This document shows positions 1 to 62,371 of a DNA stretch of 62,371 bases, piece by piece. A model generated the notes under the pieces. That model was not told where the DNA came from. It ran no database searches and worked only from the letters and a program-made list of their open reading frames with translations. This stretch comes from Bacteroidaceae bacterium (GTDB taxonomy: Bacteria; Bacteroidota; Bacteroidia; Bacteroidales; Bacteroidaceae). Every line of letters begins with the position of its first letter. Position 1 is the stretch's first letter. Both the position numbers and the translations under genes were made by a program. The DNA is taken from NCBI GenBank assembly GCA_017642425.1, contig JAGCPB010000006.1, positions 1 to 62,371 on the forward strand, written 5' to 3'.

Positions 1-20
1 ATACTTTGGGTGTGGTAGCA

Positions 21-28
21 CAAAGATA
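21..28 (-). promoter_or_regulatory. Candidate leftward promoter -7 box
   Basis: On the minus strand this reads TATCTTTG, a perfect match to the Bacteroides -7 consensus TAnnTTTG. It would drive a gene lying beyond the left edge. The surrounding 17 nt on the minus strand (TTTTCATTATCTTTGTG) are identical to the dnaN promoter region. No -33 TTTG lies at the usual 19-21 nt. Confidence 0.4.
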
Positions 29-48
29 ATGAAAAATATCAAAACTAC

Positions 49-130
49 AATGGCTATTCCTTTGATATTCAAAAGAATGGCCATTATTATTCCATTTTTA
101 ACACAAGACAAAGATGGGCCTGTGTTAAAA
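49..130. repeat. Two consecutive inverted repeats at the left edge
   Basis: Positions 49-85 form an imperfect hairpin: AATGGC/GCCATT, ATTC/GAAT and TTTGA/TCAAA, interrupted by one wobble and one mismatch. Positions 96-105 (TTTTAACACA) pair perfectly with 121-130. No gene is convincing in 1-241. A short frame open from base 2 to 148 looks like chance. The hairpins could be operators or transcript-end structures of a gene outside the window. Confidence 0.45.
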
Positions 131-136
131 ACAAAA

Positions 137-171
137 AAAAGAGGATGACTACTTTTTAGTCACCCTCTTTT
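137..171. terminator. Bidirectional intrinsic terminator
   Basis: The stem AAAAGAGGATGACTA (137-151) pairs with TAGTCACCCTCTTTT (157-171) with a single mismatch and a 5-nt loop. It has A-rich sequence on the left and T-rich on the right, so it can terminate from either side. Confidence 0.6.
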
Positions 172-191
172 ATGCGACCGGAGGGAGCCCT

Positions 192-245
192 GTTTGCGGA
201 GCAAACTAAAAAAAGGTCCCTGACCTGTCAGGCTGACGAAGTCAG
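192..245 (-). terminator. Terminator hairpins behind the DUF3127 gene
   Basis: Reading leftward from the stop codon of the DUF3127 gene there are three small perfect hairpins. The first is CTGAC-GAA-GTCAG (233-245), which overlaps the stop codon. The second is CCTGAC-CT-GTCAGG (219-232), followed on the minus strand by a run of seven T. The third is GTTTGC-GGA-GCAAAC (192-206). The middle hairpin plus T-run is the likely intrinsic terminator. Confidence 0.55.
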
Positions 246-625
246 AATGGCAGGTCATCTTTTTCATTTGAGGGAGCGAAGGGATCCGGAGCGGCGGGAG
301 CTGCTGCAGCGGGAGCGAAGGGCTGCTGGGGTGCGGGGGCGGCGCCGTTCACATCGTGGCTTACGCGCCATGCGCGGATGTCATTGTACCAGCGGCCGTT
401 GAACTCACGTGCGTTGATATCGAAACTGACCACTACCTCATCACCTATGTTGATGGCGGCCTGCTGTATCTTGTCCTCACCAAAGATGCTGAACATCATC
501 TTCTTGGGATACTGCTCACCAATGGTTTCCAATACGTACTCCTGTATTTTCCAAGGATTTCCTGATGCCTTGGCCACACCTGAACGGGGCTCAAGGACTG
601 CGATAATTTTACCTGTGATATCCAT
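242..625 (-). CDS. DUF3127 protein with an SSB-like acidic tail
   Basis: A 127-residue protein with a DUF3127-type domain of OB-fold appearance (about residues 1-90), found widely in Bacteroidota. A low-complexity Ala/Pro linker follows (about 93-116), and then an acidic end finishing DDLPF. That end looks like the C-terminal tip by which single-stranded DNA-binding proteins recruit partners. The function is not established. The architecture (small OB-like domain, disordered linker, acidic-hydrophobic tip) suggests a nucleic-acid-binding accessory protein, and it lies divergently next to dnaN and a DnaQ-like exonuclease. It is monocistronic with its own promoter box at 655-662 and terminator. 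The family call is firm; the SSB-like role is inference. Confidence 0.8.
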   Translation of the reverse strand: MDITGKIIAVLEPRSGVAKASGNPWKIQEYVLETIGEQYPKKMMFSIFGEDKIQQAAINIGDEVVVSFDINAREFNGRWYNDIRAWRVSHDVNGAAPAPQQPFAPAAAAPAAPDPFAPSNEKDDLPF

Positions 626-654
626 TATTCTATTGTGTTTGAAAAAGTTTTCCG

Positions 655-662
655 CGAATTTA
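655..662 (-). promoter_or_regulatory. Candidate promoter -7 box of the DUF3127 gene
   Basis: The minus strand reads TAAATTCG, followed by C: a TTCG variant of the Bacteroides -7 box. It lies about 30 nt upstream of the ATG. The same TAAATTCGC string precedes the genes starting at 11535 (+) and 62147 (-). Confidence 0.45.
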
Positions 663-727
663 AGTCATTTCCCTTTTCCGCCCCACATTTTTGCATTTAA
701 ATTTTCCACATTACCGTTACTTTTCAT

Positions 728-735
728 TATCTTTG
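728..735 (+). promoter_or_regulatory. Promoter -7 box of the dnaN operon
   Basis: TATCTTTG matches TAnnTTTG perfectly and lies 39 nt before the dnaN ATG. A -33 TTTG at the usual distance is not evident; the sequence there is T-rich. Confidence 0.55.
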
Positions 736-774
736 TGAGACGCACAAACGGATAATTAACAAAACAGATTATAT

Positions 775-1899
775 ATGAATTTCACAGTATCAAGCTCGGC
801 ACTTTCAAGCCGTCTGCAGGCCATCAGCCGCGTTATCAACCCAAAGGCTATTTACCCTATTCTTGAGGATTTCCTGTTCCGCATCGAGGGCGGCAAACTG
901 ACCGTTACCGCTGCCGATAACGACACCACGTTGGAGACAATAATCGATCTGGTTGAGTCCAATGCCGACGGCCAGATCGCACTGCCCGCCAAGACTCTGC
1001 TGGACGCACTTAAGGAGATACCCGAGCAGCCGCTCACATTCAACGTAAACGACAGCAACTACGAGATTGTAGTGAACTATCAGAACGGTGAATACAAGAT
1101 GGTAGGCCAGAATCCCGATGAGTACCCCACCCCCGCCGTTCTTAAGGAGGATGCCGTATCGCTCACCCTGTCCGCCCAGATAGTATCAGACGGCCTGGCA
1201 CGTACCATATTTGCCACTGCCGATGATGAGCTCCGTCCCGTCATGAACGGTATATTCTTTGACATAAATGAAGAGGGCGCCACATTCGTCGCTTCCGATG
1301 GCCACAAGCTGGTCTGCAACCGCAACAGCAACGTAAAGGCAGACGGCAAGTCATCATTCATACTGCCCAAGAAGCCGGCATCACTCTTCCGCTCACTCAT
1401 TGGCAAGGAGGCCGAAGAGATTACCATAGAGTTTGACAGCCGCATAGCACGTTTCTCATTGCCGGAATACCGTATGGTATGCCGCCTCATTGACGGACGT
1501 TATCCCAACTACGGGTCCGTTATCCCGCAGAACAACCCGCATCATCTTGTAATGGACCGTCAGACTCTGGTTACCGCACTGCGTCGCGTATCGGTGTTCT
1601 CACCTGCCAGCAGCGGTCTTATCAAACTGCGCATTGAGAAGGATAAGGTTGACATATCGGCTCAGGACATAGATTTCTCAACATCAGCCAAGGAGAGCCT
1701 TTCATGCCAGTATGAGGGCGTACCCATGAGCATCGGTTTCAAGGCTGCCTTCCTGATTGACATACTGAACAACATCCCCAGCCAGGAGATTACCATCCAG
1801 CTGGCCGATCCTTCACGCGCAGGCGTGATTGTTCCCACAGAGCAGGCCGAGGGTGAGAATCTGCTCATGCTCCTGATGCCAATGGTATTGAACGACTGA
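775..1899 (+). CDS. dnaN: DNA polymerase III sliding clamp (beta subunit)
   Basis: A 374-residue protein of normal length for the beta clamp. It dimerises into a ring around DNA and tethers the replicative polymerase and other partners. The three clamp domains are recognisable in order. Typical stretches are the N-terminal SSALSSRLQAISRVI, the middle DGHKLVCNRN, and a C-terminal end rich in hydrophobic residues (LLMLLMPMVLND) that resembles the usual MPMRL-type tail. It is the first gene of a compact operon: its TGA overlaps the ATG of the exonuclease gene by one base. The linkage to a DnaQ-like exonuclease fits a replication/repair unit. Confidence 0.97.
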   Translation: MNFTVSSSALSSRLQAISRVINPKAIYPILEDFLFRIEGGKLTVTAADNDTTLETIIDLVESNADGQIALPAKTLLDALKEIPEQPLTFNVNDSNYEIVVNYQNGEYKMVGQNPDEYPTPAVLKEDAVSLTLSAQIVSDGLARTIFATADDELRPVMNGIFFDINEEGATFVASDGHKLVCNRNSNVKADGKSSFILPKKPASLFRSLIGKEAEEITIEFDSRIARFSLPEYRMVCRLIDGRYPNYGSVIPQNNPHHLVMDRQTLVTALRRVSVFSPASSGLIKLRIEKDKVDISAQDIDFSTSAKESLSCQYEGVPMSIGFKAAFLIDILNNIPSQEITIQLADPSRAGVIVPTEQAEGENLLMLLMPMVLND

Positions 1900-2663
1900 T
1901 GAAGCTCAATCTTGACAAACCCATAGTGTTCTTCGACCTGGAGACCACAGGCACCAACACTGTACAGGACCGCATAGTTGAGATCTCTTACCTCAAGGTC
2001 TCACCTAACGGCAATGAGGATATGCACACGCGTCGTGTAAACCCGGAGATGCATATCCCGGAGCAGGCATCGGCCGTACACGGAATATATGACGATGACG
2101 TCAAGGACTGCCCCACGTTCAAGGAGATGGCTAAGGAGATTGCCCGTGACTTTGAGGGCAGTGACATAGCAGGTTTCAACTCAAACCGTTTTGACGTGCC
2201 CCTGCTGGCCGAGGAGTTCCTGCGTGCCGGTGTTGACATAGACCTGAGCCGCCACCGTTTCATTGATGTGCAGGTCATATTCCACAAGATGGAGCAGCGC
2301 ACCCTCTCTGCCGCCTACAAGTTCTACTGCGGCAAGGAGTTGACCGATGCCCACAGCGCAGACGGTGACACCCGCGCCACTTATGAGGTACTGATGGCAC
2401 AGCTGGACCGCTATCCCGATGACCTTAAGAACGATATGGGATGGCTGTCAGAATACTCATCATTTACACGCAACGTTGATTTTGCAGGCCGCATTGTCCT
2501 GAATGACAAGGGGCAGGAGGTCTTTAATTTTGGCAAATACAAGGATATGCCTGTCATTGAGGTGTTCCGCCGTGACCCGGGATATTATTCATGGATACTC
2601 CAGGGTGACTTTGCGCTCAACACCAAGCAGGTTCTGACAAGAATAAAATTACAGTCTCGCTGA
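1899..2663 (+). CDS. DnaQ-like 3'-5' exonuclease
   Basis: A 254-residue DEDDh exonuclease. Motif I is FFDLETTGTN near residue 12, and the later HSADGDT holds the catalytic His and Asp of the ExoIII-type motif. The exonuclease domain fills about residues 7-175. The C-terminal part (FNFGKYKDMPVIEVF, then DPGYYSWIL) matches the small DUF3820-type module often attached to bacterial epsilon-like nucleases. It probably acts in proofreading or repair, removing 3' nucleotides. Start and stop codons overlap both neighbours by one base (TGATG), implying translational coupling with dnaN and coaBC. Whether it is the replicative epsilon subunit or a separate repair nuclease cannot be decided here. Confidence 0.9.
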   Translation: MKLNLDKPIVFFDLETTGTNTVQDRIVEISYLKVSPNGNEDMHTRRVNPEMHIPEQASAVHGIYDDDVKDCPTFKEMAKEIARDFEGSDIAGFNSNRFDVPLLAEEFLRAGVDIDLSRHRFIDVQVIFHKMEQRTLSAAYKFYCGKELTDAHSADGDTRATYEVLMAQLDRYPDDLKNDMGWLSEYSSFTRNVDFAGRIVLNDKGQEVFNFGKYKDMPVIEVFRRDPGYYSWILQGDFALNTKQVLTRIKLQSR

Positions 2664-4741
2664 TGGAGATACTGAACGGAAAACATATTGTTCTGGGAGT
2701 AACCGGAAGCATAGCAGCCTACAAAGCCGCTTTTCTGGTGCGTCTGCTCATAAAGAAGGGAGCCGAGGTTCAGGTGGTCATGACGCCTGCCGCCAAGGAG
2801 TTCATCACTCCCCTAACCCTCTCCACACTTACCCGTAAGCCTGTGGTAAGCGAGTTCTTTGACCGCCGTGACGGCTCATGGAACAGCCACGTGGATCTGG
2901 GACAGTGGGCCGATGCAATGCTCATTGCACCCTGCACAGCCTCTACACTGGGCAAGATGGCCAGCGGTGTAGCTGACAACATGCTGGCTACCACCTACTT
3001 CTCAATGAAAGCTCCGGTATTCATAGCTCCGGCCATGGACCTGGATATGTACAGCCACCCCGTTACTCAGCGCAATATTGAGACATTGCGTGCCATAGGC
3101 AACATTTTCATTGAGCCGGCCAGCGGTGAGCTTGCCAGCCAGTTGGTAGGCAAAGGCCGCATGCAGGAACCCGAGGTTATTGTTTCCGCACTTGAGGAGT
3201 ATTTCTCACAGCAGTCCCAGCTTTCAAAAAAAAAAGTACTGATAACGGCGGGCCCCACCTATGAGGCCATTGACCCCGTACGTTTTATAGGTAACTACTC
3301 CACCGGCAAGATGGGATTCGCGCTGGCCGAGGAATGTGCCAATCGCGGTGCTGACGTAACACTCATTGCCGGTCCCGTAAACCTCAAGACCGTCAATCCG
3401 GGAATAAAGAGAATAGATGTAAAAACGGCCCACCAAATGTATGAGGCCGCAATGGAGCATTTCCCGCAGTCAGATGCAGCAATACTGTGCGCAGCGGTGG
3501 CAGATTTCACTCCGGCAGAGACTGCCGACAGCAAGATAAAGCGCAAAGGTGAGATAACGCTGACACTTAAGCCAACTGAAGATATTGCAGCATCACTGGG
3601 TGCAATCAAGCGCCCTGACCAACGTATGGTAGGTTTTGCGCTTGAGACCAATGACGAATTCAGCAACGCACAGGACAAACTGCAGCGCAAGAATCTGGAT
3701 TTCATTGTGCTGAACTCTTTGCGTGATGAGGGTGCCGGGTTCGGATATGACACCAACAAGGTCACGCTGATAGACCGTAAGGGAAGTCAGGAACTGCCTT
3801 TGCAGTCCAAGAAGGATGTGGCAAAGGCTATAATCAGCAAACTGGCCGGACTGCTGTTCTGCCTTGCTTTCATGTTAATGCCTTTCAAGGCTGTTGCACA
3901 GGAGCTTAACCCCACCTTAACGGTTAACACCTCCAAGATTCAGGGCACAGACAAGGATGTATTCAAATCATTGGAAAACGCCATAAAGGAATTCCTGACA
4001 CATCAGGTCTGGACCGAATACCATTTTGCCGAGAACGAGCGCATACAGTGCAACTTCAACCTTACGGTAAACAAGTATGAGCAGGAGAACGGCAAAATGA
4101 CATGTGAACTTACCGTTCAGAGCAGCCGCCCCGTCTATGGCTCAACATACAACACTACGGTATTCAATTTCCGTGATACTGAGGTGGAGTTCAACTATAC
4201 CGAGCAGGACCGTATAGAGTATTCACCGGGCATTACCCCCGACAACAACCTTACGGCAATACTGGCCTACTACAGCCTGCTTATCATCGGACTTGATTTT
4301 GACACCATGTCGCCAAACGGCGGTACGGATATTCTGCGCCAGGTTGAAAACATCGCAGCCAGCGCCCAGTCACTGGGTAGCGGATGGCGTTCATTCGACA
4401 CCAAGGCCAACCGTTATTCCATAATCAATGACTATATGAACGGCACCATGTCGGCTTTCCGTCAGCTCCAATACAAGTATCACCGTCAGGGGCTGGACGA
4501 TATGACCGCCAATGCCGACCGCGGACGTGCCACAATAACAGAGAGTCTCAGCCTTTTGCAGCAGGCCAAACAGGCCAAGAGCACATCTTCACTGCCCACT
4601 CTGTTTACAGAAATCAAGAAAAACGAACTTATTAGCATATACAGTGAAGGGATTGACAAGGAGAAAAAGCAGGTCAAGGATCTGCTGAGTCAGGTAAATC
4701 CCTCGCTTACAAATGACTGGAATACCATAAAGACTGACTGA
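2663..4741 (+). CDS. coaBC: CoaBC fused in frame to a DUF4835 domain
   Basis: A 692-residue fusion. Residues 1-395 are a complete CoaBC. The flavin decarboxylase half (GVTGSIAAYK, NSHVDLG, APAMDLDMY) and the phosphopantothenoyl-cysteine synthase half (TAGPTYEAIDPVRFIGNYS, GKMGFALA) carry out two steps of coenzyme A synthesis in the cytoplasm. Residues 396-692 match the DUF4835 family, normally a separate exported protein encoded just after coaBC. The junction carries its former signal-peptide core (LLFCLAFMLM, then AVAQ at 410-413). No stop codon separates the halves. In-frame ATGs at 3872 and 3878 lie inside the hydrophobic stretch, so a normal signal-peptide start is missing. Either this is a real fusion or a sequence error removed a stop/start. 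CoaBC is certain; the fusion needs confirmation. Confidence 0.9.
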   Translation: MEILNGKHIVLGVTGSIAAYKAAFLVRLLIKKGAEVQVVMTPAAKEFITPLTLSTLTRKPVVSEFFDRRDGSWNSHVDLGQWADAMLIAPCTASTLGKMASGVADNMLATTYFSMKAPVFIAPAMDLDMYSHPVTQRNIETLRAIGNIFIEPASGELASQLVGKGRMQEPEVIVSALEEYFSQQSQLSKKKVLITAGPTYEAIDPVRFIGNYSTGKMGFALAEECANRGADVTLIAGPVNLKTVNPGIKRIDVKTAHQMYEAAMEHFPQSDAAILCAAVADFTPAETADSKIKRKGEITLTLKPTEDIAASLGAIKRPDQRMVGFALETNDEFSNAQDKLQRKNLDFIVLNSLRDEGAGFGYDTNKVTLIDRKGSQELPLQSKKDVAKAIISKLAGLLFCLAFMLMPFKAVAQELNPTLTVNTSKIQGTDKDVFKSLENAIKEFLTHQVWTEYHFAENERIQCNFNLTVNKYEQENGKMTCELTVQSSRPVYGSTYNTTVFNFRDTEVEFNYTEQDRIEYSPGITPDNNLTAILAYYSLLIIGLDFDTMSPNGGTDILRQVENIAASAQSLGSGWRSFDTKANRYSIINDYMNGTMSAFRQLQYKYHRQGLDDMTANADRGRATITESLSLLQQAKQAKSTSSLPTLFTEIKKNELISIYSEGIDKEKKQVKDLLSQVNPSLTNDWNTIKTD

Positions 4742-6411
4742 TGCTAAAAGAAGTACACATTAGGAATTACGTTCTCATAGACCGTCTGGATATTGAATTC
4801 AGGGACGGTTTTTCTGTTATGACCGGTGAGACAGGTGCCGGAAAGTCCATTATCCTTGGTGCCATGAACCTGCTTCTGGGTGGCCGTGCCGATTCAAAGA
4901 CCCTGCGTCAGGGTACTGACAAATGTACTATTGAAGGTATTTTCTCAATTGCGGGATACGGACTGGAGCAGTTCTTCCAGGACAACGAACTGGATTTTGA
5001 CCCCGATGAAACCATAATGCGCCGTGAGCTCTCGGCATCAGGAAAGAGCCGCGCATTCATAAATGACACCCCCGTCACACTGACCCAGATGCGTGATTTG
5101 GGCTGCCGTCTCATAGATATCCATTCCCAGCATCAGAACCTGGCTCTTGGTACTCAGCCTTTCCAACTTGATGTTGTGGATACGATAGCCGCCAACAATG
5201 CTGTCAAAACCGCATACGAGCAGAGTTTTGAAAAATGGACAGAACTCAAGACGCGTCTGGCACATCTTATTGCAGAATTTGAATCCGACAATACTGACCG
5301 CAGTTATCTGCAATACCAGTTGGAAGCGTTGGATACAGCATGTCTCAAAGACGGTGAACAGGAGGAGCTTGAACAGGAATCAGATATTCTGGACCATGCC
5401 GAGGAGATAAAGCAGGAACTTTTCAGTGCATGTCAGACCCTTACGGCCGATGAAGACGGATGCCTGCAGAAACTGCGCAGTGCACTGCAGTCACTGCGTA
5501 CAGCCAGCAAAAACTACCCGCAGGCTCAGGAGCTTGCCGAGCGTATGGACAGCTGCATCATTGAACTCAAGGATATTGCCGATACTCTTGACGATGCCCA
5601 GGAGGAGATAATATTTGATCCGTCACGCCTGGAGAAGGTCAATGAGCGACTGGACCTTATCTACTCACTGGAGAAGAAGCACAAGAAAGAGAATATAGCC
5701 CAGCTACTTGAACTTGCCAACAGCATCCGCGCCCGTTTGGACCGCTCTGATTCTTACGAGTATGACATAGAGCAGCTCACCAAGCAGACCGGGATTGCAC
5801 ACGTTGAAATGGAGAAGCAGGCTGCAGAGCTTTCCAAGACCAGAAAGAAAGCAGCAGATATCATAATAAAGGATATCAAGGAGCTGCTTGTACCGCTGGG
5901 AATTCCAAACGTACAGTTCGGCATAGATATCCAACCCTCTGCCGGTTTTGACCGTACCGGACATGATGACTTGAAGTTCATGTTCTCTGCCAACAAGTCC
6001 GTTCCCATGCAGGAACTGCAGGCAGTGGCATCGGGCGGTGAAATAGCACGTGTAATGCTCTGCATCAAGTCACTCATGGCTGGAGCACGTGCCCTGCCTA
6101 CCATCATATTTGATGAGATTGATACAGGAGTATCGGGCGCAGTGGCAGAGAAGATGGCCCTTCTGATGAAACAGATGTGCGCAGGTAACCGTCAGGTTCT
6201 TGCCATAACCCACCTGCCTCAGATTGCGGCACTTGGCCAGACCCACTACAAAGTCTTCAAGACCGATGACAATGACGCCACCCATACACGCATTTCGGTG
6301 CTCAGTGGCGATGACCGCATACGCGAGATTGCAGGCATGATGAGCGGTGCTAAGCTCACACAGGCTGCTCTTGACAACGCAAAAGCACTGATAGACAACA
6401 ATGGAAGATGA
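4741..6411 (+). CDS. recN: DNA repair ATPase RecN
   Basis: A 556-residue SMC-like protein acting in double-strand break repair. The N-terminal half-domain has Walker A (GETGAGKS, about residues 28-35). A coiled-coil middle of about 300 residues rich in Glu/Lys/Leu follows. The C-terminal half has the signature region (AVASGGEIARVMLC) and Walker B (TIIFDEIDTGVSG). Length and order are standard. The ATG overlaps the preceding stop by one base, and the last 11 bases overlap rlmB, so it belongs to the dnaN-to-rlmB operon. Confidence 0.97.
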   Translation: MLKEVHIRNYVLIDRLDIEFRDGFSVMTGETGAGKSIILGAMNLLLGGRADSKTLRQGTDKCTIEGIFSIAGYGLEQFFQDNELDFDPDETIMRRELSASGKSRAFINDTPVTLTQMRDLGCRLIDIHSQHQNLALGTQPFQLDVVDTIAANNAVKTAYEQSFEKWTELKTRLAHLIAEFESDNTDRSYLQYQLEALDTACLKDGEQEELEQESDILDHAEEIKQELFSACQTLTADEDGCLQKLRSALQSLRTASKNYPQAQELAERMDSCIIELKDIADTLDDAQEEIIFDPSRLEKVNERLDLIYSLEKKHKKENIAQLLELANSIRARLDRSDSYEYDIEQLTKQTGIAHVEMEKQAAELSKTRKKAADIIIKDIKELLVPLGIPNVQFGIDIQPSAGFDRTGHDDLKFMFSANKSVPMQELQAVASGGEIARVMLCIKSLMAGARALPTIIFDEIDTGVSGAVAEKMALLMKQMCAGNRQVLAITHLPQIAALGQTHYKVFKTDDNDATHTRISVLSGDDRIREIAGMMSGAKLTQAALDNAKALIDNNGR

Positions 6412-7135
6412 AATGATATTCGGCATTCGTGCCGTGATTGAGGCTGTTCAGGCCGGAAAGGAGGTTGACAGGCTGCTCATAAAGAAGGATATGCAGGGTG
6501 ATCTGTCGCGTGAGCTGTTCGCGGCAATCAAGGGACTGGACATACCGGTTCAGCGCGTTCCCGTTGAGAAACTGAACCGCATAACCCGCAAGAACCATCA
6601 GGGCGTAATAGCTTTCACTACCCAGATTACATACCAGCACGTAGAGGACCTAGTACCGCTGCTATTTGAACAGGGCAAAGACCCCTTCTTTGTGCTTTTG
6701 GACGGTGTTACCGATGTCCGCAACTTCGGCGCCATAGCACGAACCGCCGAGTGTGCAGGCGTGGACGCAATCATCATCCCCTCCCGTAACAGCGTAAGTG
6801 TGAATGCCGATGCCATCAAAACATCGGCCGGTGCACTCCATACCCTGCCTGTTTGCCGCGAAAATAACATAAGCCAGACCATAAGGTTCCTAAAGAACAG
6901 CGGAATACGTATTGTGGGGGCAACCGAGAAGGGTGATAAGGACTACACCAAAGGTGATTACACAGGTCCTGTCTGCCTCATCATGGGAGCCGAGGACAAG
7001 GGTATCCCTCAGGAGCATCTGGCCCTTTGTGACGAATGGGCACGCATACCTATCCTAGGCAAGATAGAGTCCCTGAACGTCTCTGTTGCAGCGGGAGTCC
7101 TTATGTATGAGATAGTTAAGCAAAGACTCTCATAA
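6401..7135 (+). CDS. rlmB: 23S rRNA 2'-O-ribose methyltransferase, SpoU/TrmH family
   Basis: A 244-residue SPOUT methyltransferase of the RlmB/TrmH type. It has an N-terminal substrate-binding domain (residues 1-75, including GIRAVIEAV). The catalytic knot domain shows motif 1 NFGAIARTAECAG, motif 2 IMGAEDKGI and motif 3 SLNVSVAAGVLMYE. It should transfer a methyl group from SAM to a ribose 2'-OH, in the best-known member G2251 of 23S rRNA. Two in-frame starts exist: 6401, overlapping recN by 11 bases, and 6413 (MIFGIRAV). Either could be used. It is the last gene of the dnaN operon. Confidence 0.9.
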   Translation: MEDEMIFGIRAVIEAVQAGKEVDRLLIKKDMQGDLSRELFAAIKGLDIPVQRVPVEKLNRITRKNHQGVIAFTTQITYQHVEDLVPLLFEQGKDPFFVLLDGVTDVRNFGAIARTAECAGVDAIIIPSRNSVSVNADAIKTSAGALHTLPVCRENNISQTIRFLKNSGIRIVGATEKGDKDYTKGDYTGPVCLIMGAEDKGIPQEHLALCDEWARIPILGKIESLNVSVAAGVLMYEIVKQRLS

Positions 7136-7197
7136 ACAATCCCATTTTTACGCTAAAGCGCTGATTGTCAATCTGTCAGCAGTGTATTCAAAAACTA

Positions 7198-7237
7198 CGA
7201 CATTTTGTCGCAGAACGGCTCGTGGCTTACTTGTTGC
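7198..7237 (+). promoter_or_regulatory. clpB promoter region with overlapping palindrome
   Basis: The perfect palindrome CGACATTTTGTCG (7198-7210) covers a TTTG (7204-7207). This TTTG is spaced 20 nt from TACTTGTTG (7228-7236), a degraded -7 box. An inverted repeat lying on the -33 element is the layout of a repressor operator, which would suit a heat-shock gene. This is inference from layout only. Confidence 0.35.
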
Positions 7238-7270
7238 GTGTCATTCCATAGAAATTTAAAACATACAACT

Positions 7271-9427
7271 ATGGAATACAACCAGAACAATCAGAACAAA
7301 CCACAGAACCTTGAGCAGTTCGCCATTAACCTTAATGAGCGTGCGCGCAAGGGCAAGCTCGACCCGGTTATAGGCCGTGACGAGGAGATTAGGCGTGTTC
7401 TCCAGATTCTGAGCCGCCGAACCAAGAACAATCCTATACTTATAGGTGAGCCGGGTACCGGTAAGACCGCCATTATAGAGGGTCTTGCCCAGCGTATCGT
7501 ACGCGGTGACGTACCCGAGAACCTTAAGTCCAAGACAGTATATTCACTTGATATGGGTGCACTGGTAGCAGGAGCCAAATATAAAGGTGAATTCGAGGAG
7601 CGTCTTAAAGGCGTAATCAATGAGGTAATACAATCCGATGGCAATTTCATACTGTTCATAGATGAGATTCACACCCTGGTGGGCGCAGGAGCCGGTGAGG
7701 GCGCCATGGATGCCGCCAATATACTAAAGCCTGCCCTGGCCCGTGGTGACCTGCGCGCCATAGGTGCCACAACCCTGAACGAGTATCAGAAATACTTTGA
7801 GAAGGACAAGGCCCTGGAGCGCCGTTTCCAGACAGTAATGGTTGATGAGCCCGATGTACAGAGTTCCATCTCCATTCTGCGTGGACTAAAGGAGCGCTAT
7901 GAGAACCACCACAAGGTACGTATCATGGATGAGGCCGTGATAGCCGCTGTGGAGCTATCAAACCGTTACATAACCGAGCGTTTCCTGCCCGATAAGGCCA
8001 TTGACCTTATGGATGAAGCCGCAGCCAAACTGCGTATGGAGCGCAACTCGGTACCCGAGGAACTGGATGAGATTACCCGACGCCTTAAGCAGCTTGAGAT
8101 AGAGCGTGCCGCAATAAAGCGTGAGAACGACTCCGTAAAACTCAAGCAACTGAACGCCGAGATTGATGATCTGCAGAAGCAGGAGAAACAGATCCGTGAG
8201 AAATGGGAGTCAGAAAAGGCTCTGGTAGCCAAGATTCAACAGGATAAGCAGCATATAGAGCAGCTCAAGATAGAAGCAGACAATGCCGAGCGTGACGGCA
8301 ACTACGGCCGTGTGGCCGAAATCCGTTACGGCAAGCTTAAGGATTTGGAAGCCGATATAGCCCGCATCCAGGAGGAACTTCACACCAAGCAGGGCGACAG
8401 CGCCCTTGTAAAAGAAGAGGTTACCGCCGATGACATAGCCGAGGTGGTATCGCGCTGGACCGGCATACCTGTAAACCGTATGCTGGAGAGCGAGCGTGAG
8501 AAACTTCTGCATCTGGAAGAGGAACTTCACAAGCGTGTAGTTGGCCAGGAGGAGGCCATAAGCGCCGTAGCAAACGCAGTACGCCGCAGCCGTGCCGGAC
8601 TGCAGGATCCCAAGCGTCCTATAGGCAGTTTCATATTCCTGGGCACCACCGGTGTGGGTAAGACAGAGCTTGCCAAGGCCCTGGCCGAGTACCTGTTCAA
8701 TGATGAAAAGCTCATGACACGTATCGATATGAGTGAGTATCAGGAGAAATTCTCAGTGACCCGTCTTATAGGAGCGCCTCCCGGATACGTGGGTTACGAT
8801 GAGGGCGGCCAGCTTACCGAGGCCGTTCGCCGTAAGCCCTACTCCGTGGTGCTGTTTGATGAGATAGAGAAGGCCCACCCCGATGTGTTCAACATACTGC
8901 TGCAAGTATTGGACGACGGCCGACTGACCGATAACAAGGGCCGTACGGTAAACTTCAAGAACACCATAATCATCATGACTAGCAATCTGGGCAGTGATTA
9001 CATACGTGAGCGCTCTGCACAGGTTGGTACAACCGACGAGAGCCGTCAGCAGTGGCTGGACGAGACCCGCAAGCACCTGCTTGAGATGCTCAAGCAGACC
9101 ATACGTCCGGAGTTCCTGAACCGTATAGACGAGACTGTGGTATTCATGCCTCTGAGAGAATCTGAGATACGTCAGATCGTAAAGCTCCAGGCACAGGGAG
9201 TATGCCGTATGCTTGCCGAGAGCGGAATCAACCTCACTATCGATGATTCTGCAATTGACCTGATATCAGGTGCAGGTTACGATCCGGAGTTTGGAGCCCG
9301 TCCCGTAAAACGTGCATTGCAGACACTGCTGCTCAACAGGTTATCAACTATGATCCTGTCGGGAGAGGTGGACCGCAACAAACCGGTAAAAGCATCTGCC
9401 CGGAACGGACAACTTGTTTTCAGTTAA
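7271..9427 (+). CDS. clpB: ClpB-type disaggregase without the N-terminal domain
   Basis: A 718-residue double AAA+ ATPase of the ClpB family. It unfolds aggregated proteins with DnaK and does not feed a ClpP protease. AAA-1 has Walker A GEPGTGKT and sensor/arginine-finger regions ([18 protein letters not shown]). A coiled-coil middle domain of ClpB size (about residues 375-500) follows. AAA-2 has Walker A GTTGVGKT and Walker [14 protein letters not shown]. The usual 140-residue Clp-N substrate domain is absent: the protein starts about 25 residues before the AAA-1 conserved block. The ATG at 7271 is preferred over an upstream frame start at 7205, because the intervening peptide has no family similarity and 7271 has a good A-rich leader (AAAACATACAACT). 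It is monocistronic, with a strong terminator. Confidence 0.93.
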
Positions 9428-9447
9428 GCAGATTCATAGATAAAACA

Positions 9448-9490
9448 ATCCCCGTGTGACAATCTGATCACACGGGGATCGTTTATTTTC
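9448..9490 (+). terminator. clpB terminator
   Basis: ATCCCCGTGTGA (9448-9459) pairs perfectly with TCACACGGGGAT (9468-9479), with an 8-nt loop and then GTTTATTTTC. This is a strong intrinsic terminator 20 bases after the clpB stop codon. Confidence 0.9.
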
Positions 9491-9712
9491 AATTATTGGA
9501 AAATTTATGTGATATGTGTTTGATTTCTTCGGTGACAAAGTTAGTTACATATAGTTTCAAACCCCGCTGTTTTTGTTTTCAGAAAGATTAAGTATTGTTC
9601 CATCCCTATGGATGAAACGACAAATTCACAATTTTTATAGATTTCAGATCAGGTCAAATCAATTTTTTGGAAATAAAGCCACATCTAATTAAGATGATTC
9701 CAAAAAATCAAT
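9491..9712. other. AT-rich intergenic region before tRNA-Cys
   Basis: No gene is visible. It holds an 11-bp perfect inverted repeat ATTTTTTGGAA (9662-9672) with TTCCAAAAAAT (9698-9708) directly in front of the tRNA promoter, and a small hairpin near 9597-9620 around CATCC/GGATG. Their roles are unknown. Confidence 0.5.
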
Positions 9713-9720
9713 TACCTTTG
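9713..9720 (+). promoter_or_regulatory. tRNA-Cys promoter -7 box
   Basis: TACCTTTG is a perfect TAnnTTTG box, 17 bases before the mature tRNA 5' end. Confidence 0.6.
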
Positions 9721-9737
9721 CAACCGCAAAAGCAAAT

Positions 9738-9811
9738 GGTACCTTGACCGAGTGGCTAGGTATCGGTCTGCAAAACCGAGTACGGCGGTTCGAGTCCGCC
9801 AGGTACCTCCA
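9738..9811 (+). tRNA. tRNA-Cys (anticodon GCA)
   Basis: The acceptor stem GGTACCT (9738-9744) pairs with AGGTACC (9801-9807). The anticodon stem TCGGT/ACCGA flanks the loop CTGCAAA with anticodon GCA. The T-arm is GGCGG-TTCGAGT-CCGCC. The discriminator T and an encoded CCA end at 9811. All arms fold, so the assignment is firm. Confidence 0.96.
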
Positions 9812-9819
9812 AAGCAAGA

Positions 9820-9846
9820 ATCCGGCCATGAGCCGGATTTTTGTTT
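9820..9846 (+). terminator. tRNA-Cys terminator
   Basis: ATCCGGC (9820-9826), loop CATGA, GCCGGAT (9832-9838), then TTTTGTTTT. A compact intrinsic terminator right behind the tRNA. Confidence 0.88.
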
Positions 9847-9876
9847 TGGAGGCACCTGGACAAATACCTTTAAAAA

Positions 9877-10773
9877 ATGACTTCAAAAGCTGTTATACGT
9901 TCCATGAGGCTCAGGACTCTCCCACTCTCTACCGCGGGGATTGCTCTGGGCATTATGCTGGCTTGTGCCGAGCACCATGTTGCCTGGTACGTCATTCTTC
10001 TTACTATTCTTACTACAGTTTCGCTGCAGATTCTTTCCAATATGTCTAATGAATTGGGCGATTGGCTTAGCGGGGTGGATGGCAATGGGCGTGAAGGACC
10101 CAAGTATGGTATTGAGGGCGGTGGTCTGACTGAAGATGAGATGCGGTCATGCATCAGGATAATGATGCTGGTATGCTGTATCATGGGTCTGGGAATGATA
10201 AGAGCCTCATTCAAGACAATCCTCTGCATTGAATCAGAGTGCCTTGTCGTGTTGGGCGCTGCAGCAATCTGGGCAGCCATGCACTACACCCTGGGCAAGC
10301 ATCCTTATGGTTATATCGGGCTGGGTGATATATTCGTGTTTATTTTCTTTGGTCTGGTGCCTGTGGCAGGAGGTTATTATGTATGCTCACACCAGTTGGA
10401 TCTGAGCACGCTTATTCCCGGAACCGCCATCGGTCTTTTCAGCGTGGGGGTTCTTAACGTCAACAACATGCGTGACATGAAATCGGACGCCGGCACACGC
10501 ATTACGGTTCCTCTCAAACTTGGAGAAAAAAGAGCCAAGATTTACCACACCATACTGATTTGTGGCGGCTGGTGCCTTATGCTTCTATATACCATACTGT
10601 TCACAAAAGGCTGGTTATCATATCTTTACATACTGACTCTACCGCTTTATATCAAGCATCTGGCTGGAGTCTGGAAACGTTCAGGCCGTGAGCTTGACCC
10701 CATGCTGCCCATGCTGGTAATATCAACTTTCATCTTTGCCCTGTTGGCAGGGACCGGATATATACTACAATAA
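9877..10773 (+). CDS. menA: 1,4-dihydroxy-2-naphthoate polyprenyltransferase MenA
   Basis: A 298-residue integral membrane prenyltransferase of the UbiA family with about eight hydrophobic segments. The first Asp-rich motif is NELGDWLSGVDGNGREG (residues 54-70 region) and the second is NMRDMKSDAGTRI. It attaches the isoprenoid tail to DHNA in the inner membrane, the step before the methylation done by the next gene (ubiE/menG, 3 bases downstream). The pair identifies the menaquinone pathway rather than ubiquinone or heme A. The start at 9877 fits the family N-terminus; upstream sequence overlaps the tRNA terminator. Confidence 0.92.
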   Translation: MTSKAVIRSMRLRTLPLSTAGIALGIMLACAEHHVAWYVILLTILTTVSLQILSNMSNELGDWLSGVDGNGREGPKYGIEGGGLTEDEMRSCIRIMMLVCCIMGLGMIRASFKTILCIESECLVVLGAAAIWAAMHYTLGKHPYGYIGLGDIFVFIFFGLVPVAGGYYVCSHQLDLSTLIPGTAIGLFSVGVLNVNNMRDMKSDAGTRITVPLKLGEKRAKIYHTILICGGWCLMLLYTILFTKGWLSYLYILTLPLYIKHLAGVWKRSGRELDPMLPMLVISTFIFALLAGTGYILQ

Positions 10774-10776
10774 AAC

Positions 10777-11466
10777 ATGCCTAAGAAAGAAGGAATACGC
10801 GAGCTGTTTGATGACATTGCGGTCAAGTATGACCGTTTCAACCACATCTCATCATTCGGAGCCGACCGCTCATGGCGACGTAAGGCCGTACGGGAGATAG
10901 CCGATGTCAAACAGCCCATTAAAGTGCTGGATGTTGCTACCGGCACTGCCGATTTTGCGATTGCCGTATCAAAGAAAGCTGCCGCAGGTTCACACATTAT
11001 CGGAATTGACCTTTCTGAGGGGATGCTTGAGGTGGGAAGGGCAAAATGCCAAGGCCTGCCCATAGATCTGGAAACGGGTGATGCCGAGAACCTGCGTTTT
11101 GATGAGTGCTCTTTTGACCGGGTGTGTGTGGCATTCGGAGTACGCAATTTTGAGAACCTTATGCAGGGACTCAAAGAGATGCGCCGGGTTCTCAAACCTG
11201 GCGGCAAACTTGTAATCCTGGAACTCTCCTACCCCAAGAACAAACTGATATTCAGCCTATACAAATTCTACTCACTCAGGATACTGCCCAGGATAGGCGC
11301 CGGAATGACCGGAAACACCGGAGCATTCACCTATCTGCCGGATTCCATACTCAAGTTCCCTCTGCCCGAAAAGTTCATTCCAATGCTCAGGGAAGCCGGA
11401 TATACAGCCGTTCACGCCCGCCAGTTCATGTTCGGTGTATGCAGGTTGTATTGCGCTGTCAGATAA
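10777..11466 (+). CDS. ubiE: Demethylmenaquinone methyltransferase
   Basis: A 229-residue class I SAM methyltransferase of the UbiE/MenG family. Typical stretches are FDDIAVKYDRFNHISSFGAD at the N-terminus, the SAM-binding LDVATGTADFAI (about residues 50-61), and FGVRNFENLMQGLKEMRRVL. It methylates demethylmenaquinone to menaquinone, the last step of the pathway. It follows menA by 3 bases, so co-transcription is near certain. Confidence 0.95.
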   Translation: MPKKEGIRELFDDIAVKYDRFNHISSFGADRSWRRKAVREIADVKQPIKVLDVATGTADFAIAVSKKAAAGSHIIGIDLSEGMLEVGRAKCQGLPIDLETGDAENLRFDECSFDRVCVAFGVRNFENLMQGLKEMRRVLKPGGKLVILELSYPKNKLIFSLYKFYSLRILPRIGAGMTGNTGAFTYLPDSILKFPLPEKFIPMLREAGYTAVHARQFMFGVCRLYCAVR

Positions 11467-11501
11467 TATCCACACATTGTTATAAACACAGACTTTTTTA
11501 G

Positions 11502-11509
11502 TAAATTCG
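11502..11509 (+). promoter_or_regulatory. Candidate promoter of the lipoprotein gene
   Basis: TAAATTCG followed by C is a TTCG-type -7 box, 26 nt before the ATG. ATTG at 11476-11479 is 22 nt upstream and could serve as a weak -33. Confidence 0.45.
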
Positions 11510-11534
11510 CAGTCTGAAACATATAATATTTTTA

Positions 11535-12326
11535 ATGATGAAAAAGTATTTACTTACAGCATCAATTGCCGCATTGTCTACCCTGTTACTTGCCGGATGT
11601 GAAAAAGAGGATAAAGACGCCATTTCCATGAGCGATGTGAACAAAGGAATTCAAATCGTTGAAGGTAAAGGCGGCACTGAGTATGAAGTGGTTGATCTTG
11701 GACTGTTGTCAGGCAACCTCTGGGCCAAATGCAATATCGGCGCAACAAGTCCTGAAAAAACAGGTTCATACTTTGCCTGGGCCGAATCCTCTCCTAAAAC
11801 CAATTTCAAATGGAATTTATATGAATGGTGTAATGAAGATAAGTATTCCCTCACCAAGTACTGCGCCAAAACAGACAAGGATGATTACGGTTATAACTTT
11901 TTCTACGATGACATAACCATCATCCAGGAGTCAGATGACGCAGCCACTGCCATAATGGGAGAGAGATGGCATGTACCCACTGTTGACGATTTCAGAGAGT
12001 TGCTTACCTCCAGGAACTGCGACATCAAATGGTGCAAGCTTAACGGAGTTGAAGGTTATCTTTTTACCAGTGTCAGGAAAGGCTATGAAGGCAACAGCAT
12101 CTTCATTGCACTGTCTGGCATGAATGACAACGGAAACATCAGGTTTGGTAAACAGCGTGCTTATCTTTGGAGTAATGAGTTGTATTATGATGACATCAAC
12201 CACCATTACGTCTCCACAACCGCATCGGTTCTGGAACTGGAACACACAGATGTGGACAATCATGTAATCGGGTCAAGAGAACGCTACCTGGGCCTTCCCA
12301 TCCGTCCCGTATACTATCCGGAATGA
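11535..12326 (+). CDS. Lipoprotein with a FISUMP-like C-terminal domain
   Basis: A 263-residue predicted lipoprotein. The signal peptide ends in lipobox LLAGC (Cys22), so it should be lipid-anchored after export. The mature part opens with an acidic stretch and then matches the Fibrobacter-type paralogous (FISUMP/DUF1566-like) fold. Landmarks are VVDLGLLSGNLWAKCNIGA, a GERWHVPTVDDFRELL block and a C-terminal LPIRPVYY. The same order (VDLGLSVKWATCNVGA, GSWRLPTVDEW, LSVRPV) is found at the C-terminus of the BspA-type protein near 58 kb, so the two share a surface domain of unknown function. A start at 11535 or the next codon is possible. No operon partner is evident. Confidence 0.7.
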   Translation: MMKKYLLTASIAALSTLLLAGCEKEDKDAISMSDVNKGIQIVEGKGGTEYEVVDLGLLSGNLWAKCNIGATSPEKTGSYFAWAESSPKTNFKWNLYEWCNEDKYSLTKYCAKTDKDDYGYNFFYDDITIIQESDDAATAIMGERWHVPTVDDFRELLTSRNCDIKWCKLNGVEGYLFTSVRKGYEGNSIFIALSGMNDNGNIRFGKQRAYLWSNELYYDDINHHYVSTTASVLELEHTDVDNHVIGSRERYLGLPIRPVYYPE

Positions 12327-12351
12327 TTCAACGCAAAACGAAAGCATAATA

Positions 12352-12933
12352 ATGGCAATCAATTTCAAGGAAATAGCAGGGGCGTTCGTAGTTTTGTTCG
12401 CCATATTGGATATAACAGGTTCCATCCCTATCATCATTGACCTGCAGCACAAGACCGGCAAGGTTCCGGCCATGAAAGTCACCATTATTTCATGGGTGAT
12501 GCTTACCATAATCTATTTCCTTGGTGACGGAGTCCTCTCTTTGTTCGGTGTGGATATCGAGTCATTCGCCGTGGCCGGTTCAATAATAATCCTGGCCATC
12601 GGATTCGAGATGACTTTTGATATAACGATATTCAAGTATGATGCAGGTCCAAAGGAGGTTTCATCATTTGTACCCCTTGTATTCCCCCTTATTGTAGGTG
12701 CCGGTTCTTTTACCACCCTGCTCTCTCTAAAGGCTGAGTACGCCGCCATAAACATCATGATTGCACTGTTCTTGAATATGCTGTTCATATTCATTGTGCT
12801 TAAATCCATCGGCCGCATTGAAAAAATTCTGGGCCCCGGACTCATCTATGTGCTGCGTAAGTTCTTCGGCATCATTCTGCTGGCCATAGCAGTCAAACTC
12901 TTTACCAGCAACATAGGACATCTGATAGGATAA
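12352..12933 (+). CDS. MarC/UPF0056 family inner-membrane protein
   Basis: A 193-residue membrane protein with about six hydrophobic helices. It shows the family hallmarks FAILDITGSIPIIIDLQ near the N-terminus and VFPLIVGAGSFTTLL in the middle. Members were once linked to antibiotic resistance, but the transported substrate remains unknown. Length is normal. It starts 26 bases after the lipoprotein gene and is followed after 7 bases by phoH. Confidence 0.88.
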   Translation: MAINFKEIAGAFVVLFAILDITGSIPIIIDLQHKTGKVPAMKVTIISWVMLTIIYFLGDGVLSLFGVDIESFAVAGSIIILAIGFEMTFDITIFKYDAGPKEVSSFVPLVFPLIVGAGSFTTLLSLKAEYAAINIMIALFLNMLFIFIVLKSIGRIEKILGPGLIYVLRKFFGIILLAIAVKLFTSNIGHLIG

Positions 12934-12940
12934 ACAAAGC

Positions 12941-13939
12941 ATGATAGAAAAGCACCTTGTCCTGAATGATGCAGACCCCGCTGTTTTTTACGGAGTCAAC
13001 AACACCAATCTGCAGTTGCTCAAGGCACTGTTCCCCAAGCTGCGCATAGTGGCCCGCGGAAATGTGCTCCGTATAATGGGCGACGAGGATGAGACCGCCC
13101 GTTTTGAGCAGACCGTTCTCAAACTTGAGCAGTACTGTTCCAAATACAATTCACTTAAGGAAGAGGTGATTGTAGATATAGTTAACGGCGATGAGCCTAA
13201 CGGTGAGAAAAGCTCTGATGTGATACTCTTTGGCGTTACAGGCCGCCCTATCCTGCCCCGCAGCGTGAACCAGAAGAAGCTGGTCACGGAATATGCCACA
13301 CACGATATGCTGTTTGCAATAGGTCCCGCCGGATCAGGCAAAACATACACTGCCATTGCACTTGCCGTGCGCGCACTCAAAAACAAGGAGGTAAAGCGTA
13401 TAGTACTGTGCCGCCCTGCAGTTGAGGCCGGCGAGAAACTGGGATTCCTGCCGGGCGATATGCGTGAAAAGATTGACCCGTTCCTGCAGCCCCTGTATGA
13501 TGCACTCCAGGACATGATCCCCACGGCTAAGCTCAAGGAATACATGGACCTGAACATAATACAGATTGCACCGTTGGCATTCATGCGCGGCCGTACCCTG
13601 AATGATGCCGTAGTAATTCTTGATGAGGCCCAGAACACCACCCCGCAGCAGATCAAGATGTTCCTTACACGTATGGGCTGGAACACCAAGATGATAGTGA
13701 CCGGTGACCTTACGCAGATTGACCTGCCGCCCACACAGATATCGGGTCTGGTACAGGCTCTGGACATCCTGGACGGTGTGGAGGGTTTGAGCATAATCCG
13801 CATGACCAAGAAGGACATAGTCCGCCACAAGCTGGTTACCCGCATAGTAGATGCGTATGACCGCTACGAGCAGACACATAAAGATGAAAAAAGGATTTTT
13901 AAAAAAGATAACAATGAACAAAGCGTTGACAAGAACTGA
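12941..13939 (+). CDS. phoH: PhoH-family ATPase
   Basis: A 332-residue cytoplasmic P-loop protein. Walker A is GPAGSGKT (about residues 128-135), followed by the family segment [17 protein letters not shown]. Walker B is [10 protein letters not shown], and motif III is [11 protein letters not shown]. Proteins of this type bind RNA and are linked to phosphate starvation and RNA metabolism; the precise role here is unknown. The C-terminal tail is Lys-rich. The last 26 bases overlap the preferred start of purC. Confidence 0.93.
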
Positions 13940-14861
13940 CTTCCAGTTCAAAGGACAGAAGAGTGTATATCACGGCAAGGTTCGTGACGTGTATAACATT
14001 GATGATGACCTGATGGTGATGGTTGCCACAGACCGTATATCGGCCTTTGACGTTATCCTGCCCAAGGGTATTCCTTTTAAGGGACAGGTACTCAACCAGA
14101 TAGCAGCAAAGTTCCTTGACGCTACTGCAGACATCTGCCCCAACTGGAAACTTGCCACTCCTGATCCTATGGTAACCGTAGGTCTCAAGTGTGAAGGATT
14201 CCGCGTGGAGATGATCATTCGCGGATACCTGACCGGTTCAGCATGGCGTGATTACAAAGCTGGCTGCCGCAACCTGTGCGGTAACATTCTGCCAGAGGGA
14301 ATGAAAGAGAACCAGAAGTTTGCTGAGCCTCTTATCACCCCCACCACCAAGGCCGATGAGGGTCATGATGAGAATATCTCCAAGGAGGAGATCATTGCCC
14401 AGGGCCTGGTAAGCAAGGAGGATTATGAGGTTATGGAGAAATACACCCGTGCCCTCTTTAAGCGCGGTACTGAGATTGCAGCACAGAAAGGCCTTATACT
14501 GGTTGACACCAAGTATGAGTTCGGTAAGCGTGACGGCAAGGTATATCTGATTGATGAGATACATACCCCTGACAGTTCACGTTATTTCTACGCTGACGGC
14601 TATCAGGAGAAATTTGAAAAGGGTGAGCCCCAGAAACAACTCTCAAAGGAGTTTGTACGCCAATGGCTCATTGAGCATAATTTCATGAACCAGCCCGGTC
14701 AGGTTATGCCTGAGATTACCGATGCATACGCTGACAGCGTATCAGACCGCTACATTGAGCTCTACGAGCATATTGTAGGCGAGAAATTCGTCAAGGAGAG
14801 CGGCACAGACCTTGCTGCCCGCATTGAAAAGAACGTAACCGATTGGTTGGCAAAAAGATAA
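13914..14861 (+). CDS. purC: SAICAR synthetase
   Basis: A 315-residue phosphoribosylaminoimidazole-succinocarboxamide synthase, step 8 of purine synthesis. It shows [20 protein letters not shown], the [20 protein letters not shown] block and [18 protein letters not shown]. The length matches the long Bacteroidota form. The start at 13914 ([10 protein letters not shown]) is chosen over 13851: the upstream peptide is the out-of-frame tail of phoH, and the family begins here. The overlap with phoH (26 bases) suggests coupling. Confidence 0.95.
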
Positions 14862-14867
14862 ATAATT

Positions 14868-15896
14868 ATGTTTGGCCCTTTTTTAATACTTGGTGTAATA
14901 TTTCTGCTCCTTGTCAGACATGTGAACCAGAAGCTGGATTCTCCTCAGGATTTTCAGCAGGATACGAATGACGGTACCATACTCAATGAGCCTGAACCTA
15001 AGTTTAAACCGGAGACAGAACCGGAACCTGAAACAAAACCTGAAGAGCCTGTAGTCACACCCCGGCCTCAGCCGGAACCCACTCCATTCAGGGAAACCGT
15101 CCGGGTTGAGCCTGAAAGGAAAGAGCCGGCACGCTCATATGCATCATACGGCCATCTGTTCGGTCTGATAGGCAAGCCGTTGGCCCACTCCACATCCAAG
15201 GTTCGTTTCAACAGGATGTTCCGTGAGCAGCATATCGATGCCTATTATGAGAACTTTGAACTGGAGAGCATTGAGGATGTGACCAAATTGGTTGCAGGCA
15301 ACCCCAATCTGTGCGGATTCAATGTAACCATTCCGTACAAGGAAGAGATCATCCCTTATCTTACCAGGCTTGATGAGACCGCCCAGGCCATAGGTGCGGT
15401 AAACACCGTCAAGGTTATTCATAAGGAGTCCGGTACTGAACTCATTGGATATAACACAGACTGGATTGGATTTACAGAATCATTCAAGGATCTGCTTGAA
15501 GGCCGTAAGAACGCCCTTATTCTGGGAACAGGCGGTGTATCTAAAGCTGTCAAGTATGCTTTGGACAAACTGGGAATTCAAAACAGGTTCGTATCCCGCA
15601 ACTCCACTTTTGACATTATGGGATACTATGAACTCTCTCCGTCTGTAATGGATGACTTTGATATAATAGTAAACTGCACCCCGTTAGGTATGTGGCCCGA
15701 TACAGACCAGTGTCCCGATATTCCATATACGTTCCTTTCAGGTCAGCATGTATTGCTTGACGTTGTGGCAAACCCGGACGAGACCCTCTTTATGAAGAAG
15801 GGCCGCGAGCATGGAGCCCTGGCCAAGGGTGGCAAGGATATGCTTGAACAGCAGGCTATCGCCTCCTGGGATATCTGGAACAGCATTGAAGTATGA
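14868..15896 (+). CDS. aroE: Shikimate dehydrogenase with an N-terminal membrane anchor
   Basis: A 342-residue protein. Residues 3-16 (GPFLILGVIFLLLV) form one hydrophobic helix. Residues 20-93 are a Pro/Glu/Thr-rich linker with repeated EPE/KPE/PEP units. From about residue 96 (YGHLFGLIGKPLAHSTS) a complete AroE follows, with the shikimate-binding HSTSK, NVTIPYKEEI and NTDWIGF, the NADP loop LGTGGVSKA, and NCTPLGMWPD. It reduces dehydroshikimate to shikimate in aromatic amino acid synthesis. AroE enzymes normally start near residue 96 and are soluble, so this one appears tethered to the inner face of the membrane. No alternative Met lies between the linker and the enzyme. It overlaps the next gene by four bases (ATGA). 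Confidence 0.92.
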   Translation: MFGPFLILGVIFLLLVRHVNQKLDSPQDFQQDTNDGTILNEPEPKFKPETEPEPETKPEEPVVTPRPQPEPTPFRETVRVEPERKEPARSYASYGHLFGLIGKPLAHSTSKVRFNRMFREQHIDAYYENFELESIEDVTKLVAGNPNLCGFNVTIPYKEEIIPYLTRLDETAQAIGAVNTVKVIHKESGTELIGYNTDWIGFTESFKDLLEGRKNALILGTGGVSKAVKYALDKLGIQNRFVSRNSTFDIMGYYELSPSVMDDFDIIVNCTPLGMWPDTDQCPDIPYTFLSGQHVLLDVVANPDETLFMKKGREHGALAKGGKDMLEQQAIASWDIWNSIEV

Positions 15897-16795
15897 AGAA
15901 AGCGTTAGTATCAGTTCTTTTTGTCCTGCTGTGCGGATTCATATCGGCCAAGGTTTACAAACCTTCCGATATCACGCCAGTCCATCTGCAGGACCGGAAC
16001 CGATACACTTCTAACCCGGATGGAATACTGTCTGATCAGGCGGTTGCACGTATTGACGCCGCTTTCCGCACAGTCGAGGACAGCACCGGCATACAGACTT
16101 TGGTGGCAGTTGTCACGGATATTGACCCTGATGACTGCTTTGAGTTTGCACATCAGCTTGCCGAGAAGGTTGGCGTTGGCCGTTCCAGTTCAAACAACGG
16201 ACTGGTAATACTGCTCTCCACCGGTGAGCGTTGCATCCAGTTTGCAACCGGCTACGGTGTTGAGGGAGTATTACCCGATGCCATCTGCAAACGTGTCCAG
16301 GAACGCTACATGAACGCTCATTTTGCCAATAACGAATGGGATGAAGGCATGGTTGCCGGCGCCGAGGCACTGAGAGACATACTGCTCAAGGGAGAATACG
16401 ACGATGATGATGATGACGAAGATTTGTCAGCAATAGCGGTTTTATGTGTTTTCCTTGGCATGATGTTGCTAATCATCGGATTAGTGGTTGCTGTTGATAG
16501 AAAGAGCCGCAAATGTCCCAATTGCGGAAAGATTACATTGAAACAGGTGGGTATTTCAACAATATCCAAGCAGAACGGTGTAAAGAAGGAGCTTCTGACC
16601 TTTAAGTGCAGCCATTGTGGTTTTATCACCTCAAGGAACCGCACATCATACTATTCAACCGGCACAGGCAGTCGCGGAAGCGGGCCTCACATTGGTGGTG
16701 GTTTTGGCGGAGGCGGATTCAGCGGAGGCGGACATATTGGCGGAAGCTATGGCGGAGGCCACTTTGGCGGCGGAGGAGCCGGTTCTCGTTTTTAA
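15893..16795 (+). CDS. TPM-domain membrane protein with zinc ribbon and Gly-rich tail
   Basis: A 300-residue protein. A signal peptide (1-19) is followed by a TPM domain (about 42-166, also called YgcG/Rv-type), a run of Asp/Glu (169-177), one membrane helix (about 179-201) and a zinc ribbon with Cys208, Cys211, Cys239 and Cys242. It ends in a Gly-rich tail with GGG repeats. The TPM part should be outside the cytoplasmic membrane and the ribbon inside. Members are often paired with LemA proteins, as here (next gene), but their function is poorly known; a phosphatase-like activity has been reported in relatives. It is translationally coupled to aroE. Confidence 0.85.
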   Translation: MKKALVSVLFVLLCGFISAKVYKPSDITPVHLQDRNRYTSNPDGILSDQAVARIDAAFRTVEDSTGIQTLVAVVTDIDPDDCFEFAHQLAEKVGVGRSSSNNGLVILLSTGERCIQFATGYGVEGVLPDAICKRVQERYMNAHFANNEWDEGMVAGAEALRDILLKGEYDDDDDDEDLSAIAVLCVFLGMMLLIIGLVVAVDRKSRKCPNCGKITLKQVGISTISKQNGVKKELLTFKCSHCGFITSRNRTSYYSTGTGSRGSGPHIGGGFGGGGFSGGGHIGGSYGGGHFGGGGAGSRF

Positions 16796-16824
16796 TTGAA
16801 AATAAATGTTTTAACCATAGAAAG

Positions 16825-17409
16825 ATGAAAAAGAAAAGTACTTGGATTATCATTGCTGCGATAGCAGTCATTGTTATTTGGGGTATCAAGGTCAACAACA
16901 GCATGGTCACAATGGAAGAGACCGTAAGCAAGGCATGGGCCAATGTAGAGAACGTCTATCAGCGTCGCGCCGATCTTATCCCCAACCTGGTAAATACAGT
17001 CAAGGGCTATGCACAGCATGAGACATCCACATTTGAGGCAGTTGTAAACGCCCGCGCCAAGGCTACATCAATCACTGTTGATCCCGAGAATATGACCGCC
17101 GATCAGCTCAAGGAATTCCAGAAAGCTCAGAATGAGGTTGGCGGTGCTCTGGGCCGACTTATCGCCATCAGCGAGTCCTACCCCGAACTCAAGGCCAATG
17201 AGAACTTCAAGGAACTCCAGGCTCAGCTTGAGGGTACCGAGAACCGCATTGCCGTGGAGCGCAAGAACTTCAATGACGAGGCCTCAAAGTTCAACACCTA
17301 TATCCGCAAATTCCCGCAGAGCATCATTGCCGGTATGCGCGGTTTTGAGAAGAAGCCCTATTTTGAGGCTGAAGAAGGTGCAAACAAGGCTCCCACAGTA
17401 CAATTCTGA
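16825..17409 (+). CDS. lemA: LemA family protein
   Basis: A 194-residue membrane-anchored protein. It has an N-terminal hydrophobic helix (about residues 5-24) and then the LemA helical core with YQRRADLIPNLVNTVKGYA. The rest is predicted helical. The molecular function is unknown. Co-occurrence with a TPM protein is a conserved pairing, suggesting they work together at the envelope. The Met at 16825 is chosen because the upstream part of the frame is the shadow of the Gly-rich tail gene. It ends 2 bases before purM. Confidence 0.92.
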   Translation: MKKKSTWIIIAAIAVIVIWGIKVNNSMVTMEETVSKAWANVENVYQRRADLIPNLVNTVKGYAQHETSTFEAVVNARAKATSITVDPENMTADQLKEFQKAQNEVGGALGRLIAISESYPELKANENFKELQAQLEGTENRIAVERKNFNDEASKFNTYIRKFPQSIIAGMRGFEKKPYFEAEEGANKAPTVQF

Positions 17410-17411
17410 TT

Positions 17412-18575
17412 ATGAACGAACGTTATATGCTGCGTGGCGTATCGGCATCCAAGGAGGATGTACACAACGCCATCAAGAACATAGACAAAGGCCTCTATCC
17501 CAAGGCATTCTGCAAGATTATTCCCGATATCCTGGGAGGTGACCCCGAGTATTGCAACATAATGCATGCTGACGGTGCCGGCACCAAGTCATCACTGGCC
17601 TACGCCTACTGGAAAGAGACCGGTGACCTCTCTGTTTGGAAAGGCATTGCACAGGATGCTCTGATCATGAATATCGATGACCTTCTCTGCGTAGGTGCAG
17701 TCGATAACATCCTGGTTAGCTCAACCATAGGCCGTAACAAGAACCTTGTTCCCGGCAGCGTAATCAGCGCCATCATAAACGGCACCGATGAACTGCTGGC
17801 CGAACTCCGTGAGATGGGCGTAGGCGCATACGCTACCGGCGGTGAGACTGCCGATGTAGGTGACCTGGTACGCACCATCATCGTGGACAGCACCGTAACC
17901 TGCCGCATGAAACGCAGTGACGTGATCAACAACGCCAATATCCGTCCGGGTGACGTGATTGTGGGTCTTGCATCATTCGGCCAGGCCACATATGAGAAGG
18001 AGTACAACGGCGGCATGGGCAGCAACGGCCTCACCAGCGCCCGTCACGATGTGTTCGGCAAGGATATTGCCAAGAAGTATCCCGAAACATATGACCATGC
18101 AGTACCGGAGGATCTGGTTTATTCAGGTGGTCTCAACCTGACTGACAAAGTACAGGATTCACCTCTTGATGCCGGCAAGCTGGTACTCTCTCCCACCCGC
18201 ACATATGCTCCGGTAGTAAAGAAACTGCTAGATGCACTGCGCCCGCAGATTCACGGTATGATTCACTGCTCCGGCGGTGCCCAGACCAAGATACTGCACT
18301 TTGTTAAGAACGTCCATGTAGTTAAGGAGAACATGTTCCCCATCCCGCCCCTGTTCCGCACAATCCAGGAGCAGAGCCACACGGACTGGAAAGAGATGTA
18401 CAAGGTATTCAACTGCGGCCACCGCTTTGAGGTCTATCTGCCCAAGGAGTACGCCCAGCAGGTAATTGATATCAGCAAGTCATTCGGCATAGATGCCCGC
18501 ATCATAGGAAGGATCGAGCAATCAGATCACACACACTTGACTATTCACAGCGAATACGGCACGTTTGAGTACTAA
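17412..18575 (+). CDS. purM: PurM-type AIR synthase (phosphoribosylformylglycinamidine cyclo-ligase)
   Basis: A 387-residue ATP-grasp-unrelated PurM/PurL-superfamily enzyme that closes the imidazole ring to AIR in purine synthesis. Landmarks are HADGAGTKSSLAY, the long helix AQDALIMNIDDLLCVGA, and TGGETADVGDLVRTI. It is longer than the E. coli enzyme and belongs to the Bacteroidota-type form, so the specific assignment is slightly less certain than the family. It follows lemA after 2 bases and is closed by a strong terminator. purC lies three genes upstream, so two purine genes share this run. Confidence 0.85.
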   Translation: MNERYMLRGVSASKEDVHNAIKNIDKGLYPKAFCKIIPDILGGDPEYCNIMHADGAGTKSSLAYAYWKETGDLSVWKGIAQDALIMNIDDLLCVGAVDNILVSSTIGRNKNLVPGSVISAIINGTDELLAELREMGVGAYATGGETADVGDLVRTIIVDSTVTCRMKRSDVINNANIRPGDVIVGLASFGQATYEKEYNGGMGSNGLTSARHDVFGKDIAKKYPETYDHAVPEDLVYSGGLNLTDKVQDSPLDAGKLVLSPTRTYAPVVKKLLDALRPQIHGMIHCSGGAQTKILHFVKNVHVVKENMFPIPPLFRTIQEQSHTDWKEMYKVFNCGHRFEVYLPKEYAQQVIDISKSFGIDARIIGRIEQSDHTHLTIHSEYGTFEY

Positions 18576-18614
18576 AAGAATAAAGGCTGGCGATTTGCCA
18601 GCCTTTATTCTTTT
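18574..18614. terminator. Bidirectional terminator between purM and the GIN-domain gene
   Basis: An 18-bp perfect stem (18574-18591 with 18597-18614) has a 5-nt loop, an A-run on the left and a T-run on the right. It serves both converging genes; the purM stop codon overlaps its foot. Confidence 0.93.
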
Positions 18615-18624
18615 ATCATGATAA

Positions 18625-19428
18625 TCACCAATCGATATCACCGCTGCCAGCCCTGCTCTTGCTGATACGATCATAAGAGAGTCTGCCCGATATATCACCA
18701 GATCCGGCCACCTTTGCATTGACATTACGGGCATGACCATTCAGATCAATGTCACCGCTTCCAGCTATACTGGCAGTCAATAAATCATCAATATCAACAT
18801 TCACTATCTCCACATCGCCAGATCCGGAAACGGCAATCGTCAGGTTATCCGCCTTGATGCGTGTTGCACCCCAGTCTCCGCTACCGGCTACGTTTACACT
18901 CACATCAACGGCTTCAATACGGGCAATCCTAAGATCACCTGATCCCACAACGGAACTCTGAAGATTAGCACATTTGATTCCTTCTGTAATGATATCGCCG
19001 CTTCCGGCCAAACGCACGCTAACATCACCATCAGTCACTATATCTGATTTACAAATAATGGCTCCGCTTCCGGACATTGCAATCTGAGTAATTTCAGGGC
19101 AACCCACCCTTACTCTCAAACGTACATTACGATAACGTGCAGGATCTATTTTGATTTCAAGAATTCCGCGACTGACCTCAGTATGTAGGCGTTCGAAATA
19201 CTCTTCGTCACCCTCGACAATCACATACTGATCATCGGACTGCTCAAAAATCACATCAAACGGGCATGAATTTGTTACCGCATCAAACGGTTTGACATCA
19301 CGTTCCTCACGGTCACAGTCCGTAAAATCAGGATTCTTTGTTGAAAGCCACACCACCTGGGCATCACACATAATACATGACTGCATCAACGCGCAAATAG
19401 CGTACACAAAGTAGGATCTTGTCTTCAT
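18625..19428 (-). CDS. Exported GIN-domain (DUF2807) protein
   Basis: A 267-residue predicted exported protein with a signal peptide of about 23 residues. The mature part is a putative auto-transporter adhesin head (GIN/DUF2807) fold. It has eight near-regular GSGD/GSGA motifs about 20 residues apart, each marking a turn of a right-handed beta-helix. It ends in GSGDIDW. The family is common in Bacteroidota envelopes; a specific ligand is not known. It is monocistronic, with a bidirectional terminator behind it. Confidence 0.88.
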   Translation of the reverse strand: MKTRSYFVYAICALMQSCIMCDAQVVWLSTKNPDFTDCDREERDVKPFDAVTNSCPFDVIFEQSDDQYVIVEGDEEYFERLHTEVSRGILEIKIDPARYRNVRLRVRVGCPEITQIAMSGSGAIICKSDIVTDGDVSVRLAGSGDIITEGIKCANLQSSVVGSGDLRIARIEAVDVSVNVAGSGDWGATRIKADNLTIAVSGSGDVEIVNVDIDDLLTASIAGSGDIDLNGHARNVNAKVAGSGDISGRLSYDRISKSRAGSGDIDW

Positions 19429-19497
19429 TTCTATAGTGTTTTAATTTTGTTTCAAGCGATACACCATAAAGACGAAACAACCCGATTTTTGTTAATA

Positions 19498-19998
19498 TCA
19501 GATTGAGAGGCCGAACGTTTTTTTGATGGGACTCATTACAAACATGGACTGGATGGAGCCTACGGTGTCGGTGGTGCCAAGCACATTCATGATAAACTCC
19601 TTGTAGGAGCGCATATCGGGGCAATATACCTTGAGCAGGTAGTCGAACTCACCGGAGATGTTGTAGCACTCTGCCACCTCTTTCATATTACGCGCGGCTT
19701 CTTCAAAAGTGTAGGCGGTCTCTCGTGTCATTTCACGTAGCTTTACGCAGCAGAATACCACAAAGCCCAGATTAAGTTTCTCGGGGTCAAGCACTGCTAT
19801 ATACTTCTTTATATAGCCTTCACGCTCCAGACGTTTCTGACGCTCGAATACGGGAGTGGTGGAAAGATGTACTTTTGCGGCAAGTTCTTTTGTTGTGAGG
19901 CGTGAATTATCCTGCAGGCAGGTCAGGATTTTGATGTCGGTGGCATCCAATTCTCCTGCTTTTGGTTCAATCAGAGTTGAAATATTCTCCTTTTCCAT
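19498..19998 (-). CDS. Lrp/AsnC family transcriptional regulator
   Basis: A 166-residue regulator. The winged helix-turn-helix is at about residues 17-65 (LDATDIKILTCLQDNSRL, then KELAAKVHLSTTPVFERQKR), followed by the RAM/AsnC ligand domain in the C-terminal half (VFCCVKLREM, CYNISGEFDYLLKV). Such proteins sense amino acids and form octamers. It is divergent from metY with 150 bases between the starts, so it may control its own gene and the methionine genes. The regulatory link is inferred from position. Confidence 0.92.
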   Translation of the reverse strand: MEKENISTLIEPKAGELDATDIKILTCLQDNSRLTTKELAAKVHLSTTPVFERQKRLEREGYIKKYIAVLDPEKLNLGFVVFCCVKLREMTRETAYTFEEAARNMKEVAECYNISGEFDYLLKVYCPDMRSYKEFIMNVLGTTDTVGSIQSMFVMSPIKKTFGLSI

Positions 19999-20041
19999 AG
20001 TTTGTATGGTTTTTAATGTTGGTTCTTTCTATGATTTTGCG

Positions 20042-20049
20042 CAAAGGTA
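20042..20049 (-). promoter_or_regulatory. lrp-like gene promoter -7 box
   Basis: The minus strand reads TACCTTTG followed by C, a perfect TAnnTTTG box about 44 nt upstream of the ATG. No -33 is seen. Confidence 0.5.
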
Positions 20050-20068
20050 GGAACTTTTTCTTTAATAA

Positions 20069-20088
20069 TGGAATGTACTTGGTGGAAT
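20069..20088. promoter_or_regulatory. Direct repeat TGGAAT in the divergent promoter region
   Basis: TGGAAT occurs at 20069-20074 and 20083-20088, 14 bases apart, flanking the metY -33 element and lying upstream of the lrp-like promoter. It is a possible binding site for the Lrp-type regulator. Weak evidence. Confidence 0.25.
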
Positions 20089-20109
20089 TTTCTATTGGCC
20101 GTAACTTTG
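20079..20109 (+). promoter_or_regulatory. metY promoter
   Basis: TTG (20079-20081), a 20-nt spacer, then TAACTTTG (20102-20109): a near-perfect Bacteroides sigma-ABfr type promoter. The transcript would start near 20116, giving a leader of about 33 nt that ends in AAAACATACAACT. Confidence 0.7.
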
Positions 20110-20148
20110 CATCGTCAAAAGTAAACAAACAAATAAAAACATACAACT

Positions 20149-21435
20149 ATGGCAAACAACAAATTTCATCTTGAGACTCTGGCACTTCATGTAGGCCAGG
20201 AGCAGCCCGATCCCGCGTCCGATGCACGCGCAGTACCTATCTATCAGACCACATCTTATGTGTTCCGTAACTCACAGCATGCTGCTGACCGTTTTGGTCT
20301 GCGTGATGCCGGTAACATCTATGGCCGTCTGACCAACTCCACACAGGATGTACTTGAGAAGCGCATTGCCGCTCTTGAGGGTGGTGTAGCCGGTCTGGCA
20401 GTTGCATCGGGTGCAGCCGCAGTAACATACGCCCTGCAGAATATTGCTCAGGCCGGTGACCACATCGTGGCAGCCGACAACCTGTACGGCGGTTCATTCA
20501 ACCTGATAACACACACACTTTCAACCCAGGGCATCAGCAACACCATAGTTAAGGTGAATGACCTGGAGGCTCTTGAGGCAGCCATCCGCCCCAACACCAA
20601 GGCAATCTATGCCGAGACATTCGGTAACCCCAACAGCGATGTTACCAATCTGGAGGCTGTAGCAGCCATCGCTCACAAGCACGGCATCGTATTTATCGTG
20701 GATAACACATTCGCTCCCATACTTATCCGTCCGTTGGAGCACGGAGCAGACATCGTGGTTCATTCCGCAACCAAGTTCATAGGCGGTCACGGCTCATCAC
20801 TGGGTGGCGTTATCGTTGACGGCGGTTCTTTCAACTGGAAGGCCAACCCCGACAAGTATCCCACACTCGCCAAGCCCGATCCCTCTTACCACGGCGCAGT
20901 ATTTGCCGATGTAGCCGGTGCAGCCGCATTCGTAACCCGTATCCGCGCCGTCATCCTGCGTGATACCGGTGCTGCCATCAGCCCCTTCAACGCTTGGATA
21001 CTGCTTCAGGGTGTCGAGTCACTGCCTCTGCGCATAGAGCGTCACGTGGAGAACGCACTCAAAGTTGTTCAGTACCTTGACAAGAATCCCAAGGTATCAA
21101 AGGTCAACCATCCGTCGCTGCCCGATCATCCGGACCATGCACTTTATCAGAAGTATTTCCCCAACGGTGGCGGTTCAATCTTCACTTTCGAGGTTAACGG
21201 AACCCAGGAGGATACCTGGAAGTTCATTGACTCACTGCAGATATTCTCACTGCTGGCCAACGTAGCCGATGTAAAGAGCCTTGTGATACATCCTTACACC
21301 ACCACACACTCACAGATGACATCAAAGGAGCTTGCCGAGCAGCACATCACTCCCACAACAGTACGTCTGTCAATAGGTGTTGAGCACATAGACGATATCA
21401 TTGCAGACCTTGACCAGGCTTTTGCCAAAATATGA
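20149..21435 (+). CDS. metY: O-acetylhomoserine sulfhydrylase
   Basis: A 428-residue PLP enzyme of the Cys/Met gamma-family. Features are YQTTSYVFRNSQHA, YGRLTNSTQDVLEKRIAALE, the glycine-rich VASGAAAVTYAL, and the PLP-lysine motif VHSATKFIGGHGSSLGG. The length (about 430, longer than MetB/MetC) and the GHGSS block point to an O-acetylhomoserine (thiol)-lyase, which makes homocysteine directly from O-acetylhomoserine and sulfide. metA follows 100 bases downstream and carries the acetyl-CoA-type Glu111, which agrees with this substrate. A role in cysteine formation cannot be excluded. Confidence 0.93.
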   Translation: MANNKFHLETLALHVGQEQPDPASDARAVPIYQTTSYVFRNSQHAADRFGLRDAGNIYGRLTNSTQDVLEKRIAALEGGVAGLAVASGAAAVTYALQNIAQAGDHIVAADNLYGGSFNLITHTLSTQGISNTIVKVNDLEALEAAIRPNTKAIYAETFGNPNSDVTNLEAVAAIAHKHGIVFIVDNTFAPILIRPLEHGADIVVHSATKFIGGHGSSLGGVIVDGGSFNWKANPDKYPTLAKPDPSYHGAVFADVAGAAAFVTRIRAVILRDTGAAISPFNAWILLQGVESLPLRIERHVENALKVVQYLDKNPKVSKVNHPSLPDHPDHALYQKYFPNGGGSIFTFEVNGTQEDTWKFIDSLQIFSLLANVADVKSLVIHPYTTTHSQMTSKELAEQHITPTTVRLSIGVEHIDDIIADLDQAFAKI

Positions 21436-21465
21436 TATTTATACCAAGTTGTTTTAAGTTTTAGC

Positions 21466-21473
21466 TAATTTTG
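21466..21473 (+). promoter_or_regulatory. metA promoter -7 box
   Basis: TAATTTTG matches TAnnTTTG. The predicted transcript start (about 21479-21480) coincides with the first base of a 13-bp hairpin. Confidence 0.5.
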
Positions 21474-21478
21474 CTGTG

Positions 21479-21509
21479 TATTCACCATTCCTAAAAGGGG
21501 TGGTGAATA
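21479..21509 (+). promoter_or_regulatory. Hairpin at the predicted 5' end of metA mRNA
   Basis: TATTCACCATTCC (21479-21491) pairs with GGGGTGGTGAATA (21497-21509) over 13 positions, with two G-U pairs and loop TAAAA. No T-run follows, so it is not a simple terminator. It could be a 5' mRNA stabiliser or a regulatory leader. Confidence 0.6.
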
Positions 21510-21535
21510 TGCGGTTTTATAAAACATAGTACAAT

Positions 21536-22453
21536 ATGCCTCTTAAACTGCCCGATAAACTGCCTGCAATAGAGATTCTCAAAGGTGAGAATATCTTTGT
21601 TATGGACACCAGCCGTGCCACGAGTCAGGATATCCGTCCGTTGCGCATTGTGGTACTCAACCTGATGCCCATCAAGATTACCACTGAGACGGATCTTATC
21701 AGACTTATCTCCAATACACCATTGCAGATTGAACTCAAGCTGATGAAACTGCGCAGTCACACCTCAAAAAATACACCTGTAGAGCACATGAGGGTGTTCT
21801 ATGAGACGTTTGAGAGCATGCGAGATGAGAAGTTTGACGGATTTATAGTGACAGGTGCGCCTTTGGAGCAGATGGAGTTTGAGGAGGTATCATATTGGGA
21901 TGAACTTAAGGAGATTTTTGACTGGGCACGCACACACGTGACTTCCACATTGTATATATGCTGGGCCGCTCAGGCAGCCATGTATCATTTCTACGGAGTT
22001 CCCAAGTATCCGCTGCCAGAGAAGATGTTCGGCATATTCAAGCATAAGACCATTAATGAGCCGTTGCCCATATTCCGTGGCTTTGACGATGAGTTCTATG
22101 CTCCCCATAGCCGTCACTCGGAGGTACGCAGGGAGGATATCCTGAAACATCCCGAACTCAAGCTTCTGTCTGAGTCCGATGAGGCCGGCGTATTCATGGT
22201 ATCGGCCCGTGGTGGTCGCGAGATATTCATTACCGGCCATATGGAGTACTCCCCGAACACTCTTGACAATGAGTATAAACGCGACCTGGCAAAGGGACTC
22301 ACCATAGAAAAGCCCAAGCATTACTATCGTGACGATGATCCCGCCAAGAGACCGATAGATCGCTGGCGCGCCCACGCCAACCTGTTCTATTCAAACTGGC
22401 TCAACTACTACGTTTATCAGGAAACTCCATATAACCTGCAGGATATCGGGTGA
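21536..22453 (+). CDS. metA: Homoserine O-acetyltransferase (MetA type)
   Basis: A 305-residue class-I-glutamine-amidotransferase-like acyltransferase. The catalytic residues are visible: Cys142 ([15 protein letters not shown]), His235 and Glu237 (ITGHMEYS). Residue 111 is Glu (GAPLEQMEF). In characterised MetA proteins Gly111 gives succinyl-CoA use and Glu111 gives acetyl-CoA use, so the product is predicted to be O-acetylhomoserine. That suits MetY encoded just upstream. It starts the methionine branch from homoserine. The stop codon touches the left arm of a REP-like inverted repeat. Confidence 0.95.
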
Positions 22454-22489
22454 GGTGACATTGGGGACGGTTCCGTTTGGCACCTTTTT
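22453..22489. repeat. REP-like element, left arm
   Basis: This arm is the perfect reverse complement, over 37 bases, of 22547-22583. It contains the core GGGGACGGTTC also seen in the REP-like hairpin at 59.8 kb, and an internal small hairpin ACGG-TT-CCGT. It begins at the last base of the metA stop codon. Confidence 0.8.
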
Positions 22490-22504
22490 ATATCTAATTA
22501 CAAA

Positions 22505-22539
22505 AAGAACAGCGACTTACAATTAAGCCGCTGTTTCTT
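22505..22539. terminator. Bidirectional terminator between metA and pepD
   Basis: The stem 22505-22518 with 22525-22539 (AACAGCG/CGCTGTT core plus CTT/AAG, one mismatch and one bulge) is flanked by A-rich and T-rich runs. It lies in the centre of the REP-like inverted pair. Confidence 0.7.
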
Positions 22540-22546
22540 ATTTAGC

Positions 22547-22583
22547 AAAAAGGTGCCAAACGGAACCGTCCCCAATGTCACCT
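22547..22583. repeat. REP-like element, right arm
   Basis: The inverted partner of 22453-22489 (37/37 bases). It includes the TGA stop codon of pepD (22578-22580) and the preceding AGG codon, so the element forms the very end of the pepD coding region. Confidence 0.8.
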
Positions 22584-24059
22584 TTTCGGGATGGCAGCGA
22601 GAACTGCTTTCAGGTAATCCCAGACCTTCTGGACTGACGGGATGTAGCAGCGCTCATCGGGTGAATGGGGGCTCATGAGTGTGGGGCCGAACGATACCAT
22701 ATCCCAGTGGGGATAGGCTCCGCTCAGGATACCGCACTCCAGGCCGGCGTGGATAGCCATAACCTTGGGCTCGGTGCCGAACATCTTCTGGTACTCCTGC
22801 TTCATCACGTGTAATATAGGTGATGCGGCATTGGGAGCCCAGCCTGAGTAACCTCCTGTAAGCTCAATCTTGCAGCCGGCAAGTTCAGCTACGCTACGTA
22901 CGCGCAGAGCCAGAAGTTCCTTGGCGCTGTCAACAGAGCTGCGCAGCAGGTTACCGATAAAGAACTCACCCTTAAAAATCTTAACCATAGCCATGTTGTT
23001 CGATGTCTCAACAAGGCCAGGCATCTGGTCACTCATGCGCTCCACACCATCGGGACATGCCAGGATAGCCTGGATATAACGCAGTGCAGCAGACTCCTCC
23101 ACATACAGACACTCATCGGGATCACAGGTCTCACCCGGTGCGCACTGATAAGGCTCAAATACGTAGTTGCAGCCGGGATCAGTAGCGGCATACTCGGCCT
23201 TAACCTCGGCAAATACATCGGCCACTACCTTCTTGGCAACATCCAACTTGGCGGGATCAACGTAAACGGTGGCAAAGCACTCACGCGGGATTGCGTTACG
23301 CAGTGTGCCGCCCTCCATGTCGATAAGTTTGACATCGGCCTTAGTAAGCAGAGCGTACATTACGCGTGCGCCTACCTTGTTGGCATTGGCGCGGCACAGG
23401 ATGATATCCATACCTGAGTGACCGCCCTGGAAGCCCTTAACGGCAAGGCTGTAGCAGAGCCAGCCCTTAGGCTCGGGCTTACGCTCATAGGTGCCCTTGA
23501 TTGATGCATCCAGACCACCGGCACAGCCTACGTAGATCTCACCCTCGGTCTCAGAGTCAAGGTTGAGCAGGATCTCACCCTTAAGCACTCCCGGCTTGAG
23601 AGCCTGTGCACCGGTCATACCTGTCTCCTCATCATAGGTAACCAGCAGTTCCAGCGGGCCGTGCTTGATATCGTCCGATTCCAACACTGACAGAGCCAGA
23701 GCAACACCCAAACCGTTATCGGCACCAAGAGTTGTGCCCTTAGCCTTGAGCCACTCGCCATCAACCCAGGTCTCGATAGGATCCTTCTCAAAATCATGCT
23801 TGACATCGGCATTCTTCTGGGGAACCATATCCATATGGCCCTGCATGATAACGCCCTTCAGGTTCTCCATACCCGGAGTAGCTGGCTTGCGCATGATCAC
23901 GTTACCGGTCTCATCGGCAAAAGCCTCAATGTTACGCTGTTTTGCCCAGTCCAGCAACCATGCACGGATCTTCTCCTCATGCTTTGAAGGACGCGGCTGG
24001 CGGGTAATCCCGTAAAAGTTATCCCATACAATTTTGGGTTGTAAATCTTTGATAGTCAT
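22578..24059 (-). CDS. pepD: Aminoacyl-histidine dipeptidase (PepD, M20 family)
   Basis: A 493-residue cytoplasmic metallopeptidase that cleaves dipeptides with broad specificity. The metal site is recognisable from GVIMQGHMDMVPQKN, TLGADNGLGVALAL and TYDEETGMTGAQAL, with later residues at LDSETEGEIYVGCAGG and MAIHAGLECGIL. The lid domain sits in the middle. Length is standard. It starts 7 bases after the xylanase stop, with AAAGAG before the ATG, so it is co-transcribed with the xylanase from the promoter at 26745-26775. Its last codons lie inside a REP-like arm. Confidence 0.95.
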   Translation of the reverse strand: MTIKDLQPKIVWDNFYGITRQPRPSKHEEKIRAWLLDWAKQRNIEAFADETGNVIMRKPATPGMENLKGVIMQGHMDMVPQKNADVKHDFEKDPIETWVDGEWLKAKGTTLGADNGLGVALALSVLESDDIKHGPLELLVTYDEETGMTGAQALKPGVLKGEILLNLDSETEGEIYVGCAGGLDASIKGTYERKPEPKGWLCYSLAVKGFQGGHSGMDIILCRANANKVGARVMYALLTKADVKLIDMEGGTLRNAIPRECFATVYVDPAKLDVAKKVVADVFAEVKAEYAATDPGCNYVFEPYQCAPGETCDPDECLYVEESAALRYIQAILACPDGVERMSDQMPGLVETSNNMAMVKIFKGEFFIGNLLRSSVDSAKELLALRVRSVAELAGCKIELTGGYSGWAPNAASPILHVMKQEYQKMFGTEPKVMAIHAGLECGILSGAYPHWDMVSFGPTLMSPHSPDERCYIPSVQKVWDYLKAVLAAIPKR

Positions 24060-24066
24060 ATTCTCT

Positions 24067-26712
24067 TTACTTTAATTGGTTATTCAGTATTTTCTTGCCG
24101 TTTATTATGATGATGCCTTTATAGTCATCGCCTACAATTGAACCGCCCAGATTGTAGCGTGTACCATTGGCGCTCCTGTCATCGGGCAGTATATAGCTTA
24201 CATCATCCGAAACAAGAGTCAGTTCAATCCTGTCAATGTTGCAGTATGCCCCGTCTATTGTCACGCGCAGTATCTGGAGTCCGGCATCAAGATAGCCCAG
24301 GTCACCTGTCACTGACTGATAGTTGCTCCAGCTGTTGTCACCTGTCTGCGGAATATTGACCTTGCAGATATTGTTTACGCCGTTGTCCACTACACCAATC
24401 CGGAATCCGCTGTTTGAAACGCCCGAACTTGCTACCACAGAATACCTGTAATTACCTGCGGTCAGTACATTTACGGTATATTCAAGCCACTCGCCATCGG
24501 CGGTATTGCCAATCACTATTCCGCCGTTGCGGGCCTTAAGGTCTACGCCACCATTGTCCGTACGATAGTTTGCATCGCCCTCATCATCAGAGTCGGAATC
24601 GTGGAAAGCCACTCCTTCACCACCCTTGTCAAAGTCCTCTATCTGGATTGTTCCGGGAATCTCTATCGGAGTGCCGCTGAACGGCTCACTCACCTTAAGG
24701 CTGTATGTAATTATGTCCGATTGTCCGCCGTCAACGTCTGTGGCTACGGCCTGGAAAGTATAATTTCCTATTTTGGTTGGCTTGAATACATACTCATAAG
24801 GCGCCTGAGTGAAAACCCGGAGCAGTGTGGTACCCTGATACAGCTTTACGTTGGCAATTGAAACCTCATCATCATTGACATCCACTTTTATTGTAGTGCT
24901 TCCGTTCACTACGACAGGCTCGGAACTTACGCTCAGCTTTATATTCTCATTGTAATCAATCCTATTCAGGACTATCCTGTCAATGTTGCAGCTGCTGCCG
25001 GTAATGTTCAGGCGTATTACCTGTGTGCCCTCATCAAGACTGGCTTTCAAACGTCCGGTAACGGTGGTGTAAGTACCCCAATCGTTGCTTCCGGTCTGGG
25101 GCACTGATATTGTCCCTGTCAGGTCCGTAAGGTTATCATTATCATTTAGTGAAAGGCTGAAAGATGAGCCTGTAGTGCCCGATGAAACGTATGCCGTGTA
25201 TGTATATACTCCAGCCTCCTTTACATTCACCGTATATTCAAGCCATTCGCCGCTTGATGTATAGCCGATGGCATAACCGCCGTTACCGGTCACGATATCC
25301 ACTCCGGTACCGTCAGAACGGTAACTGCTTCCGTCACCTTCGGCAGTGTTGTCAGAATCATAAAATGATATGCCGGGGGCGCCTTCATCAAAGTCTTCGG
25401 CCTGGATGGTACCCGGAAGATTGATAGTCTTGTGTGGCTTACGGGGGTTATAGGCTGTAAAACCTGACAGACGTTCGTACGTTTCACCGTCATCGGTATA
25501 TACCACGGCCTTGAGGTTGTACTTACCGGTGGTTTCCGGTAAATACTCTGTCTCATATGGAGCATCGGTCATTGTGGCTATGAGCTCATCATTTACATAC
25601 AACTCTATGTAGTCAATGGTCTTGGTCCTCATGCTTGCCCTAACAGCGATTGGAACCTGTTCACCCTTGTTTACGATTATGGAAGCAGGTTTTACATAGA
25701 CCGATGCCTCCTTCTTCATTCCGGGGAACGGGCTCTTGGCATTCGTGGCGGCATCTGAAGCCATATACTCCTTCAGCCAAGTCATTGCAGGACGTTCAAC
25801 CCCATCCTTGTACAAGCCGGAATGATCCACCCATGTGGCTCCATATACATAACCCCAGATAGTTACTCCAGCGCAATAGTCTGCCTCCCACATGAGAGGG
25901 AATATGCTTTCATATTGTGCTTTCTGCTGATCATCATCTTCAACGTTGACATCCAGCTCTGTGATGTACATAGGCATCTTCAAAGCATTCTGAATCTTGT
26001 TCATAGCCGACTGCAGGTTGCTTTTGCTTATGTTGTCCACATCATGTGACTGGCATCCGTATGCATCTATCGGTGCGCCTGCATCGCGCAATGTGCGTAC
26101 CAGGTCTATGTAGGCATCGGTGTCATGTTGGAACGTATTGTAGTCATTGTATATGAGGATGGCGTTGGGCCAGCGCTCATGGGCCATCTCAAACGCCTTG
26201 ATAAGCCAGTCATAACCTGTTTTGCCGCCACCGCCCAAAGATTCTTTCATAAGCGGATTACCCTGCTGGTGCATGCCTACGGCCTCGTTCACCACATCAA
26301 TCATGGGCAGGTCAGGATAATGGGCCTTTACGGCATCAAACCATTTCACTATGGCGTTGTAACGGTCATTGACTGACATACTGCTGCTGAACCAGCTAGG
26401 ATATTGTGCACCCCAAATCAGAGCATGGAACTTATAAGTAAAATTATGGTTTTTGGCATAGTTGAACGGAGTGTCACTGCCCCAGTTATATCTGCCCTGT
26501 GTTCCCTCTACCGAACCCCACTTGGACTCATTCTCAGGGGTAATCTGATTCCAGAGCGTGTAGTATGACGGCACCCCGCCTCCAGCATCAACAGAATACC
26601 TTGTCGTGATGTTGCCAAGAAACTTGTTTGGGTTCTTTGACAGCTGAGCCTCAGCATTAAAAGAGATGAGACACAGAATTCCCGAAAGGATAATGGAGTA
26701 TAATTTCCTCAT
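24067..26712 (-). CDS. GH10 endo-xylanase with two CBM6 modules
   Basis: An 881-residue secreted glycoside hydrolase. In order: signal peptide (1-23, ending AEAQ); GH10 barrel (about 30-320) with acid/base Glu143 in VVNEAV and nucleophile Glu252 in YITELDV; Ig-like domain (about 335-422); CBM6 (434-584); Ig-like (590-675); CBM6 (684-833); and a C-terminal RYNLGGSIVGDDYKG stretch resembling the end modules of exported Bacteroidota proteins. It should hydrolyse xylan, with the CBM6 modules binding it. The start at 26712 is chosen because a canonical promoter (TSS near 26738) lies inside the longer frame and the signal peptide begins here. It is downstream of the ABC/RND genes on the same strand. 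Confidence 0.93.
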   Translation of the reverse strand: MRKLYSIILSGILCLISFNAEAQLSKNPNKFLGNITTRYSVDAGGGVPSYYTLWNQITPENESKWGSVEGTQGRYNWGSDTPFNYAKNHNFTYKFHALIWGAQYPSWFSSSMSVNDRYNAIVKWFDAVKAHYPDLPMIDVVNEAVGMHQQGNPLMKESLGGGGKTGYDWLIKAFEMAHERWPNAILIYNDYNTFQHDTDAYIDLVRTLRDAGAPIDAYGCQSHDVDNISKSNLQSAMNKIQNALKMPMYITELDVNVEDDDQQKAQYESIFPLMWEADYCAGVTIWGYVYGATWVDHSGLYKDGVERPAMTWLKEYMASDAATNAKSPFPGMKKEASVYVKPASIIVNKGEQVPIAVRASMRTKTIDYIELYVNDELIATMTDAPYETEYLPETTGKYNLKAVVYTDDGETYERLSGFTAYNPRKPHKTINLPGTIQAEDFDEGAPGISFYDSDNTAEGDGSSYRSDGTGVDIVTGNGGYAIGYTSSGEWLEYTVNVKEAGVYTYTAYVSSGTTGSSFSLSLNDNDNLTDLTGTISVPQTGSNDWGTYTTVTGRLKASLDEGTQVIRLNITGSSCNIDRIVLNRIDYNENIKLSVSSEPVVVNGSTTIKVDVNDDEVSIANVKLYQGTTLLRVFTQAPYEYVFKPTKIGNYTFQAVATDVDGGQSDIITYSLKVSEPFSGTPIEIPGTIQIEDFDKGGEGVAFHDSDSDDEGDANYRTDNGGVDLKARNGGIVIGNTADGEWLEYTVNVLTAGNYRYSVVASSGVSNSGFRIGVVDNGVNNICKVNIPQTGDNSWSNYQSVTGDLGYLDAGLQILRVTIDGAYCNIDRIELTLVSDDVSYILPDDRSANGTRYNLGGSIVGDDYKGIIIINGKKILNNQLK

Positions 26713-26744
26713 ATTCAAAGAATAATTACTCATGAACATTACTG

Positions 26745-26775
26745 CAAAAATAGCAATAATCGGGAAAGTTTCAAA
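26745..26775 (-). promoter_or_regulatory. Canonical promoter of the xylanase-pepD unit
   Basis: On the minus strand TTTG (26775-26772), exactly 19 nt, then TATTTTTG (26752-26745). This is the best Bacteroides-type promoter in the window, with a predicted start near 26738 and a leader of about 26 nt. It separates the xylanase and pepD from the transporter genes upstream, at least in part. Confidence 0.75.
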
Positions 26776-26804
26776 AAAAAGGGACACAGATAGAAGGTAT
26801 TGTA

Positions 26805-27521
26805 TTACCCCAGGAACTTACCCCTATTCTGAAGCCCCAGCAAGCCCGACATCAAGAAGACAATTGCGGCCACAATCATCATGATGCGGTTCTTTAGCAG
26901 GATTACGCTCCAGATGGCGGCGTTGATATTCTCGGGTTCCTCATAAGGATTTATCGTTACATCCCAGACCTTGTTCTCCACCAGCGGGAGATTACCCAAT
27001 ACCAGCGCAAGTATCACCGTGAGTACGGAGAGTACGGCTGCAGCGTTACCGTTGCGTATGAGCGTGGAGTACAGGAACGCCAGGTTTCCGAACAGTATTA
27101 CCGGGAGCATAAGGTTCAGCGCCATTGAGAAAGGCTGTACCGGATAGAGCAGGATTCTGGCCAGGAAGGCATAAACCACAAGTATGAGATACACCTCCAC
27201 ATATATCATCACCAGACGGAACAGCCAAACCTTGTACATGTAGTTGGGAATGCCGAACAGCAGCTCCAGGATGCGGTGGTCGGCATCATTCTGGATTCCG
27301 AAACATGACGGGTAGAATACAAGCAGGATACCGGGTATGATAAGCTGGCCGTAAACCATCTCATGACTCAACTCCGTACCTCTGGATGCGGCGGCAAACA
27401 TCAGGAAGAAGAACAGGGCCAGGCCCACCAGCAGGAACCATATGAACTTGCCGGAGAATATTATCCTCATATTGTAGCCGCACAACCGTGCGAATGATTT
27501 AAAAGTCTGTGTTACTGACAT
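26805..27521 (-). CDS. ABC-2 type permease, small
   Basis: A 238-residue membrane protein with six predicted helices (about 24-44, 57-76, 104-126, 132-150, 160-176 and 213-230) and the layout of ABC-2/NatB-type permeases. It has no ATPase domain. The gene follows the RND-ABC fusion by 15 bases, and the fusion carries an ATPase with no attached ABC-2 permease, so the two are likely partners. The substrate is unknown. A run of T follows the gene without a convincing hairpin before the xylanase promoter. Confidence 0.75.
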   Translation of the reverse strand: MSVTQTFKSFARLCGYNMRIIFSGKFIWFLLVGLALFFFLMFAAASRGTELSHEMVYGQLIIPGILLVFYPSCFGIQNDADHRILELLFGIPNYMYKVWLFRLVMIYVEVYLILVVYAFLARILLYPVQPFSMALNLMLPVILFGNLAFLYSTLIRNGNAAAVLSVLTVILALVLGNLPLVENKVWDVTINPYEEPENINAAIWSVILLKNRIMMIVAAIVFLMSGLLGLQNRGKFLG

Positions 27522-27536
27522 CGGGTCAACTTCATT

Positions 27537-30500
27537 TTAAAGGTTCTTTAATAGACACAGATATGCATCCTCAAGGTTGGGCTCAGCAAGCTCGGCATCG
27601 GGCCACGGGCATGTGGGCGATATATAACGCACCTTGATCTTGTCACCGTCCTGGATGTGGTTGGCAATGAGTTTCTCGTCAAGCTCACCCAGACGTGATG
27701 CCTCAATGTCAAACAGCCATACCTTGTCCTTGGCCAGCTTAACCATATCATTGGGCTCTCCAAAGTACTTGAGTGAACCTCTCTCTATCACCACAACCTG
27801 GTTGCACGAACTGGCTATATCCTCAATGATATGCGTTGAGAATATCACTATACGGTCACGGCTCAGTTCAACCAGTAGGTTACGGAAACGGATACGCTCA
27901 CGGGGGTCAAGACCTGCGGTAGGCTCATCGACCACAAGTATGCGCGGCAGGTTAAGCAGTATAAGCGCAATACCTATACGCTGTTTCATACCGCCAGAGA
28001 ACGATCCTATCTCAGCGTTGCGCTGCTCATACATGTGGACTGACTTGAGCACATAATCCAGTCTCTCATTGCGCACCTTCTCATCGGTAATACCCTTAAG
28101 GATAGCCTGATAATTAAGGAAATCCCATGCGCTCATGGACTCGTACATACCGAACTCCTGAGGCAGGAATCCGATAAGGCTCTGCAGCTCCTCCCTGTAC
28201 TTGAGGGTATCCATACCGTTGATGAACACCGTTCCGTAGCTCTGGCGCAATATACCGGTCACTATACGCATGAACGTGGACTTACCCGCTCCGTTGGGGC
28301 CCAGGAGTCCGAACATACCGCTGTGTATCTCGAACGATACGCCGCGCAATGCCTTGAACGGTTTCTTACGCTTGCCGATGATAGGAATACTCTTTACAAA
28401 AACAAACCATGCATGGCGCAGTTTGGCTGTCTCACCCTCCAGACGCTCCACGTTTATGTTGTTTTCATACAGGTATAACGATGTCTTGTTGATGCAGAGT
28501 CCAAGCAGCCAGACAATGGCAATGAACACCATGAATCCCTTGCTCTCTATGCGGGTATTCAGGAACATCATTGCACATATCGGCAGAGCCCAGTAGAGTA
28601 TCTTCCTTATGATTAAGACTGCTTTTGCCCCACTCTTGAACTTGTAAGCAATATACTCAAGTATTGCCTTCAGGATATTGTTTATGCCAGCCAGTGTAAT
28701 GATTGTCATAAGCAAGATCCATCCCTGCTTCTCAAAATACCATCCGGCCAGATAGGCTGTATAGCCGAACACCACCACCTGCCATATCAGGCTCACAAAA
28801 TCCTTTGCGTGATGGAAAGTGCGCGAAAGACCCAAACGGCGGCGAATATTCAGTCCGCTTCGCCACTGGCGCAGGAACAGGCTGTACCAGTCATACACCT
28901 TGACCAGGTTACGAACCTCAATCACAATAGGCTCGTCAGGGCTTACTATATCCTTGCGGGCAATCCTTACGGAGCTCTTTATGAAATAGGTCACTCCCGG
29001 AATCAAAACCGCCAGCACGATAATGTAAAGAAGCATCATGAATATTCCACGTACGCTTGACAGGATCACTGCCACACCAACAATAAACAATATCGCATGC
29101 AGGATATGGGTGTAACGGCCCAGTCCCTTGTACCATGCTCTCATATTCTCAAATGATATGTAGAGCGTAGGTATGAGCAGCAATGTAAGTATGGCCGAGA
29201 AGGTCAGACCGCCAATCACAGTCAGCGCGAACGGAGCACCTATGGCACCCGCATATTCATTGTCACCCATAGCCATGGGGATAAGCGTGACAATGGTAGT
29301 GATTGTGGTTATGCAGATAGGTCTCAGGCGGGAATATCCGCTGGTCATGATAGCCCTCATACGGCCGTATCCCCTGCGCCGCAGGGTCGATGAATAGTCA
29401 ATAAGTATGATACCATTGTTGACCACTATACCAAGCAGTATCAGGAATCCCGTCAGTGTATTGGCATTCATCAGGTTATTGCCCGACAGCAGCAGTGCCA
29501 GCAATGAGCCTATGGCTGCCAGCGGTATTGAAAACAGCAGCACCACAGGTGTGGTGAGTGACTCGAATGCCGATGCCAGTATCATGAATATGAGTATGAT
29601 CGATGCCAGTATCAGGAACTTGAACTCACTGGTGGAGTCATCACCGCGCTGCACCTCCAGTGCCAGTCCGGACGGAAGGTTGTAATTGGCAATGATATCA
29701 TCAATCTGGTCATGATAATCATCCAGCACATCCTTGGGCAGGTCCTCGCTCTGTGATATGGCGTAGGTCACGTTCACGCGGCGGTCGCGGTTTACACGAC
29801 GTACCTCGGACGGTCCACGGCTAAGGCGGATATTAGCCAGTTGCTGAAGCTCATGGACTCCGCCGTTGGCATCGGTCACGGTAAGGCGACGAAGGTCATC
29901 GAGTGTCTTTTCCCAAGCCCTCATCTCCTCCTCTTCCTCGGTAAGGTCATCCATTATGACAATGTCATATTCATCGGTACCCACCTTGAAGCTGGCTCCT
30001 GAATTTGTAGAGCGGTTCATTGAATTCAGGGCCGATGTTATGGCCTGGTTGGTGATATTGTACGATGCCATGGCCACAGGGTCAAAGGTGAGCTGCACCT
30101 CACGGCGGCCACCGGGATTGTCAACACGGACATCACGCACAAACTCCAACTGCTCCAGATAGTACCTTAGATTGTTGGATACTATGCGCATGGTCTCGGT
30201 ATCAGAACCCTTGACAACAATCCTCTCAGTATTGTCACCCACGCCCAGCACACTCATGAACCGTGTAAGAGAACTCAGGCCCGATGCGTTCTGGTTTCCG
30301 CGGGCATAACCCGGAGTCACGCGGACGTCAATCTCATTCTCAAGGGCAAGCTCATCACTGAGTTGTTCCACAAGCTGGCTTATGGTTGGACCTCCCTTCT
30401 TGTTATATCCTTCCTGGAGTGTTACGGTAATTGACGCCTGCTCCTCCTGAATACGGCTTATCACATCCTTCTTGAATGCCAGACTGTCCAGGCGTCCCTC

Positions 30501-32246
30501 GAGCGTAGCCGTTGCCTCGTCAGTATCATCAAGCGTGCTGCCTGTAGGCATGGTGATGTTCACATTGATCCTGTCACTCTCAACCTGACGGTTCTGACCG
30601 GTGTTACGGGACAGGGCGAATATGAATGCTATCACCAGAACGGCCACCGCCGTACCAACAGTAGGTCCGGGCTTGCGCAGACAGGTCTTGAGCAGTGTTG
30701 AATACATCTGCAGCGGGCGGTCATGGATGGACATCTTCTTGAAAAAGACACTGTTGGCACCGCCTCCGCGCTCCATCATGGCAGCCGTTGCCATAGGGAT
30801 GAACGTGACAGCTACCAGAAGTGAGAATACCAGCGTGGATATAATTGAAAATCCAATATTACGGCCCAGAAGCTTTATCATAGGCTCATCCGAGAACACG
30901 AACGGCAGGAACACCGTTATGGTGGTAAGCGTGGATGCTATAAGGGCCTTGCGCACCTCCTTTACGCCCTGCAGGGCCGCCAATCGCGGCGGCATGCCCA
31001 TCGAAGCCAGACGGTAAATGTTTTCAAGCACCACTATACTGCTGTCCAGCAACATACCTATGGCCAACGCCATACCTATAAGGGTAAGGGTGTTGATGGA
31101 TATATCGGCAGCGTAGAATATGTTGAACGCAGACAGGATGGATACGGGAATAGAGAGCGCGATAAAGAACACAAGACTTATGTTGCGCAGGAAGAACCAC
31201 AGAACCAGTACAGCCAGAATACCGCCAATCAAGGCCAGTCTGACTATCTGTGATATGTTGTTGCTTATCTGGTCGGCCGAATTTGACTGCACTACAAGCT
31301 GAAGGTCCTGGGCGGCAACCTCACGGTTCACTTCATCAATACGCTTCAGGGTTCTCTTGGAGAGGTCAAGCAGGTTCTCACCGGCACCGTTTACCAATGA
31401 AACCGATATGGCATCCATTCCGTTCACACGGCTGATGGTGGTCTCCTCCTTGTAGTCAAAGAAAACTGTGGCAACGTTTTTAAGATAGACCGGTCCGTTG
31501 GCAACCACCAGATTCTCCACCTGCGACACGTCATCATAGTTTGCATCCAGCTGCACGTAGTACTTCTTGTCGGGCTCACTTATAAAGCCCAGGAATGTAC
31601 GCTCCTGATTATACTGGCTCAATGCTTGGCTTATCTGTGAGTTGGATATGTGCAAAGCCTGCATGGCCTCCGGATTAGAGCGTATCTCGATTGACTTGAC
31701 ACGGCCTCCGTACACAGTGACTCCTGCTATGCCGTCTATGCTCTCCAGACGCGGCACCACATCCTTGTCCACGATGGCTCTCAAGCGGTCAACACCGCCC
31801 GATCCGCGCACCTGCAATGACATGAACTGGTTGCTTATGCCGTTTATGTTGGCCTGCTGGACATTGACAGAGACATCGGTCGGGAAATCACCCCGGATGG
31901 AACTGATCTTCTCCTGCAGCTTGACCGTGGTCATCTTAAGGTTGGTGCCTCTCTTGAAGTCAACCCTTATGGAGCCCTGTCTTCCGGACACAGTAGATTC
32001 CATGTTTTCCACGCCACCGACTGCGCTTATGGCTCCCTCAAGCGGTATAACCACCTGCTGCTCCATGTAAGCCGGAGTAAGGTCACTCCGTGACGACGCA
32101 TTTATATACAGCTGGGGCAGTTCCGTATTGGGCAACAGCTCAACCGGCAACTGTTTATATGAGAAATAGCCCAGCAGCGTCAACGCCACCAGAAGCATGC
32201 TTATTGTTACCCTGCGGTCAATAAATGACTTGGATTTTACACTCAT
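27537..32246 (-). CDS. RND efflux pump fused to an ABC ATPase
   Basis: A 1569-residue fusion. Residues 1-1044 form a full HAE-type RND pump. It starts MSVKSKSFIDRRVTISML, TM4 has GMLLDSSIVVLENI, and TM10 has LGIVVNNGIILID, with two periplasmic porter regions between. Residues 1047-1092 hold two extra hydrophobic helices. The strand IEVRNLVKVY (1109-1118) looks like the first strand of an ABC nucleotide-binding domain. About 180 residues with four more hydrophobic segments (near 1149-1171, 1175-1195, 1210-1229, 1236-1252) follow, and then the rest of the ATPase: FKALRGVSFEI, Walker A GPNGAGKST (1316-1324), signature FSGGM (about 1417), Walker B VVDEP and switch His in STHI. All ATPase motifs are intact. 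It overlaps the preceding RND gene by four bases. The fusion is read directly; the mechanism is unknown. Confidence 0.93.
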   Translation of the reverse strand: MSVKSKSFIDRRVTISMLLVALTLLGYFSYKQLPVELLPNTELPQLYINASSRSDLTPAYMEQQVVIPLEGAISAVGGVENMESTVSGRQGSIRVDFKRGTNLKMTTVKLQEKISSIRGDFPTDVSVNVQQANINGISNQFMSLQVRGSGGVDRLRAIVDKDVVPRLESIDGIAGVTVYGGRVKSIEIRSNPEAMQALHISNSQISQALSQYNQERTFLGFISEPDKKYYVQLDANYDDVSQVENLVVANGPVYLKNVATVFFDYKEETTISRVNGMDAISVSLVNGAGENLLDLSKRTLKRIDEVNREVAAQDLQLVVQSNSADQISNNISQIVRLALIGGILAVLVLWFFLRNISLVFFIALSIPVSILSAFNIFYAADISINTLTLIGMALAIGMLLDSSIVVLENIYRLASMGMPPRLAALQGVKEVRKALIASTLTTITVFLPFVFSDEPMIKLLGRNIGFSIISTLVFSLLVAVTFIPMATAAMMERGGGANSVFFKKMSIHDRPLQMYSTLLKTCLRKPGPTVGTAVAVLVIAFIFALSRNTGQNRQVESDRINVNITMPTGSTLDDTDEATATLEGRLDSLAFKKDVISRIQEEQASITVTLQEGYNKKGGPTISQLVEQLSDELALENEIDVRVTPGYARGNQNASGLSSLTRFMSVLGVGDNTERIVVKGSDTETMRIVSNNLRYYLEQLEFVRDVRVDNPGGRREVQLTFDPVAMASYNITNQAITSALNSMNRSTNSGASFKVGTDEYDIVIMDDLTEEEEEMRAWEKTLDDLRRLTVTDANGGVHELQQLANIRLSRGPSEVRRVNRDRRVNVTYAISQSEDLPKDVLDDYHDQIDDIIANYNLPSGLALEVQRGDDSTSEFKFLILASIILIFMILASAFESLTTPVVLLFSIPLAAIGSLLALLLSGNNLMNANTLTGFLILLGIVVNNGIILIDYSSTLRRRGYGRMRAIMTSGYSRLRPICITTITTIVTLIPMAMGDNEYAGAIGAPFALTVIGGLTFSAILTLLLIPTLYISFENMRAWYKGLGRYTHILHAILFIVGVAVILSSVRGIFMMLLYIIVLAVLIPGVTYFIKSSVRIARKDIVSPDEPIVIEVRNLVKVYDWYSLFLRQWRSGLNIRRRLGLSRTFHHAKDFVSLIWQVVVFGYTAYLAGWYFEKQGWILLMTIITLAGINNILKAILEYIAYKFKSGAKAVLIIRKILYWALPICAMMFLNTRIESKGFMVFIAIVWLLGLCINKTSLYLYENNINVERLEGETAKLRHAWFVFVKSIPIIGKRKKPFKALRGVSFEIHSGMFGLLGPNGAGKSTFMRIVTGILRQSYGTVFINGMDTLKYREELQSLIGFLPQEFGMYESMSAWDFLNYQAILKGITDEKVRNERLDYVLKSVHMYEQRNAEIGSFSGGMKQRIGIALILLNLPRILVVDEPTAGLDPRERIRFRNLLVELSRDRIVIFSTHIIEDIASSCNQVVVIERGSLKYFGEPNDMVKLAKDKVWLFDIEASRLGELDEKLIANHIQDGDKIKVRYISPTCPWPDAELAEPNLEDAYLCLLKNL

Positions 32247-35200
32247 TTTCCGGTGATTCTTATTTTGGCGCTTTCAAACACATAATAAACACACGGTATC
32301 ACCACAAGACTGAGCAGGGTTGAAGTGACCAGACCGCCTATCACGGCAATTGCCATGGGCGAACTCAGTGATGCCCCCTCTCCTATTCCCAATGCCATAG
32401 GCACAAGTGCCAGGATTGTGGTAAGACTGGTCATAAGAATGGGTCGGATACGCTGTTGGCCTGCCTCTGCAATTGCGTCGGTAAGGCTCAGGCCTGATTC
32501 CTTGAGCTGTCCTATGCGGTCCACCAGAATGATGGAGTTGTTGACCGCTATACCGGCCAGCATCACCATACCTATGATACCCATTATATTGACCGTAATG
32601 CCTGTTGCAAGGAACATCAGCACAGCTCCTACCAGAGCCAGAGGAATGGTCAGCAAGATGGTGAACGGATGCAGCAGTGATTCAAACTGCGATGCCATGA
32701 CCATATAGACCAGCACGATTGACAGCAGCAGTGCCAGCAGCAGACTGTTCATGGATTCGGCACGGCGCTCCTCCTCGCCGGTTACGGTTATGGAGTAGTT
32801 CTGCGGCAGCTCAATGCCAGAGACTGCATCCCTAACCCTCTGCGCGGCCTTATCCAGCGATGTAGACTCGTCTATATCGGCAGTGACGCGGGTCACGCGG
32901 TTCTGATTGAGACGGTAAATCTCCTTGGGAGCGGTACTCTCGCTTATCTGAGCCAGTTCTATAAGGCGGAAATCCTTCTGGCCCGATGTTATTACCATAG
33001 TGTTCAGATCAGACAATGACACTCCCGGAACCTTGATGCTGATATCTCTCATATCGCCCTTATAGTCCATCTGTCCGGCTTCACGTCCGGCCAGGTGCTG
33101 CTGTATCTGGGTGATTATGGTGGATACGTTTATGTTGTTCATACCGGCCAGGGCGCGGTCAACGGTAATGATGATCTCCGGAGCACCGCCGGCCAGCGAA
33201 CTCTCTACATTGTACAGGCAGTCAATGGAATCAACAGCGGCTTTAACCTGATCCGTAAGTGCGGCCAGAAGGTCCAGGTCCTCACCCTTTATCTCCACAA
33301 CCAGCGGAGCATCCTCGGTTCCCATCATGGAGTTCAGGGAGTTTTCATCCTGGGTGAATGAGAGTTCCATACCCTCAACACCGTCAATATAAGCCGACAG
33401 GACCTCGGTAAGGTAATCAGGGGTAACTGCCGATGCCTTGGAGAGCTGGATCTTCAGGGTAGCCGTATTCTCTCCCTCAAAGTCCAGGTTCTGGGCTGAT
33501 GCACCCGGGCCCACATGAGTGTAGATGACGCATTCGGGATCCTCGGCCAGGTCATACACCAGATTCTCAAGACTCTCAAGCGTGGATGAAGTACGCTCCA
33601 GACTGGTGCCTTCGGCCATACGGACCTTTACGTTGATAGTATTGGCATCGGTCTTAGGCATAAACTCCGTACCCACATACGGCAGCAGGAACACAGTACC
33701 GGCTACCAGGATAACGGACAACAGGATTACCAGCCAGCGCCAACCTACCAGTTTCTTAAGGAATGAGCTGTAGCCCTTAATATTAACTGAACTGAAGTTC
33801 TTGAGAGGTACTGCTTTCTTGCGTGAGAAAATGCGCTCATACAGTGTAGGTATGACCAGTATAGCCACAAAAAGTGATGACAACAGTGAGAACGTTACCG
33901 TCCATGCCTCATCCTTGAAAAGTTCGCCTGTAGCGCCGTGCAGATATACAATAGGCAGGAACACCACGATTGTGGTTAGAGTTGAAGCCGATACGGCACC
34001 GCCCACCTCGGACGTTCCGGTAATGGCGGCATCTCGCACGGAGAGGCCCCGCTCCTGATTCCTGAATATGCTCTCAATAACCACAATGGCATTATCCACC
34101 AGCATACCCGCACCCAACGCAAGTCCTCCAAGCGTAAGTATGTTAATTGTCAACCCGCTGAAGAACATAAGGTTGAAAGTGGCGATAATGGAAACCGGTA
34201 TTGATACGGCCACGATAAGGGTGGTCCCCAACCTGCGCAGGAACACGAACAGTACTATCACAGCCAGCAATACGCCCAGCAGTGCACTGTTCTTGACCTC
34301 GCCTATGGAGTTGTTTATGAAAGTTGCCTGGTCACTTATAACGATAAACTCATATCCCGGCAATGATTTCCTGATTTTTTCCAGGCTTGTCTTTATTCCC
34401 TCAACCGCCTTGACGGTGTTGTAGTCCATCTCCTTGAATACCGATATACCTATGCTGCGGTTGCCGTTCACCCTTACTATGTTCTCAGGGTCACGGTTCT
34501 CAAAGTGGATGGTAGCCACGTCACGCAGGTATATCGGTGCCATGCTGGCCGATTCAAACTCGCCCAGACGCGTTCCCTGCTGCGTAGCTTCGGTGTTTTT
34601 GTATCCAACGATGATATTGCCGAATGCCATCTCATCAGTAAGCGTATTGGATCCGGTTACAAGATACTGGAAACCCTGTTCCGATATCCTTCCGCCCGAT
34701 ACCCTCTGGTTGCTCTCCTGAATACGTGATGAAATGTTGTCTACGGTTATCCCGAAAGCCTGCAGCTTATAGGGATCGGCTTCAATTACCAGATTGGTGA
34801 ACTCATCTCCTGCAAGAGAGACATCGGCCACGCCCTCAACCCTCATAAGTTCATTGCACACGTATGAGTCTGCCACCTTGCGCAGCTCGGCCATGTCTGT
34901 GATATCAGGATTTGAGAAACCCACTATCATTATAGGGGCTGTGGTGGGGTCTTTCTGTGATATCCTAAGGTCCGTTACGCGGCTGTCCTGAGAGAAACTG
35001 CTCATAGCCTTCTCCAGGTCCAGGAACGCCTCGTCCATATTCTTGCGCCATGCATACTCAACGGTAATACGGGCTGTTCCCACCTTTACCACCGATGACA
35101 CATTGCGCACGTCACTCTGACGGGCAATCTGAGACTCCATGCTGCGCACGAACTGTTTCTCAATCTCTTCTGGCGGACGCTCGCCAGCATCTATCTCGAC

Positions 35201-35341
35201 AAACAGGCGGGGGCTGTTCATGCTTGGAAGCAACTCCACGCTCAGCCTGTCATATGATATTTTTCCTAGCAGCAGGATAGCCAGCACCGCCATCGTGACA
35301 GTGACCGGATTCCTGACCGCCCAACTTACAAGTTTCTTCAT
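32243..35341 (-). CDS. RND efflux transporter, first subunit
   Basis: A 1032-residue inner-membrane RND pump of the AcrB/MdtB-like class with 12 helices and two large periplasmic loops. It begins MKKLVSWAVRNPVTVTMAVL. TM4 contains GAGMLVDNAIVVIES, with a single Asp at the proton-relay position, and TM10 contains AGIAVNNSIILVD. It would export a substrate through the TolC channel using proton flow. A second, different RND gene follows with a four-base overlap while only one fusion protein and one TolC are present, so a mixed trimer as in MdtBC is plausible. The start at 35341 is the family N-terminus; an upstream frame extension overlaps the adaptor gene. Confidence 0.95.
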   Translation of the reverse strand: MKKLVSWAVRNPVTVTMAVLAILLLGKISYDRLSVELLPSMNSPRLFVEIDAGERPPEEIEKQFVRSMESQIARQSDVRNVSSVVKVGTARITVEYAWRKNMDEAFLDLEKAMSSFSQDSRVTDLRISQKDPTTAPIMIVGFSNPDITDMAELRKVADSYVCNELMRVEGVADVSLAGDEFTNLVIEADPYKLQAFGITVDNISSRIQESNQRVSGGRISEQGFQYLVTGSNTLTDEMAFGNIIVGYKNTEATQQGTRLGEFESASMAPIYLRDVATIHFENRDPENIVRVNGNRSIGISVFKEMDYNTVKAVEGIKTSLEKIRKSLPGYEFIVISDQATFINNSIGEVKNSALLGVLLAVIVLFVFLRRLGTTLIVAVSIPVSIIATFNLMFFSGLTINILTLGGLALGAGMLVDNAIVVIESIFRNQERGLSVRDAAITGTSEVGGAVSASTLTTIVVFLPIVYLHGATGELFKDEAWTVTFSLLSSLFVAILVIPTLYERIFSRKKAVPLKNFSSVNIKGYSSFLKKLVGWRWLVILLSVILVAGTVFLLPYVGTEFMPKTDANTINVKVRMAEGTSLERTSSTLESLENLVYDLAEDPECVIYTHVGPGASAQNLDFEGENTATLKIQLSKASAVTPDYLTEVLSAYIDGVEGMELSFTQDENSLNSMMGTEDAPLVVEIKGEDLDLLAALTDQVKAAVDSIDCLYNVESSLAGGAPEIIITVDRALAGMNNINVSTIITQIQQHLAGREAGQMDYKGDMRDISIKVPGVSLSDLNTMVITSGQKDFRLIELAQISESTAPKEIYRLNQNRVTRVTADIDESTSLDKAAQRVRDAVSGIELPQNYSITVTGEEERRAESMNSLLLALLLSIVLVYMVMASQFESLLHPFTILLTIPLALVGAVLMFLATGITVNIMGIIGMVMLAGIAVNNSIILVDRIGQLKESGLSLTDAIAEAGQQRIRPILMTSLTTILALVPMALGIGEGASLSSPMAIAVIGGLVTSTLLSLVVIPCVYYVFESAKIRITGK

Positions 35342-35348
35342 CTTTGCC

Positions 35349-36419
35349 TTATCTCTGGATCTTAACCTTTGAACCATCTCTCAAGGTCTCAAAACCACGT
35401 ATTATCAGCTGATCGTCCTTATCCAGGCCGCCCAGCACCTCAACCTGGTTCTTCTCTTCAAGACCCAGCCTGATCTGCTTTGCCCTGGCAATACCCTGAT
35501 CTACCACGAACACGATACGCCTGTTGCGCTCGTTACGTACAATATTCTTGGGTATCACAATCGTTGAACTGTGACTCTCGGTAACGATATCAGCCTTCAC
35601 GAACATACCCGGCCTTATGAGCAGCTGCTTGTTGTCAATCACAAGCTTGCCCTTGAATGTACGTGTCTCGGCGCTGATGGCGGGAGAGAGTTCGGTAACC
35701 TCGCCTATGATCGTGTCACCGGGAAGGGTGTAATGGGTGATGTAAGCCTTCTGGCCCACCTTGACCTCATTAATGGCACTCTCGGGCAGGTTGATCTCAA
35801 GCAGCATGGAGCTGTAGTCCATGATGGTAACAACCGATGTACCGCTGTTTACCTTTGCCTCGGTCGAAAAATGCGGAAGATTCACTATAACGCCGTCAAA
35901 CGGGGCACGGATGTTCATCTTCTCCAGATTCATCTGGGCATTCTCATAATCCAGACGGGAACTCATTATCTTGATATCCGAGTTCTTGACCTCCGTCAGA
36001 GTGGCACCTCCCTTTTCATAGAGTGATTTTGTCTTGGTCTGCTCCTGCTCGGCAAGTTCCAGGTTAAGACGCTTGGTCTCTATCGAGATGCCGTTCTCAT
36101 AAGACTTGTCCTCGATGCGTACTATAAGTGCGCCTTTCTTTACCTTGTCACCAAGTTTGTAGGGTTTTCCCGTTGCGGGATTTTTCTGAAGATGATACTT
36201 GCCGGCCATTTCAGTTGACAACTCTGCCTCGGCATTAGATACAGCCGTGCTGTTTGTCGTGAAAATCCTGCTTACAGAACCATAAGTGATGTCAGTGACA
36301 GATACCGGAGTAGGAATCTCATTACGGTTCATAGTGTTCTCTTGCCTGCACCCTACTGCAAGGAGTGAAAGCACAGCCAGTGTAAGTGCGCTGAATCCTG
36401 ATTTCATATACTGTTTCAT
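35349..36419 (-). CDS. Membrane-fusion lipoprotein (RND adaptor)
   Basis: A 356-residue periplasmic adaptor of the HlyD/AcrA family. A lipoprotein signal ends LLAVGC (Cys24), so it is lipid-anchored. A lipoyl/barrel-sandwich half (KLGDKVKKGALIVRIED and MNIRAPFDGVIVNLP) flanks a coiled-coil hairpin (about 115-165), and beta-barrel and membrane-proximal domains follow. It bridges the RND pump and the TolC channel. The start at 36419 (MKQYMKSGFS) is used because it gives a proper lipoprotein signal. It follows tolC by 4 bases and precedes the RND gene by 7. Confidence 0.92.
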   Translation of the reverse strand: MKQYMKSGFSALTLAVLSLLAVGCRQENTMNRNEIPTPVSVTDITYGSVSRIFTTNSTAVSNAEAELSTEMAGKYHLQKNPATGKPYKLGDKVKKGALIVRIEDKSYENGISIETKRLNLELAEQEQTKTKSLYEKGGATLTEVKNSDIKIMSSRLDYENAQMNLEKMNIRAPFDGVIVNLPHFSTEAKVNSGTSVVTIMDYSSMLLEINLPESAINEVKVGQKAYITHYTLPGDTIIGEVTELSPAISAETRTFKGKLVIDNKQLLIRPGMFVKADIVTESHSSTIVIPKNIVRNERNRRIVFVVDQGIARAKQIRLGLEEKNQVEVLGGLDKDDQLIIRGFETLRDGSKVKIQR

Positions 36420-36423
36420 TTTA

Positions 36424-37929
36424 TTATTTCTTCTTTTTGTCGGTACTCTCTTCATATGTGATGGGAACCACAGGTTCGTCTTTCTCAAAGTCATACAGGG
36501 TCAGGATCTTGATGTTAAGAAGCTGGACCTTGTAGTTAATGATGGCCTGTGTGTATGACATCTTGCTGTTTGACAGCTGGTTCTGGAACTGATTCATCTG
36601 CAGACCGGTCAGCTCACCGTTGCGGTAACGCTCCTCGTTCAGGTCATAGGTAAGCTGGGCGTTTCGCTGGCTCTGCTCGGCAATCGATATCTGTCCCACC
36701 AGATTGTCCAGACTGCGGCAGGTGCTGCGCACGTTCATCTCTATGCTCTTAAGCTCCTCCTCAGCGCTCAGCTCAAACATCTTGCGCTCAATCTCGGCAG
36801 CCTTGATCCTGGCTTTCCTGGCACCCCAGTCAAAGATAGGCACGCTGAATGATATGGCCACACGCGGGTTGTTGGTGGGATTGTCATATATGTGCGGGAA
36901 TTCCGGGTCATCGCCCATGACACCCAGCGAGAGTGAGATATTACCGCTAAAACTGTCATTGTCCTTGACCTGTATCATAGACATCTCCTGCTGCTCGCGT
37001 GAAATCTGGCGCTGGCGCAGTTCAAGCCTAGTGGTCATGGCGCTGTTAAGGGCCTTGTCATAATCCACATATACCGGTTCAGCCTCAATATCGCAAACCA
37101 CCATAATATCCTCTTCAAGAGGTATGCCCAGAGCCTGCTTGAAATTGTCCTTGGCATTCTCAAGGCTTACTCTCTGGTTCTCCAGACTTGAACGAGACTG
37201 GGCCAGGTTGAGTTCTGCCTGATAGTATTCATCTTTTGTAGTAAGGTCTGCCTCTACCTTATCCTTTATTATATTGAAGTTACGCTCGGCATTCTCCAAC
37301 TCAGACTCACTTATGGCAAGGTTCTGCTGTGACATGAACAGGCTGTAGAACTGGCTGGTAATGTTGCGCTCCACGTTGAGCAACTGGAGTGCATAGCTGA
37401 TACGTGCATTCTCATAGTTCATCTCAATCTGGCGCATGTTCATCTTGGTCCTGTTATATGTAAACAGAGGCTGGTTCAGGCTCAGGTAGAGACTGTTGCT
37501 GAAAGCACGGTTGCTGTTGGTGGTACCTCCTATTGATGACTCATTGTTCTGCCATGACAGGCTGTTGTTGAGTGACAGCGTGGCATCGGTCCAGATGATA
37601 GGCTGTGATATGCTGAACGTACCCGATGATGACAGCGAACGGTTTGTGTACCAGTCAGAATAACGGCTGTCAAACTGACGGGACTGTGAGTATGAAATGG
37701 GCTGCAGGTTGAGTGAGAACCTTGATTTCAGCGATGCCCTCTGGGCTATCAGGTTCTGCTCATACCTCTCCATACTCATACGGGAGTTTATCAGATCGGG
37801 GTTATGCTCGGCACTGTATTCAAGAGCCTGCTCCATGGTCAGGACAATCTGCGCACTGGCTCCGGTCTCAAATACCGGTGCTGCTACAAGCGCCATGACC
37901 GCCGTAATAAATAGTTTCTGCTTTATCAT
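36424..37929 (-). CDS. TolC-family outer-membrane channel
   Basis: A 501-residue outer-membrane efflux protein with a signal peptide (1-27, ending ASAQ). It has two repeats of the OEP fold: long alternating helices (for example LTMEQALEYSAEHNPDLINSRM at the start and the Glu/Gln/Leu-rich coiled segments), with beta-strand inserts such as SRFSLNLQPISYS. It forms the exit duct of tripartite pumps. It lies between the ABC permease gene and the adaptor gene (17 and 4 bases), so one channel may serve both the RND and ABC components of the cluster. That sharing is inference. Confidence 0.93.
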   Translation of the reverse strand: MIKQKLFITAVMALVAAPVFETGASAQIVLTMEQALEYSAEHNPDLINSRMSMERYEQNLIAQRASLKSRFSLNLQPISYSQSRQFDSRYSDWYTNRSLSSSGTFSISQPIIWTDATLSLNNSLSWQNNESSIGGTTNSNRAFSNSLYLSLNQPLFTYNRTKMNMRQIEMNYENARISYALQLLNVERNITSQFYSLFMSQQNLAISESELENAERNFNIIKDKVEADLTTKDEYYQAELNLAQSRSSLENQRVSLENAKDNFKQALGIPLEEDIMVVCDIEAEPVYVDYDKALNSAMTTRLELRQRQISREQQEMSMIQVKDNDSFSGNISLSLGVMGDDPEFPHIYDNPTNNPRVAISFSVPIFDWGARKARIKAAEIERKMFELSAEEELKSIEMNVRSTCRSLDNLVGQISIAEQSQRNAQLTYDLNEERYRNGELTGLQMNQFQNQLSNSKMSYTQAIINYKVQLLNIKILTLYDFEKDEPVVPITYEESTDKKKK

Positions 37930-37946
37930 AATTGTTCTGTTTTTAT

Positions 37947-40900
37947 CTACCTCTCTCTTTTTACCAGTCTTACCGCATCGGCCACAATAATCCTAATGCC
38001 GGACCTGTTGTTAAGTGTGACCCTGACCGTATCGGCCTCAAAACGGAACGTTCCCAACAGGTTCCAGCCCTCCTCGGCACGCCACATGTTCATCGATACG
38101 TGGTCACTTGTGTTGAACTGCCCTATCTCAAAGTTGTAGTCATTGGTTACCCTGCGGCCGTTGTTGTTATTGTTGTTCCAGTTGTTGTTATTGTTGTTGT
38201 TCCACCTGCGGTTACGGTTGTTGTTTTCATACATGTTGGGGGCCGCGTAATAATAGACGTCATATACTCCCGCAACCTCCAACGGGATGCTCCAACGGGC
38301 ATACTGGCCGCCGTCGCCCGGCGATATCAGATATGCCGACCGTATATAGTCACCGTACAGGTTCTGGTCAGTCACCAGAGTCCACTGACTGTATGTACGC
38401 CAATCGGAAAAACCCTCATACATGAACTCATTCTTCTTCTCTTTGGCCTTGTCTATCCATTTTGACAGATATCCTGTACGGAGTGGTCTGGAAAGAGAGA
38501 ACAGATTGCTGTCCTCATTGTCCACTATTATCTCACCCGGAAGGGTGTTATCCACTCCGCCACGGACATTGTATACACCCTCGGCTGTAAGTTCAGTCCC
38601 TTCAAACGTACTCCAGTCCGTGTTGTTCAGGTTAATCTCATGAGGCAGGTTTGAAGAGAGCATAGTGTTCACCCTTATGTAACTGGGTATATTGAACCAG
38701 TGTGTCACAATCCTGCGTGTCTCATGCGGACCTACGCTTACCATCATGCTTGTGGGTTTATCCTCGTCACCGGCGTTCTCAGTCTCATAGAACACAAACT
38801 CCACATTCACGAATCCCGGATTGTCCGATATGTTCTCAAACGTGACCTCAGCCTGATAGATATCCGCAGTATCAGTGGTGACCGTAGTTATCTGGGGGGT
38901 ACCTATCTTGTAGCAGGCCAGCTGAGCCGTCCCGTTCCAGGCTTCAATCTTATCCTCAAGGCTTATACCTGAATAACTCTGCACCCAATCCAGGATTGAA
39001 TCAAATGATACATTGGCAAACGCCCTCTCCCTGGTCTTGGCCGAAAGTGAGTCAACCAGAGACTCATAACCCACAGCCACCGATACGGGAGCAAAGAAAT
39101 CCTTTGTCTTGAGTTCCAGGGCATTATCGGCCAGATCCTCCCATTCAGGGTCTGACATGATACGGTCAAAATCGTATTTACCCATAAGTATCAGGGCTTT
39201 CTCATCCTCAGACAGACCGTTCATTCTACGCATCCAGTTATTATTGCGGGCGTTGTTTTCGGCTGTCATTGACTCCACCATCCTGTTTGCCATTGGCCAG
39301 TCTGACGAATAGACATTATACCTGAAGTTGTAGAACAGAGGACGATAAAAGTATGGGTTGTCCACCTGGGTCATTGTCCACTGACCGTTCCTGCTGCTGC
39401 CGCTCATATTGCCGGACTGCATCATGAAATTGATGGAATTGATCAGGATGTTGACAAGTATCTCCTTCTCCGACATGTTATTGTTGCGGCGGTTCCAGTT
39501 GTTACGGCCGGTCCATGAACGTTTCATATTGCGGAACTGGAATTCCCTCATGTCAAAGCCCCTCTCGTGAACCAGCGCCATCTCAGGCTGCAGCTGTTCA
39601 TATGCCGATGTCCACACGCGCTTGTATGATGTGAACTGCACAGGCACCTCAACTATTTGGAAGCGTTTGAACGGATATGCCATATCAGCCTGATACTCCA
39701 TATTCCTGCGCCTGTCACGGATTATATACGGGACAGTATCACGTATTGAATCAAACACCTCGAACTGGTCATCCCAATGGCCCAGTTCCCATACGGTGTA
39801 TAATGTTGAGTCAACTGTTATTGACTTGGGATTGTAATCACCTATCAGAAGCGATATTGACGGAAGCGATGATTCCGGCTTGAACGAATAACTGGTGGAG
39901 TCCTCATTGGCCGTGCACAATCCCTGTGAAATGGGCTTGAGCCCCGGATTGGGTGTGACATTGACCGTAAAATCAGTAAAGTATGACATCTGCCACTCAG
40001 GGCTCTGGTCACTGTATGCCACACCAGGACGCGGATACCAGTAGCTCTCAGGGGTAAGCATCGTATATTCCCTGTCCTGGAAAAGGTATCGCTTTCCAAC
40101 GTTGAGCCTGGAGAGTGCCTTTACGTTCTCAATCAGTTTTTCGGCCGATATATCAAGATAGCAGATGCGCTCATCGGCCATACCTCCGTACTCCATTATC
40201 AGGTTTAAGGGCTCGTCTTCAGGCAGTGTCGCGTCAAAAGTCAATATTATAAGGTGCATCAGCCTTTCATATTTCATGCTGTGGCCGGGTGCAGTGATGC
40301 TGTTGATCCTGAATCCGGGGTTCAGCGTGAACACCAGCTGGGATGCATCCTCTTTGGGACTTACCGTCATATCGGCTCTGACACTCAGCGAATCGCCGCT
40401 CTGGGTTACGGTAAGTTCACAGGACCGGGCAACCGCACCGCCTATATGGACATACTTGTTGTCAAGTTCAACCATGTCAGCCCTGTATTTCTCATCCACC
40501 TTATACATATGGACATGTCTGTAACCGGCGTACAGGCCTCCAGCCAGAAATACGGCTGCAGCTATTCGCCATGGCAGCAGGCTGTATCTGGAGTTGGCCA
40601 GACGATGGAACAGTGAAACGTCTGTGAGTATGAGACCTATGCCAAGCAGCAGATAGCACATCCTGTGGTTTATTAGCCTGGACAATCCGCTGAAACCTGT
40701 CACCACAGACTTGAGCATAGGCAGGTTGAATCCTATATAATCAAACAGGTAATAGTACAGGTTGTCTATGTAGAACAATGTTACGCCTATGTATGCAAGC
40801 AGGATCACCATCGTGATGGCCTGGTTGTTCAGAATCAGCATCAGCGTAGTTGACAGGCCCACTATGAATACCAGCGTAGGAACTGACAGCAGCAGGAAAT

Positions 40901-41342
40901 ACCACAGATAACTCAGATAGTCCAAGGCAAAGCCAAACTTGATAAGACTCATTATCAACGCTATCATCGCCACTGCAAAATCAAGTATAAAGAACACCTT
41001 AAGAGTGGCCCACATCTTACCTATAAGATACTCAGCATTACTCAGCGGACGGGTATAGAACACCTCGGATGTATCAAGTTGCTTGTCTCGCTTAAGATAT
41101 TCCGATGCCAGGAAAACCGACACAACGGCCTGCCCCACATTCATTATCAGCAGGAACATATAGGGAATGACCGAGCGGTTCACCACCTCGGGTTGCGGAA
41201 ACTGCGTAAGGATATATATCGCTCCCAGTATAATTGCAGTAAAAACAGCCAGGAAGGCAAAGACCTTGAAAAACCAGCCTCTGACAAGCAGCTTTGTCTC
41301 ATACTTGGAGACAATCAGTATGTTAGTTATTCCAAGTCCCAT
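37947..41342 (-). CDS. ABC-2 permease with a giant extracytoplasmic domain
   Basis: A 1131-residue protein. About seven hydrophobic helices occupy residues 20-275 (ABC-2 permease layout), and roughly 850 residues of soluble region follow. That region resembles the ectodomain of the ABC permease/M1-aminopeptidase-like proteins of Bacteroidota. No HExxH zinc motif exists anywhere, so peptidase activity is unlikely. Near residues 1045-1070 is an Asn-rich tract. The last 140 residues (VYDVYYYAAPN, GWNLLGTFRF, ADAVRLVK) resemble golvesin/xanthan-lyase-type ligand-binding modules. It overlaps its ATPase gene (TGATG); the start at ATG 41342 is preferred to the GTG one codon upstream. It probably acts with the ATPase at 41342-42223. 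The substrate is unknown. Confidence 0.8.
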   Translation of the reverse strand: MGLGITNILIVSKYETKLLVRGWFFKVFAFLAVFTAIILGAIYILTQFPQPEVVNRSVIPYMFLLIMNVGQAVVSVFLASEYLKRDKQLDTSEVFYTRPLSNAEYLIGKMWATLKVFFILDFAVAMIALIMSLIKFGFALDYLSYLWYFLLLSVPTLVFIVGLSTTLMLILNNQAITMVILLAYIGVTLFYIDNLYYYLFDYIGFNLPMLKSVVTGFSGLSRLINHRMCYLLLGIGLILTDVSLFHRLANSRYSLLPWRIAAAVFLAGGLYAGYRHVHMYKVDEKYRADMVELDNKYVHIGGAVARSCELTVTQSGDSLSVRADMTVSPKEDASQLVFTLNPGFRINSITAPGHSMKYERLMHLIILTFDATLPEDEPLNLIMEYGGMADERICYLDISAEKLIENVKALSRLNVGKRYLFQDREYTMLTPESYWYPRPGVAYSDQSPEWQMSYFTDFTVNVTPNPGLKPISQGLCTANEDSTSYSFKPESSLPSISLLIGDYNPKSITVDSTLYTVWELGHWDDQFEVFDSIRDTVPYIIRDRRRNMEYQADMAYPFKRFQIVEVPVQFTSYKRVWTSAYEQLQPEMALVHERGFDMREFQFRNMKRSWTGRNNWNRRNNNMSEKEILVNILINSINFMMQSGNMSGSSRNGQWTMTQVDNPYFYRPLFYNFRYNVYSSDWPMANRMVESMTAENNARNNNWMRRMNGLSEDEKALILMGKYDFDRIMSDPEWEDLADNALELKTKDFFAPVSVAVGYESLVDSLSAKTRERAFANVSFDSILDWVQSYSGISLEDKIEAWNGTAQLACYKIGTPQITTVTTDTADIYQAEVTFENISDNPGFVNVEFVFYETENAGDEDKPTSMMVSVGPHETRRIVTHWFNIPSYIRVNTMLSSNLPHEINLNNTDWSTFEGTELTAEGVYNVRGGVDNTLPGEIIVDNEDSNLFSLSRPLRTGYLSKWIDKAKEKKNEFMYEGFSDWRTYSQWTLVTDQNLYGDYIRSAYLISPGDGGQYARWSIPLEVAGVYDVYYYAAPNMYENNNRNRRWNNNNNNNWNNNNNNGRRVTNDYNFEIGQFNTSDHVSMNMWRAEEGWNLLGTFRFEADTVRVTLNNRSGIRIIVADAVRLVKRER
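38161..38226. repeat. Asn-codon microsatellite in the permease gene
   Basis: Repeated GTT/ATT units (AAC/AAT codons on the minus strand) encode two runs of Asn, WNNNNNNNW and NNNNNN, in the C-terminal region of the large ABC permease. Such runs are prone to length change by slippage, always in steps of one residue. Confidence 0.7.
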
Positions 41343-42223
41343 CACTCCTTATCCCTAATCTCCGTAAAATAAACATATGCATGCTCCAGGTTTGGAGGAT
41401 AACTCACTGCATCATAACCGGGAGATTCCTTTGAAACCACCTGCAGATCCCATCCAAGACCATGCGGTATGGTTGATATCACAGCGTACTTCTGGTTTAT
41501 CTCGGCGTACTGCTCATTGGTAACCTTAAGGCGCCATACCTTGCCCTCTGTCTCCTTGAGCATCCCAGCCGGCGACCCACGGAACAGGACCTGCCCCTGA
41601 TTGAGCATTGCCATTTCCGTACATGAACTTGATATGTCACCTACGATATGTGTTGACAGTATGATTGTGGTATCCTTTGAACTGGCCTCGCTCAACAGGT
41701 TACGGAACCTGATGCGCTCCTCGGGGTCAAGTCCGGTGGTAGGCTCATCCACCACAAGCACCTGAGGCTTGTGAATCAGTGCCTGGGCTATACCCAGACG
41801 CCTTTTCATACCGCCAGACAGATTCTGCGCATATCGGTCACGGGCCTCATAAAGACCCACCTGCTCAAGCATCTCGTCAACCGCCTTGCCGCGCTGGGAC
41901 GAATTGGTCATACCCGAAAGCGCCGCCGCATATTCCAGAAACTCACGGACCTTATACTTGGCAAAGAAGCGGAAATCCTGTGGCAGATAGCCCAAAATGC
42001 GCCGAACCTCCTTGCGTTGCGTACGGATATCGTAACCGCACACGTCTATCTGGCCCTCGGTAGGTTCCATAAGGGTTACCAGGATGCGCATCAGGGTGGA
42101 TTTTCCGGCACCGTTGGGCCCCAAAAGGCCGAACATACCTGAAGGAATCTCCAGATTGATATCGGTAAGTGCTCTCTTACCGTTAGGATAATAATGACTT
42201 AAGCCTTTTATACTTATTGACAT
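41342..42223 (-). CDS. ABC transporter ATPase
   Basis: A 293-residue ATPase of the CcmA/NatA type. Walker A is GPNGAGKST, the Q-loop is YLPQDFRFF, the signature is LSGGM, Walker B is VLVVDEPTTGLDPEERIRF, and the switch His is in STHIV. A C-terminal extension ending in PNLEHAYVYFTEI closely parallels the end of the ATPase in the RND fusion (PNLEDAYLCLLKN), so the two ATPases look like paralogues. The start at 42223 (MSISIKGLSHYYPNG) is the family start; the longer frame overlaps the GH9 gene. It pairs with the giant permease by one-base overlap and follows the GH9 gene by 7 bases. Confidence 0.93.
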   Translation of the reverse strand: MSISIKGLSHYYPNGKRALTDINLEIPSGMFGLLGPNGAGKSTLMRILVTLMEPTEGQIDVCGYDIRTQRKEVRRILGYLPQDFRFFAKYKVREFLEYAAALSGMTNSSQRGKAVDEMLEQVGLYEARDRYAQNLSGGMKRRLGIAQALIHKPQVLVVDEPTTGLDPEERIRFRNLLSEASSKDTTIILSTHIVGDISSSCTEMAMLNQGQVLFRGSPAGMLKETEGKVWRLKVTNEQYAEINQKYAVISTIPHGLGWDLQVVSKESPGYDAVSYPPNLEHAYVYFTEIRDKE

Positions 42224-42230
42224 GTATTCA

Positions 42231-44873
42231 TCATTTGTTGATTGCAGCTGCAATCTCCTCGGCACCTATAGATAATGTAACGTATGACGGAACTGTACGT
42301 GTGCAGCACTCATTCTCACCCCACAGGAACGGATAGTCATCCTTGTGCTCCAGGAAATCAGGCTGCAAAAGCACCAGACCGGGAGCTATTCCGCCGGGAA
42401 TAAAGGTATGGTCTGCACGGTTGTTGCCGTATGCCACCTTCTTGGTGTTGACACCCACCGCTGTCACGAACGAAACGTTTGAGTAGGGATGGTTACCGTA
42501 TATGAAGTTAAGGCCGGACAATACCAGCTCGGGATCAATCAGGTCTGGATAATAGCGCCATACCATGTAATTGTTCTGGGCCCAGCTGATTACACGCTCG
42601 CTTCCACCCCATGAACCACCTGCTACGGGAACGCCGTAAGGAGTGGATTCGGCCGTGCGCTTGGCATCCTCAACGAATACGGGAATAACCTCACGCAGCT
42701 GTGCCTTGAAGTCATCATCCATGTACGGAAGCAGTGAAAGGGCTGTGGTGATGTTCACGCGCGGTGCACGCATTGCACTGCCGCCACCGGTACGGTTATC
42801 CTCAACTCCCTGAGGAGCTGTACGGGCCGCCTCAATCTGACGCATCACACCGGGCAGGAACATATCCTTGTATTTCTGCTCACCGGTAAGGAGCCACAGC
42901 TGTATGGCGGCACTTGAACGGTCACCGCCCATATTGCGGTTGTTTCTCATATTCGCATTGGCATTGGTGTTGGACTGCTGGTTACGTGCGGGCTGACGGG
43001 CCTGGAAGTCATCCATCTCCTTCCATAACTTAAGGGCATTCTTCTTGCAACGCTCGGCAGTTTCAGGAATATACGGGGCAAGTACGCGTGCTGCGTGTGC
43101 CAATGCGGCGCAAACATTCACGTTGCCCATTGGATTGCCGTTGTTGTTGGTGAAAGCAAAACGGTCATCAAGCGTTCCCGAACGGTTGCCGCGAACCTCG
43201 TAAGGTTTCAGGCTGGGATCATAGATATATCCGTCAGTGATTGTAACTGCATCACCCAGATGATGATACTGATGCATGTTTCCTTGAACAATACCACCGG
43301 CAATAAAGCCTATGTTCTCAATCTGTGCACACAGGTTCAGAGCACCGTGTTCCACCTGCTGAATCACATCAGGCAGACCGTCGGGACGGTGTATGTCAAC
43401 AAACTGAGTCTTCTGGTCAATGAATGTCTCATCACGCTCGGGACGCAGCACATCCCACACCTCGGCCAGCTGGTTGGTAAGGCCGATAACCGTACCTGAC
43501 TGGATGTCAAAGTCACCGGCATCATACCATGCGCCTACTGCCAGACCCGGAATATGCTCGTATGGCTTGTACTTGGTATTGGTGGTGTTGCCCATGCGGT
43601 AGCCGTCATGCTGCTGATAATTGAGGGGAGCCTGGATGGCATCGTCCATATGTGAGCGGCCGTGCCATACACGGTAAGCCTCATTCACAAGCATATGGTC
43701 CATCTGAACGGGCAGCCACACATCCATGGTGTTGTGCCACTTGCCCTCATATACATTCTTGTTGATGGGGAACGGATTGCTCTTTACACCTTTATACTCT
43801 ATATAATATGTACCCGGCTCCTTAACGTCACTGAAATCGCACTGGGCATAGTTGTAACGGTTATAGAATACGCCCCACTCCTTTACGGCAGGTTCAAGTG
43901 CCAGAGTATGGCTTCCGTCGGCATTGATACGGAATATCTTAGCCTTCTGTGCCACCTTGTCATTACGGTCCAGTTCTATAACTGCCACCTTCTTCTGGGC
44001 GGGAGTGTAGCCAATCTGTGAAAAACCTATGTTGGGTTCACGTATCCATCCGGCCTCGGCAGTAGGCTCCACATACCACTCCAGCACCGTTCCGGTCTTT
44101 CCCTGCGGCAGGAATGAACGCACCACGAACGTACCGTTCTGTGACAGGTTACGGCCGTCATACAGGTTCAGTTCGGTATCTGACTTGAACAGTACACGAA
44201 GGTCATCATCCTCGGGGGCCACTACAAGGGTATGTCCCTTTGAGATGGGCTTTGCAACAATGAATTCGCCGCGTCCGCGGTCATCGAAAGTGGTCTGGCC
44301 CCAGAACTGGGTTATCTTCTCATCCACCGGACGCATCTCGGTGTCACTTGACGGATAACGGGGGAATATCTCAGACTGCCCGTCCATGAGATATGTCTTG
44401 CCAAAGTAGGTGGCCGGGAAGAACTCCATGTTGAGACCCGCCTTGCCTGCAAGGGCAGCCGGCAGAGGCTCATCCAGAATGACGGAAATCCGGACTCCCT
44501 GACCCTCCTGTTTTGCGGTAATTCCGTATCTGAAATTATAGTCAGGATAATTGAACCTACAACTTATCACTCCACCCAGGGTATCGATTGTACGCTCGGT
44601 AAGCGTGGCATAGATATCCCACTGCTCGGGCGTGTTCATAAGACGTACGGCTCCACCGGTTGCAATACGGACTCCGCGTTGCACGATTTCTATACCGGCA
44701 GTCTTCTCGTCACAGAAAACACCCTGATAATTGTTGGAGTAAACCAAAACGTTAACACCACGGGTCTCGAAATAGCCCCGTTCATTGATCTCTAACTTAC
44801 CTGTTTCCAATGACTTGGAGCAGGAAACAAACATGCACAGCAATGTGGCAACAATTGGGAGTAATCGTTTCAT
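42231..44873 (-). CDS. GH9 glycoside hydrolase, lipoprotein
   Basis: An 880-residue exported enzyme. A lipoprotein signal ends MFVSC (Cys18). Residues 25-275 are a beta-rich N-terminal region of unknown family. A CelD-type Ig-like domain (about 282-370, IGFSQIGYTPAQ) precedes the GH9 catalytic barrel. That barrel has Asp451 and Asp454 in GAWYDAGDFD, the conserved FIYGNHPYSNVSFV, and a C-terminal acid Glu in WGENE (853-855). GH9 enzymes are mostly endoglucanases, though some in Bacteroidota act on other beta-glucans. It is the first gene of the transporter operon, 7 bases before the ABC ATPase, with its own promoter box. The lipid anchor suggests surface or periplasmic placement. Confidence 0.92.
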   Translation of the reverse strand: MKRLLPIVATLLCMFVSCSKSLETGKLEINERGYFETRGVNVLVYSNNYQGVFCDEKTAGIEIVQRGVRIATGGAVRLMNTPEQWDIYATLTERTIDTLGGVISCRFNYPDYNFRYGITAKQEGQGVRISVILDEPLPAALAGKAGLNMEFFPATYFGKTYLMDGQSEIFPRYPSSDTEMRPVDEKITQFWGQTTFDDRGRGEFIVAKPISKGHTLVVAPEDDDLRVLFKSDTELNLYDGRNLSQNGTFVVRSFLPQGKTGTVLEWYVEPTAEAGWIREPNIGFSQIGYTPAQKKVAVIELDRNDKVAQKAKIFRINADGSHTLALEPAVKEWGVFYNRYNYAQCDFSDVKEPGTYYIEYKGVKSNPFPINKNVYEGKWHNTMDVWLPVQMDHMLVNEAYRVWHGRSHMDDAIQAPLNYQQHDGYRMGNTTNTKYKPYEHIPGLAVGAWYDAGDFDIQSGTVIGLTNQLAEVWDVLRPERDETFIDQKTQFVDIHRPDGLPDVIQQVEHGALNLCAQIENIGFIAGGIVQGNMHQYHHLGDAVTITDGYIYDPSLKPYEVRGNRSGTLDDRFAFTNNNGNPMGNVNVCAALAHAARVLAPYIPETAERCKKNALKLWKEMDDFQARQPARNQQSNTNANANMRNNRNMGGDRSSAAIQLWLLTGEQKYKDMFLPGVMRQIEAARTAPQGVEDNRTGGGSAMRAPRVNITTALSLLPYMDDDFKAQLREVIPVFVEDAKRTAESTPYGVPVAGGSWGGSERVISWAQNNYMVWRYYPDLIDPELVLSGLNFIYGNHPYSNVSFVTAVGVNTKKVAYGNNRADHTFIPGGIAPGLVLLQPDFLEHKDDYPFLWGENECCTRTVPSYVTLSIGAEEIAAAINK

Positions 44874-44899
44874 AAGTATCCGGTTAGTTGACTAATATG

Positions 44900-44907
44900 C
44901 AAATGTA
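44900..44907 (-). promoter_or_regulatory. Promoter -7 box of the GH9-ABC-RND operon
   Basis: The minus strand reads TACATTTG followed by C, a perfect TAnnTTTG, 27 nt upstream of the ATG. There is no -33 TTTG at standard spacing. It would be the head promoter of a unit of eight genes. Confidence 0.5.
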
Positions 44908-44991
44908 ATGCAAACCAAGGGAATAAAAAAGCAGTTAACTTATTTTATAGTGAAAGGTTAATAAATAAGCCTACCCTGCACAAAAAATGAG

Positions 44992-44999
44992 TATCTTCG
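44992..44999 (+). promoter_or_regulatory. Candidate promoter of the dehydrogenase-prfA-pyrF unit
   Basis: TATCTTCG followed by C is a TTCG-type -7 box, ending only 9 nt before the first ATG at 45009. The mRNA would be almost leaderless from that ATG, or have a short leader to the second in-frame ATG at 45018. Confidence 0.4.
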
Positions 45000-45008
45000 C
45001 GAATCAAA

Positions 45009-45998
45009 ATGACAGCTATGAAGAAGCGTGTTCTGGTAACATACAACATGTTCCGCACCGGATATGCGGAACTTATTAAGAAATATGATGTAACCTTTCC
45101 ACCCCAGGGGCGCGAGACCTTTACATATGATGAGGTCTATGATATGCTCCCTGAATATGACGTCCTGCAGTCCATGTTCAATTTCCCGGTAGACCGCAAG
45201 CTTATGGAACGCGGACTTCCACGTCTGGAACTGGTCAGCAACTACGCCGTAGGGTTTGACAATATCGATATTCCGGCCGCCACAGAACTGGGTATTGCCA
45301 TAACCAACACCCCAGGCCCCGTAACAGAGCCCACAGCCGATCTGGCATTCGGGCTGATGCTGGCCGTGGCACGCCGCATTACCGATGTTGACCGCCGTCT
45401 GCGCATACCGGGCGCACTGGAATGGACTTTGCTGGCCAATCTGGGCTACTCACTGGGTGGCAAGACACTGGGAATCCTGGGTATGGGACGCATTGGCCAG
45501 GCTCTGGCACGCCGCGCCAAGGCCAGCTGCATGAAGGTCATCTATCACAACCGTCACCGCGTAAGCCCGGAGATTGAACAGCTGTATGACGCCACATATG
45601 TTGAGTTCGATGATTTGCTCAAGACATCTGATTTCATATCGGTAAACGTCCCCTACTCCAAGGAGACATGGCACCTTATAGGCAAGGAGCAGATTGAGCT
45701 GATGAAACCTACCGCAATCCTGGTAAATACAGCACGCGGACCTATTGTTGATGAGCTTGCTCTGGCCGACGCCCTTAAGAACAAACGTATCTGGGGCGCA
45801 GGACTGGATGTCTTTGAGTTCGGTGACAAGGTAAGCCCTGAGATACTGGCATGTGAGAATGCGGTCATCACCCCGCACGTGGGCACTCAGACCTATGATG
45901 TCCGTAACGAGATGGCCGAATACGTATCACGCAACATCATCAACTTCTACGAGGGTGGTCCTGTTGCGTATGTCAATAACGTACCAAAGAAAAGATAA
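45009..45998 (+). CDS. NAD(P)-dependent D-2-hydroxyacid dehydrogenase
   Basis: A 329-residue dehydrogenase of the glyoxylate/hydroxypyruvate/2-ketogluconate reductase type. The Rossmann loop is LGILGMGRIGQALARRAKA. The catalytic residues are Arg in VNTARGPIVDE, Glu in the following helix region and His in VITPHVGTQTYD. It reduces a 2-keto acid to the D-hydroxy acid; the exact substrate cannot be read. A second in-frame Met at 45018 is an equal start candidate. prfA follows after 3 bases, so it is co-transcribed with prfA and pyrF. Confidence 0.9.
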   Translation: MTAMKKRVLVTYNMFRTGYAELIKKYDVTFPPQGRETFTYDEVYDMLPEYDVLQSMFNFPVDRKLMERGLPRLELVSNYAVGFDNIDIPAATELGIAITNTPGPVTEPTADLAFGLMLAVARRITDVDRRLRIPGALEWTLLANLGYSLGGKTLGILGMGRIGQALARRAKASCMKVIYHNRHRVSPEIEQLYDATYVEFDDLLKTSDFISVNVPYSKETWHLIGKEQIELMKPTAILVNTARGPIVDELALADALKNKRIWGAGLDVFEFGDKVSPEILACENAVITPHVGTQTYDVRNEMAEYVSRNIINFYEGGPVAYVNNVPKKR

Positions 45999-46001
45999 GA
46001 T

Positions 46002-47111
46002 ATGGCATCAACGGATAGTCTGCTTGACAAACTTGACGGTCTGGAGGCCCGTTTCCAGGAGGTTAGTCTGCTCATCACGGACCCGTCTGTCATAGCCGAT
46101 ATGAAACGGTTCGTGAAACTGAACCGTGAGTACCGTGACCTGGAACCCGTTGTTGCCGCCCGCAAGGAGTACATACAGCTGAATAAAAGCATTGAAGAGG
46201 CACGCGGACTGCTCTCCGAGAGTGACCCCGAGATGCGCCAGATGGCACGTGAGGAACTTGACACTGCCATGGCACGACTGCCGCAGCTTGAAGAGGAGAT
46301 AAAGCAGATGCTCATTCCTGCCGACCCGCAGGACGACAAGGATGTCATAATGGAGATCCGCGGCGGCACAGGAGGCGATGAAGCTGCGATATTTGCAGGT
46401 GACCTGTTCCGCATGTACTGCAAGTTCTGTGAAACCAAAGGCTGGAAATACGCCGTATCATCATGTTCCGAGGGCGCTTCGGGCGGATACAAGGAGATCA
46501 TATTCACCGTAACCGGCGATAAAGTATATGGTACGCTCAAGTATGAGTCAGGCGTTCACCGCGTACAGCGAGTACCTGTAACAGAGACACAAGGCCGCAT
46601 ACACACATCGGCCGCTACCGTTGCAGTCCTGCCCGAGGCTGATGCATTTGAGGTTGAGATAAACGAGGGCGAGATAAAGTGGGATACTTTCCGCAGCGGA
46701 GGTGCCGGAGGCCAGAACGTGAACAAGGTAGAGTCCGGGGTAAGGCTTCGTTACAATTGGAAAAATCCCAACACCAGAATAGTCGAGGAGATACTCATTG
46801 AGTGCACCGAGACCCGTGACCAGCCCAAGAACAAGGAGCGTGCGCTATCACGCCTGCGCACCATGATATATGACCGCGAGCATCAGAAATATATGGATGA
46901 TATAGCAGCCCGCCGCAAGACCATGGTATCAACCGGTGACCGGTCGGCCAAGATCCGCACATACAATTATCCGCAGGGCCGCATAACTGACCATCGTATC
47001 AACTGGACATCATACAATCTCCCGGCATTCATGGACGGTGACATCCAGGAATGTATTGACCAACTCACCATTGCCGAGAACGCGGAACGTATGAAAGAAG
47101 CTGAGATGTAA
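46002..47111 (+). CDS. prfA: Peptide chain release factor 1
   Basis: A 369-residue class I release factor. The GGQ catalytic motif is at 236-238 (RSGGAGGQNVNKVESG), and the codon-recognition tripeptide is PVT at 192-194 (VPVTETQGRIHTSA). A PxT motif marks RF1, which reads UAA and UAG; RF2 has SPF. Length is standard. The N-terminal coiled region is complete. It lies 3 bases after the dehydrogenase and 24 bases before pyrF. Confidence 0.97.
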   Translation: MASTDSLLDKLDGLEARFQEVSLLITDPSVIADMKRFVKLNREYRDLEPVVAARKEYIQLNKSIEEARGLLSESDPEMRQMAREELDTAMARLPQLEEEIKQMLIPADPQDDKDVIMEIRGGTGGDEAAIFAGDLFRMYCKFCETKGWKYAVSSCSEGASGGYKEIIFTVTGDKVYGTLKYESGVHRVQRVPVTETQGRIHTSAATVAVLPEADAFEVEINEGEIKWDTFRSGGAGGQNVNKVESGVRLRYNWKNPNTRIVEEILIECTETRDQPKNKERALSRLRTMIYDREHQKYMDDIAARRKTMVSTGDRSAKIRTYNYPQGRITDHRINWTSYNLPAFMDGDIQECIDQLTIAENAERMKEAEM

Positions 47112-47135
47112 AGATTTTTCAAACAAGTAAAAAAT

Positions 47136-47954
47136 ATGACAAGAGACGAACTCTACGCCAACATCAAGCGCAAGAAATCATTCCTGTGCGTGGGTCTTGA
47201 CACAGATCTCAAGAAGATCCCCGAACATCTGCTTAAGGAAGAGGATCCCATATTCGCATTCAACAAGGCAATCATAGACGCCACTGCAGACTATTGCATC
47301 GCATACAAGCCCAATCTGGCTTTCTACGAAAGTGCAGGTCTTAAAGGCATGCAGGCTCTGTACAAGACAATTGAATACATCCGCACCAATTACCCTGACC
47401 AGTTCATCATAGCAGACGCCAAGCGCGGAGACATAGGCAATACATCGATGATGTATGCCGACAGCTTCTTCACGGAGATGAACGTTGATGCCGTAACCGT
47501 TGCCCCGTATATGGGTGCGGACAGCGTGACACCGTTCCTGGGGCATGAAGGCCGCTGGGTGATTCTGCTGGCTCTTACCAGCAACAAGGGTGCCGCCGAT
47601 TTCCAGTACACGGAGGACGCACAGGGAACACCCCTGTATCAAAAGGTACTGGCCAAGTCACTTGAGTGGGGCGGCAATGCCGACAACATGATGTATGTGG
47701 TAGGTGCCACGCGCGCCGATATGCTGACTGACATCCGCAAGACCGTGCCAGACAGTTTCCTGCTGGTTCCCGGCATAGGCGCACAGGGCGGATCATTGGC
47801 CGATGTATGCAAGTACGGCCTTAACGGCAAGTGCGGACTGATAGTAAACAGCAGCCGCGCAATCATTTATGCCGATAAGACTGCAGACTTTGCCCAGGTG
47901 GCCCGCAGCAAGGCTCTTGAAGTTCAGCAGGAAATGGCCGCTTATATTAAATAA
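47136..47954 (+). CDS. pyrF: Orotidine-5'-phosphate decarboxylase
   Basis: A 272-residue type-2 OMP decarboxylase that makes UMP. It shows [14 protein letters not shown] at the N-terminus, the catalytic [10 protein letters not shown] (about residues 90-99), and the phosphate-binding VPGIGAQGG near the C-terminus. It is longer than the E. coli enzyme, as usual for this type. It follows prfA by 24 bases. The lpxD promoter box lies just behind its stop codon. Confidence 0.96.
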
Positions 47955-47959
47955 TATAT

Positions 47960-47967
47960 TATCTTTG
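47960..47967 (+). promoter_or_regulatory. lpxD operon promoter -7 box
   Basis: TATCTTTG is a perfect TAnnTTTG, 27 nt before the lpxD ATG and 6 nt after the pyrF stop. The -33 region falls in the pyrF coding end and has no clear TTG. Confidence 0.5.
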
Positions 47968-47994
47968 CAAGTCTATAATAGGATTTACAAAAGC

Positions 47995-49038
47995 ATGGAA
48001 TTTACAGCCAAACAGATAGCGGAGTTTTTGGGCGGTACCGTTGACGGCAATGAAAACGCCGCCGTCCATACTTTCGCCAAGATTGAAGAGGGTGTACCGG
48101 GTGCACTCTCTTTCCTTTCAAACGTAAAATACACCCAGTACCTCTATTCAACCCAGGCAAGCGTAGTTCTTGTCAACAAGGATTTCAAACCGGAACAGCC
48201 CGTCAGCGCCACTTTGGTCAGGGTTGACAACGCCTATGAGAGTCTGGCCAAGCTGATGTCGCTCTACGCGTCAATGAGACCTGCCAAGACTGGCGTCAGC
48301 TCCCTTGCATCAGTATCGGAAAAAGCAAAAATAGGGAACAACGTATACATAGGACCTTTCGCCGTCATTGAAGACGGAGCCGTAATAGGTGACAATACAC
48401 AGATTTATCCGCTGGTAACTATAGGTGAAGGTGCGTCTGTAGGCTCAGACTGCATTCTGTACCCTCATGTTACAATCTACTACGGATGCAAGGTAGGCAA
48501 CCGCTGCATACTTCACGCAGGCAGTGTGGTGGGTGCCGACGGATTCGGGTTCGCACCCACGCCAAACGGCTACAACAAGATCCCGCAGATAGGCATTGCA
48601 GAACTTGAGGATGATGTTGAGATAGGAGCCAACACCTGCATTGACCGTTCCACAATGGGACGCACCATAGTACACAAAGGCGTGAAACTGGACAACATGG
48701 TACAGATAGCGCATAATGTCGAGGTTGGTGAGAATACAGTAATATCGGCACAGTCAGGCATAGCAGGCTCGGCCAAGCTGGGGGCATGGTGCATGATGGG
48801 AGGCCAAAGCGGAATCACAGGACATATTACCGTCGGCAACAAGGTTAACATTGCCGCCAAGACCGGTGCCATAAGCGCAGTCGGAGACGGAGAGTCCATA
48901 ATGGGCTATCCGGCTATCGGATTCCGGAACTACCTGCGCTCGTACGTCAAATTCAGGGATCTTCCGGAAATATCCAAGACAATAAACAGACTTGAGAAAG
49001 AGATTGAAGAACTGAAAGCCAAACTCGCAGACAAGTGA
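47995..49038 (+). CDS. lpxD: UDP-3-O-acylglucosamine N-acyltransferase LpxD
   Basis: A 347-residue left-handed beta-helix acyltransferase that adds the second acyl chain in lipid A synthesis. It has an N-terminal uridine-binding domain (1-100), then hexapeptide repeats such as IGNNVYIGPFAVIEDGAVIG. The catalytic region GADGFGFAPTPNGYNKIPQ and the acyl-carrier-contacting His region (QIAHNVEVGENTVI) are present. It ends in a helical tail (about 325-347). The start at 47995 is chosen for its promoter and family alignment; the longer frame runs back into pyrF. It is the first gene of the lipid A cluster. Confidence 0.96.
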   Translation: MEFTAKQIAEFLGGTVDGNENAAVHTFAKIEEGVPGALSFLSNVKYTQYLYSTQASVVLVNKDFKPEQPVSATLVRVDNAYESLAKLMSLYASMRPAKTGVSSLASVSEKAKIGNNVYIGPFAVIEDGAVIGDNTQIYPLVTIGEGASVGSDCILYPHVTIYYGCKVGNRCILHAGSVVGADGFGFAPTPNGYNKIPQIGIAELEDDVEIGANTCIDRSTMGRTIVHKGVKLDNMVQIAHNVEVGENTVISAQSGIAGSAKLGAWCMMGGQSGITGHITVGNKVNIAAKTGAISAVGDGESIMGYPAIGFRNYLRSYVKFRDLPEISKTINRLEKEIEELKAKLADK

Positions 49039-49064
49039 GACAGCTTTAAGACAAGTAGCATAAC

Positions 49065-50453
49065 ATGTACAAACAGAAGACTTTAAAGAGTAGCTTCTCG
49101 CTGAGCGGAAAGGGTCTGCACACAGGTCTTGAACTGACCGTGACATTCAATCCCGCTCCGGCAGACTACGGATACAAGATACAGAGAACAGACCTGGACA
49201 GCCAACCCGTAATAGAGGCTTACGCCGAGAATGTGCGCGAGACACAGCGCGGCACGGTACTGTTCAAGGGCAATGTTAAGGTAAGCACTGTAGAACACGC
49301 CCTGGCCGCCCTCTACGCAGCCGGCATAGACAACTGCCACATGGAGGTGAACGGCCCTGAATTCCCTATTCTGGACGGCAGTGCCATAGAATATGTAGAT
49401 AACATTCAGCGTGTGGGAATAAAAGAGCTTGATGCCCTGAAAGATTTCTATGTGGTCAAGAACAAGATAGAGGTAAAGGATGAGACAACAGGTTCTTCCA
49501 TCATTCTGCTTCCTGACAACGAATTCAGCGTAAACGTGCTCATATCGTATGACTCCAAGATACTCTACAACCAGTACGCGTCTCTGGATGACATGCGTGA
49601 ATTCCCGACCGAGATAGCCAAGAGCCGCACTTTTGTTTTTGTACGTGAAATTGAGCCGCTGCTTGGATTGGGTCTGATTAAGGGAGGTGACCTGGACAAC
49701 GCCATAGTGATATATGAGCGCGAGATGCCTCAGGAGCGTTATGACAAGATATGTGAGGTTATGGGTGTTCCTACAATGGATGCCACCAAGCTGGGTTACA
49801 TCATGCACAAACCCCTGCAGTGGGACAACGAGCCTGCCCGCCACAAGCTGCTTGACATCATAGGTGACCTGGCATTGGTAGGCAAACCCATCAAGGGCCG
49901 CATCATAGCCACACGCCCAGGTCACACCATCAACAACAAGTTTGCCCGCATTCTGCGCAAGAACATCATACTGAATGATGTACAGGCTCCCGCATATGAT
50001 CCGTCAGTACCGCCGGTAATGAACCTGCAGCAGATACAGGCCGTAATGCCTCACCGCTTCCCGATGCAGCTGCTGGACAAGGTGATTGCCTTGACTGATC
50101 TCTATGCCGAAGGAGTAAAGAACGTGACCAACAACGAGTTCTACTTTACAGGCCACTTCCCCGAGCATCCCATTATGCCCGGTGTCCTCATCATAGAGGC
50201 AATGGCACAGTTGGGAGGTACTCTGGCACTTCAATACACGGATGAGCCCAAGAATTATGAGGCTATGTTCGTAAAGATAGACAACACCCGTTTCCGTCAG
50301 GCCGTAGTGCCGGGCGACACCCTTCTGATGCGTGTTGTAAGGACCGCGCCCATGCGTCATAACATACTATCAATCAAGGGATACGCCTTTGTTGCCGACA
50401 AACTGGTTGCAGAGTCTGAATTCATGGTACAAATCGTTAAAAGAGATAACTGA
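49065..50453 (+). CDS. lpxC-fabZ: Bifunctional LpxC-FabZ
   Basis: A 462-residue fusion typical of Bacteroidota. Residues 1-305 are LpxC, the zinc deacetylase of lipid A synthesis: zinc His in STVEHALAALYAAG, second zinc site and base region in ATRPGHTINNKFARIL. Residues about 318-462 are FabZ, the beta-hydroxyacyl-ACP dehydratase, with MPHRFPMQLLDKV and the catalytic GHFPEHPIMPGVLIIEAMAQ. The fusion links lipid A and fatty-acid synthesis, which compete for the same hydroxyacyl-ACP pool. It overlaps lpxA by one base (TGATG). Confidence 0.97.
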   Translation: MYKQKTLKSSFSLSGKGLHTGLELTVTFNPAPADYGYKIQRTDLDSQPVIEAYAENVRETQRGTVLFKGNVKVSTVEHALAALYAAGIDNCHMEVNGPEFPILDGSAIEYVDNIQRVGIKELDALKDFYVVKNKIEVKDETTGSSIILLPDNEFSVNVLISYDSKILYNQYASLDDMREFPTEIAKSRTFVFVREIEPLLGLGLIKGGDLDNAIVIYEREMPQERYDKICEVMGVPTMDATKLGYIMHKPLQWDNEPARHKLLDIIGDLALVGKPIKGRIIATRPGHTINNKFARILRKNIILNDVQAPAYDPSVPPVMNLQQIQAVMPHRFPMQLLDKVIALTDLYAEGVKNVTNNEFYFTGHFPEHPIMPGVLIIEAMAQLGGTLALQYTDEPKNYEAMFVKIDNTRFRQAVVPGDTLLMRVVRTAPMRHNILSIKGYAFVADKLVAESEFMVQIVKRDN

Positions 50454-51226
50454 TGATAAGTCCGTTAGCATACGTTGACCCCTCAGCCCAGATAGGTGAT
50501 AACGTTGAGATAGGCCCGTTCTGTTTCATAGACAAGAACGTGGTGATAGGTGACAACAACATCATTATGCCGCACGTGAACATCATGTACGGTTCACGCA
50601 TCGGCAACGGCAACCAGATCCATCCCGGAGCCGTGATAGGCGGCATCCCCCAGGACCTCAAGTTCAAGGGCGAGGATACCACCGCCGAGATTGGTGACAA
50701 CAACCGCATCCGTGAGAATGTTACCATAAACCGCGGTACCGCATCAAAGGGCAAGACGATAGTAGGCAACAACAACCTGCTTATGGAGAACATGCACGTG
50801 GCCCACGACTGCGTTATAGGCAGCAACTGCATATTGGGCAACAGCACCAAAATAGCCGGCGAGGTAGTCATTGATGACTTTGCCATCCTGAGCGCCTGCG
50901 TGCTTGTGCACCAGTTCTGCCATATAGGTGGATATGTGATGGTACAGGGCGGTTCAGGGTGCAGCAAGGACATCCCGCCATACGTTATCGGCGGCCGTCA
51001 CCCGGTAATATATGCCGGTCTGAACATTGTAGGCCTGCGCCGCAGAGGTTTCAGCAATGAAACGATAGAGGCCATACACAATGCCTACCGCATTATCTAT
51101 CAGAACGGCCTTAATGTAAGCCAGGCCATGGCTGCCATCAAGGAGGACCAGATTTTCAATCTGCCCGAAGTACAGTATATAGTACGTTTCATTGAGAGTT
51201 CCGAGAGAGGCATAATAAGAGATTAA
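50453..51226 (+). CDS. lpxA: UDP-N-acetylglucosamine acyltransferase LpxA
   Basis: A 257-residue left-handed beta-helix protein, the first enzyme of lipid A synthesis. The hexapeptide coil runs from residue 3 to about 185, with the catalytic His region NMHVAHDCVIGSNC. The C-terminal helices include GLRRRGFSNETIEAIHNAYR, typical of LpxA. Length is standard. The order lpxD, lpxC-fabZ, lpxA is conserved in the phylum. It is coupled to lpxC-fabZ by overlapping start and stop. Confidence 0.97.
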   Translation: MISPLAYVDPSAQIGDNVEIGPFCFIDKNVVIGDNNIIMPHVNIMYGSRIGNGNQIHPGAVIGGIPQDLKFKGEDTTAEIGDNNRIRENVTINRGTASKGKTIVGNNNLLMENMHVAHDCVIGSNCILGNSTKIAGEVVIDDFAILSACVLVHQFCHIGGYVMVQGGSGCSKDIPPYVIGGRHPVIYAGLNIVGLRRRGFSNETIEAIHNAYRIIYQNGLNVSQAMAAIKEDQIFNLPEVQYIVRFIESSERGIIRD

Positions 51227-51239
51227 AAAGCATAACGAT

Positions 51240-51809
51240 ATGATATACAGATTCATTTTCATTTCCGATGAGGTCGATGACTTCTATCGTGAGATCCAGA
51301 TCAGTTCATCAGCGTCATTCCTGGATTTCAGCAATGCAATCCTGAAATCTGTGGGATATCCCGATGACCAGATCACATCGTTCTTTATCTGCGAGGACAA
51401 CTGGGAGAAACGTGAGGAGATTACCCGTGAGGAGATGAACACCAGCTCCGAGGTGGATAACTTTGTAATGGCCGACACCCCTCTTGACGAACTGATTGAG
51501 GATGAAAGACAGCGTCTGATATACGTATTCGATCCTCTGACGGAACGTTGCTTTTTCATAGAACTGAAAGAGATCATTACAGGCAAGACTCTTGCAGAAC
51601 CGGTATGCACCGCCAGCCAGGGCAACCCGCCCAAGCAGACCATTGACTTTGACGAGATGGCCAAAGCCAACCCCGTTCTTGACGTGGATGAAAACTTCTA
51701 CGGCGACGAGAGTTTTGAATCCGATGAACTTGATGAGGAAGGATTCGGTATGGAAGGCGCCGAAGGAGGAGGCACGGTCAGCCTGGATTCCATTGACGAC
51801 CTTTATTAA
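51240..51809 (+). CDS. pRiA4b ORF-3-like acidic protein
   Basis: A 189-residue cytoplasmic protein whose N-terminal 120 residues match the plasmid pRiA4b ORF-3-like fold (MIYRFIFISDEVDDFYREIQ, FFICEDNWEKREEIT, LIYVFDPLTERCFFIELKE). The last 60 residues are very acidic and probably disordered, rich in Glu/Asp/Gly. The function is unknown. Position is conserved-looking: 13 bases after lpxA and directly before miaA (no gap to its GTG), so it belongs to the lipid A operon, where it could be a small regulator or adaptor. That role is a guess. Confidence 0.75.
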   Translation: MIYRFIFISDEVDDFYREIQISSSASFLDFSNAILKSVGYPDDQITSFFICEDNWEKREEITREEMNTSSEVDNFVMADTPLDELIEDERQRLIYVFDPLTERCFFIELKEIITGKTLAEPVCTASQGNPPKQTIDFDEMAKANPVLDVDENFYGDESFESDELDEEGFGMEGAEGGGTVSLDSIDDLY

Positions 51810-52730
51810 GTGAAGAGTTTAGTCATCATATTAGGACCTACCGGCGTGGGGAAGACAGAACTGTGCCTGACCCTCGCCGATTTGTTTCATACCCCAATCA
51901 TTTCGGCCGATTCCAGGCAGATGTATGCAGACATTCCCATATGTACCGCAGCCCCTACTCCGGCCGAAAGAGCACGTGCGGAACACTATCTGGTTGGTAA
52001 CCTTGGACTTGATGACTATTACAGTGCGGCAAGATACGAAGAGGATGTTCTTAAACTTTCAGAAAGACTATTCGCAGAGCATGACACATTGCTTGTCACA
52101 GGAGGTTCAATGATGTACATAGATGCCCTGTGCTATGGTATAGACCAGATTCCCACCATTCCGGATGACATCCGCAAGCCTCTTTTGGAGCGCTATCACA
52201 AGGAGGGACTGGACAATCTGGTACAGGAACTCAAGATACTGGATCCGGCCTACTTCAAGGAGGTTGACCGCCGCAATCCCAAGCGTGTTCTGCATGCTCT
52301 TGAGGTCTGCTACCTGACCGGACATCCCTACTCTGACCTGCGCAAGGGAGAGAAAGCGGAGCGTCCTTTCAACATCGTGCGCATCGGACTTACCAGACCT
52401 CGTGAGGAACTGTACGAGCGTATAAACCGCCGCGTTGACATGATGATTGAGAACGGCCTCATTGACGAGGCGCGCCTCATGTATCCGCGCAAAGGGCTCA
52501 ACTCACTCAACACCGTGGGCATGAAGGAACTCTTCAATTGGATGGACGGAGCTCTTACCCCGGACGGCAAACCCTGGACACTTGAATTTGCCATAGAGAA
52601 GATAAAGCAGAACACACGCATCTACTCACGCAAGCAGATGACATGGTTCAAACGCGATGCAGACACCCGCTGGTTTAACCCTGACGATATTCAGTCTATA
52701 ATAGATTATATAAAGGAGAGGACATGCTGA
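51810..52730 (+). CDS. miaA: tRNA dimethylallyltransferase
   Basis: A 306-residue enzyme that adds the isopentenyl group to A37 of tRNAs reading UNN codons. Walker A is GPTGVGKT (residues 8-15), the substrate motif is [15 protein letters not shown], and the later [14 protein letters not shown] and [12 protein letters not shown] fit the family. The start is GTG at 51810, directly after the TAA of the previous gene; no ATG lies at a suitable place, and the family N-terminus ([14 protein letters not shown]) begins exactly here. It overlaps the next gene by seven bases. Confidence 0.96.
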
Positions 52731-53335
52731 TAAGACTGTATGAGAAGAATCCCAGCCAGCGCGACATTGACCGCATACTGGACATCCTGAACGGAGGAGG
52801 CGTGATAGTCTATCCCACCGATACCGCCTATGCCTTGGGCTGCCACGCCCTAAAGGAGCGTCCCATAGAGCGTATCTGCAAGATCAAGGGCATGAATCCG
52901 CAGAAACACCGCTTCTCTATAGTCTGCTATGACCTGAGCGACATCAGCCAGTACGTGCAGATAGACAATGCCACATTCAAGACAATGAAACGCAACCTGC
53001 CCGGTCCCTTCACGTTCGTGCTGCGTGCCGGAAACCGGCTGCCCAAGATATTCAGCAACCGCAAGGAGGTGGGAATCCGTGTTCCAGACAACGACATAAC
53101 ACGTGAGATCTGCCGTCAGCTGGGCGCTCCCCTGCTCTCCACCACCGTTCCTTATGATGAATCCGATGACATAGGCTACCTGACAGATCCGGAGCTTATC
53201 GATGAGCGTCTGGGCGATGATGTGGATGTTGTGATTAACGGCGGCGCAGGAGGATTCGAGTACTCCACCGTGGTCTATTGCGTGAATGGAGACCAGGAGA
53301 TAATACGTCAGGGAAAAGGCGTTCTTGACGAGTGA
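52724..53335 (+). CDS. Sua5/YciO/YrdC-family protein, YciO-like
   Basis: A 203-residue protein of the threonylcarbamoyl-AMP synthase superfamily. [37 protein letters not shown] and [15 protein letters not shown] follow the YciO pattern more closely than the YrdC/TsaC pattern. Bacteroidota often use it as the t6A37 enzyme, but that cannot be shown here. It is encoded in overlap with miaA (ATGCTGA), another tRNA A37 modification gene, and mtaB, which acts on t6A37, lies about 8 kb away. Confidence 0.85.
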
Positions 53336-53371
53336 CACAGACTTTAATAACAATAGCATAACACATTCATT

Positions 53372-55576
53372 ATGAAAAAGATATTTCTTATAATGTTAAC
53401 CGCGTTCTTAGGTGTTTCCGTATCTGCGCAGAACAAGCAGCTTACTCTCTCAACAGTAATGGACGGCACCTTCTATGCCACTGGAGCATCATCGGTCACC
53501 CCCATGGCCGACGGTGAGCATTACCTTACAAGCCAGGACGGCCGGCTCATTCTCCAACACTCTTTCAAGACCGGTCAGGTAACTGATACCATTCTCAACC
53601 TGAACAATGTCCGTGGCGAACGCCTACCTGCTTTTGACGGCTATATCCTATCACCTACCGAGGATATTATCCTTCTGCAGACCAACACCAGCAAGATTTT
53701 CCGCCGTTCATTCACAGCAGACTATTATATTTTCACCATACGCAACAACAAGATTGACCCGCTCACTGCAGGCGGTCCGGTACAGGTTCCTTCATTCTCG
53801 CCCGACGGTCATAACATAGCATTCGTGCGCGACAATAACATATTTATAATCAAATTATTATTCAACAATGCTGAAGTGCAGGTCACCAAGGATGGAGTGC
53901 CTAACAAGGTTAGAAACGGCATCCCAGACTGGGCATACGAGGAGGAGTTCGGACTGGTGCGCGCCTACGAGTTCAGCGCCGACAGCCGCATGCTGGCCTG
54001 GATTCGCTTTGACGAACAGCAGGTAGAAAGTTACAATCTGCCTTTCTTCCTTACACACCCCGACCGCAGCGCCTACTCACAGGAACTGGTCTCATACAGG
54101 CCGCAGCAGTATCCCACCGCCGGTGCCGCAAACTCCAAGGTATCGGTCCACTCATTTGACATAAAGAGTTCCGTGATACGTGACATGGACCTCAAGTTGG
54201 ACAGCACAAGCTACATACCGCGCATCAAGTTCGTTGAGAATGAAGACAACAGCCTGTTCATTTTCACCCTGAACCGTCTCCAGAACAAGCTGGAGGTATT
54301 CTCGGCCAATCCCCGCTCTACCCTCTGCACCCTTATCCTGCGTGAGCAGGACGATCGTTACATAGACGAGTTCGGCTATATGCAGACCCAGTTCTACGGC
54401 AATCAGTTCATAATGCAGAGCGAGCGTGACGGACACCGCCACCTCTATCTCTATGACCTTAAGGGACAGCTCAAACGCCAGATTACCAAGGGTGATTTTG
54501 ATGTGCTGACACTCCATGGATTCGATCCCAAGAGCGGCACCGTGTTCTATGAGAGCAATGAATCCGGCATGTATGACTGCGCCGTATGGAAGATTGACGG
54601 CAAGGGCAAGAAAACCATACTCACCCCTGAGCGCGGTACCAGCCACGCCCGTTTCAGCACCGGCTGCAAGTATTTCATCAACTCCTGGTCCGATATGAGC
54701 ACCCCCACCCGCGTCAGTGTCATCACAGATGCCGGCAAGACCCTGCGCATAGTCGAGGACAATCAGGAGGTTGCCACTGCCGCACTTGAATACGGTCTGC
54801 CCAAGAAGGAGCTGTTCTCATTCCAGACTGTCGACGGCACCACTCTCTACGGCTGGATGGTAAAGCCCTCCAACGCCAATGAATCCCATCCCTGCCCCGT
54901 CATCCTGTACCAGTACAGCGGTCCCGGTTCAAACGAGGTGATTAACGAATGGGGCGCAGGTTTCTATCCCGGCGCTGCATTTGAGGCATTGCTTACACAG
55001 AAAGGATATGCTGTTGCTGTGGTCGACGGACGCGGCACCGGGCGTCGCGGAGCCGATTTCAAGAAGCAGACATATAAGCGCCTGGGCGTAATGGAAGCAG
55101 AGGACCAGGTTGCTGCCGCCAAATATCTGGGGTCCCGGCCCTACATTGATGCTGAGCGCATCGCTATCTGGGGCTGGAGCTATGGCGGTTACAACACACT
55201 GATGTCTATGAGTGAGGGTACACCGGTATTCAAATGCGGCGTTGCGGTTGCTCCCGTAACTGATTGGCGTTACTACGATGCTCCCTATACCGAGCGCTTT
55301 ATGCAGCAGCCCAAGGAGAATGCCGACGGCTACCACGATGCATCGGCAATTGACCGCATCAACCGCCTGCACGGCCGTCTGCTCATAGTTCACGGCCTTG
55401 ACGATGATAACGTATTCTTCAGCAACACCGCCTCCTACATCGAGGCGCTGATAAACGCAGGAGTTGATTTTGATATGCAGGTCTATCCCGGCAAGGAACA
55501 CAGCATCACCGGTTACTCCCACCGCAAGCACCTCTTCACCCGCATCCTACGCTTCTTTGACGAGAATCTCAAGTAG
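53372..55576 (+). CDS. Dipeptidyl peptidase IV-like serine peptidase (S9B)
   Basis: A 734-residue exported peptidase with a signal peptide (1-19, ending VSAQ). The N-terminal eight-bladed propeller (about 35-480) is followed by an alpha/beta hydrolase. Its catalytic triad is visible: Ser603 in GWSYGGY, Asp in GLDDDNV (about 677-679) and His710 in GKEHSITG. The Glu pair that fixes the substrate N-terminus appears as YEEEFGLVRAYEF, typical of DPP IV. It should remove X-Pro dipeptides from peptides in the periplasm. It is the last gene of the lpxD run, with a 36-base gap before it. A 193-bp inverted-end element begins five bases after its stop. Confidence 0.94.
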   Translation: MKKIFLIMLTAFLGVSVSAQNKQLTLSTVMDGTFYATGASSVTPMADGEHYLTSQDGRLILQHSFKTGQVTDTILNLNNVRGERLPAFDGYILSPTEDIILLQTNTSKIFRRSFTADYYIFTIRNNKIDPLTAGGPVQVPSFSPDGHNIAFVRDNNIFIIKLLFNNAEVQVTKDGVPNKVRNGIPDWAYEEEFGLVRAYEFSADSRMLAWIRFDEQQVESYNLPFFLTHPDRSAYSQELVSYRPQQYPTAGAANSKVSVHSFDIKSSVIRDMDLKLDSTSYIPRIKFVENEDNSLFIFTLNRLQNKLEVFSANPRSTLCTLILREQDDRYIDEFGYMQTQFYGNQFIMQSERDGHRHLYLYDLKGQLKRQITKGDFDVLTLHGFDPKSGTVFYESNESGMYDCAVWKIDGKGKKTILTPERGTSHARFSTGCKYFINSWSDMSTPTRVSVITDAGKTLRIVEDNQEVATAALEYGLPKKELFSFQTVDGTTLYGWMVKPSNANESHPCPVILYQYSGPGSNEVINEWGAGFYPGAAFEALLTQKGYAVAVVDGRGTGRRGADFKKQTYKRLGVMEAEDQVAAAKYLGSRPYIDAERIAIWGWSYGGYNTLMSMSEGTPVFKCGVAVAPVTDWRYYDAPYTERFMQQPKENADGYHDASAIDRINRLHGRLLIVHGLDDDNVFFSNTASYIEALINAGVDFDMQVYPGKEHSITGYSHRKHLFTRILRFFDENLK

Positions 55577-55581
55577 GCACC

Positions 55582-55774
55582 GCCGTACTATTCCCTTTGG
55601 GGACGCAACGCTCCGAGGCTACTCCGCAACCCCTACGGACCCTAAACGCCGAACTCGTCCTCATCGTCCCCTACGGGGCCGAACGTTCCTCGAACAAACG
55701 GCGTTCTTAACGGGATCCTTCGGGGCGCTCCGCTTACGCCTCTCCACGATGGTCCCCAAAGGGAATAGTACGGC
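55582..55774. repeat. 193-bp element with 23-bp perfect inverted ends
   Basis: The ends 55582-55604 and 55752-55774 are exact reverse complements (23/23), starting GCCGTACTATTCCC. The interior folds further: AACGCCG near 55646 with CGGCGTT near 55700, and a central CCCC-TAC-GGGG. No reading frame in it looks like a gene. Size and ends fit a MITE or a structured intergenic repeat. No target duplication is evident. Confidence 0.7.
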
Positions 55775-55778
55775 TACT

Positions 55779-55796
55779 GCAAATGGGAACATTTGC
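55779..55796. terminator. Small hairpin after the element
   Basis: GCAAAT-GGGAAC-ATTTGC followed by TTTGAT. It is a short, weak terminator-like hairpin between the converging S9B peptidase and methyltransferase genes. Confidence 0.4.
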
Positions 55797-55828
55797 TTTG
55801 ATACTCGCACTAGAAAATTAAATGATAA

Positions 55829-56533
55829 TTACTTATAAATTAGGAAGATACAGGGTATCTTTTCAAGTTGGGGAAGATGGCCGATCCACTCCTTTACCGT
55901 GCGGGTTTTGATGTATTCGTCCTTGGTCGTGAGACCGGCGGCGATGCACAGATGGGTTTGGGGACGGCAGGCTTTTAGGATGTCGGACATCATTTTGGCG
56001 TTGCGGTATGGGGTTTCTATGAAGAGCTGGGTCTGATTCTCGGTGTAGGCTCGCTGTTCAAGGCGTTTTAGGGTTTTGATTCGCTCATCGGGTTCTATGG
56101 GCAGGTAGCCGTTGAAGGCAAAGCTTTGGCCATTGAATCCGGAGCCCATTACTGCAAGGATTATGCTTGAGGGGCCTACCAGGGGGACTACCTTCAGGCC
56201 TTTGCGCTGGGCTATGGCTACTACATCGGCCCCGGGATCGGCTACGGCGGGACATCCGGCCTCGGATATCACTCCCATGGGATTGCCCTCCTCCAGGGGT
56301 ATCAGCATGCTTGCCACCTCTTCGGGGTTGGTATGTTTGTTTAGGGTGTAGAAGGTGAGCTGGTCTATGTCGATGCTGCGGTCCACCAGCTTCAGGAAAC
56401 GGCGGGCGGTACGGACATCCTCCACAATGAAATGGCGTATGCCCATGATTATTTCGTGGTTGTATGCAGGCAGGACCTGCTCAACAGGAGTTTCACCCAA
56501 AAGATTGGGAATTAGGTATAAAGCGGGAATCAT
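55829..56533 (-). CDS. RsmI-like SAM-dependent methyltransferase
   Basis: A 234-residue tetrapyrrole-methylase-fold enzyme. The N-terminal ALYLIPNLLG, the SAM region GVISEAGCPAVADPGADVVA, and VVPLVGPSSIILAVMGSGFNGQSFAFNGYLP follow the RsmI (16S rRNA C1402 2'-O-methyltransferase) pattern. It is shorter than E. coli RsmI and has an unusual spacing after the first strand (GETPVEQVLP). It may be a paralogue with another target. The start at 56533 is preferred; an upstream Met six codons earlier is possible. It is divergent from the twin ABC ATPase. Confidence 0.8.
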   Translation of the reverse strand: MIPALYLIPNLLGETPVEQVLPAYNHEIIMGIRHFIVEDVRTARRFLKLVDRSIDIDQLTFYTLNKHTNPEEVASMLIPLEEGNPMGVISEAGCPAVADPGADVVAIAQRKGLKVVPLVGPSSIILAVMGSGFNGQSFAFNGYLPIEPDERIKTLKRLEQRAYTENQTQLFIETPYRNAKMMSDILKACRPQTHLCIAAGLTTKDEYIKTRTVKEWIGHLPQLEKIPCIFLIYK

Positions 56534-56558
56534 GATGCTAAGGTAGCGCATTTTGCAT

Positions 56559-56566
56559 TAACTTCG
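56559..56566 (+). promoter_or_regulatory. Candidate promoter of the twin ABC ATPase gene
   Basis: TAACTTCG followed by C, a TTCG-type -7 box, ends 18 nt before the ATG. On the opposite strand TACCTTAG (56538-56545) is a one-mismatch box for the methyltransferase gene. Confidence 0.4.
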
Positions 56567-56584
56567 CGCTGACATTAGGCAAAA

Positions 56585-58033
56585 ATGGAACAGAACTGCG
56601 GATTCGTGCTCAGAATATCGGATGGCGTGGCTTGCAACCCCAAGTACCGCCTGGCCTCCCCTATCAACGTTTGCCTGGCTCCCGGCCAGCAGACAGCCAT
56701 TGTGGGCCCTAATGGTGCGGGCAAGACTCTGCTCGTTAATACCATGTTGCGCCAATATCCGCTTCTGGACAACCGTGAGGTGGAATACGGTTGTGGCATG
56801 AGCGGGGCAGATATCCGCAACATAACTTTCCGTGACAGCTACGGCAGTGCCGATGCCACCTACTTCTACCAGCAGCGCTGGAATATGACCGAGATGGGCG
56901 AATCGGCCATTGTGCGTGACGCATTCCCCGACATCAAGGATACTGTTTGGAAAGAACGCATTCACACTCTGTTTGGTCTACCATCCATATGGGATAAGCA
57001 GCTTGTAACCCTATCCAGCGGCGAGATGCGCAAGTACCAGCTGGCCCGTGCTCTTGCCGTACGCCCAAAGATGGTAATAATAGACAGCCCGTTCATAGGC
57101 CTGGATATTCAGACACGCGATATGCTGTGCCGTCTGCTTGAAAACCTTATCAGTGAATGGAAGATACAGATAGTGCTGGTGGTTTCACGCCGTGAGGATA
57201 TCCCGCAGTTCATTACTCATATAATTGAGGTAAAAGACCGCTGCTGCAGCGGTGTTTTGCCTATTGAGGAGTATCTGGCACAACCGCTTGATCCACTCCC
57301 CCAGCCTCTTCTGTCACAAGAGACAGTAGAACTGATGCACAATCTCCCCGAGAACGGAATGCAGTCCGATGAGATTGTACATTGCAACCAGGTAAGCCTG
57401 CAATATGAGAATCGCCGCATATTGGGGCCTTTGGACTGGACCATACGTAAAGGTGAGCATTGGGCCCTTCTGGGACCCAACGGAAGCGGCAAATCTGCCC
57501 TTCTAAGTATGGTGTATGCTGATAATCCCCAATCATACGCCTGTGATATTGCTCTCTTTGGCCGTCCTCGCGGTACAGGCGAGAGCATATGGGAGATAAA
57601 AAAGCACATTGGATACGTATCCCCAGAAATGCACCGCTCCTATTGCCGCCGATATCCCGCCATCGATATAGTGGCATCAGGCCTTCATGACACCATCGGT
57701 TTGTATAAAAAAATTACTATAGAAGAAAGGGAGTCATGCCGCATATGGATGAAGATATTCGGAATAATGGATCTTGAGGAGCGTGATTTTCTGGAACTCT
57801 CAAGCGGAGAGCAGCGAATGATACTGCTGGCCCGCGCATTTGTAAAGAATCCCTCCCTACTCATCCTGGACGAACCGCTTCACGGACTGGACAGCCGCAA
57901 CCGCTCACTGGTTATGGAAATAATAAAGGCCTTCTGCGCCAACCCGCAAAAGACCCTCATAATCGTAACCCATTACCCCGAGGAACTCCCCTCCACCATC
58001 GACCACACCCTCACCCTAACCCGTCATTATTGA
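56585..58033 (+). CDS. Twin ABC ATPase, ModF/PhrA-like
   Basis: A 482-residue soluble protein with two ABC ATPase domains. Domain 1 has Walker A GPNGAGKT (about 44-51), signature LSSGEM and Walker B VIIDSPF. Domain 2 has Walker A GPNGSGKS (about 299-306), signature LSSGEQR and Walker B LILDEPLHGLD. Both signatures read SSGE rather than SGGQ. There are no membrane segments and no permease nearby. The layout matches E. coli ModF, once called a photorepair protein, whose function is uncertain. Domain 1 has Ser in place of Glu after the Walker B Asp (DSPF), so only domain 2 may hydrolyse ATP well. Confidence 0.85.
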   Translation: MEQNCGFVLRISDGVACNPKYRLASPINVCLAPGQQTAIVGPNGAGKTLLVNTMLRQYPLLDNREVEYGCGMSGADIRNITFRDSYGSADATYFYQQRWNMTEMGESAIVRDAFPDIKDTVWKERIHTLFGLPSIWDKQLVTLSSGEMRKYQLARALAVRPKMVIIDSPFIGLDIQTRDMLCRLLENLISEWKIQIVLVVSRREDIPQFITHIIEVKDRCCSGVLPIEEYLAQPLDPLPQPLLSQETVELMHNLPENGMQSDEIVHCNQVSLQYENRRILGPLDWTIRKGEHWALLGPNGSGKSALLSMVYADNPQSYACDIALFGRPRGTGESIWEIKKHIGYVSPEMHRSYCRRYPAIDIVASGLHDTIGLYKKITIEERESCRIWMKIFGIMDLEERDFLELSSGEQRMILLARAFVKNPSLLILDEPLHGLDSRNRSLVMEIIKAFCANPQKTLIIVTHYPEELPSTIDHTLTLTRHY

Positions 58034-58051
58034 GGTAAAAAAATCCTGACA

Positions 58052-59686
58052 TTATTGTACTGGACGTACGGACAATCCCCAATTGTCTGATGAAGAAATG
58101 CAATTGGCCTGAAAGGTCATATCGACACAATCCTTATCAGGAGTACCTGTCTTGTATCGGGCCATCTGTCCCGGTAAGGCAATCTGTGAGCCAATGGTCT
58201 CCAAACCTGTATACGGCAGGAAAATGGAATTTTGGTTAACCATACTGATAATCTTGAAGCCTTTGACTCCATCCTGCGCAGACACTGTCCACATACAATT
58301 ATCCATCAACTCATACCACTCGTCAACAGTGGGCAAACGCCAACTGCCGCCCCACTCGTTATGAGCTGCGTCTCCCTGATAATTCTTATGATAGAAGTCG
58401 CCTGACTGGCCTGGATTCTTGGCCCCCACATTACACGTAGCCCATTTTACGCTAAGTCCCAGGTCAACCCATTCGTGCCCGTCACTAACACCGTGTTTCT
58501 CTTCATCCTGAAATATTGAAAGGTACTCCAACAGTTTCTCTTTCATCGGACCTGCAGGCATATTGACGTTCTTGAGGTTTATGCAATTAAAAAATGCATC
58601 TTCGCCTATTTCCGTCACACTGGCCGGTATGACTATCGATTCCAGACTGCTGCAACCGTTAAAGCACCAACCACCTATTGACGTAACACCTTCAGGGATA
58701 ATAACAGATTTAAGGTTGACGCACTGTTCAAACGACCTCCAGCCTATTTTCTTGACACTCTTGGGGATAATAATCTGCGTCAGACCGGCATTATTGCTGA
58801 AAGCGGCGTTCTCAATTGAAGTTACACCATTAGGTATAACTAAAAGATTCCTGATTTTCCCGCAATCCTCGAAAGCGCTTTCCCCGATAAATGAAATCCC
58901 CGACGGGATATTGATCGATTCCAGTTCCATACACAGGCGGAATGCATAGGTATCAATGTTCTTAAGGCTCTCCGGCAGTACAACCCGTTTCAGGTTATGG
59001 CATGCATTGAACGCCCAGTCACCTATTGTAACCACACCCTCGGGTATAGTGACCGATTTTAATACAGTGTTGGTAACAAAAGCATGACCTGCAATAATCC
59101 TGGTGCCCTCCCTGACAGAGTAATCGGACTTGTTGAAAGATTCAGGGTTATTCGGATCAAACCCAATCAGAATATCATTCATGTAGATGACACCGTCTAT
59201 TGTGTCCGTTAAACATCCGCACCCGGAGAATGCGCCATTTCCCACAAAAACGACACTGTCAGACAAAGAAACCCGTCTTAGATTACTGCAACCCGAAAAT
59301 GCCTCATTGGGAATCCGGGTTATTCCATCGGGAATAACTACCGATGTCAGAGTGGTACAGTTACTGAAAGCAGCAAAAAAGATGGAGTTTACCTTATATG
59401 TCGTACCGTCTACGGTTATGTTTCCCGGAATCACCAAATCACCCTTGACCACGGCTGTATCACATCTTAATACCGTGGCGGTGTTGTCCTGATTCAACCG
59501 GTACTTAAGGCCGTCCAGATATGTTTCTTTAGCAGGAGTGTACCGGCTTGACGGTCTGCTCACCTCTGTTTCGTCTGTTATTTTTCCAGGACTTTTCCAG
59601 GTCTTGTAACGCGATTCCTGAGCAGAAACAGCGGTAACGACTGCCAGCATCAACAAAACCAAGCAAATCACTTTTGAAACTTTCAT
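58052..59686 (-). CDS. BspA-type leucine-rich repeat surface protein
   Basis: A 544-residue exported protein with a signal peptide (1-22, ending VSAQ). Residues about 60-385 hold a series of 23-residue LRR_5/BspA repeats with the pattern (A)F..C..L..V.IP.GVT.IG. Then comes a FISUMP-like C-terminal domain (about 405-544: VDLGLSVKWATCNVGA, GSWRLPTVDEWYEL, WGLSVRPVQ). BspA proteins mediate adhesion in several oral and gut species; the ligand here is unknown. The start at 59686 gives the signal peptide and follows a canonical promoter (59705-59735). It converges with the twin ABC ATPase 18 bases away. Confidence 0.9.
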   Translation of the reverse strand: MKVSKVICLVLLMLAVVTAVSAQESRYKTWKSPGKITDETEVSRPSSRYTPAKETYLDGLKYRLNQDNTATVLRCDTAVVKGDLVIPGNITVDGTTYKVNSIFFAAFSNCTTLTSVVIPDGITRIPNEAFSGCSNLRRVSLSDSVVFVGNGAFSGCGCLTDTIDGVIYMNDILIGFDPNNPESFNKSDYSVREGTRIIAGHAFVTNTVLKSVTIPEGVVTIGDWAFNACHNLKRVVLPESLKNIDTYAFRLCMELESINIPSGISFIGESAFEDCGKIRNLLVIPNGVTSIENAAFSNNAGLTQIIIPKSVKKIGWRSFEQCVNLKSVIIPEGVTSIGGWCFNGCSSLESIVIPASVTEIGEDAFFNCINLKNVNMPAGPMKEKLLEYLSIFQDEEKHGVSDGHEWVDLGLSVKWATCNVGAKNPGQSGDFYHKNYQGDAAHNEWGGSWRLPTVDEWYELMDNCMWTVSAQDGVKGFKIISMVNQNSIFLPYTGLETIGSQIALPGQMARYKTGTPDKDCVDMTFQANCISSSDNWGLSVRPVQ

Positions 59687-59704
59687 ATTAATCTGTTTTT
59701 GCGA

Positions 59705-59735
59705 CAAAAGTATATGCCAAATACGCATTGTGCAA
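59705..59735 (-). promoter_or_regulatory. Promoter of the BspA-type gene
   Basis: On the minus strand TTG (59735-59733), 20 nt, then TACTTTTG (59712-59705). This is a canonical Bacteroides promoter, with a predicted start near 59698 and a leader of about 12 nt. It confirms the start codon at 59686. Confidence 0.7.
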
Positions 59736-59769
59736 GGATTCCGCGTTGCAAAACCGTTGCAAGTACAAT

Positions 59770-59806
59770 TAGGGGCACAAAGGGGACGGTTCTTTTTGTG
59801 CCCCTA
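59770..59806. repeat. REP-like hairpin at the end of the GT2 gene
   Basis: TAGGGGCACAAA (59770-59781) pairs perfectly with TTTGTGCCCCTA (59795-59806). The loop carries GGGGACGGTTC, the same core as the REP-like pair at 22.5 kb. The stop codon of the glycosyltransferase gene (TAG, 59804-59806) is part of the stem. Confidence 0.75.
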
Positions 59807-60826
59807 TTCTGACATCAACTGATTGTAGGTTTTCTGGCGTTTAGCGTAGTAGCGCCAGAGGAGGCTGAACTTTACGCGCTCGGGGATGTCTGTGATTGAG
59901 GCCTCCTGAAGGTTCTCTTCACGGCTGTCACGGAACTCCGGCTTGAGGCGGCGGAACTCACGGCGCGCGCGGAACACTGCCTTGAAATCTCCCCAATGAA
60001 ATTTGACAAGGAACATGAGTGCAGCCAGGCCGTCCAGCCAGAAACGCATTCTCATTACCTTTCCAAGCTCATCCTCAGGAAGATTCTTGTAGAGCATGAG
60101 CAGGTTGTTACGGAAATTAAGGAATGTCTTGTATGGATTTGATTTATTCAGCGTTGCGCCACCCACATGATAAACAACGCTCTCAGGAATGCACACGATA
60201 CCGCGGTTACGGCTGCGCATACGCCAGCACAGGTCTATCTCCTCCTGATGTGCAAAGAACCGGTCATCAAGTCCGCCAGCTGCCCAGAAATCTGCACTGC
60301 GAACCATCAGACAGGCACCTGTTGCCCAGAACACAGGCTCAATGGTGTCATACTGCCCCAAATCCTTCTCGATTGAGTCAAACACACGGCCACGGCAGAA
60401 CATATAGCCCCACTTGTCCATATATCCGCCGGCACCGCCCGCATATTCAAACAGTTCAGGATTCTTAAAATCCAGAAGCTTAGGCTGACAAGCCGCAATC
60501 TCCGGATGCACATCCATATAACTCACAAGAGGCAGAAGCCAGTCCTCGGATACCTCCACATCAGAATTGAGCAGGATATAATACTCAGCCTCAACCTCAC
60601 GAAGTGCCATATTGTACCCCTTGGCAAATCCCCAATTCTTCTCCATGCGGATAAGCGGAACCTGCGGGAACTCACGCTGCATCATCTCCATGGAGTCATC
60701 ATTGGAGTCATTATCGGCCACAATCACCTGCACGCCCTCCATGCGCGAATATTTGAGCAATGTAGGCATATAGTGCCTGAGCATTGCGCTGCCGTTCCAG
60801 TTCAGTATGACTATTGCAATCTTCAT
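59804..60826 (-). CDS. Family 2 glycosyltransferase
   Basis: A 340-residue GT-A glycosyltransferase of the rhamnosyl/galactofuranosyl-transferase-like type. It begins IAIVILNWNGSAML and has the nucleotide-binding VIVADNDSNDDS, the DxD-type region LLNSDVEVSEDW, and the acceptor block WATGACLMVRS with the catalytic-side HQEEIDLCWRMR. It probably adds a sugar to a surface polysaccharide at the cytoplasmic side of the membrane. The C-terminal 90 residues hold an amphipathic Arg-rich region that may touch the membrane. It starts one base after mtaB ends (TGATATG), so it is coupled to mtaB. Its stop codon is inside a REP-like hairpin. Confidence 0.9.
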   Translation of the reverse strand: MKIAIVILNWNGSAMLRHYMPTLLKYSRMEGVQVIVADNDSNDDSMEMMQREFPQVPLIRMEKNWGFAKGYNMALREVEAEYYILLNSDVEVSEDWLLPLVSYMDVHPEIAACQPKLLDFKNPELFEYAGGAGGYMDKWGYMFCRGRVFDSIEKDLGQYDTIEPVFWATGACLMVRSADFWAAGGLDDRFFAHQEEIDLCWRMRSRNRGIVCIPESVVYHVGGATLNKSNPYKTFLNFRNNLLMLYKNLPEDELGKVMRMRFWLDGLAALMFLVKFHWGDFKAVFRARREFRRLKPEFRDSREENLQEASITDIPERVKFSLLWRYYAKRQKTYNQLMSE

Positions 60827-60827
60827 A

Positions 60828-62147
60828 TCACTTTATTATTGAGGCGTTTAATGCATCACCGGCAGTATTCAGTCCACCCAGCAACACCTTTACCAGACTG
60901 TTCTCCTGAACCTGGGCCGAATCCAACTCCACCCTGATGTAATTATCCGTAAAACCGTGAGCAGGCATACCGCGCTTGGGCCGTTCAACAAGCACAGTTG
61001 CTTCACGGCCGATATGCGACTCATAAAACGCCCTTGTCTTACTGTCCGACAACTCCAGCAGACGCTGGCTGCGCTCATGCTTGCACTGAGGCGAGACTTT
61101 ATAAGGTATTCGCAAAGCCGCCGTTCCCGGACGCTCAGAATAGCTGAACACATGCAGCTGAGTCACATCCAGACTCTCAATGAAACGGTATGCATCCTCA
61201 AACAGCTCATCAGTCTCACCGCGCATACCCACAATTACATCTACGCCAATGAACGCATCGGGCATCACGCTCTTGATCCGTGCCACCTTCTGTGCAAACA
61301 CCTCACGTTCATAACGGCGGTGCATCAGTTTTAGAACCTCATTGGACCCGCTCTGCAACGGAATATGGAAATGCGGCATGAACGCCCTGGAACCTGCCAC
61401 AAAGTCAATCACCTCATCGGTAAGCAGGTTGGGCTCGATAGACGAAATCCTATAACGCGCTATCTCCTCCACCTTGTCAAGCTCCTTGATCAGACCGATG
61501 AAACTCTCACCTGTAGTCTTGCCAAAATCGCCTATGTTCACACCGGTAATCACAATCTCACGACCACCCTCCTGTCCGGCCTGACGAGCCTGTTCCACCA
61601 GACTCTCTATCGATGCATTACGGCTATGTCCGCGTGCATACGGTACAGTGCAGTATGTGCAGTAGTAGTCACAGCCGTCCTGAACCTTAAGGAAAAACCG
61701 TGTGCGGTCACCGCGTGAACATGATGGCACAAAGTTCTTTATGTCATTGGTCCCTACGGTCTTGGATATACCGTGGTCACGCTTCCGGAGTCCGTTCAGG
61801 TTCTCAAGCACGCTACCCTTATGGTCCTGACCAAGTACGATATCAACACCGGGAATATCGGCCACCGTTCCGGGCTGAAGCTGACCGTAGCAACCTGTCA
61901 CCACGATATATGCACCGGGATTCTCACGAACAATCTTATGTATAGCCTGACGGCACTTCTTATCGGCCACCTCGGTAACCGAGCAGGTATTGATAACGCA
62001 GATATCGGCCTTCTCGCCACGCGCAGCCTTATGCGCTCCGGCCTCAATAAGCTGACGCATAATGGTCGATGTCTCCGAGAAGTTCAACTTACAACCCAGA
62101 GTATAGAACGACGCACTTTTACCGATAAGCGAGAATTGATTACCCAT
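60828..62147 (-). CDS. mtaB: tRNA t6A37 methylthiotransferase
   Basis: A 439-residue radical-SAM enzyme that converts t6A37 to ms2t6A37. The N-terminal UPF0004 domain has its cluster cysteines in TLGCKLN, NTCSVTE and TGCYGQ. The radical SAM motif CDYYCTYC (VQDGCDYYCTYCTVPYARG) follows, and a TRAM domain is at the end (about 375-436). The pattern is MtaB rather than MiaB. The start at 62147 (MGNQFSLIGK) is chosen from the promoter box at 62169-62176 and the family length; the longer frame runs through the upstream terminator. Confidence 0.94.
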   Translation of the reverse strand: MGNQFSLIGKSASFYTLGCKLNFSETSTIMRQLIEAGAHKAARGEKADICVINTCSVTEVADKKCRQAIHKIVRENPGAYIVVTGCYGQLQPGTVADIPGVDIVLGQDHKGSVLENLNGLRKRDHGISKTVGTNDIKNFVPSCSRGDRTRFFLKVQDGCDYYCTYCTVPYARGHSRNASIESLVEQARQAGQEGGREIVITGVNIGDFGKTTGESFIGLIKELDKVEEIARYRISSIEPNLLTDEVIDFVAGSRAFMPHFHIPLQSGSNEVLKLMHRRYEREVFAQKVARIKSVMPDAFIGVDVIVGMRGETDELFEDAYRFIESLDVTQLHVFSYSERPGTAALRIPYKVSPQCKHERSQRLLELSDSKTRAFYESHIGREATVLVERPKRGMPAHGFTDNYIRVELDSAQVQENSLVKVLLGGLNTAGDALNASIIK

Positions 62148-62168
62148 CAAGACAATACTATTACACCG

Positions 62169-62176
62169 CGAATTTA
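62169..62176 (-). promoter_or_regulatory. Candidate mtaB promoter -7 box
   Basis: The minus strand reads TAAATTCG followed by CGG, identical over 11 bases to the box upstream of the DUF3127 gene. It lies 21 nt before the ATG. Confidence 0.45.
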
Positions 62177-62203
62177 GCAAATAATCCGATACCCTTATAA
62201 CAA

Positions 62204-62231
62204 TGAAGGATGACCTATGGGCCATCCTTCA
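62204..62231 (-). terminator. Terminator hairpin after rplI
   Basis: TGAAGGATG (62204-62212) pairs perfectly with CATCCTTCA (62223-62231), 22 bases past the rplI stop codon. The T-tract after it on the minus strand is weak. Confidence 0.55.
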
Positions 62232-62253
62232 CTATATTTAAGTATCTGCTGTA

Positions 62254-62371
62254 TTATTCAGCAGCCTCAGCTACAACCTCGAAAGCAACCTCTGCCTTAA
62301 CCTCCTTGTGGAGATTGATGGTAGCGGTGTACTCACCGGCCTGCTTAACGGTCTCGGCAACGATTGCCTTG
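62254..62371 (-). CDS. rplI: Ribosomal protein L9, C-terminal end (partial)
   Basis: The last 38 codons of a gene entering from the right edge. The translation ends in INLHKEVKAEVAFEVVAEAAE. The TINLHKEV and V.FEVV segments are the hallmark of the C-terminal domain of bacterial L9, which binds 23S rRNA. The stop is TAA at 62254-62256. It is closed by a hairpin before mtaB. Only the end is visible, so the rest of the ribosomal operon (rpsF, rpsR) can only be presumed to lie to the right. Confidence 0.85.
   Translation of the reverse strand, partial: KAIVAETVKQAGEYTATINLHKEVKAEVAFEVVAEAAE

Follow-up and report, generated by a model that had tools for sequence, protein, structure and literature searches.

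Gene content of the locus

The window, which is the whole stretch of DNA that was analysed, comprises positions 1-62,371 of contig JAGCPB010000006.1 of Bacteroidaceae bacterium GCA_017642425.1. The minus strand encodes a cassette of seven genes in the order ABC ATPase, ABC-2/M1 permease, TolC, adaptor, RND transporter, RND-ABC fusion and small permease. RND pumps and ABC pumps are regarded as two superfamilies, each with an energy source of its own. The sixth gene of the cassette (P0001, 27537..32246, ATG at 32246 and stop at 27537) encodes parts of both in a single chain of 1569 amino acids, as judged from the ORF listing and Pfam.

The first gene of the cassette encodes a separate ABC ATPase (P0005, 307 aa, 41342..42265), identified by BLASTP and alignment, that is 42% identical to the nucleotide-binding domain (NBD) of the fusion over 268 residues. 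Its catalytic motif residues are invariant in 21 of 21 cassettes, except for S/T and V/I changes. Next is a large ABC-2 permease with an M1-peptidase-like periplasmic domain (P0004, 37947..41345), recognized using hhalign: the 21 cassette copies match six stand-alone ABC-2/M1 proteins with a probability of 99.6% (E 4.8e-25). The HExxH zinc motif is found in none of the 21 cassette copies vs. all six stand-alone relatives. With HExxH lost, the M1 domain is probably a pseudo-peptidase retained within an exporter.

Also present are a TolC-type outer membrane factor (36424..37929, Pfam OEP), a periplasmic adaptor, or membrane fusion protein (35349..36494, HlyD_D23, with RND_mfp over its cut-off), and a second RND transporter, here termed the partner RND (P0007, 1044 aa, 32243..35377, from the ORF listing and Pfam). 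The partner RND gene shares four bases with the 5' end of the fusion gene, and 15 bases separate the fusion stop from the start of a small permease (P0002, 238 aa, 26805..27521). The small permease models with an ABC-2 (type V) fold; thus, an ABC-2 transmembrane domain is encoded beside the fusion NBD. When the small permease was compared with the transmembrane part of the large one, no homology was detected (hhalign 0.1%). Five further members of the cassette lay beyond the view of the preliminary description of this DNA: the second RND, ATPase and permease, the adaptor and TolC.

Domain architecture of the fusion protein

The fusion frame runs for 1569 codons from its ATG with zero interruptions. 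Pfam assigns ACR_tran, at full length, to residues 6-1032 (E 3.4e-164) and ABC_tran to residues 1300-1444 (E 7e-25). Both the unbroken frame and the complete RND transporter, which the preliminary description had placed at residues 1-1044, are therefore borne out. The RND part (residues 1-1040, 29127..32246) has MdtB as its closest solved relative, this being the best match to the fusion by E-value among the best 60 of 491 matches to solved chains. Among those 60, no chain joins RND and ABC; the matches fall on separate entries. None of the best 25 of 191 NCBIfam models reaches its cut-off for the fusion. The top RND subfamily model among these 25 is RND_permease_2, with 474.6 bits vs. a cut-off of 1250. 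The model for the gliding ABC ATPase GldA (TIGR03522) also stays below its cut-off, with 173.8 bits vs. 402.6.

Past the twelfth transmembrane helix of the RND part are two extra transmembrane helices (residues 1044-1093, 28968..29117), placed at 1044-1064 and 1068-1093 in an AlphaFold model. Hydropathy averaged over 71 aligned full-length fusions agrees. These 71 sequences are the fusion of the window and those of 70 of 80 loci with a complete frame of more than 1480 aa; the other ten loci are cut by contig ends or broken. The 80 loci were gathered using the patterns RNLVK[VI]YD and N[NDH]INVERL, so the conservation of these two motifs in the set is partly built in.

The predicted start of the NBD, consisting of the first strand and the A-loop (IEVRNLVKVY, residues 1109-1118, 28893..28922), lies well before the remainder of that domain. 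A BLASTP alignment of the fusion with the separate ATPase begins only at residue 1298 and skips this strand; because BLASTP is blind to it, a profile was built from separate ATPases (30 training sequences, one dropped with no aromatic residue at the tested offsets). The strand ranks first of approximately 1560 windows in 21 of 21 fusions. In the AlphaFold model (pTM 0.55), residues 1109-1116 form a strand. All 50 listed structural alignments of the model, whose matches stem from the NBD part rather than the insert, begin at model residue 64-69 (equivalent to 1104-1109), and 47 of these 50 begin at residue -1 to 5 of the solved NBD. The A-loop tyrosine, Y1118, is kept in 21 of 21 fusions, as is the equivalent residue in the separate ATPase (21 of 21). 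A chance likeness is rejected by the profile ranking and the structural alignment and, as judged by sequence and model, the strand is part of the fusion NBD, as had been suspected from its letters.

The rest of the NBD (residues 1298-1569, 27540..28355), identified by Pfam, alignment and BLASTP, carries Walker A at 1316-1324 (with the lysine at K1322), a Q-loop (LPQEF, 1361), the signature FSGGM (1416), Walker B (VVDEP, 1438) and an H-loop (STHI, 1470). These motifs are invariant in 71 of 71 fusions, with V/I at one Walker B position as the sole exception, in agreement with the earlier view of a motif-intact ATPase. One alternative is that the NBD senses ATP or regulates assembly for the RND pump and does not power transport. 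The covalent attachment of the NBD to an otherwise full-length RND protein would suit such a role. We consider it very unlikely, given that the NBD has preserved its catalytic motifs, with the Walker B glutamate present in 71 of 71 sequences, and is accompanied by dedicated ABC-2 permeases.

A first tree of the ATPases, with six long-branched outgroups, suggested that the fusion NBD and the separate ATPase are sisters. Once seven stand-alone ATPases were added, the trees no longer discriminated between the possible branching orders of the three groups: the best tree pairs the fusion NBD with the stand-alone ATPases (support 93/89), and forcing the fusion NBD to join the separate ATPase costs 1.67 log units (AU p 0.31).

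A membrane insert within the NBD

Between the first strand and the rest of the NBD is an insert of about 179 residues (1119-1297, 28356..28892) with very basic flanks. The preliminary description had reported four hydrophobic segments in about 180 residues here. These reappear in the hydropathy averaged over 71 sequences and as four helices in the AlphaFold model, at 1147-1170, 1174-1202, 1206-1232 and 1236-1261. The NBD is thus interrupted by a membrane insert, which departs from the contiguity expected of an ABC ATPase. Across the 71 sequences, Walker A follows the first strand at a distance of 192-201 residues. Pfam gives no significant match for the insert, and homology to either cassette permease was not found (hhalign probability about 1% or less).

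The mean net charge is +5.2 before helix 1 and +8.0 after helix 4; loops 1, 2 and 3 average approximately 0, +3.1 and +0.7, respectively. Given these basic flanks, the positive-inside rule predicts that both ends of the insert are in the cytoplasm. Two relatives (L170 and L171) have a natural deletion of the first helix pair; two helices remain, and this even number supports the cytoplasmic placement of the ends. The proposal that an even number of inserted helices would keep the ATPase on the cytoplasmic side agrees with this prediction.

A few other relatives (L172 and L173) have long low-complexity spacers between the first strand and helix 1. Such spacers might be taken as a sign of post-translational cleavage that would release the RND protein from an ABC subunit. 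They sit within the NBD and not between RND and NBD, and the stretch from the RND part to the first strand aligns almost gap-free in 12 sequences, so we regard cleavage as highly improbable.

Recurrence of the fusion across genomes

The C-terminal 527 residues of the fusion have counterparts in 26 of 37 genomes of the genus (that of the window included), with 81-100% identity. The region that bears the insert occurs in 34 of 399 genomes of the family, 52 of 393 of the order and six of 395 drawn from the phylum, four of these six being outside the order. Recurrence, one of the checks that the preliminary description had called for, is thus found well beyond the source genome, and the structure prediction it also asked for gave the strand described above. 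A pattern scan of contigs returned 224 matches, of which 152 encode a relative. Carriers among the best 80 of these 152, which were kept, include Bacteroides faecis MAJ27, B. bouchesdurhonensis, Parabacteroides gordonii and P. goldsteinii, as well as bins of Rikenellaceae, Tannerella and Prolixibacteraceae. Full-length fusion frames are present in B. faecis MAJ27 and P. gordonii. The source genome is fragmented (114 contigs, 87% complete), and an assembly or frame artefact might be suspected for this reason. The recurrence of this frame in 26 of 37 genomes of the genus and, at full length, in named strains rules out an artefact, the chance of which we put at practically nil. The patchy distribution resembles that of an accessory system.

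The cassette around the fusion is conserved. All seven genes are present and collinear at 20 of 20 loci chosen for contig room (18 were found by profile, two by protein search and none by the exact patterns). A further 12 of 12 stretches, three of them from genomes also in the 20-locus set, have the order TolC, adaptor, RND, fusion and permease. With contig room allowed for, the neighbours of 70 full-length fusions include an RND gene in 65 of 69 cases (within 1.2 kb before the fusion), an adaptor in 62 of 65, TolC in 62 of 65 and the small permease in 63 of 64.

Four loci are scattered. Three of these (L129, L130 and L133) keep the small permease with foreign genes upstream of the fusion, so that fusion and small permease are together in three of four; at the fourth (L110) the fusion adjoins no cassette gene. 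Elsewhere in these genomes, a cassette-type RND (60-61% identity) was found in two of four and a cassette-type ATPase (67-69%) in three of four, so that all four, which are bins of unstated completeness, have one or both. The displaced RND adjoins an adaptor in two of two cases, and the displaced ATPase adjoins its permease in three of three. The pieces seen in these genomes therefore support a shared function and the pairings of the components. A fifth locus (L128) was left out of this group; there the fusion lies close to the start of its contig, and the cassette may be unbroken. That genome encodes an RND (59%) and an adaptor on another contig, which ends inside the RND gene.

At three loci (L078, L105 and L117) the fusion, and in some also other cassette genes, is broken into several frames. 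The L078 genome has a second fusion copy (L054), uninterrupted as far as the contig reaches.

In the window, genes for glycoside hydrolases flank the cassette. One encoding a GH10 xylanase with CBM6 and CBM35 (24067-26787) starts 17 bases past the small permease, and one for a GH9 enzyme (42231-44873) is just upstream of the ATPase. GH9 is also found at two loci of the same genus (L198 and L199) and was not seen at the 18 other loci of the 20. Among those 18, a GH10-like frame occurs only at L197, on the other strand. These hydrolases are not conserved neighbours. Pfam searches of seven neighbours upstream of the ATPase at seven loci returned unrelated families, and so no conserved regulator or substrate gene was identified there.

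Constant fusion and an altered proton relay

We found no unfused close relative of the fusion RND part among 33 matching genomes of 247: frames uncut by contig ends are 1536-1640 aa long, and the NBD is joined to the RND part in every such copy. Short RND frames in four genomes (G416, G587, G413 and G538) run off contig ends. For two others (G489 and G424), the remainder of the fusion is on another contig of the same genome.

Other long RND frames in the order, of approximately 1450-1560 aa (L331, L274 and L291-L295), are a different kind of RND fusion. The frame at L331:3671-8335 has a C-terminal TolC-type (OEP) domain according to Pfam. In L274 and L291-L295, BLAST similarity to the OEP protein of the window is weak or absent, and no P-loop was seen.

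The fusion is 29% identical to the partner RND. The proton relay of AcrB involves D407, D408 and K940; the equivalent positions were placed by alignment. In the fusion, only the first aspartate, in TM4, is kept (D401, 71 of 71). The D408 position is N in 47 and S in 24 of 71 sequences, with one C among the 21 cassette fusions; all 71 carry N at the K940 position. The partner RND also keeps the TM4 aspartate (D428, 21 of 21); its D408 position is N in all 21 copies, and its K940 position is N in 20 copies and S in one. Two other RND proteins of the same genome retain D-D and K, and 22 of the 24 nearest non-cassette relatives of the partner RND in the order retain D-D with K or R. Among the control RND proteins that score best with Pfam, 22 of 30 have D-D with K or R, and eight of 30 have D-G with L or Q; the latter is presumably the HME type, from which the fusion also differs. 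One sequence, L325, was left out of these comparisons as a duplicate of another.

This pattern raises the possibility of an RND protein re-powered by ATP, in which dimerisation of and hydrolysis by the NBD would drive or gate the RND cycle, replacing or backing proton flow, and the small permease would be an accessory partner of the NBD. Such driving or gating would fit the relay residues, altered in both cassette RND proteins and retained in most controls, and the attachment of the NBD in every copy uncut by a contig end. The D-N/N-N pattern also occurs in two of the 24 nearest RND proteins (L304 and L309), which belong to ordinary three-gene pumps with no cassette ABC gene nearby; the altered relay alone is therefore no proof that ATP drives the pump. 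The invariant TM4 aspartate of both subunits argues that the site is still used, and the two ABC-2 permeases of the cassette point to ABC transport proper. We judge this explanation unlikely.

A second explanation treats the RND pair solely as a scaffold and periplasmic conduit, with the ABC module as the only motor, in the manner of MacAB-TolC or LptB2FG-type export. This too would account for the altered relay in both RND subunits, and the cassette provides two motif-intact NBDs and two ABC-2 permeases for it. A pure scaffold should drift at the TM4 aspartate and across the ACR_tran domain, yet the aspartate and the full-length domain are conserved. We rate it as quite unlikely, and below ATP driving of the RND itself.

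Proposed function

The reading that we favour, and hold to be somewhat more probable than all others taken together, is that the seven-gene cassette produces a hybrid ABC/RND tripartite exporter with the fusion as its central subunit. The cassette, with its conserved content and order, intact motifs in both NBDs, one NBD split by an even number of helices, and two distinct RND subunits alongside a single adaptor and a single TolC, would supply the needs of both an ABC-2 exporter with two NBDs and two permeases and a tripartite pump with a hetero-RND, one chain being shared by the two. The substrate, stoichiometry and coupling of this exporter are inferred, and each NBD is paired with a permease on the basis of gene order. 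The presence of a fusion with no adjoining cassette genes at L110, the two permeases that lack detectable homology to each other, and the best tree, in which the fusion NBD and the separate ATPase are not sisters, count against it.

In the proposed mechanism, the two RND subunits may form a heterotrimer, by analogy with MdtBC, docked on the adaptor and TolC. The fusion NBD would close around its own membrane insert, which would anchor it beneath the inner membrane, and would work with the adjoining small permease, while the separate ATPase would work with the dead-peptidase permease. Together, these could constitute an ABC-2 (type V) module of two NBDs and two transmembrane domains that spends ATP to extract or flip an amphiphilic substrate out of the inner membrane. 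The substrate would be handed to the RND porter domains, then pass out via the adaptor and TolC. The covalent link would hold motor and pump in one complex, and the two extra helices may relay movement of the NBD to the RND bundle. With ATP driving the first step and an RND protein carrying out the second, the scheme would resemble the handling of proteins by SecA and SecDF. We consider it most economical to suppose that the RND porter domains receive a membrane or amphiphilic substrate from an ATP-dependent lifting step, with export following through the adaptor and TolC.

The preliminary description had offered two readings: one protein that couples or gates two energy sources, or an RND scaffold for an ABC exporter formed with the small permease. 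These are partly supported: the exporter with the small permease survives within the hybrid exporter that we favour, and coupling or gating would fit the altered relay and the constant fusion.

More speculatively, the fusion may represent a new class of bacterial exporter, an RND pump with an integral ABC motor, where an NBD threaded by its own membrane block lets ATP hydrolysis pull directly on the membrane bundle. A two-RND pump that has lost most of its proton relay would then be driven or gated by ATP, making one transporter with two motors. We put this forward tentatively, as doubtful but somewhat more likely than ATP driving of the RND by itself. If coupling were proven, the system would be categorically new, beyond known tripartite exporters. 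The conserved RND-ABC cassette permits a direct test of whether ATP hydrolysis can drive or gate an RND pump; named strains of Bacteroides and Parabacteroides carry it, so that deletion and further study are feasible. The fusion also shows that an NBD can accommodate a membrane domain between strands one and two, which constrains models of NBD folding and docking.

Comparison with known systems

Each part of the fusion belongs to a known superfamily; the combination is apparently undescribed in Pfam, NCBIfam, solved chains and the literature searched. No RND-ABC fusion was found in the titles and abstract openings searched, a body of text in which subscription papers and preprints are thinly covered, or in the passages of PMC8277102 that were searched.

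MdtABC-type pumps resemble the cassette in that two different RND genes follow each other and are accompanied by a single adaptor and a single TolC, and MdtB is the top-scoring solved chain for the fusion among the best 60 of 491 matches. MdtBC is named as a rare heterotrimer in PMC8277102. Unlike these pumps, the cassette has an NBD on one RND protein, an ABC ATPase, two ABC-2 permeases and changed proton-relay residues. MacAB-TolC is likewise built from an ATP-driven inner-membrane transporter, an adaptor and TolC. The fold of MacB is of another type than ABC-2, whereas the small permease of the cassette models as ABC-2 and RND proteins are present.

The nearest non-cassette relatives of the separate ATPase (39-43% identity) are in stand-alone two-gene systems of ABC-2 and M1 aminopeptidase (L250-L254 and L256), which also include the relatives of the large permease (hhalign 99.6%). 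In contrast to these, the cassette copy is without HExxH and sits with RND, adaptor and TolC genes. Type V/ABC-2 exporters such as NosDFY, PmtCD, ABCA and ABCG differ from the cassette, where an NBD is fused to an RND protein and split by a membrane insert. The regulatory insertion in NBD1 of CFTR is in about the same place as the insert in the fusion, after the A-loop and before Walker A; it is short and soluble, whereas the insert in the fusion consists of membrane helices.

SecA is not an ABC ATPase. The SecA/SecDF system is similar to the cassette in that an ATPase step is aided by a proton-driven protein of the RND superfamily, as described in PMC8277102. It differs in that, in the fusion, motor and RND protein are one chain.
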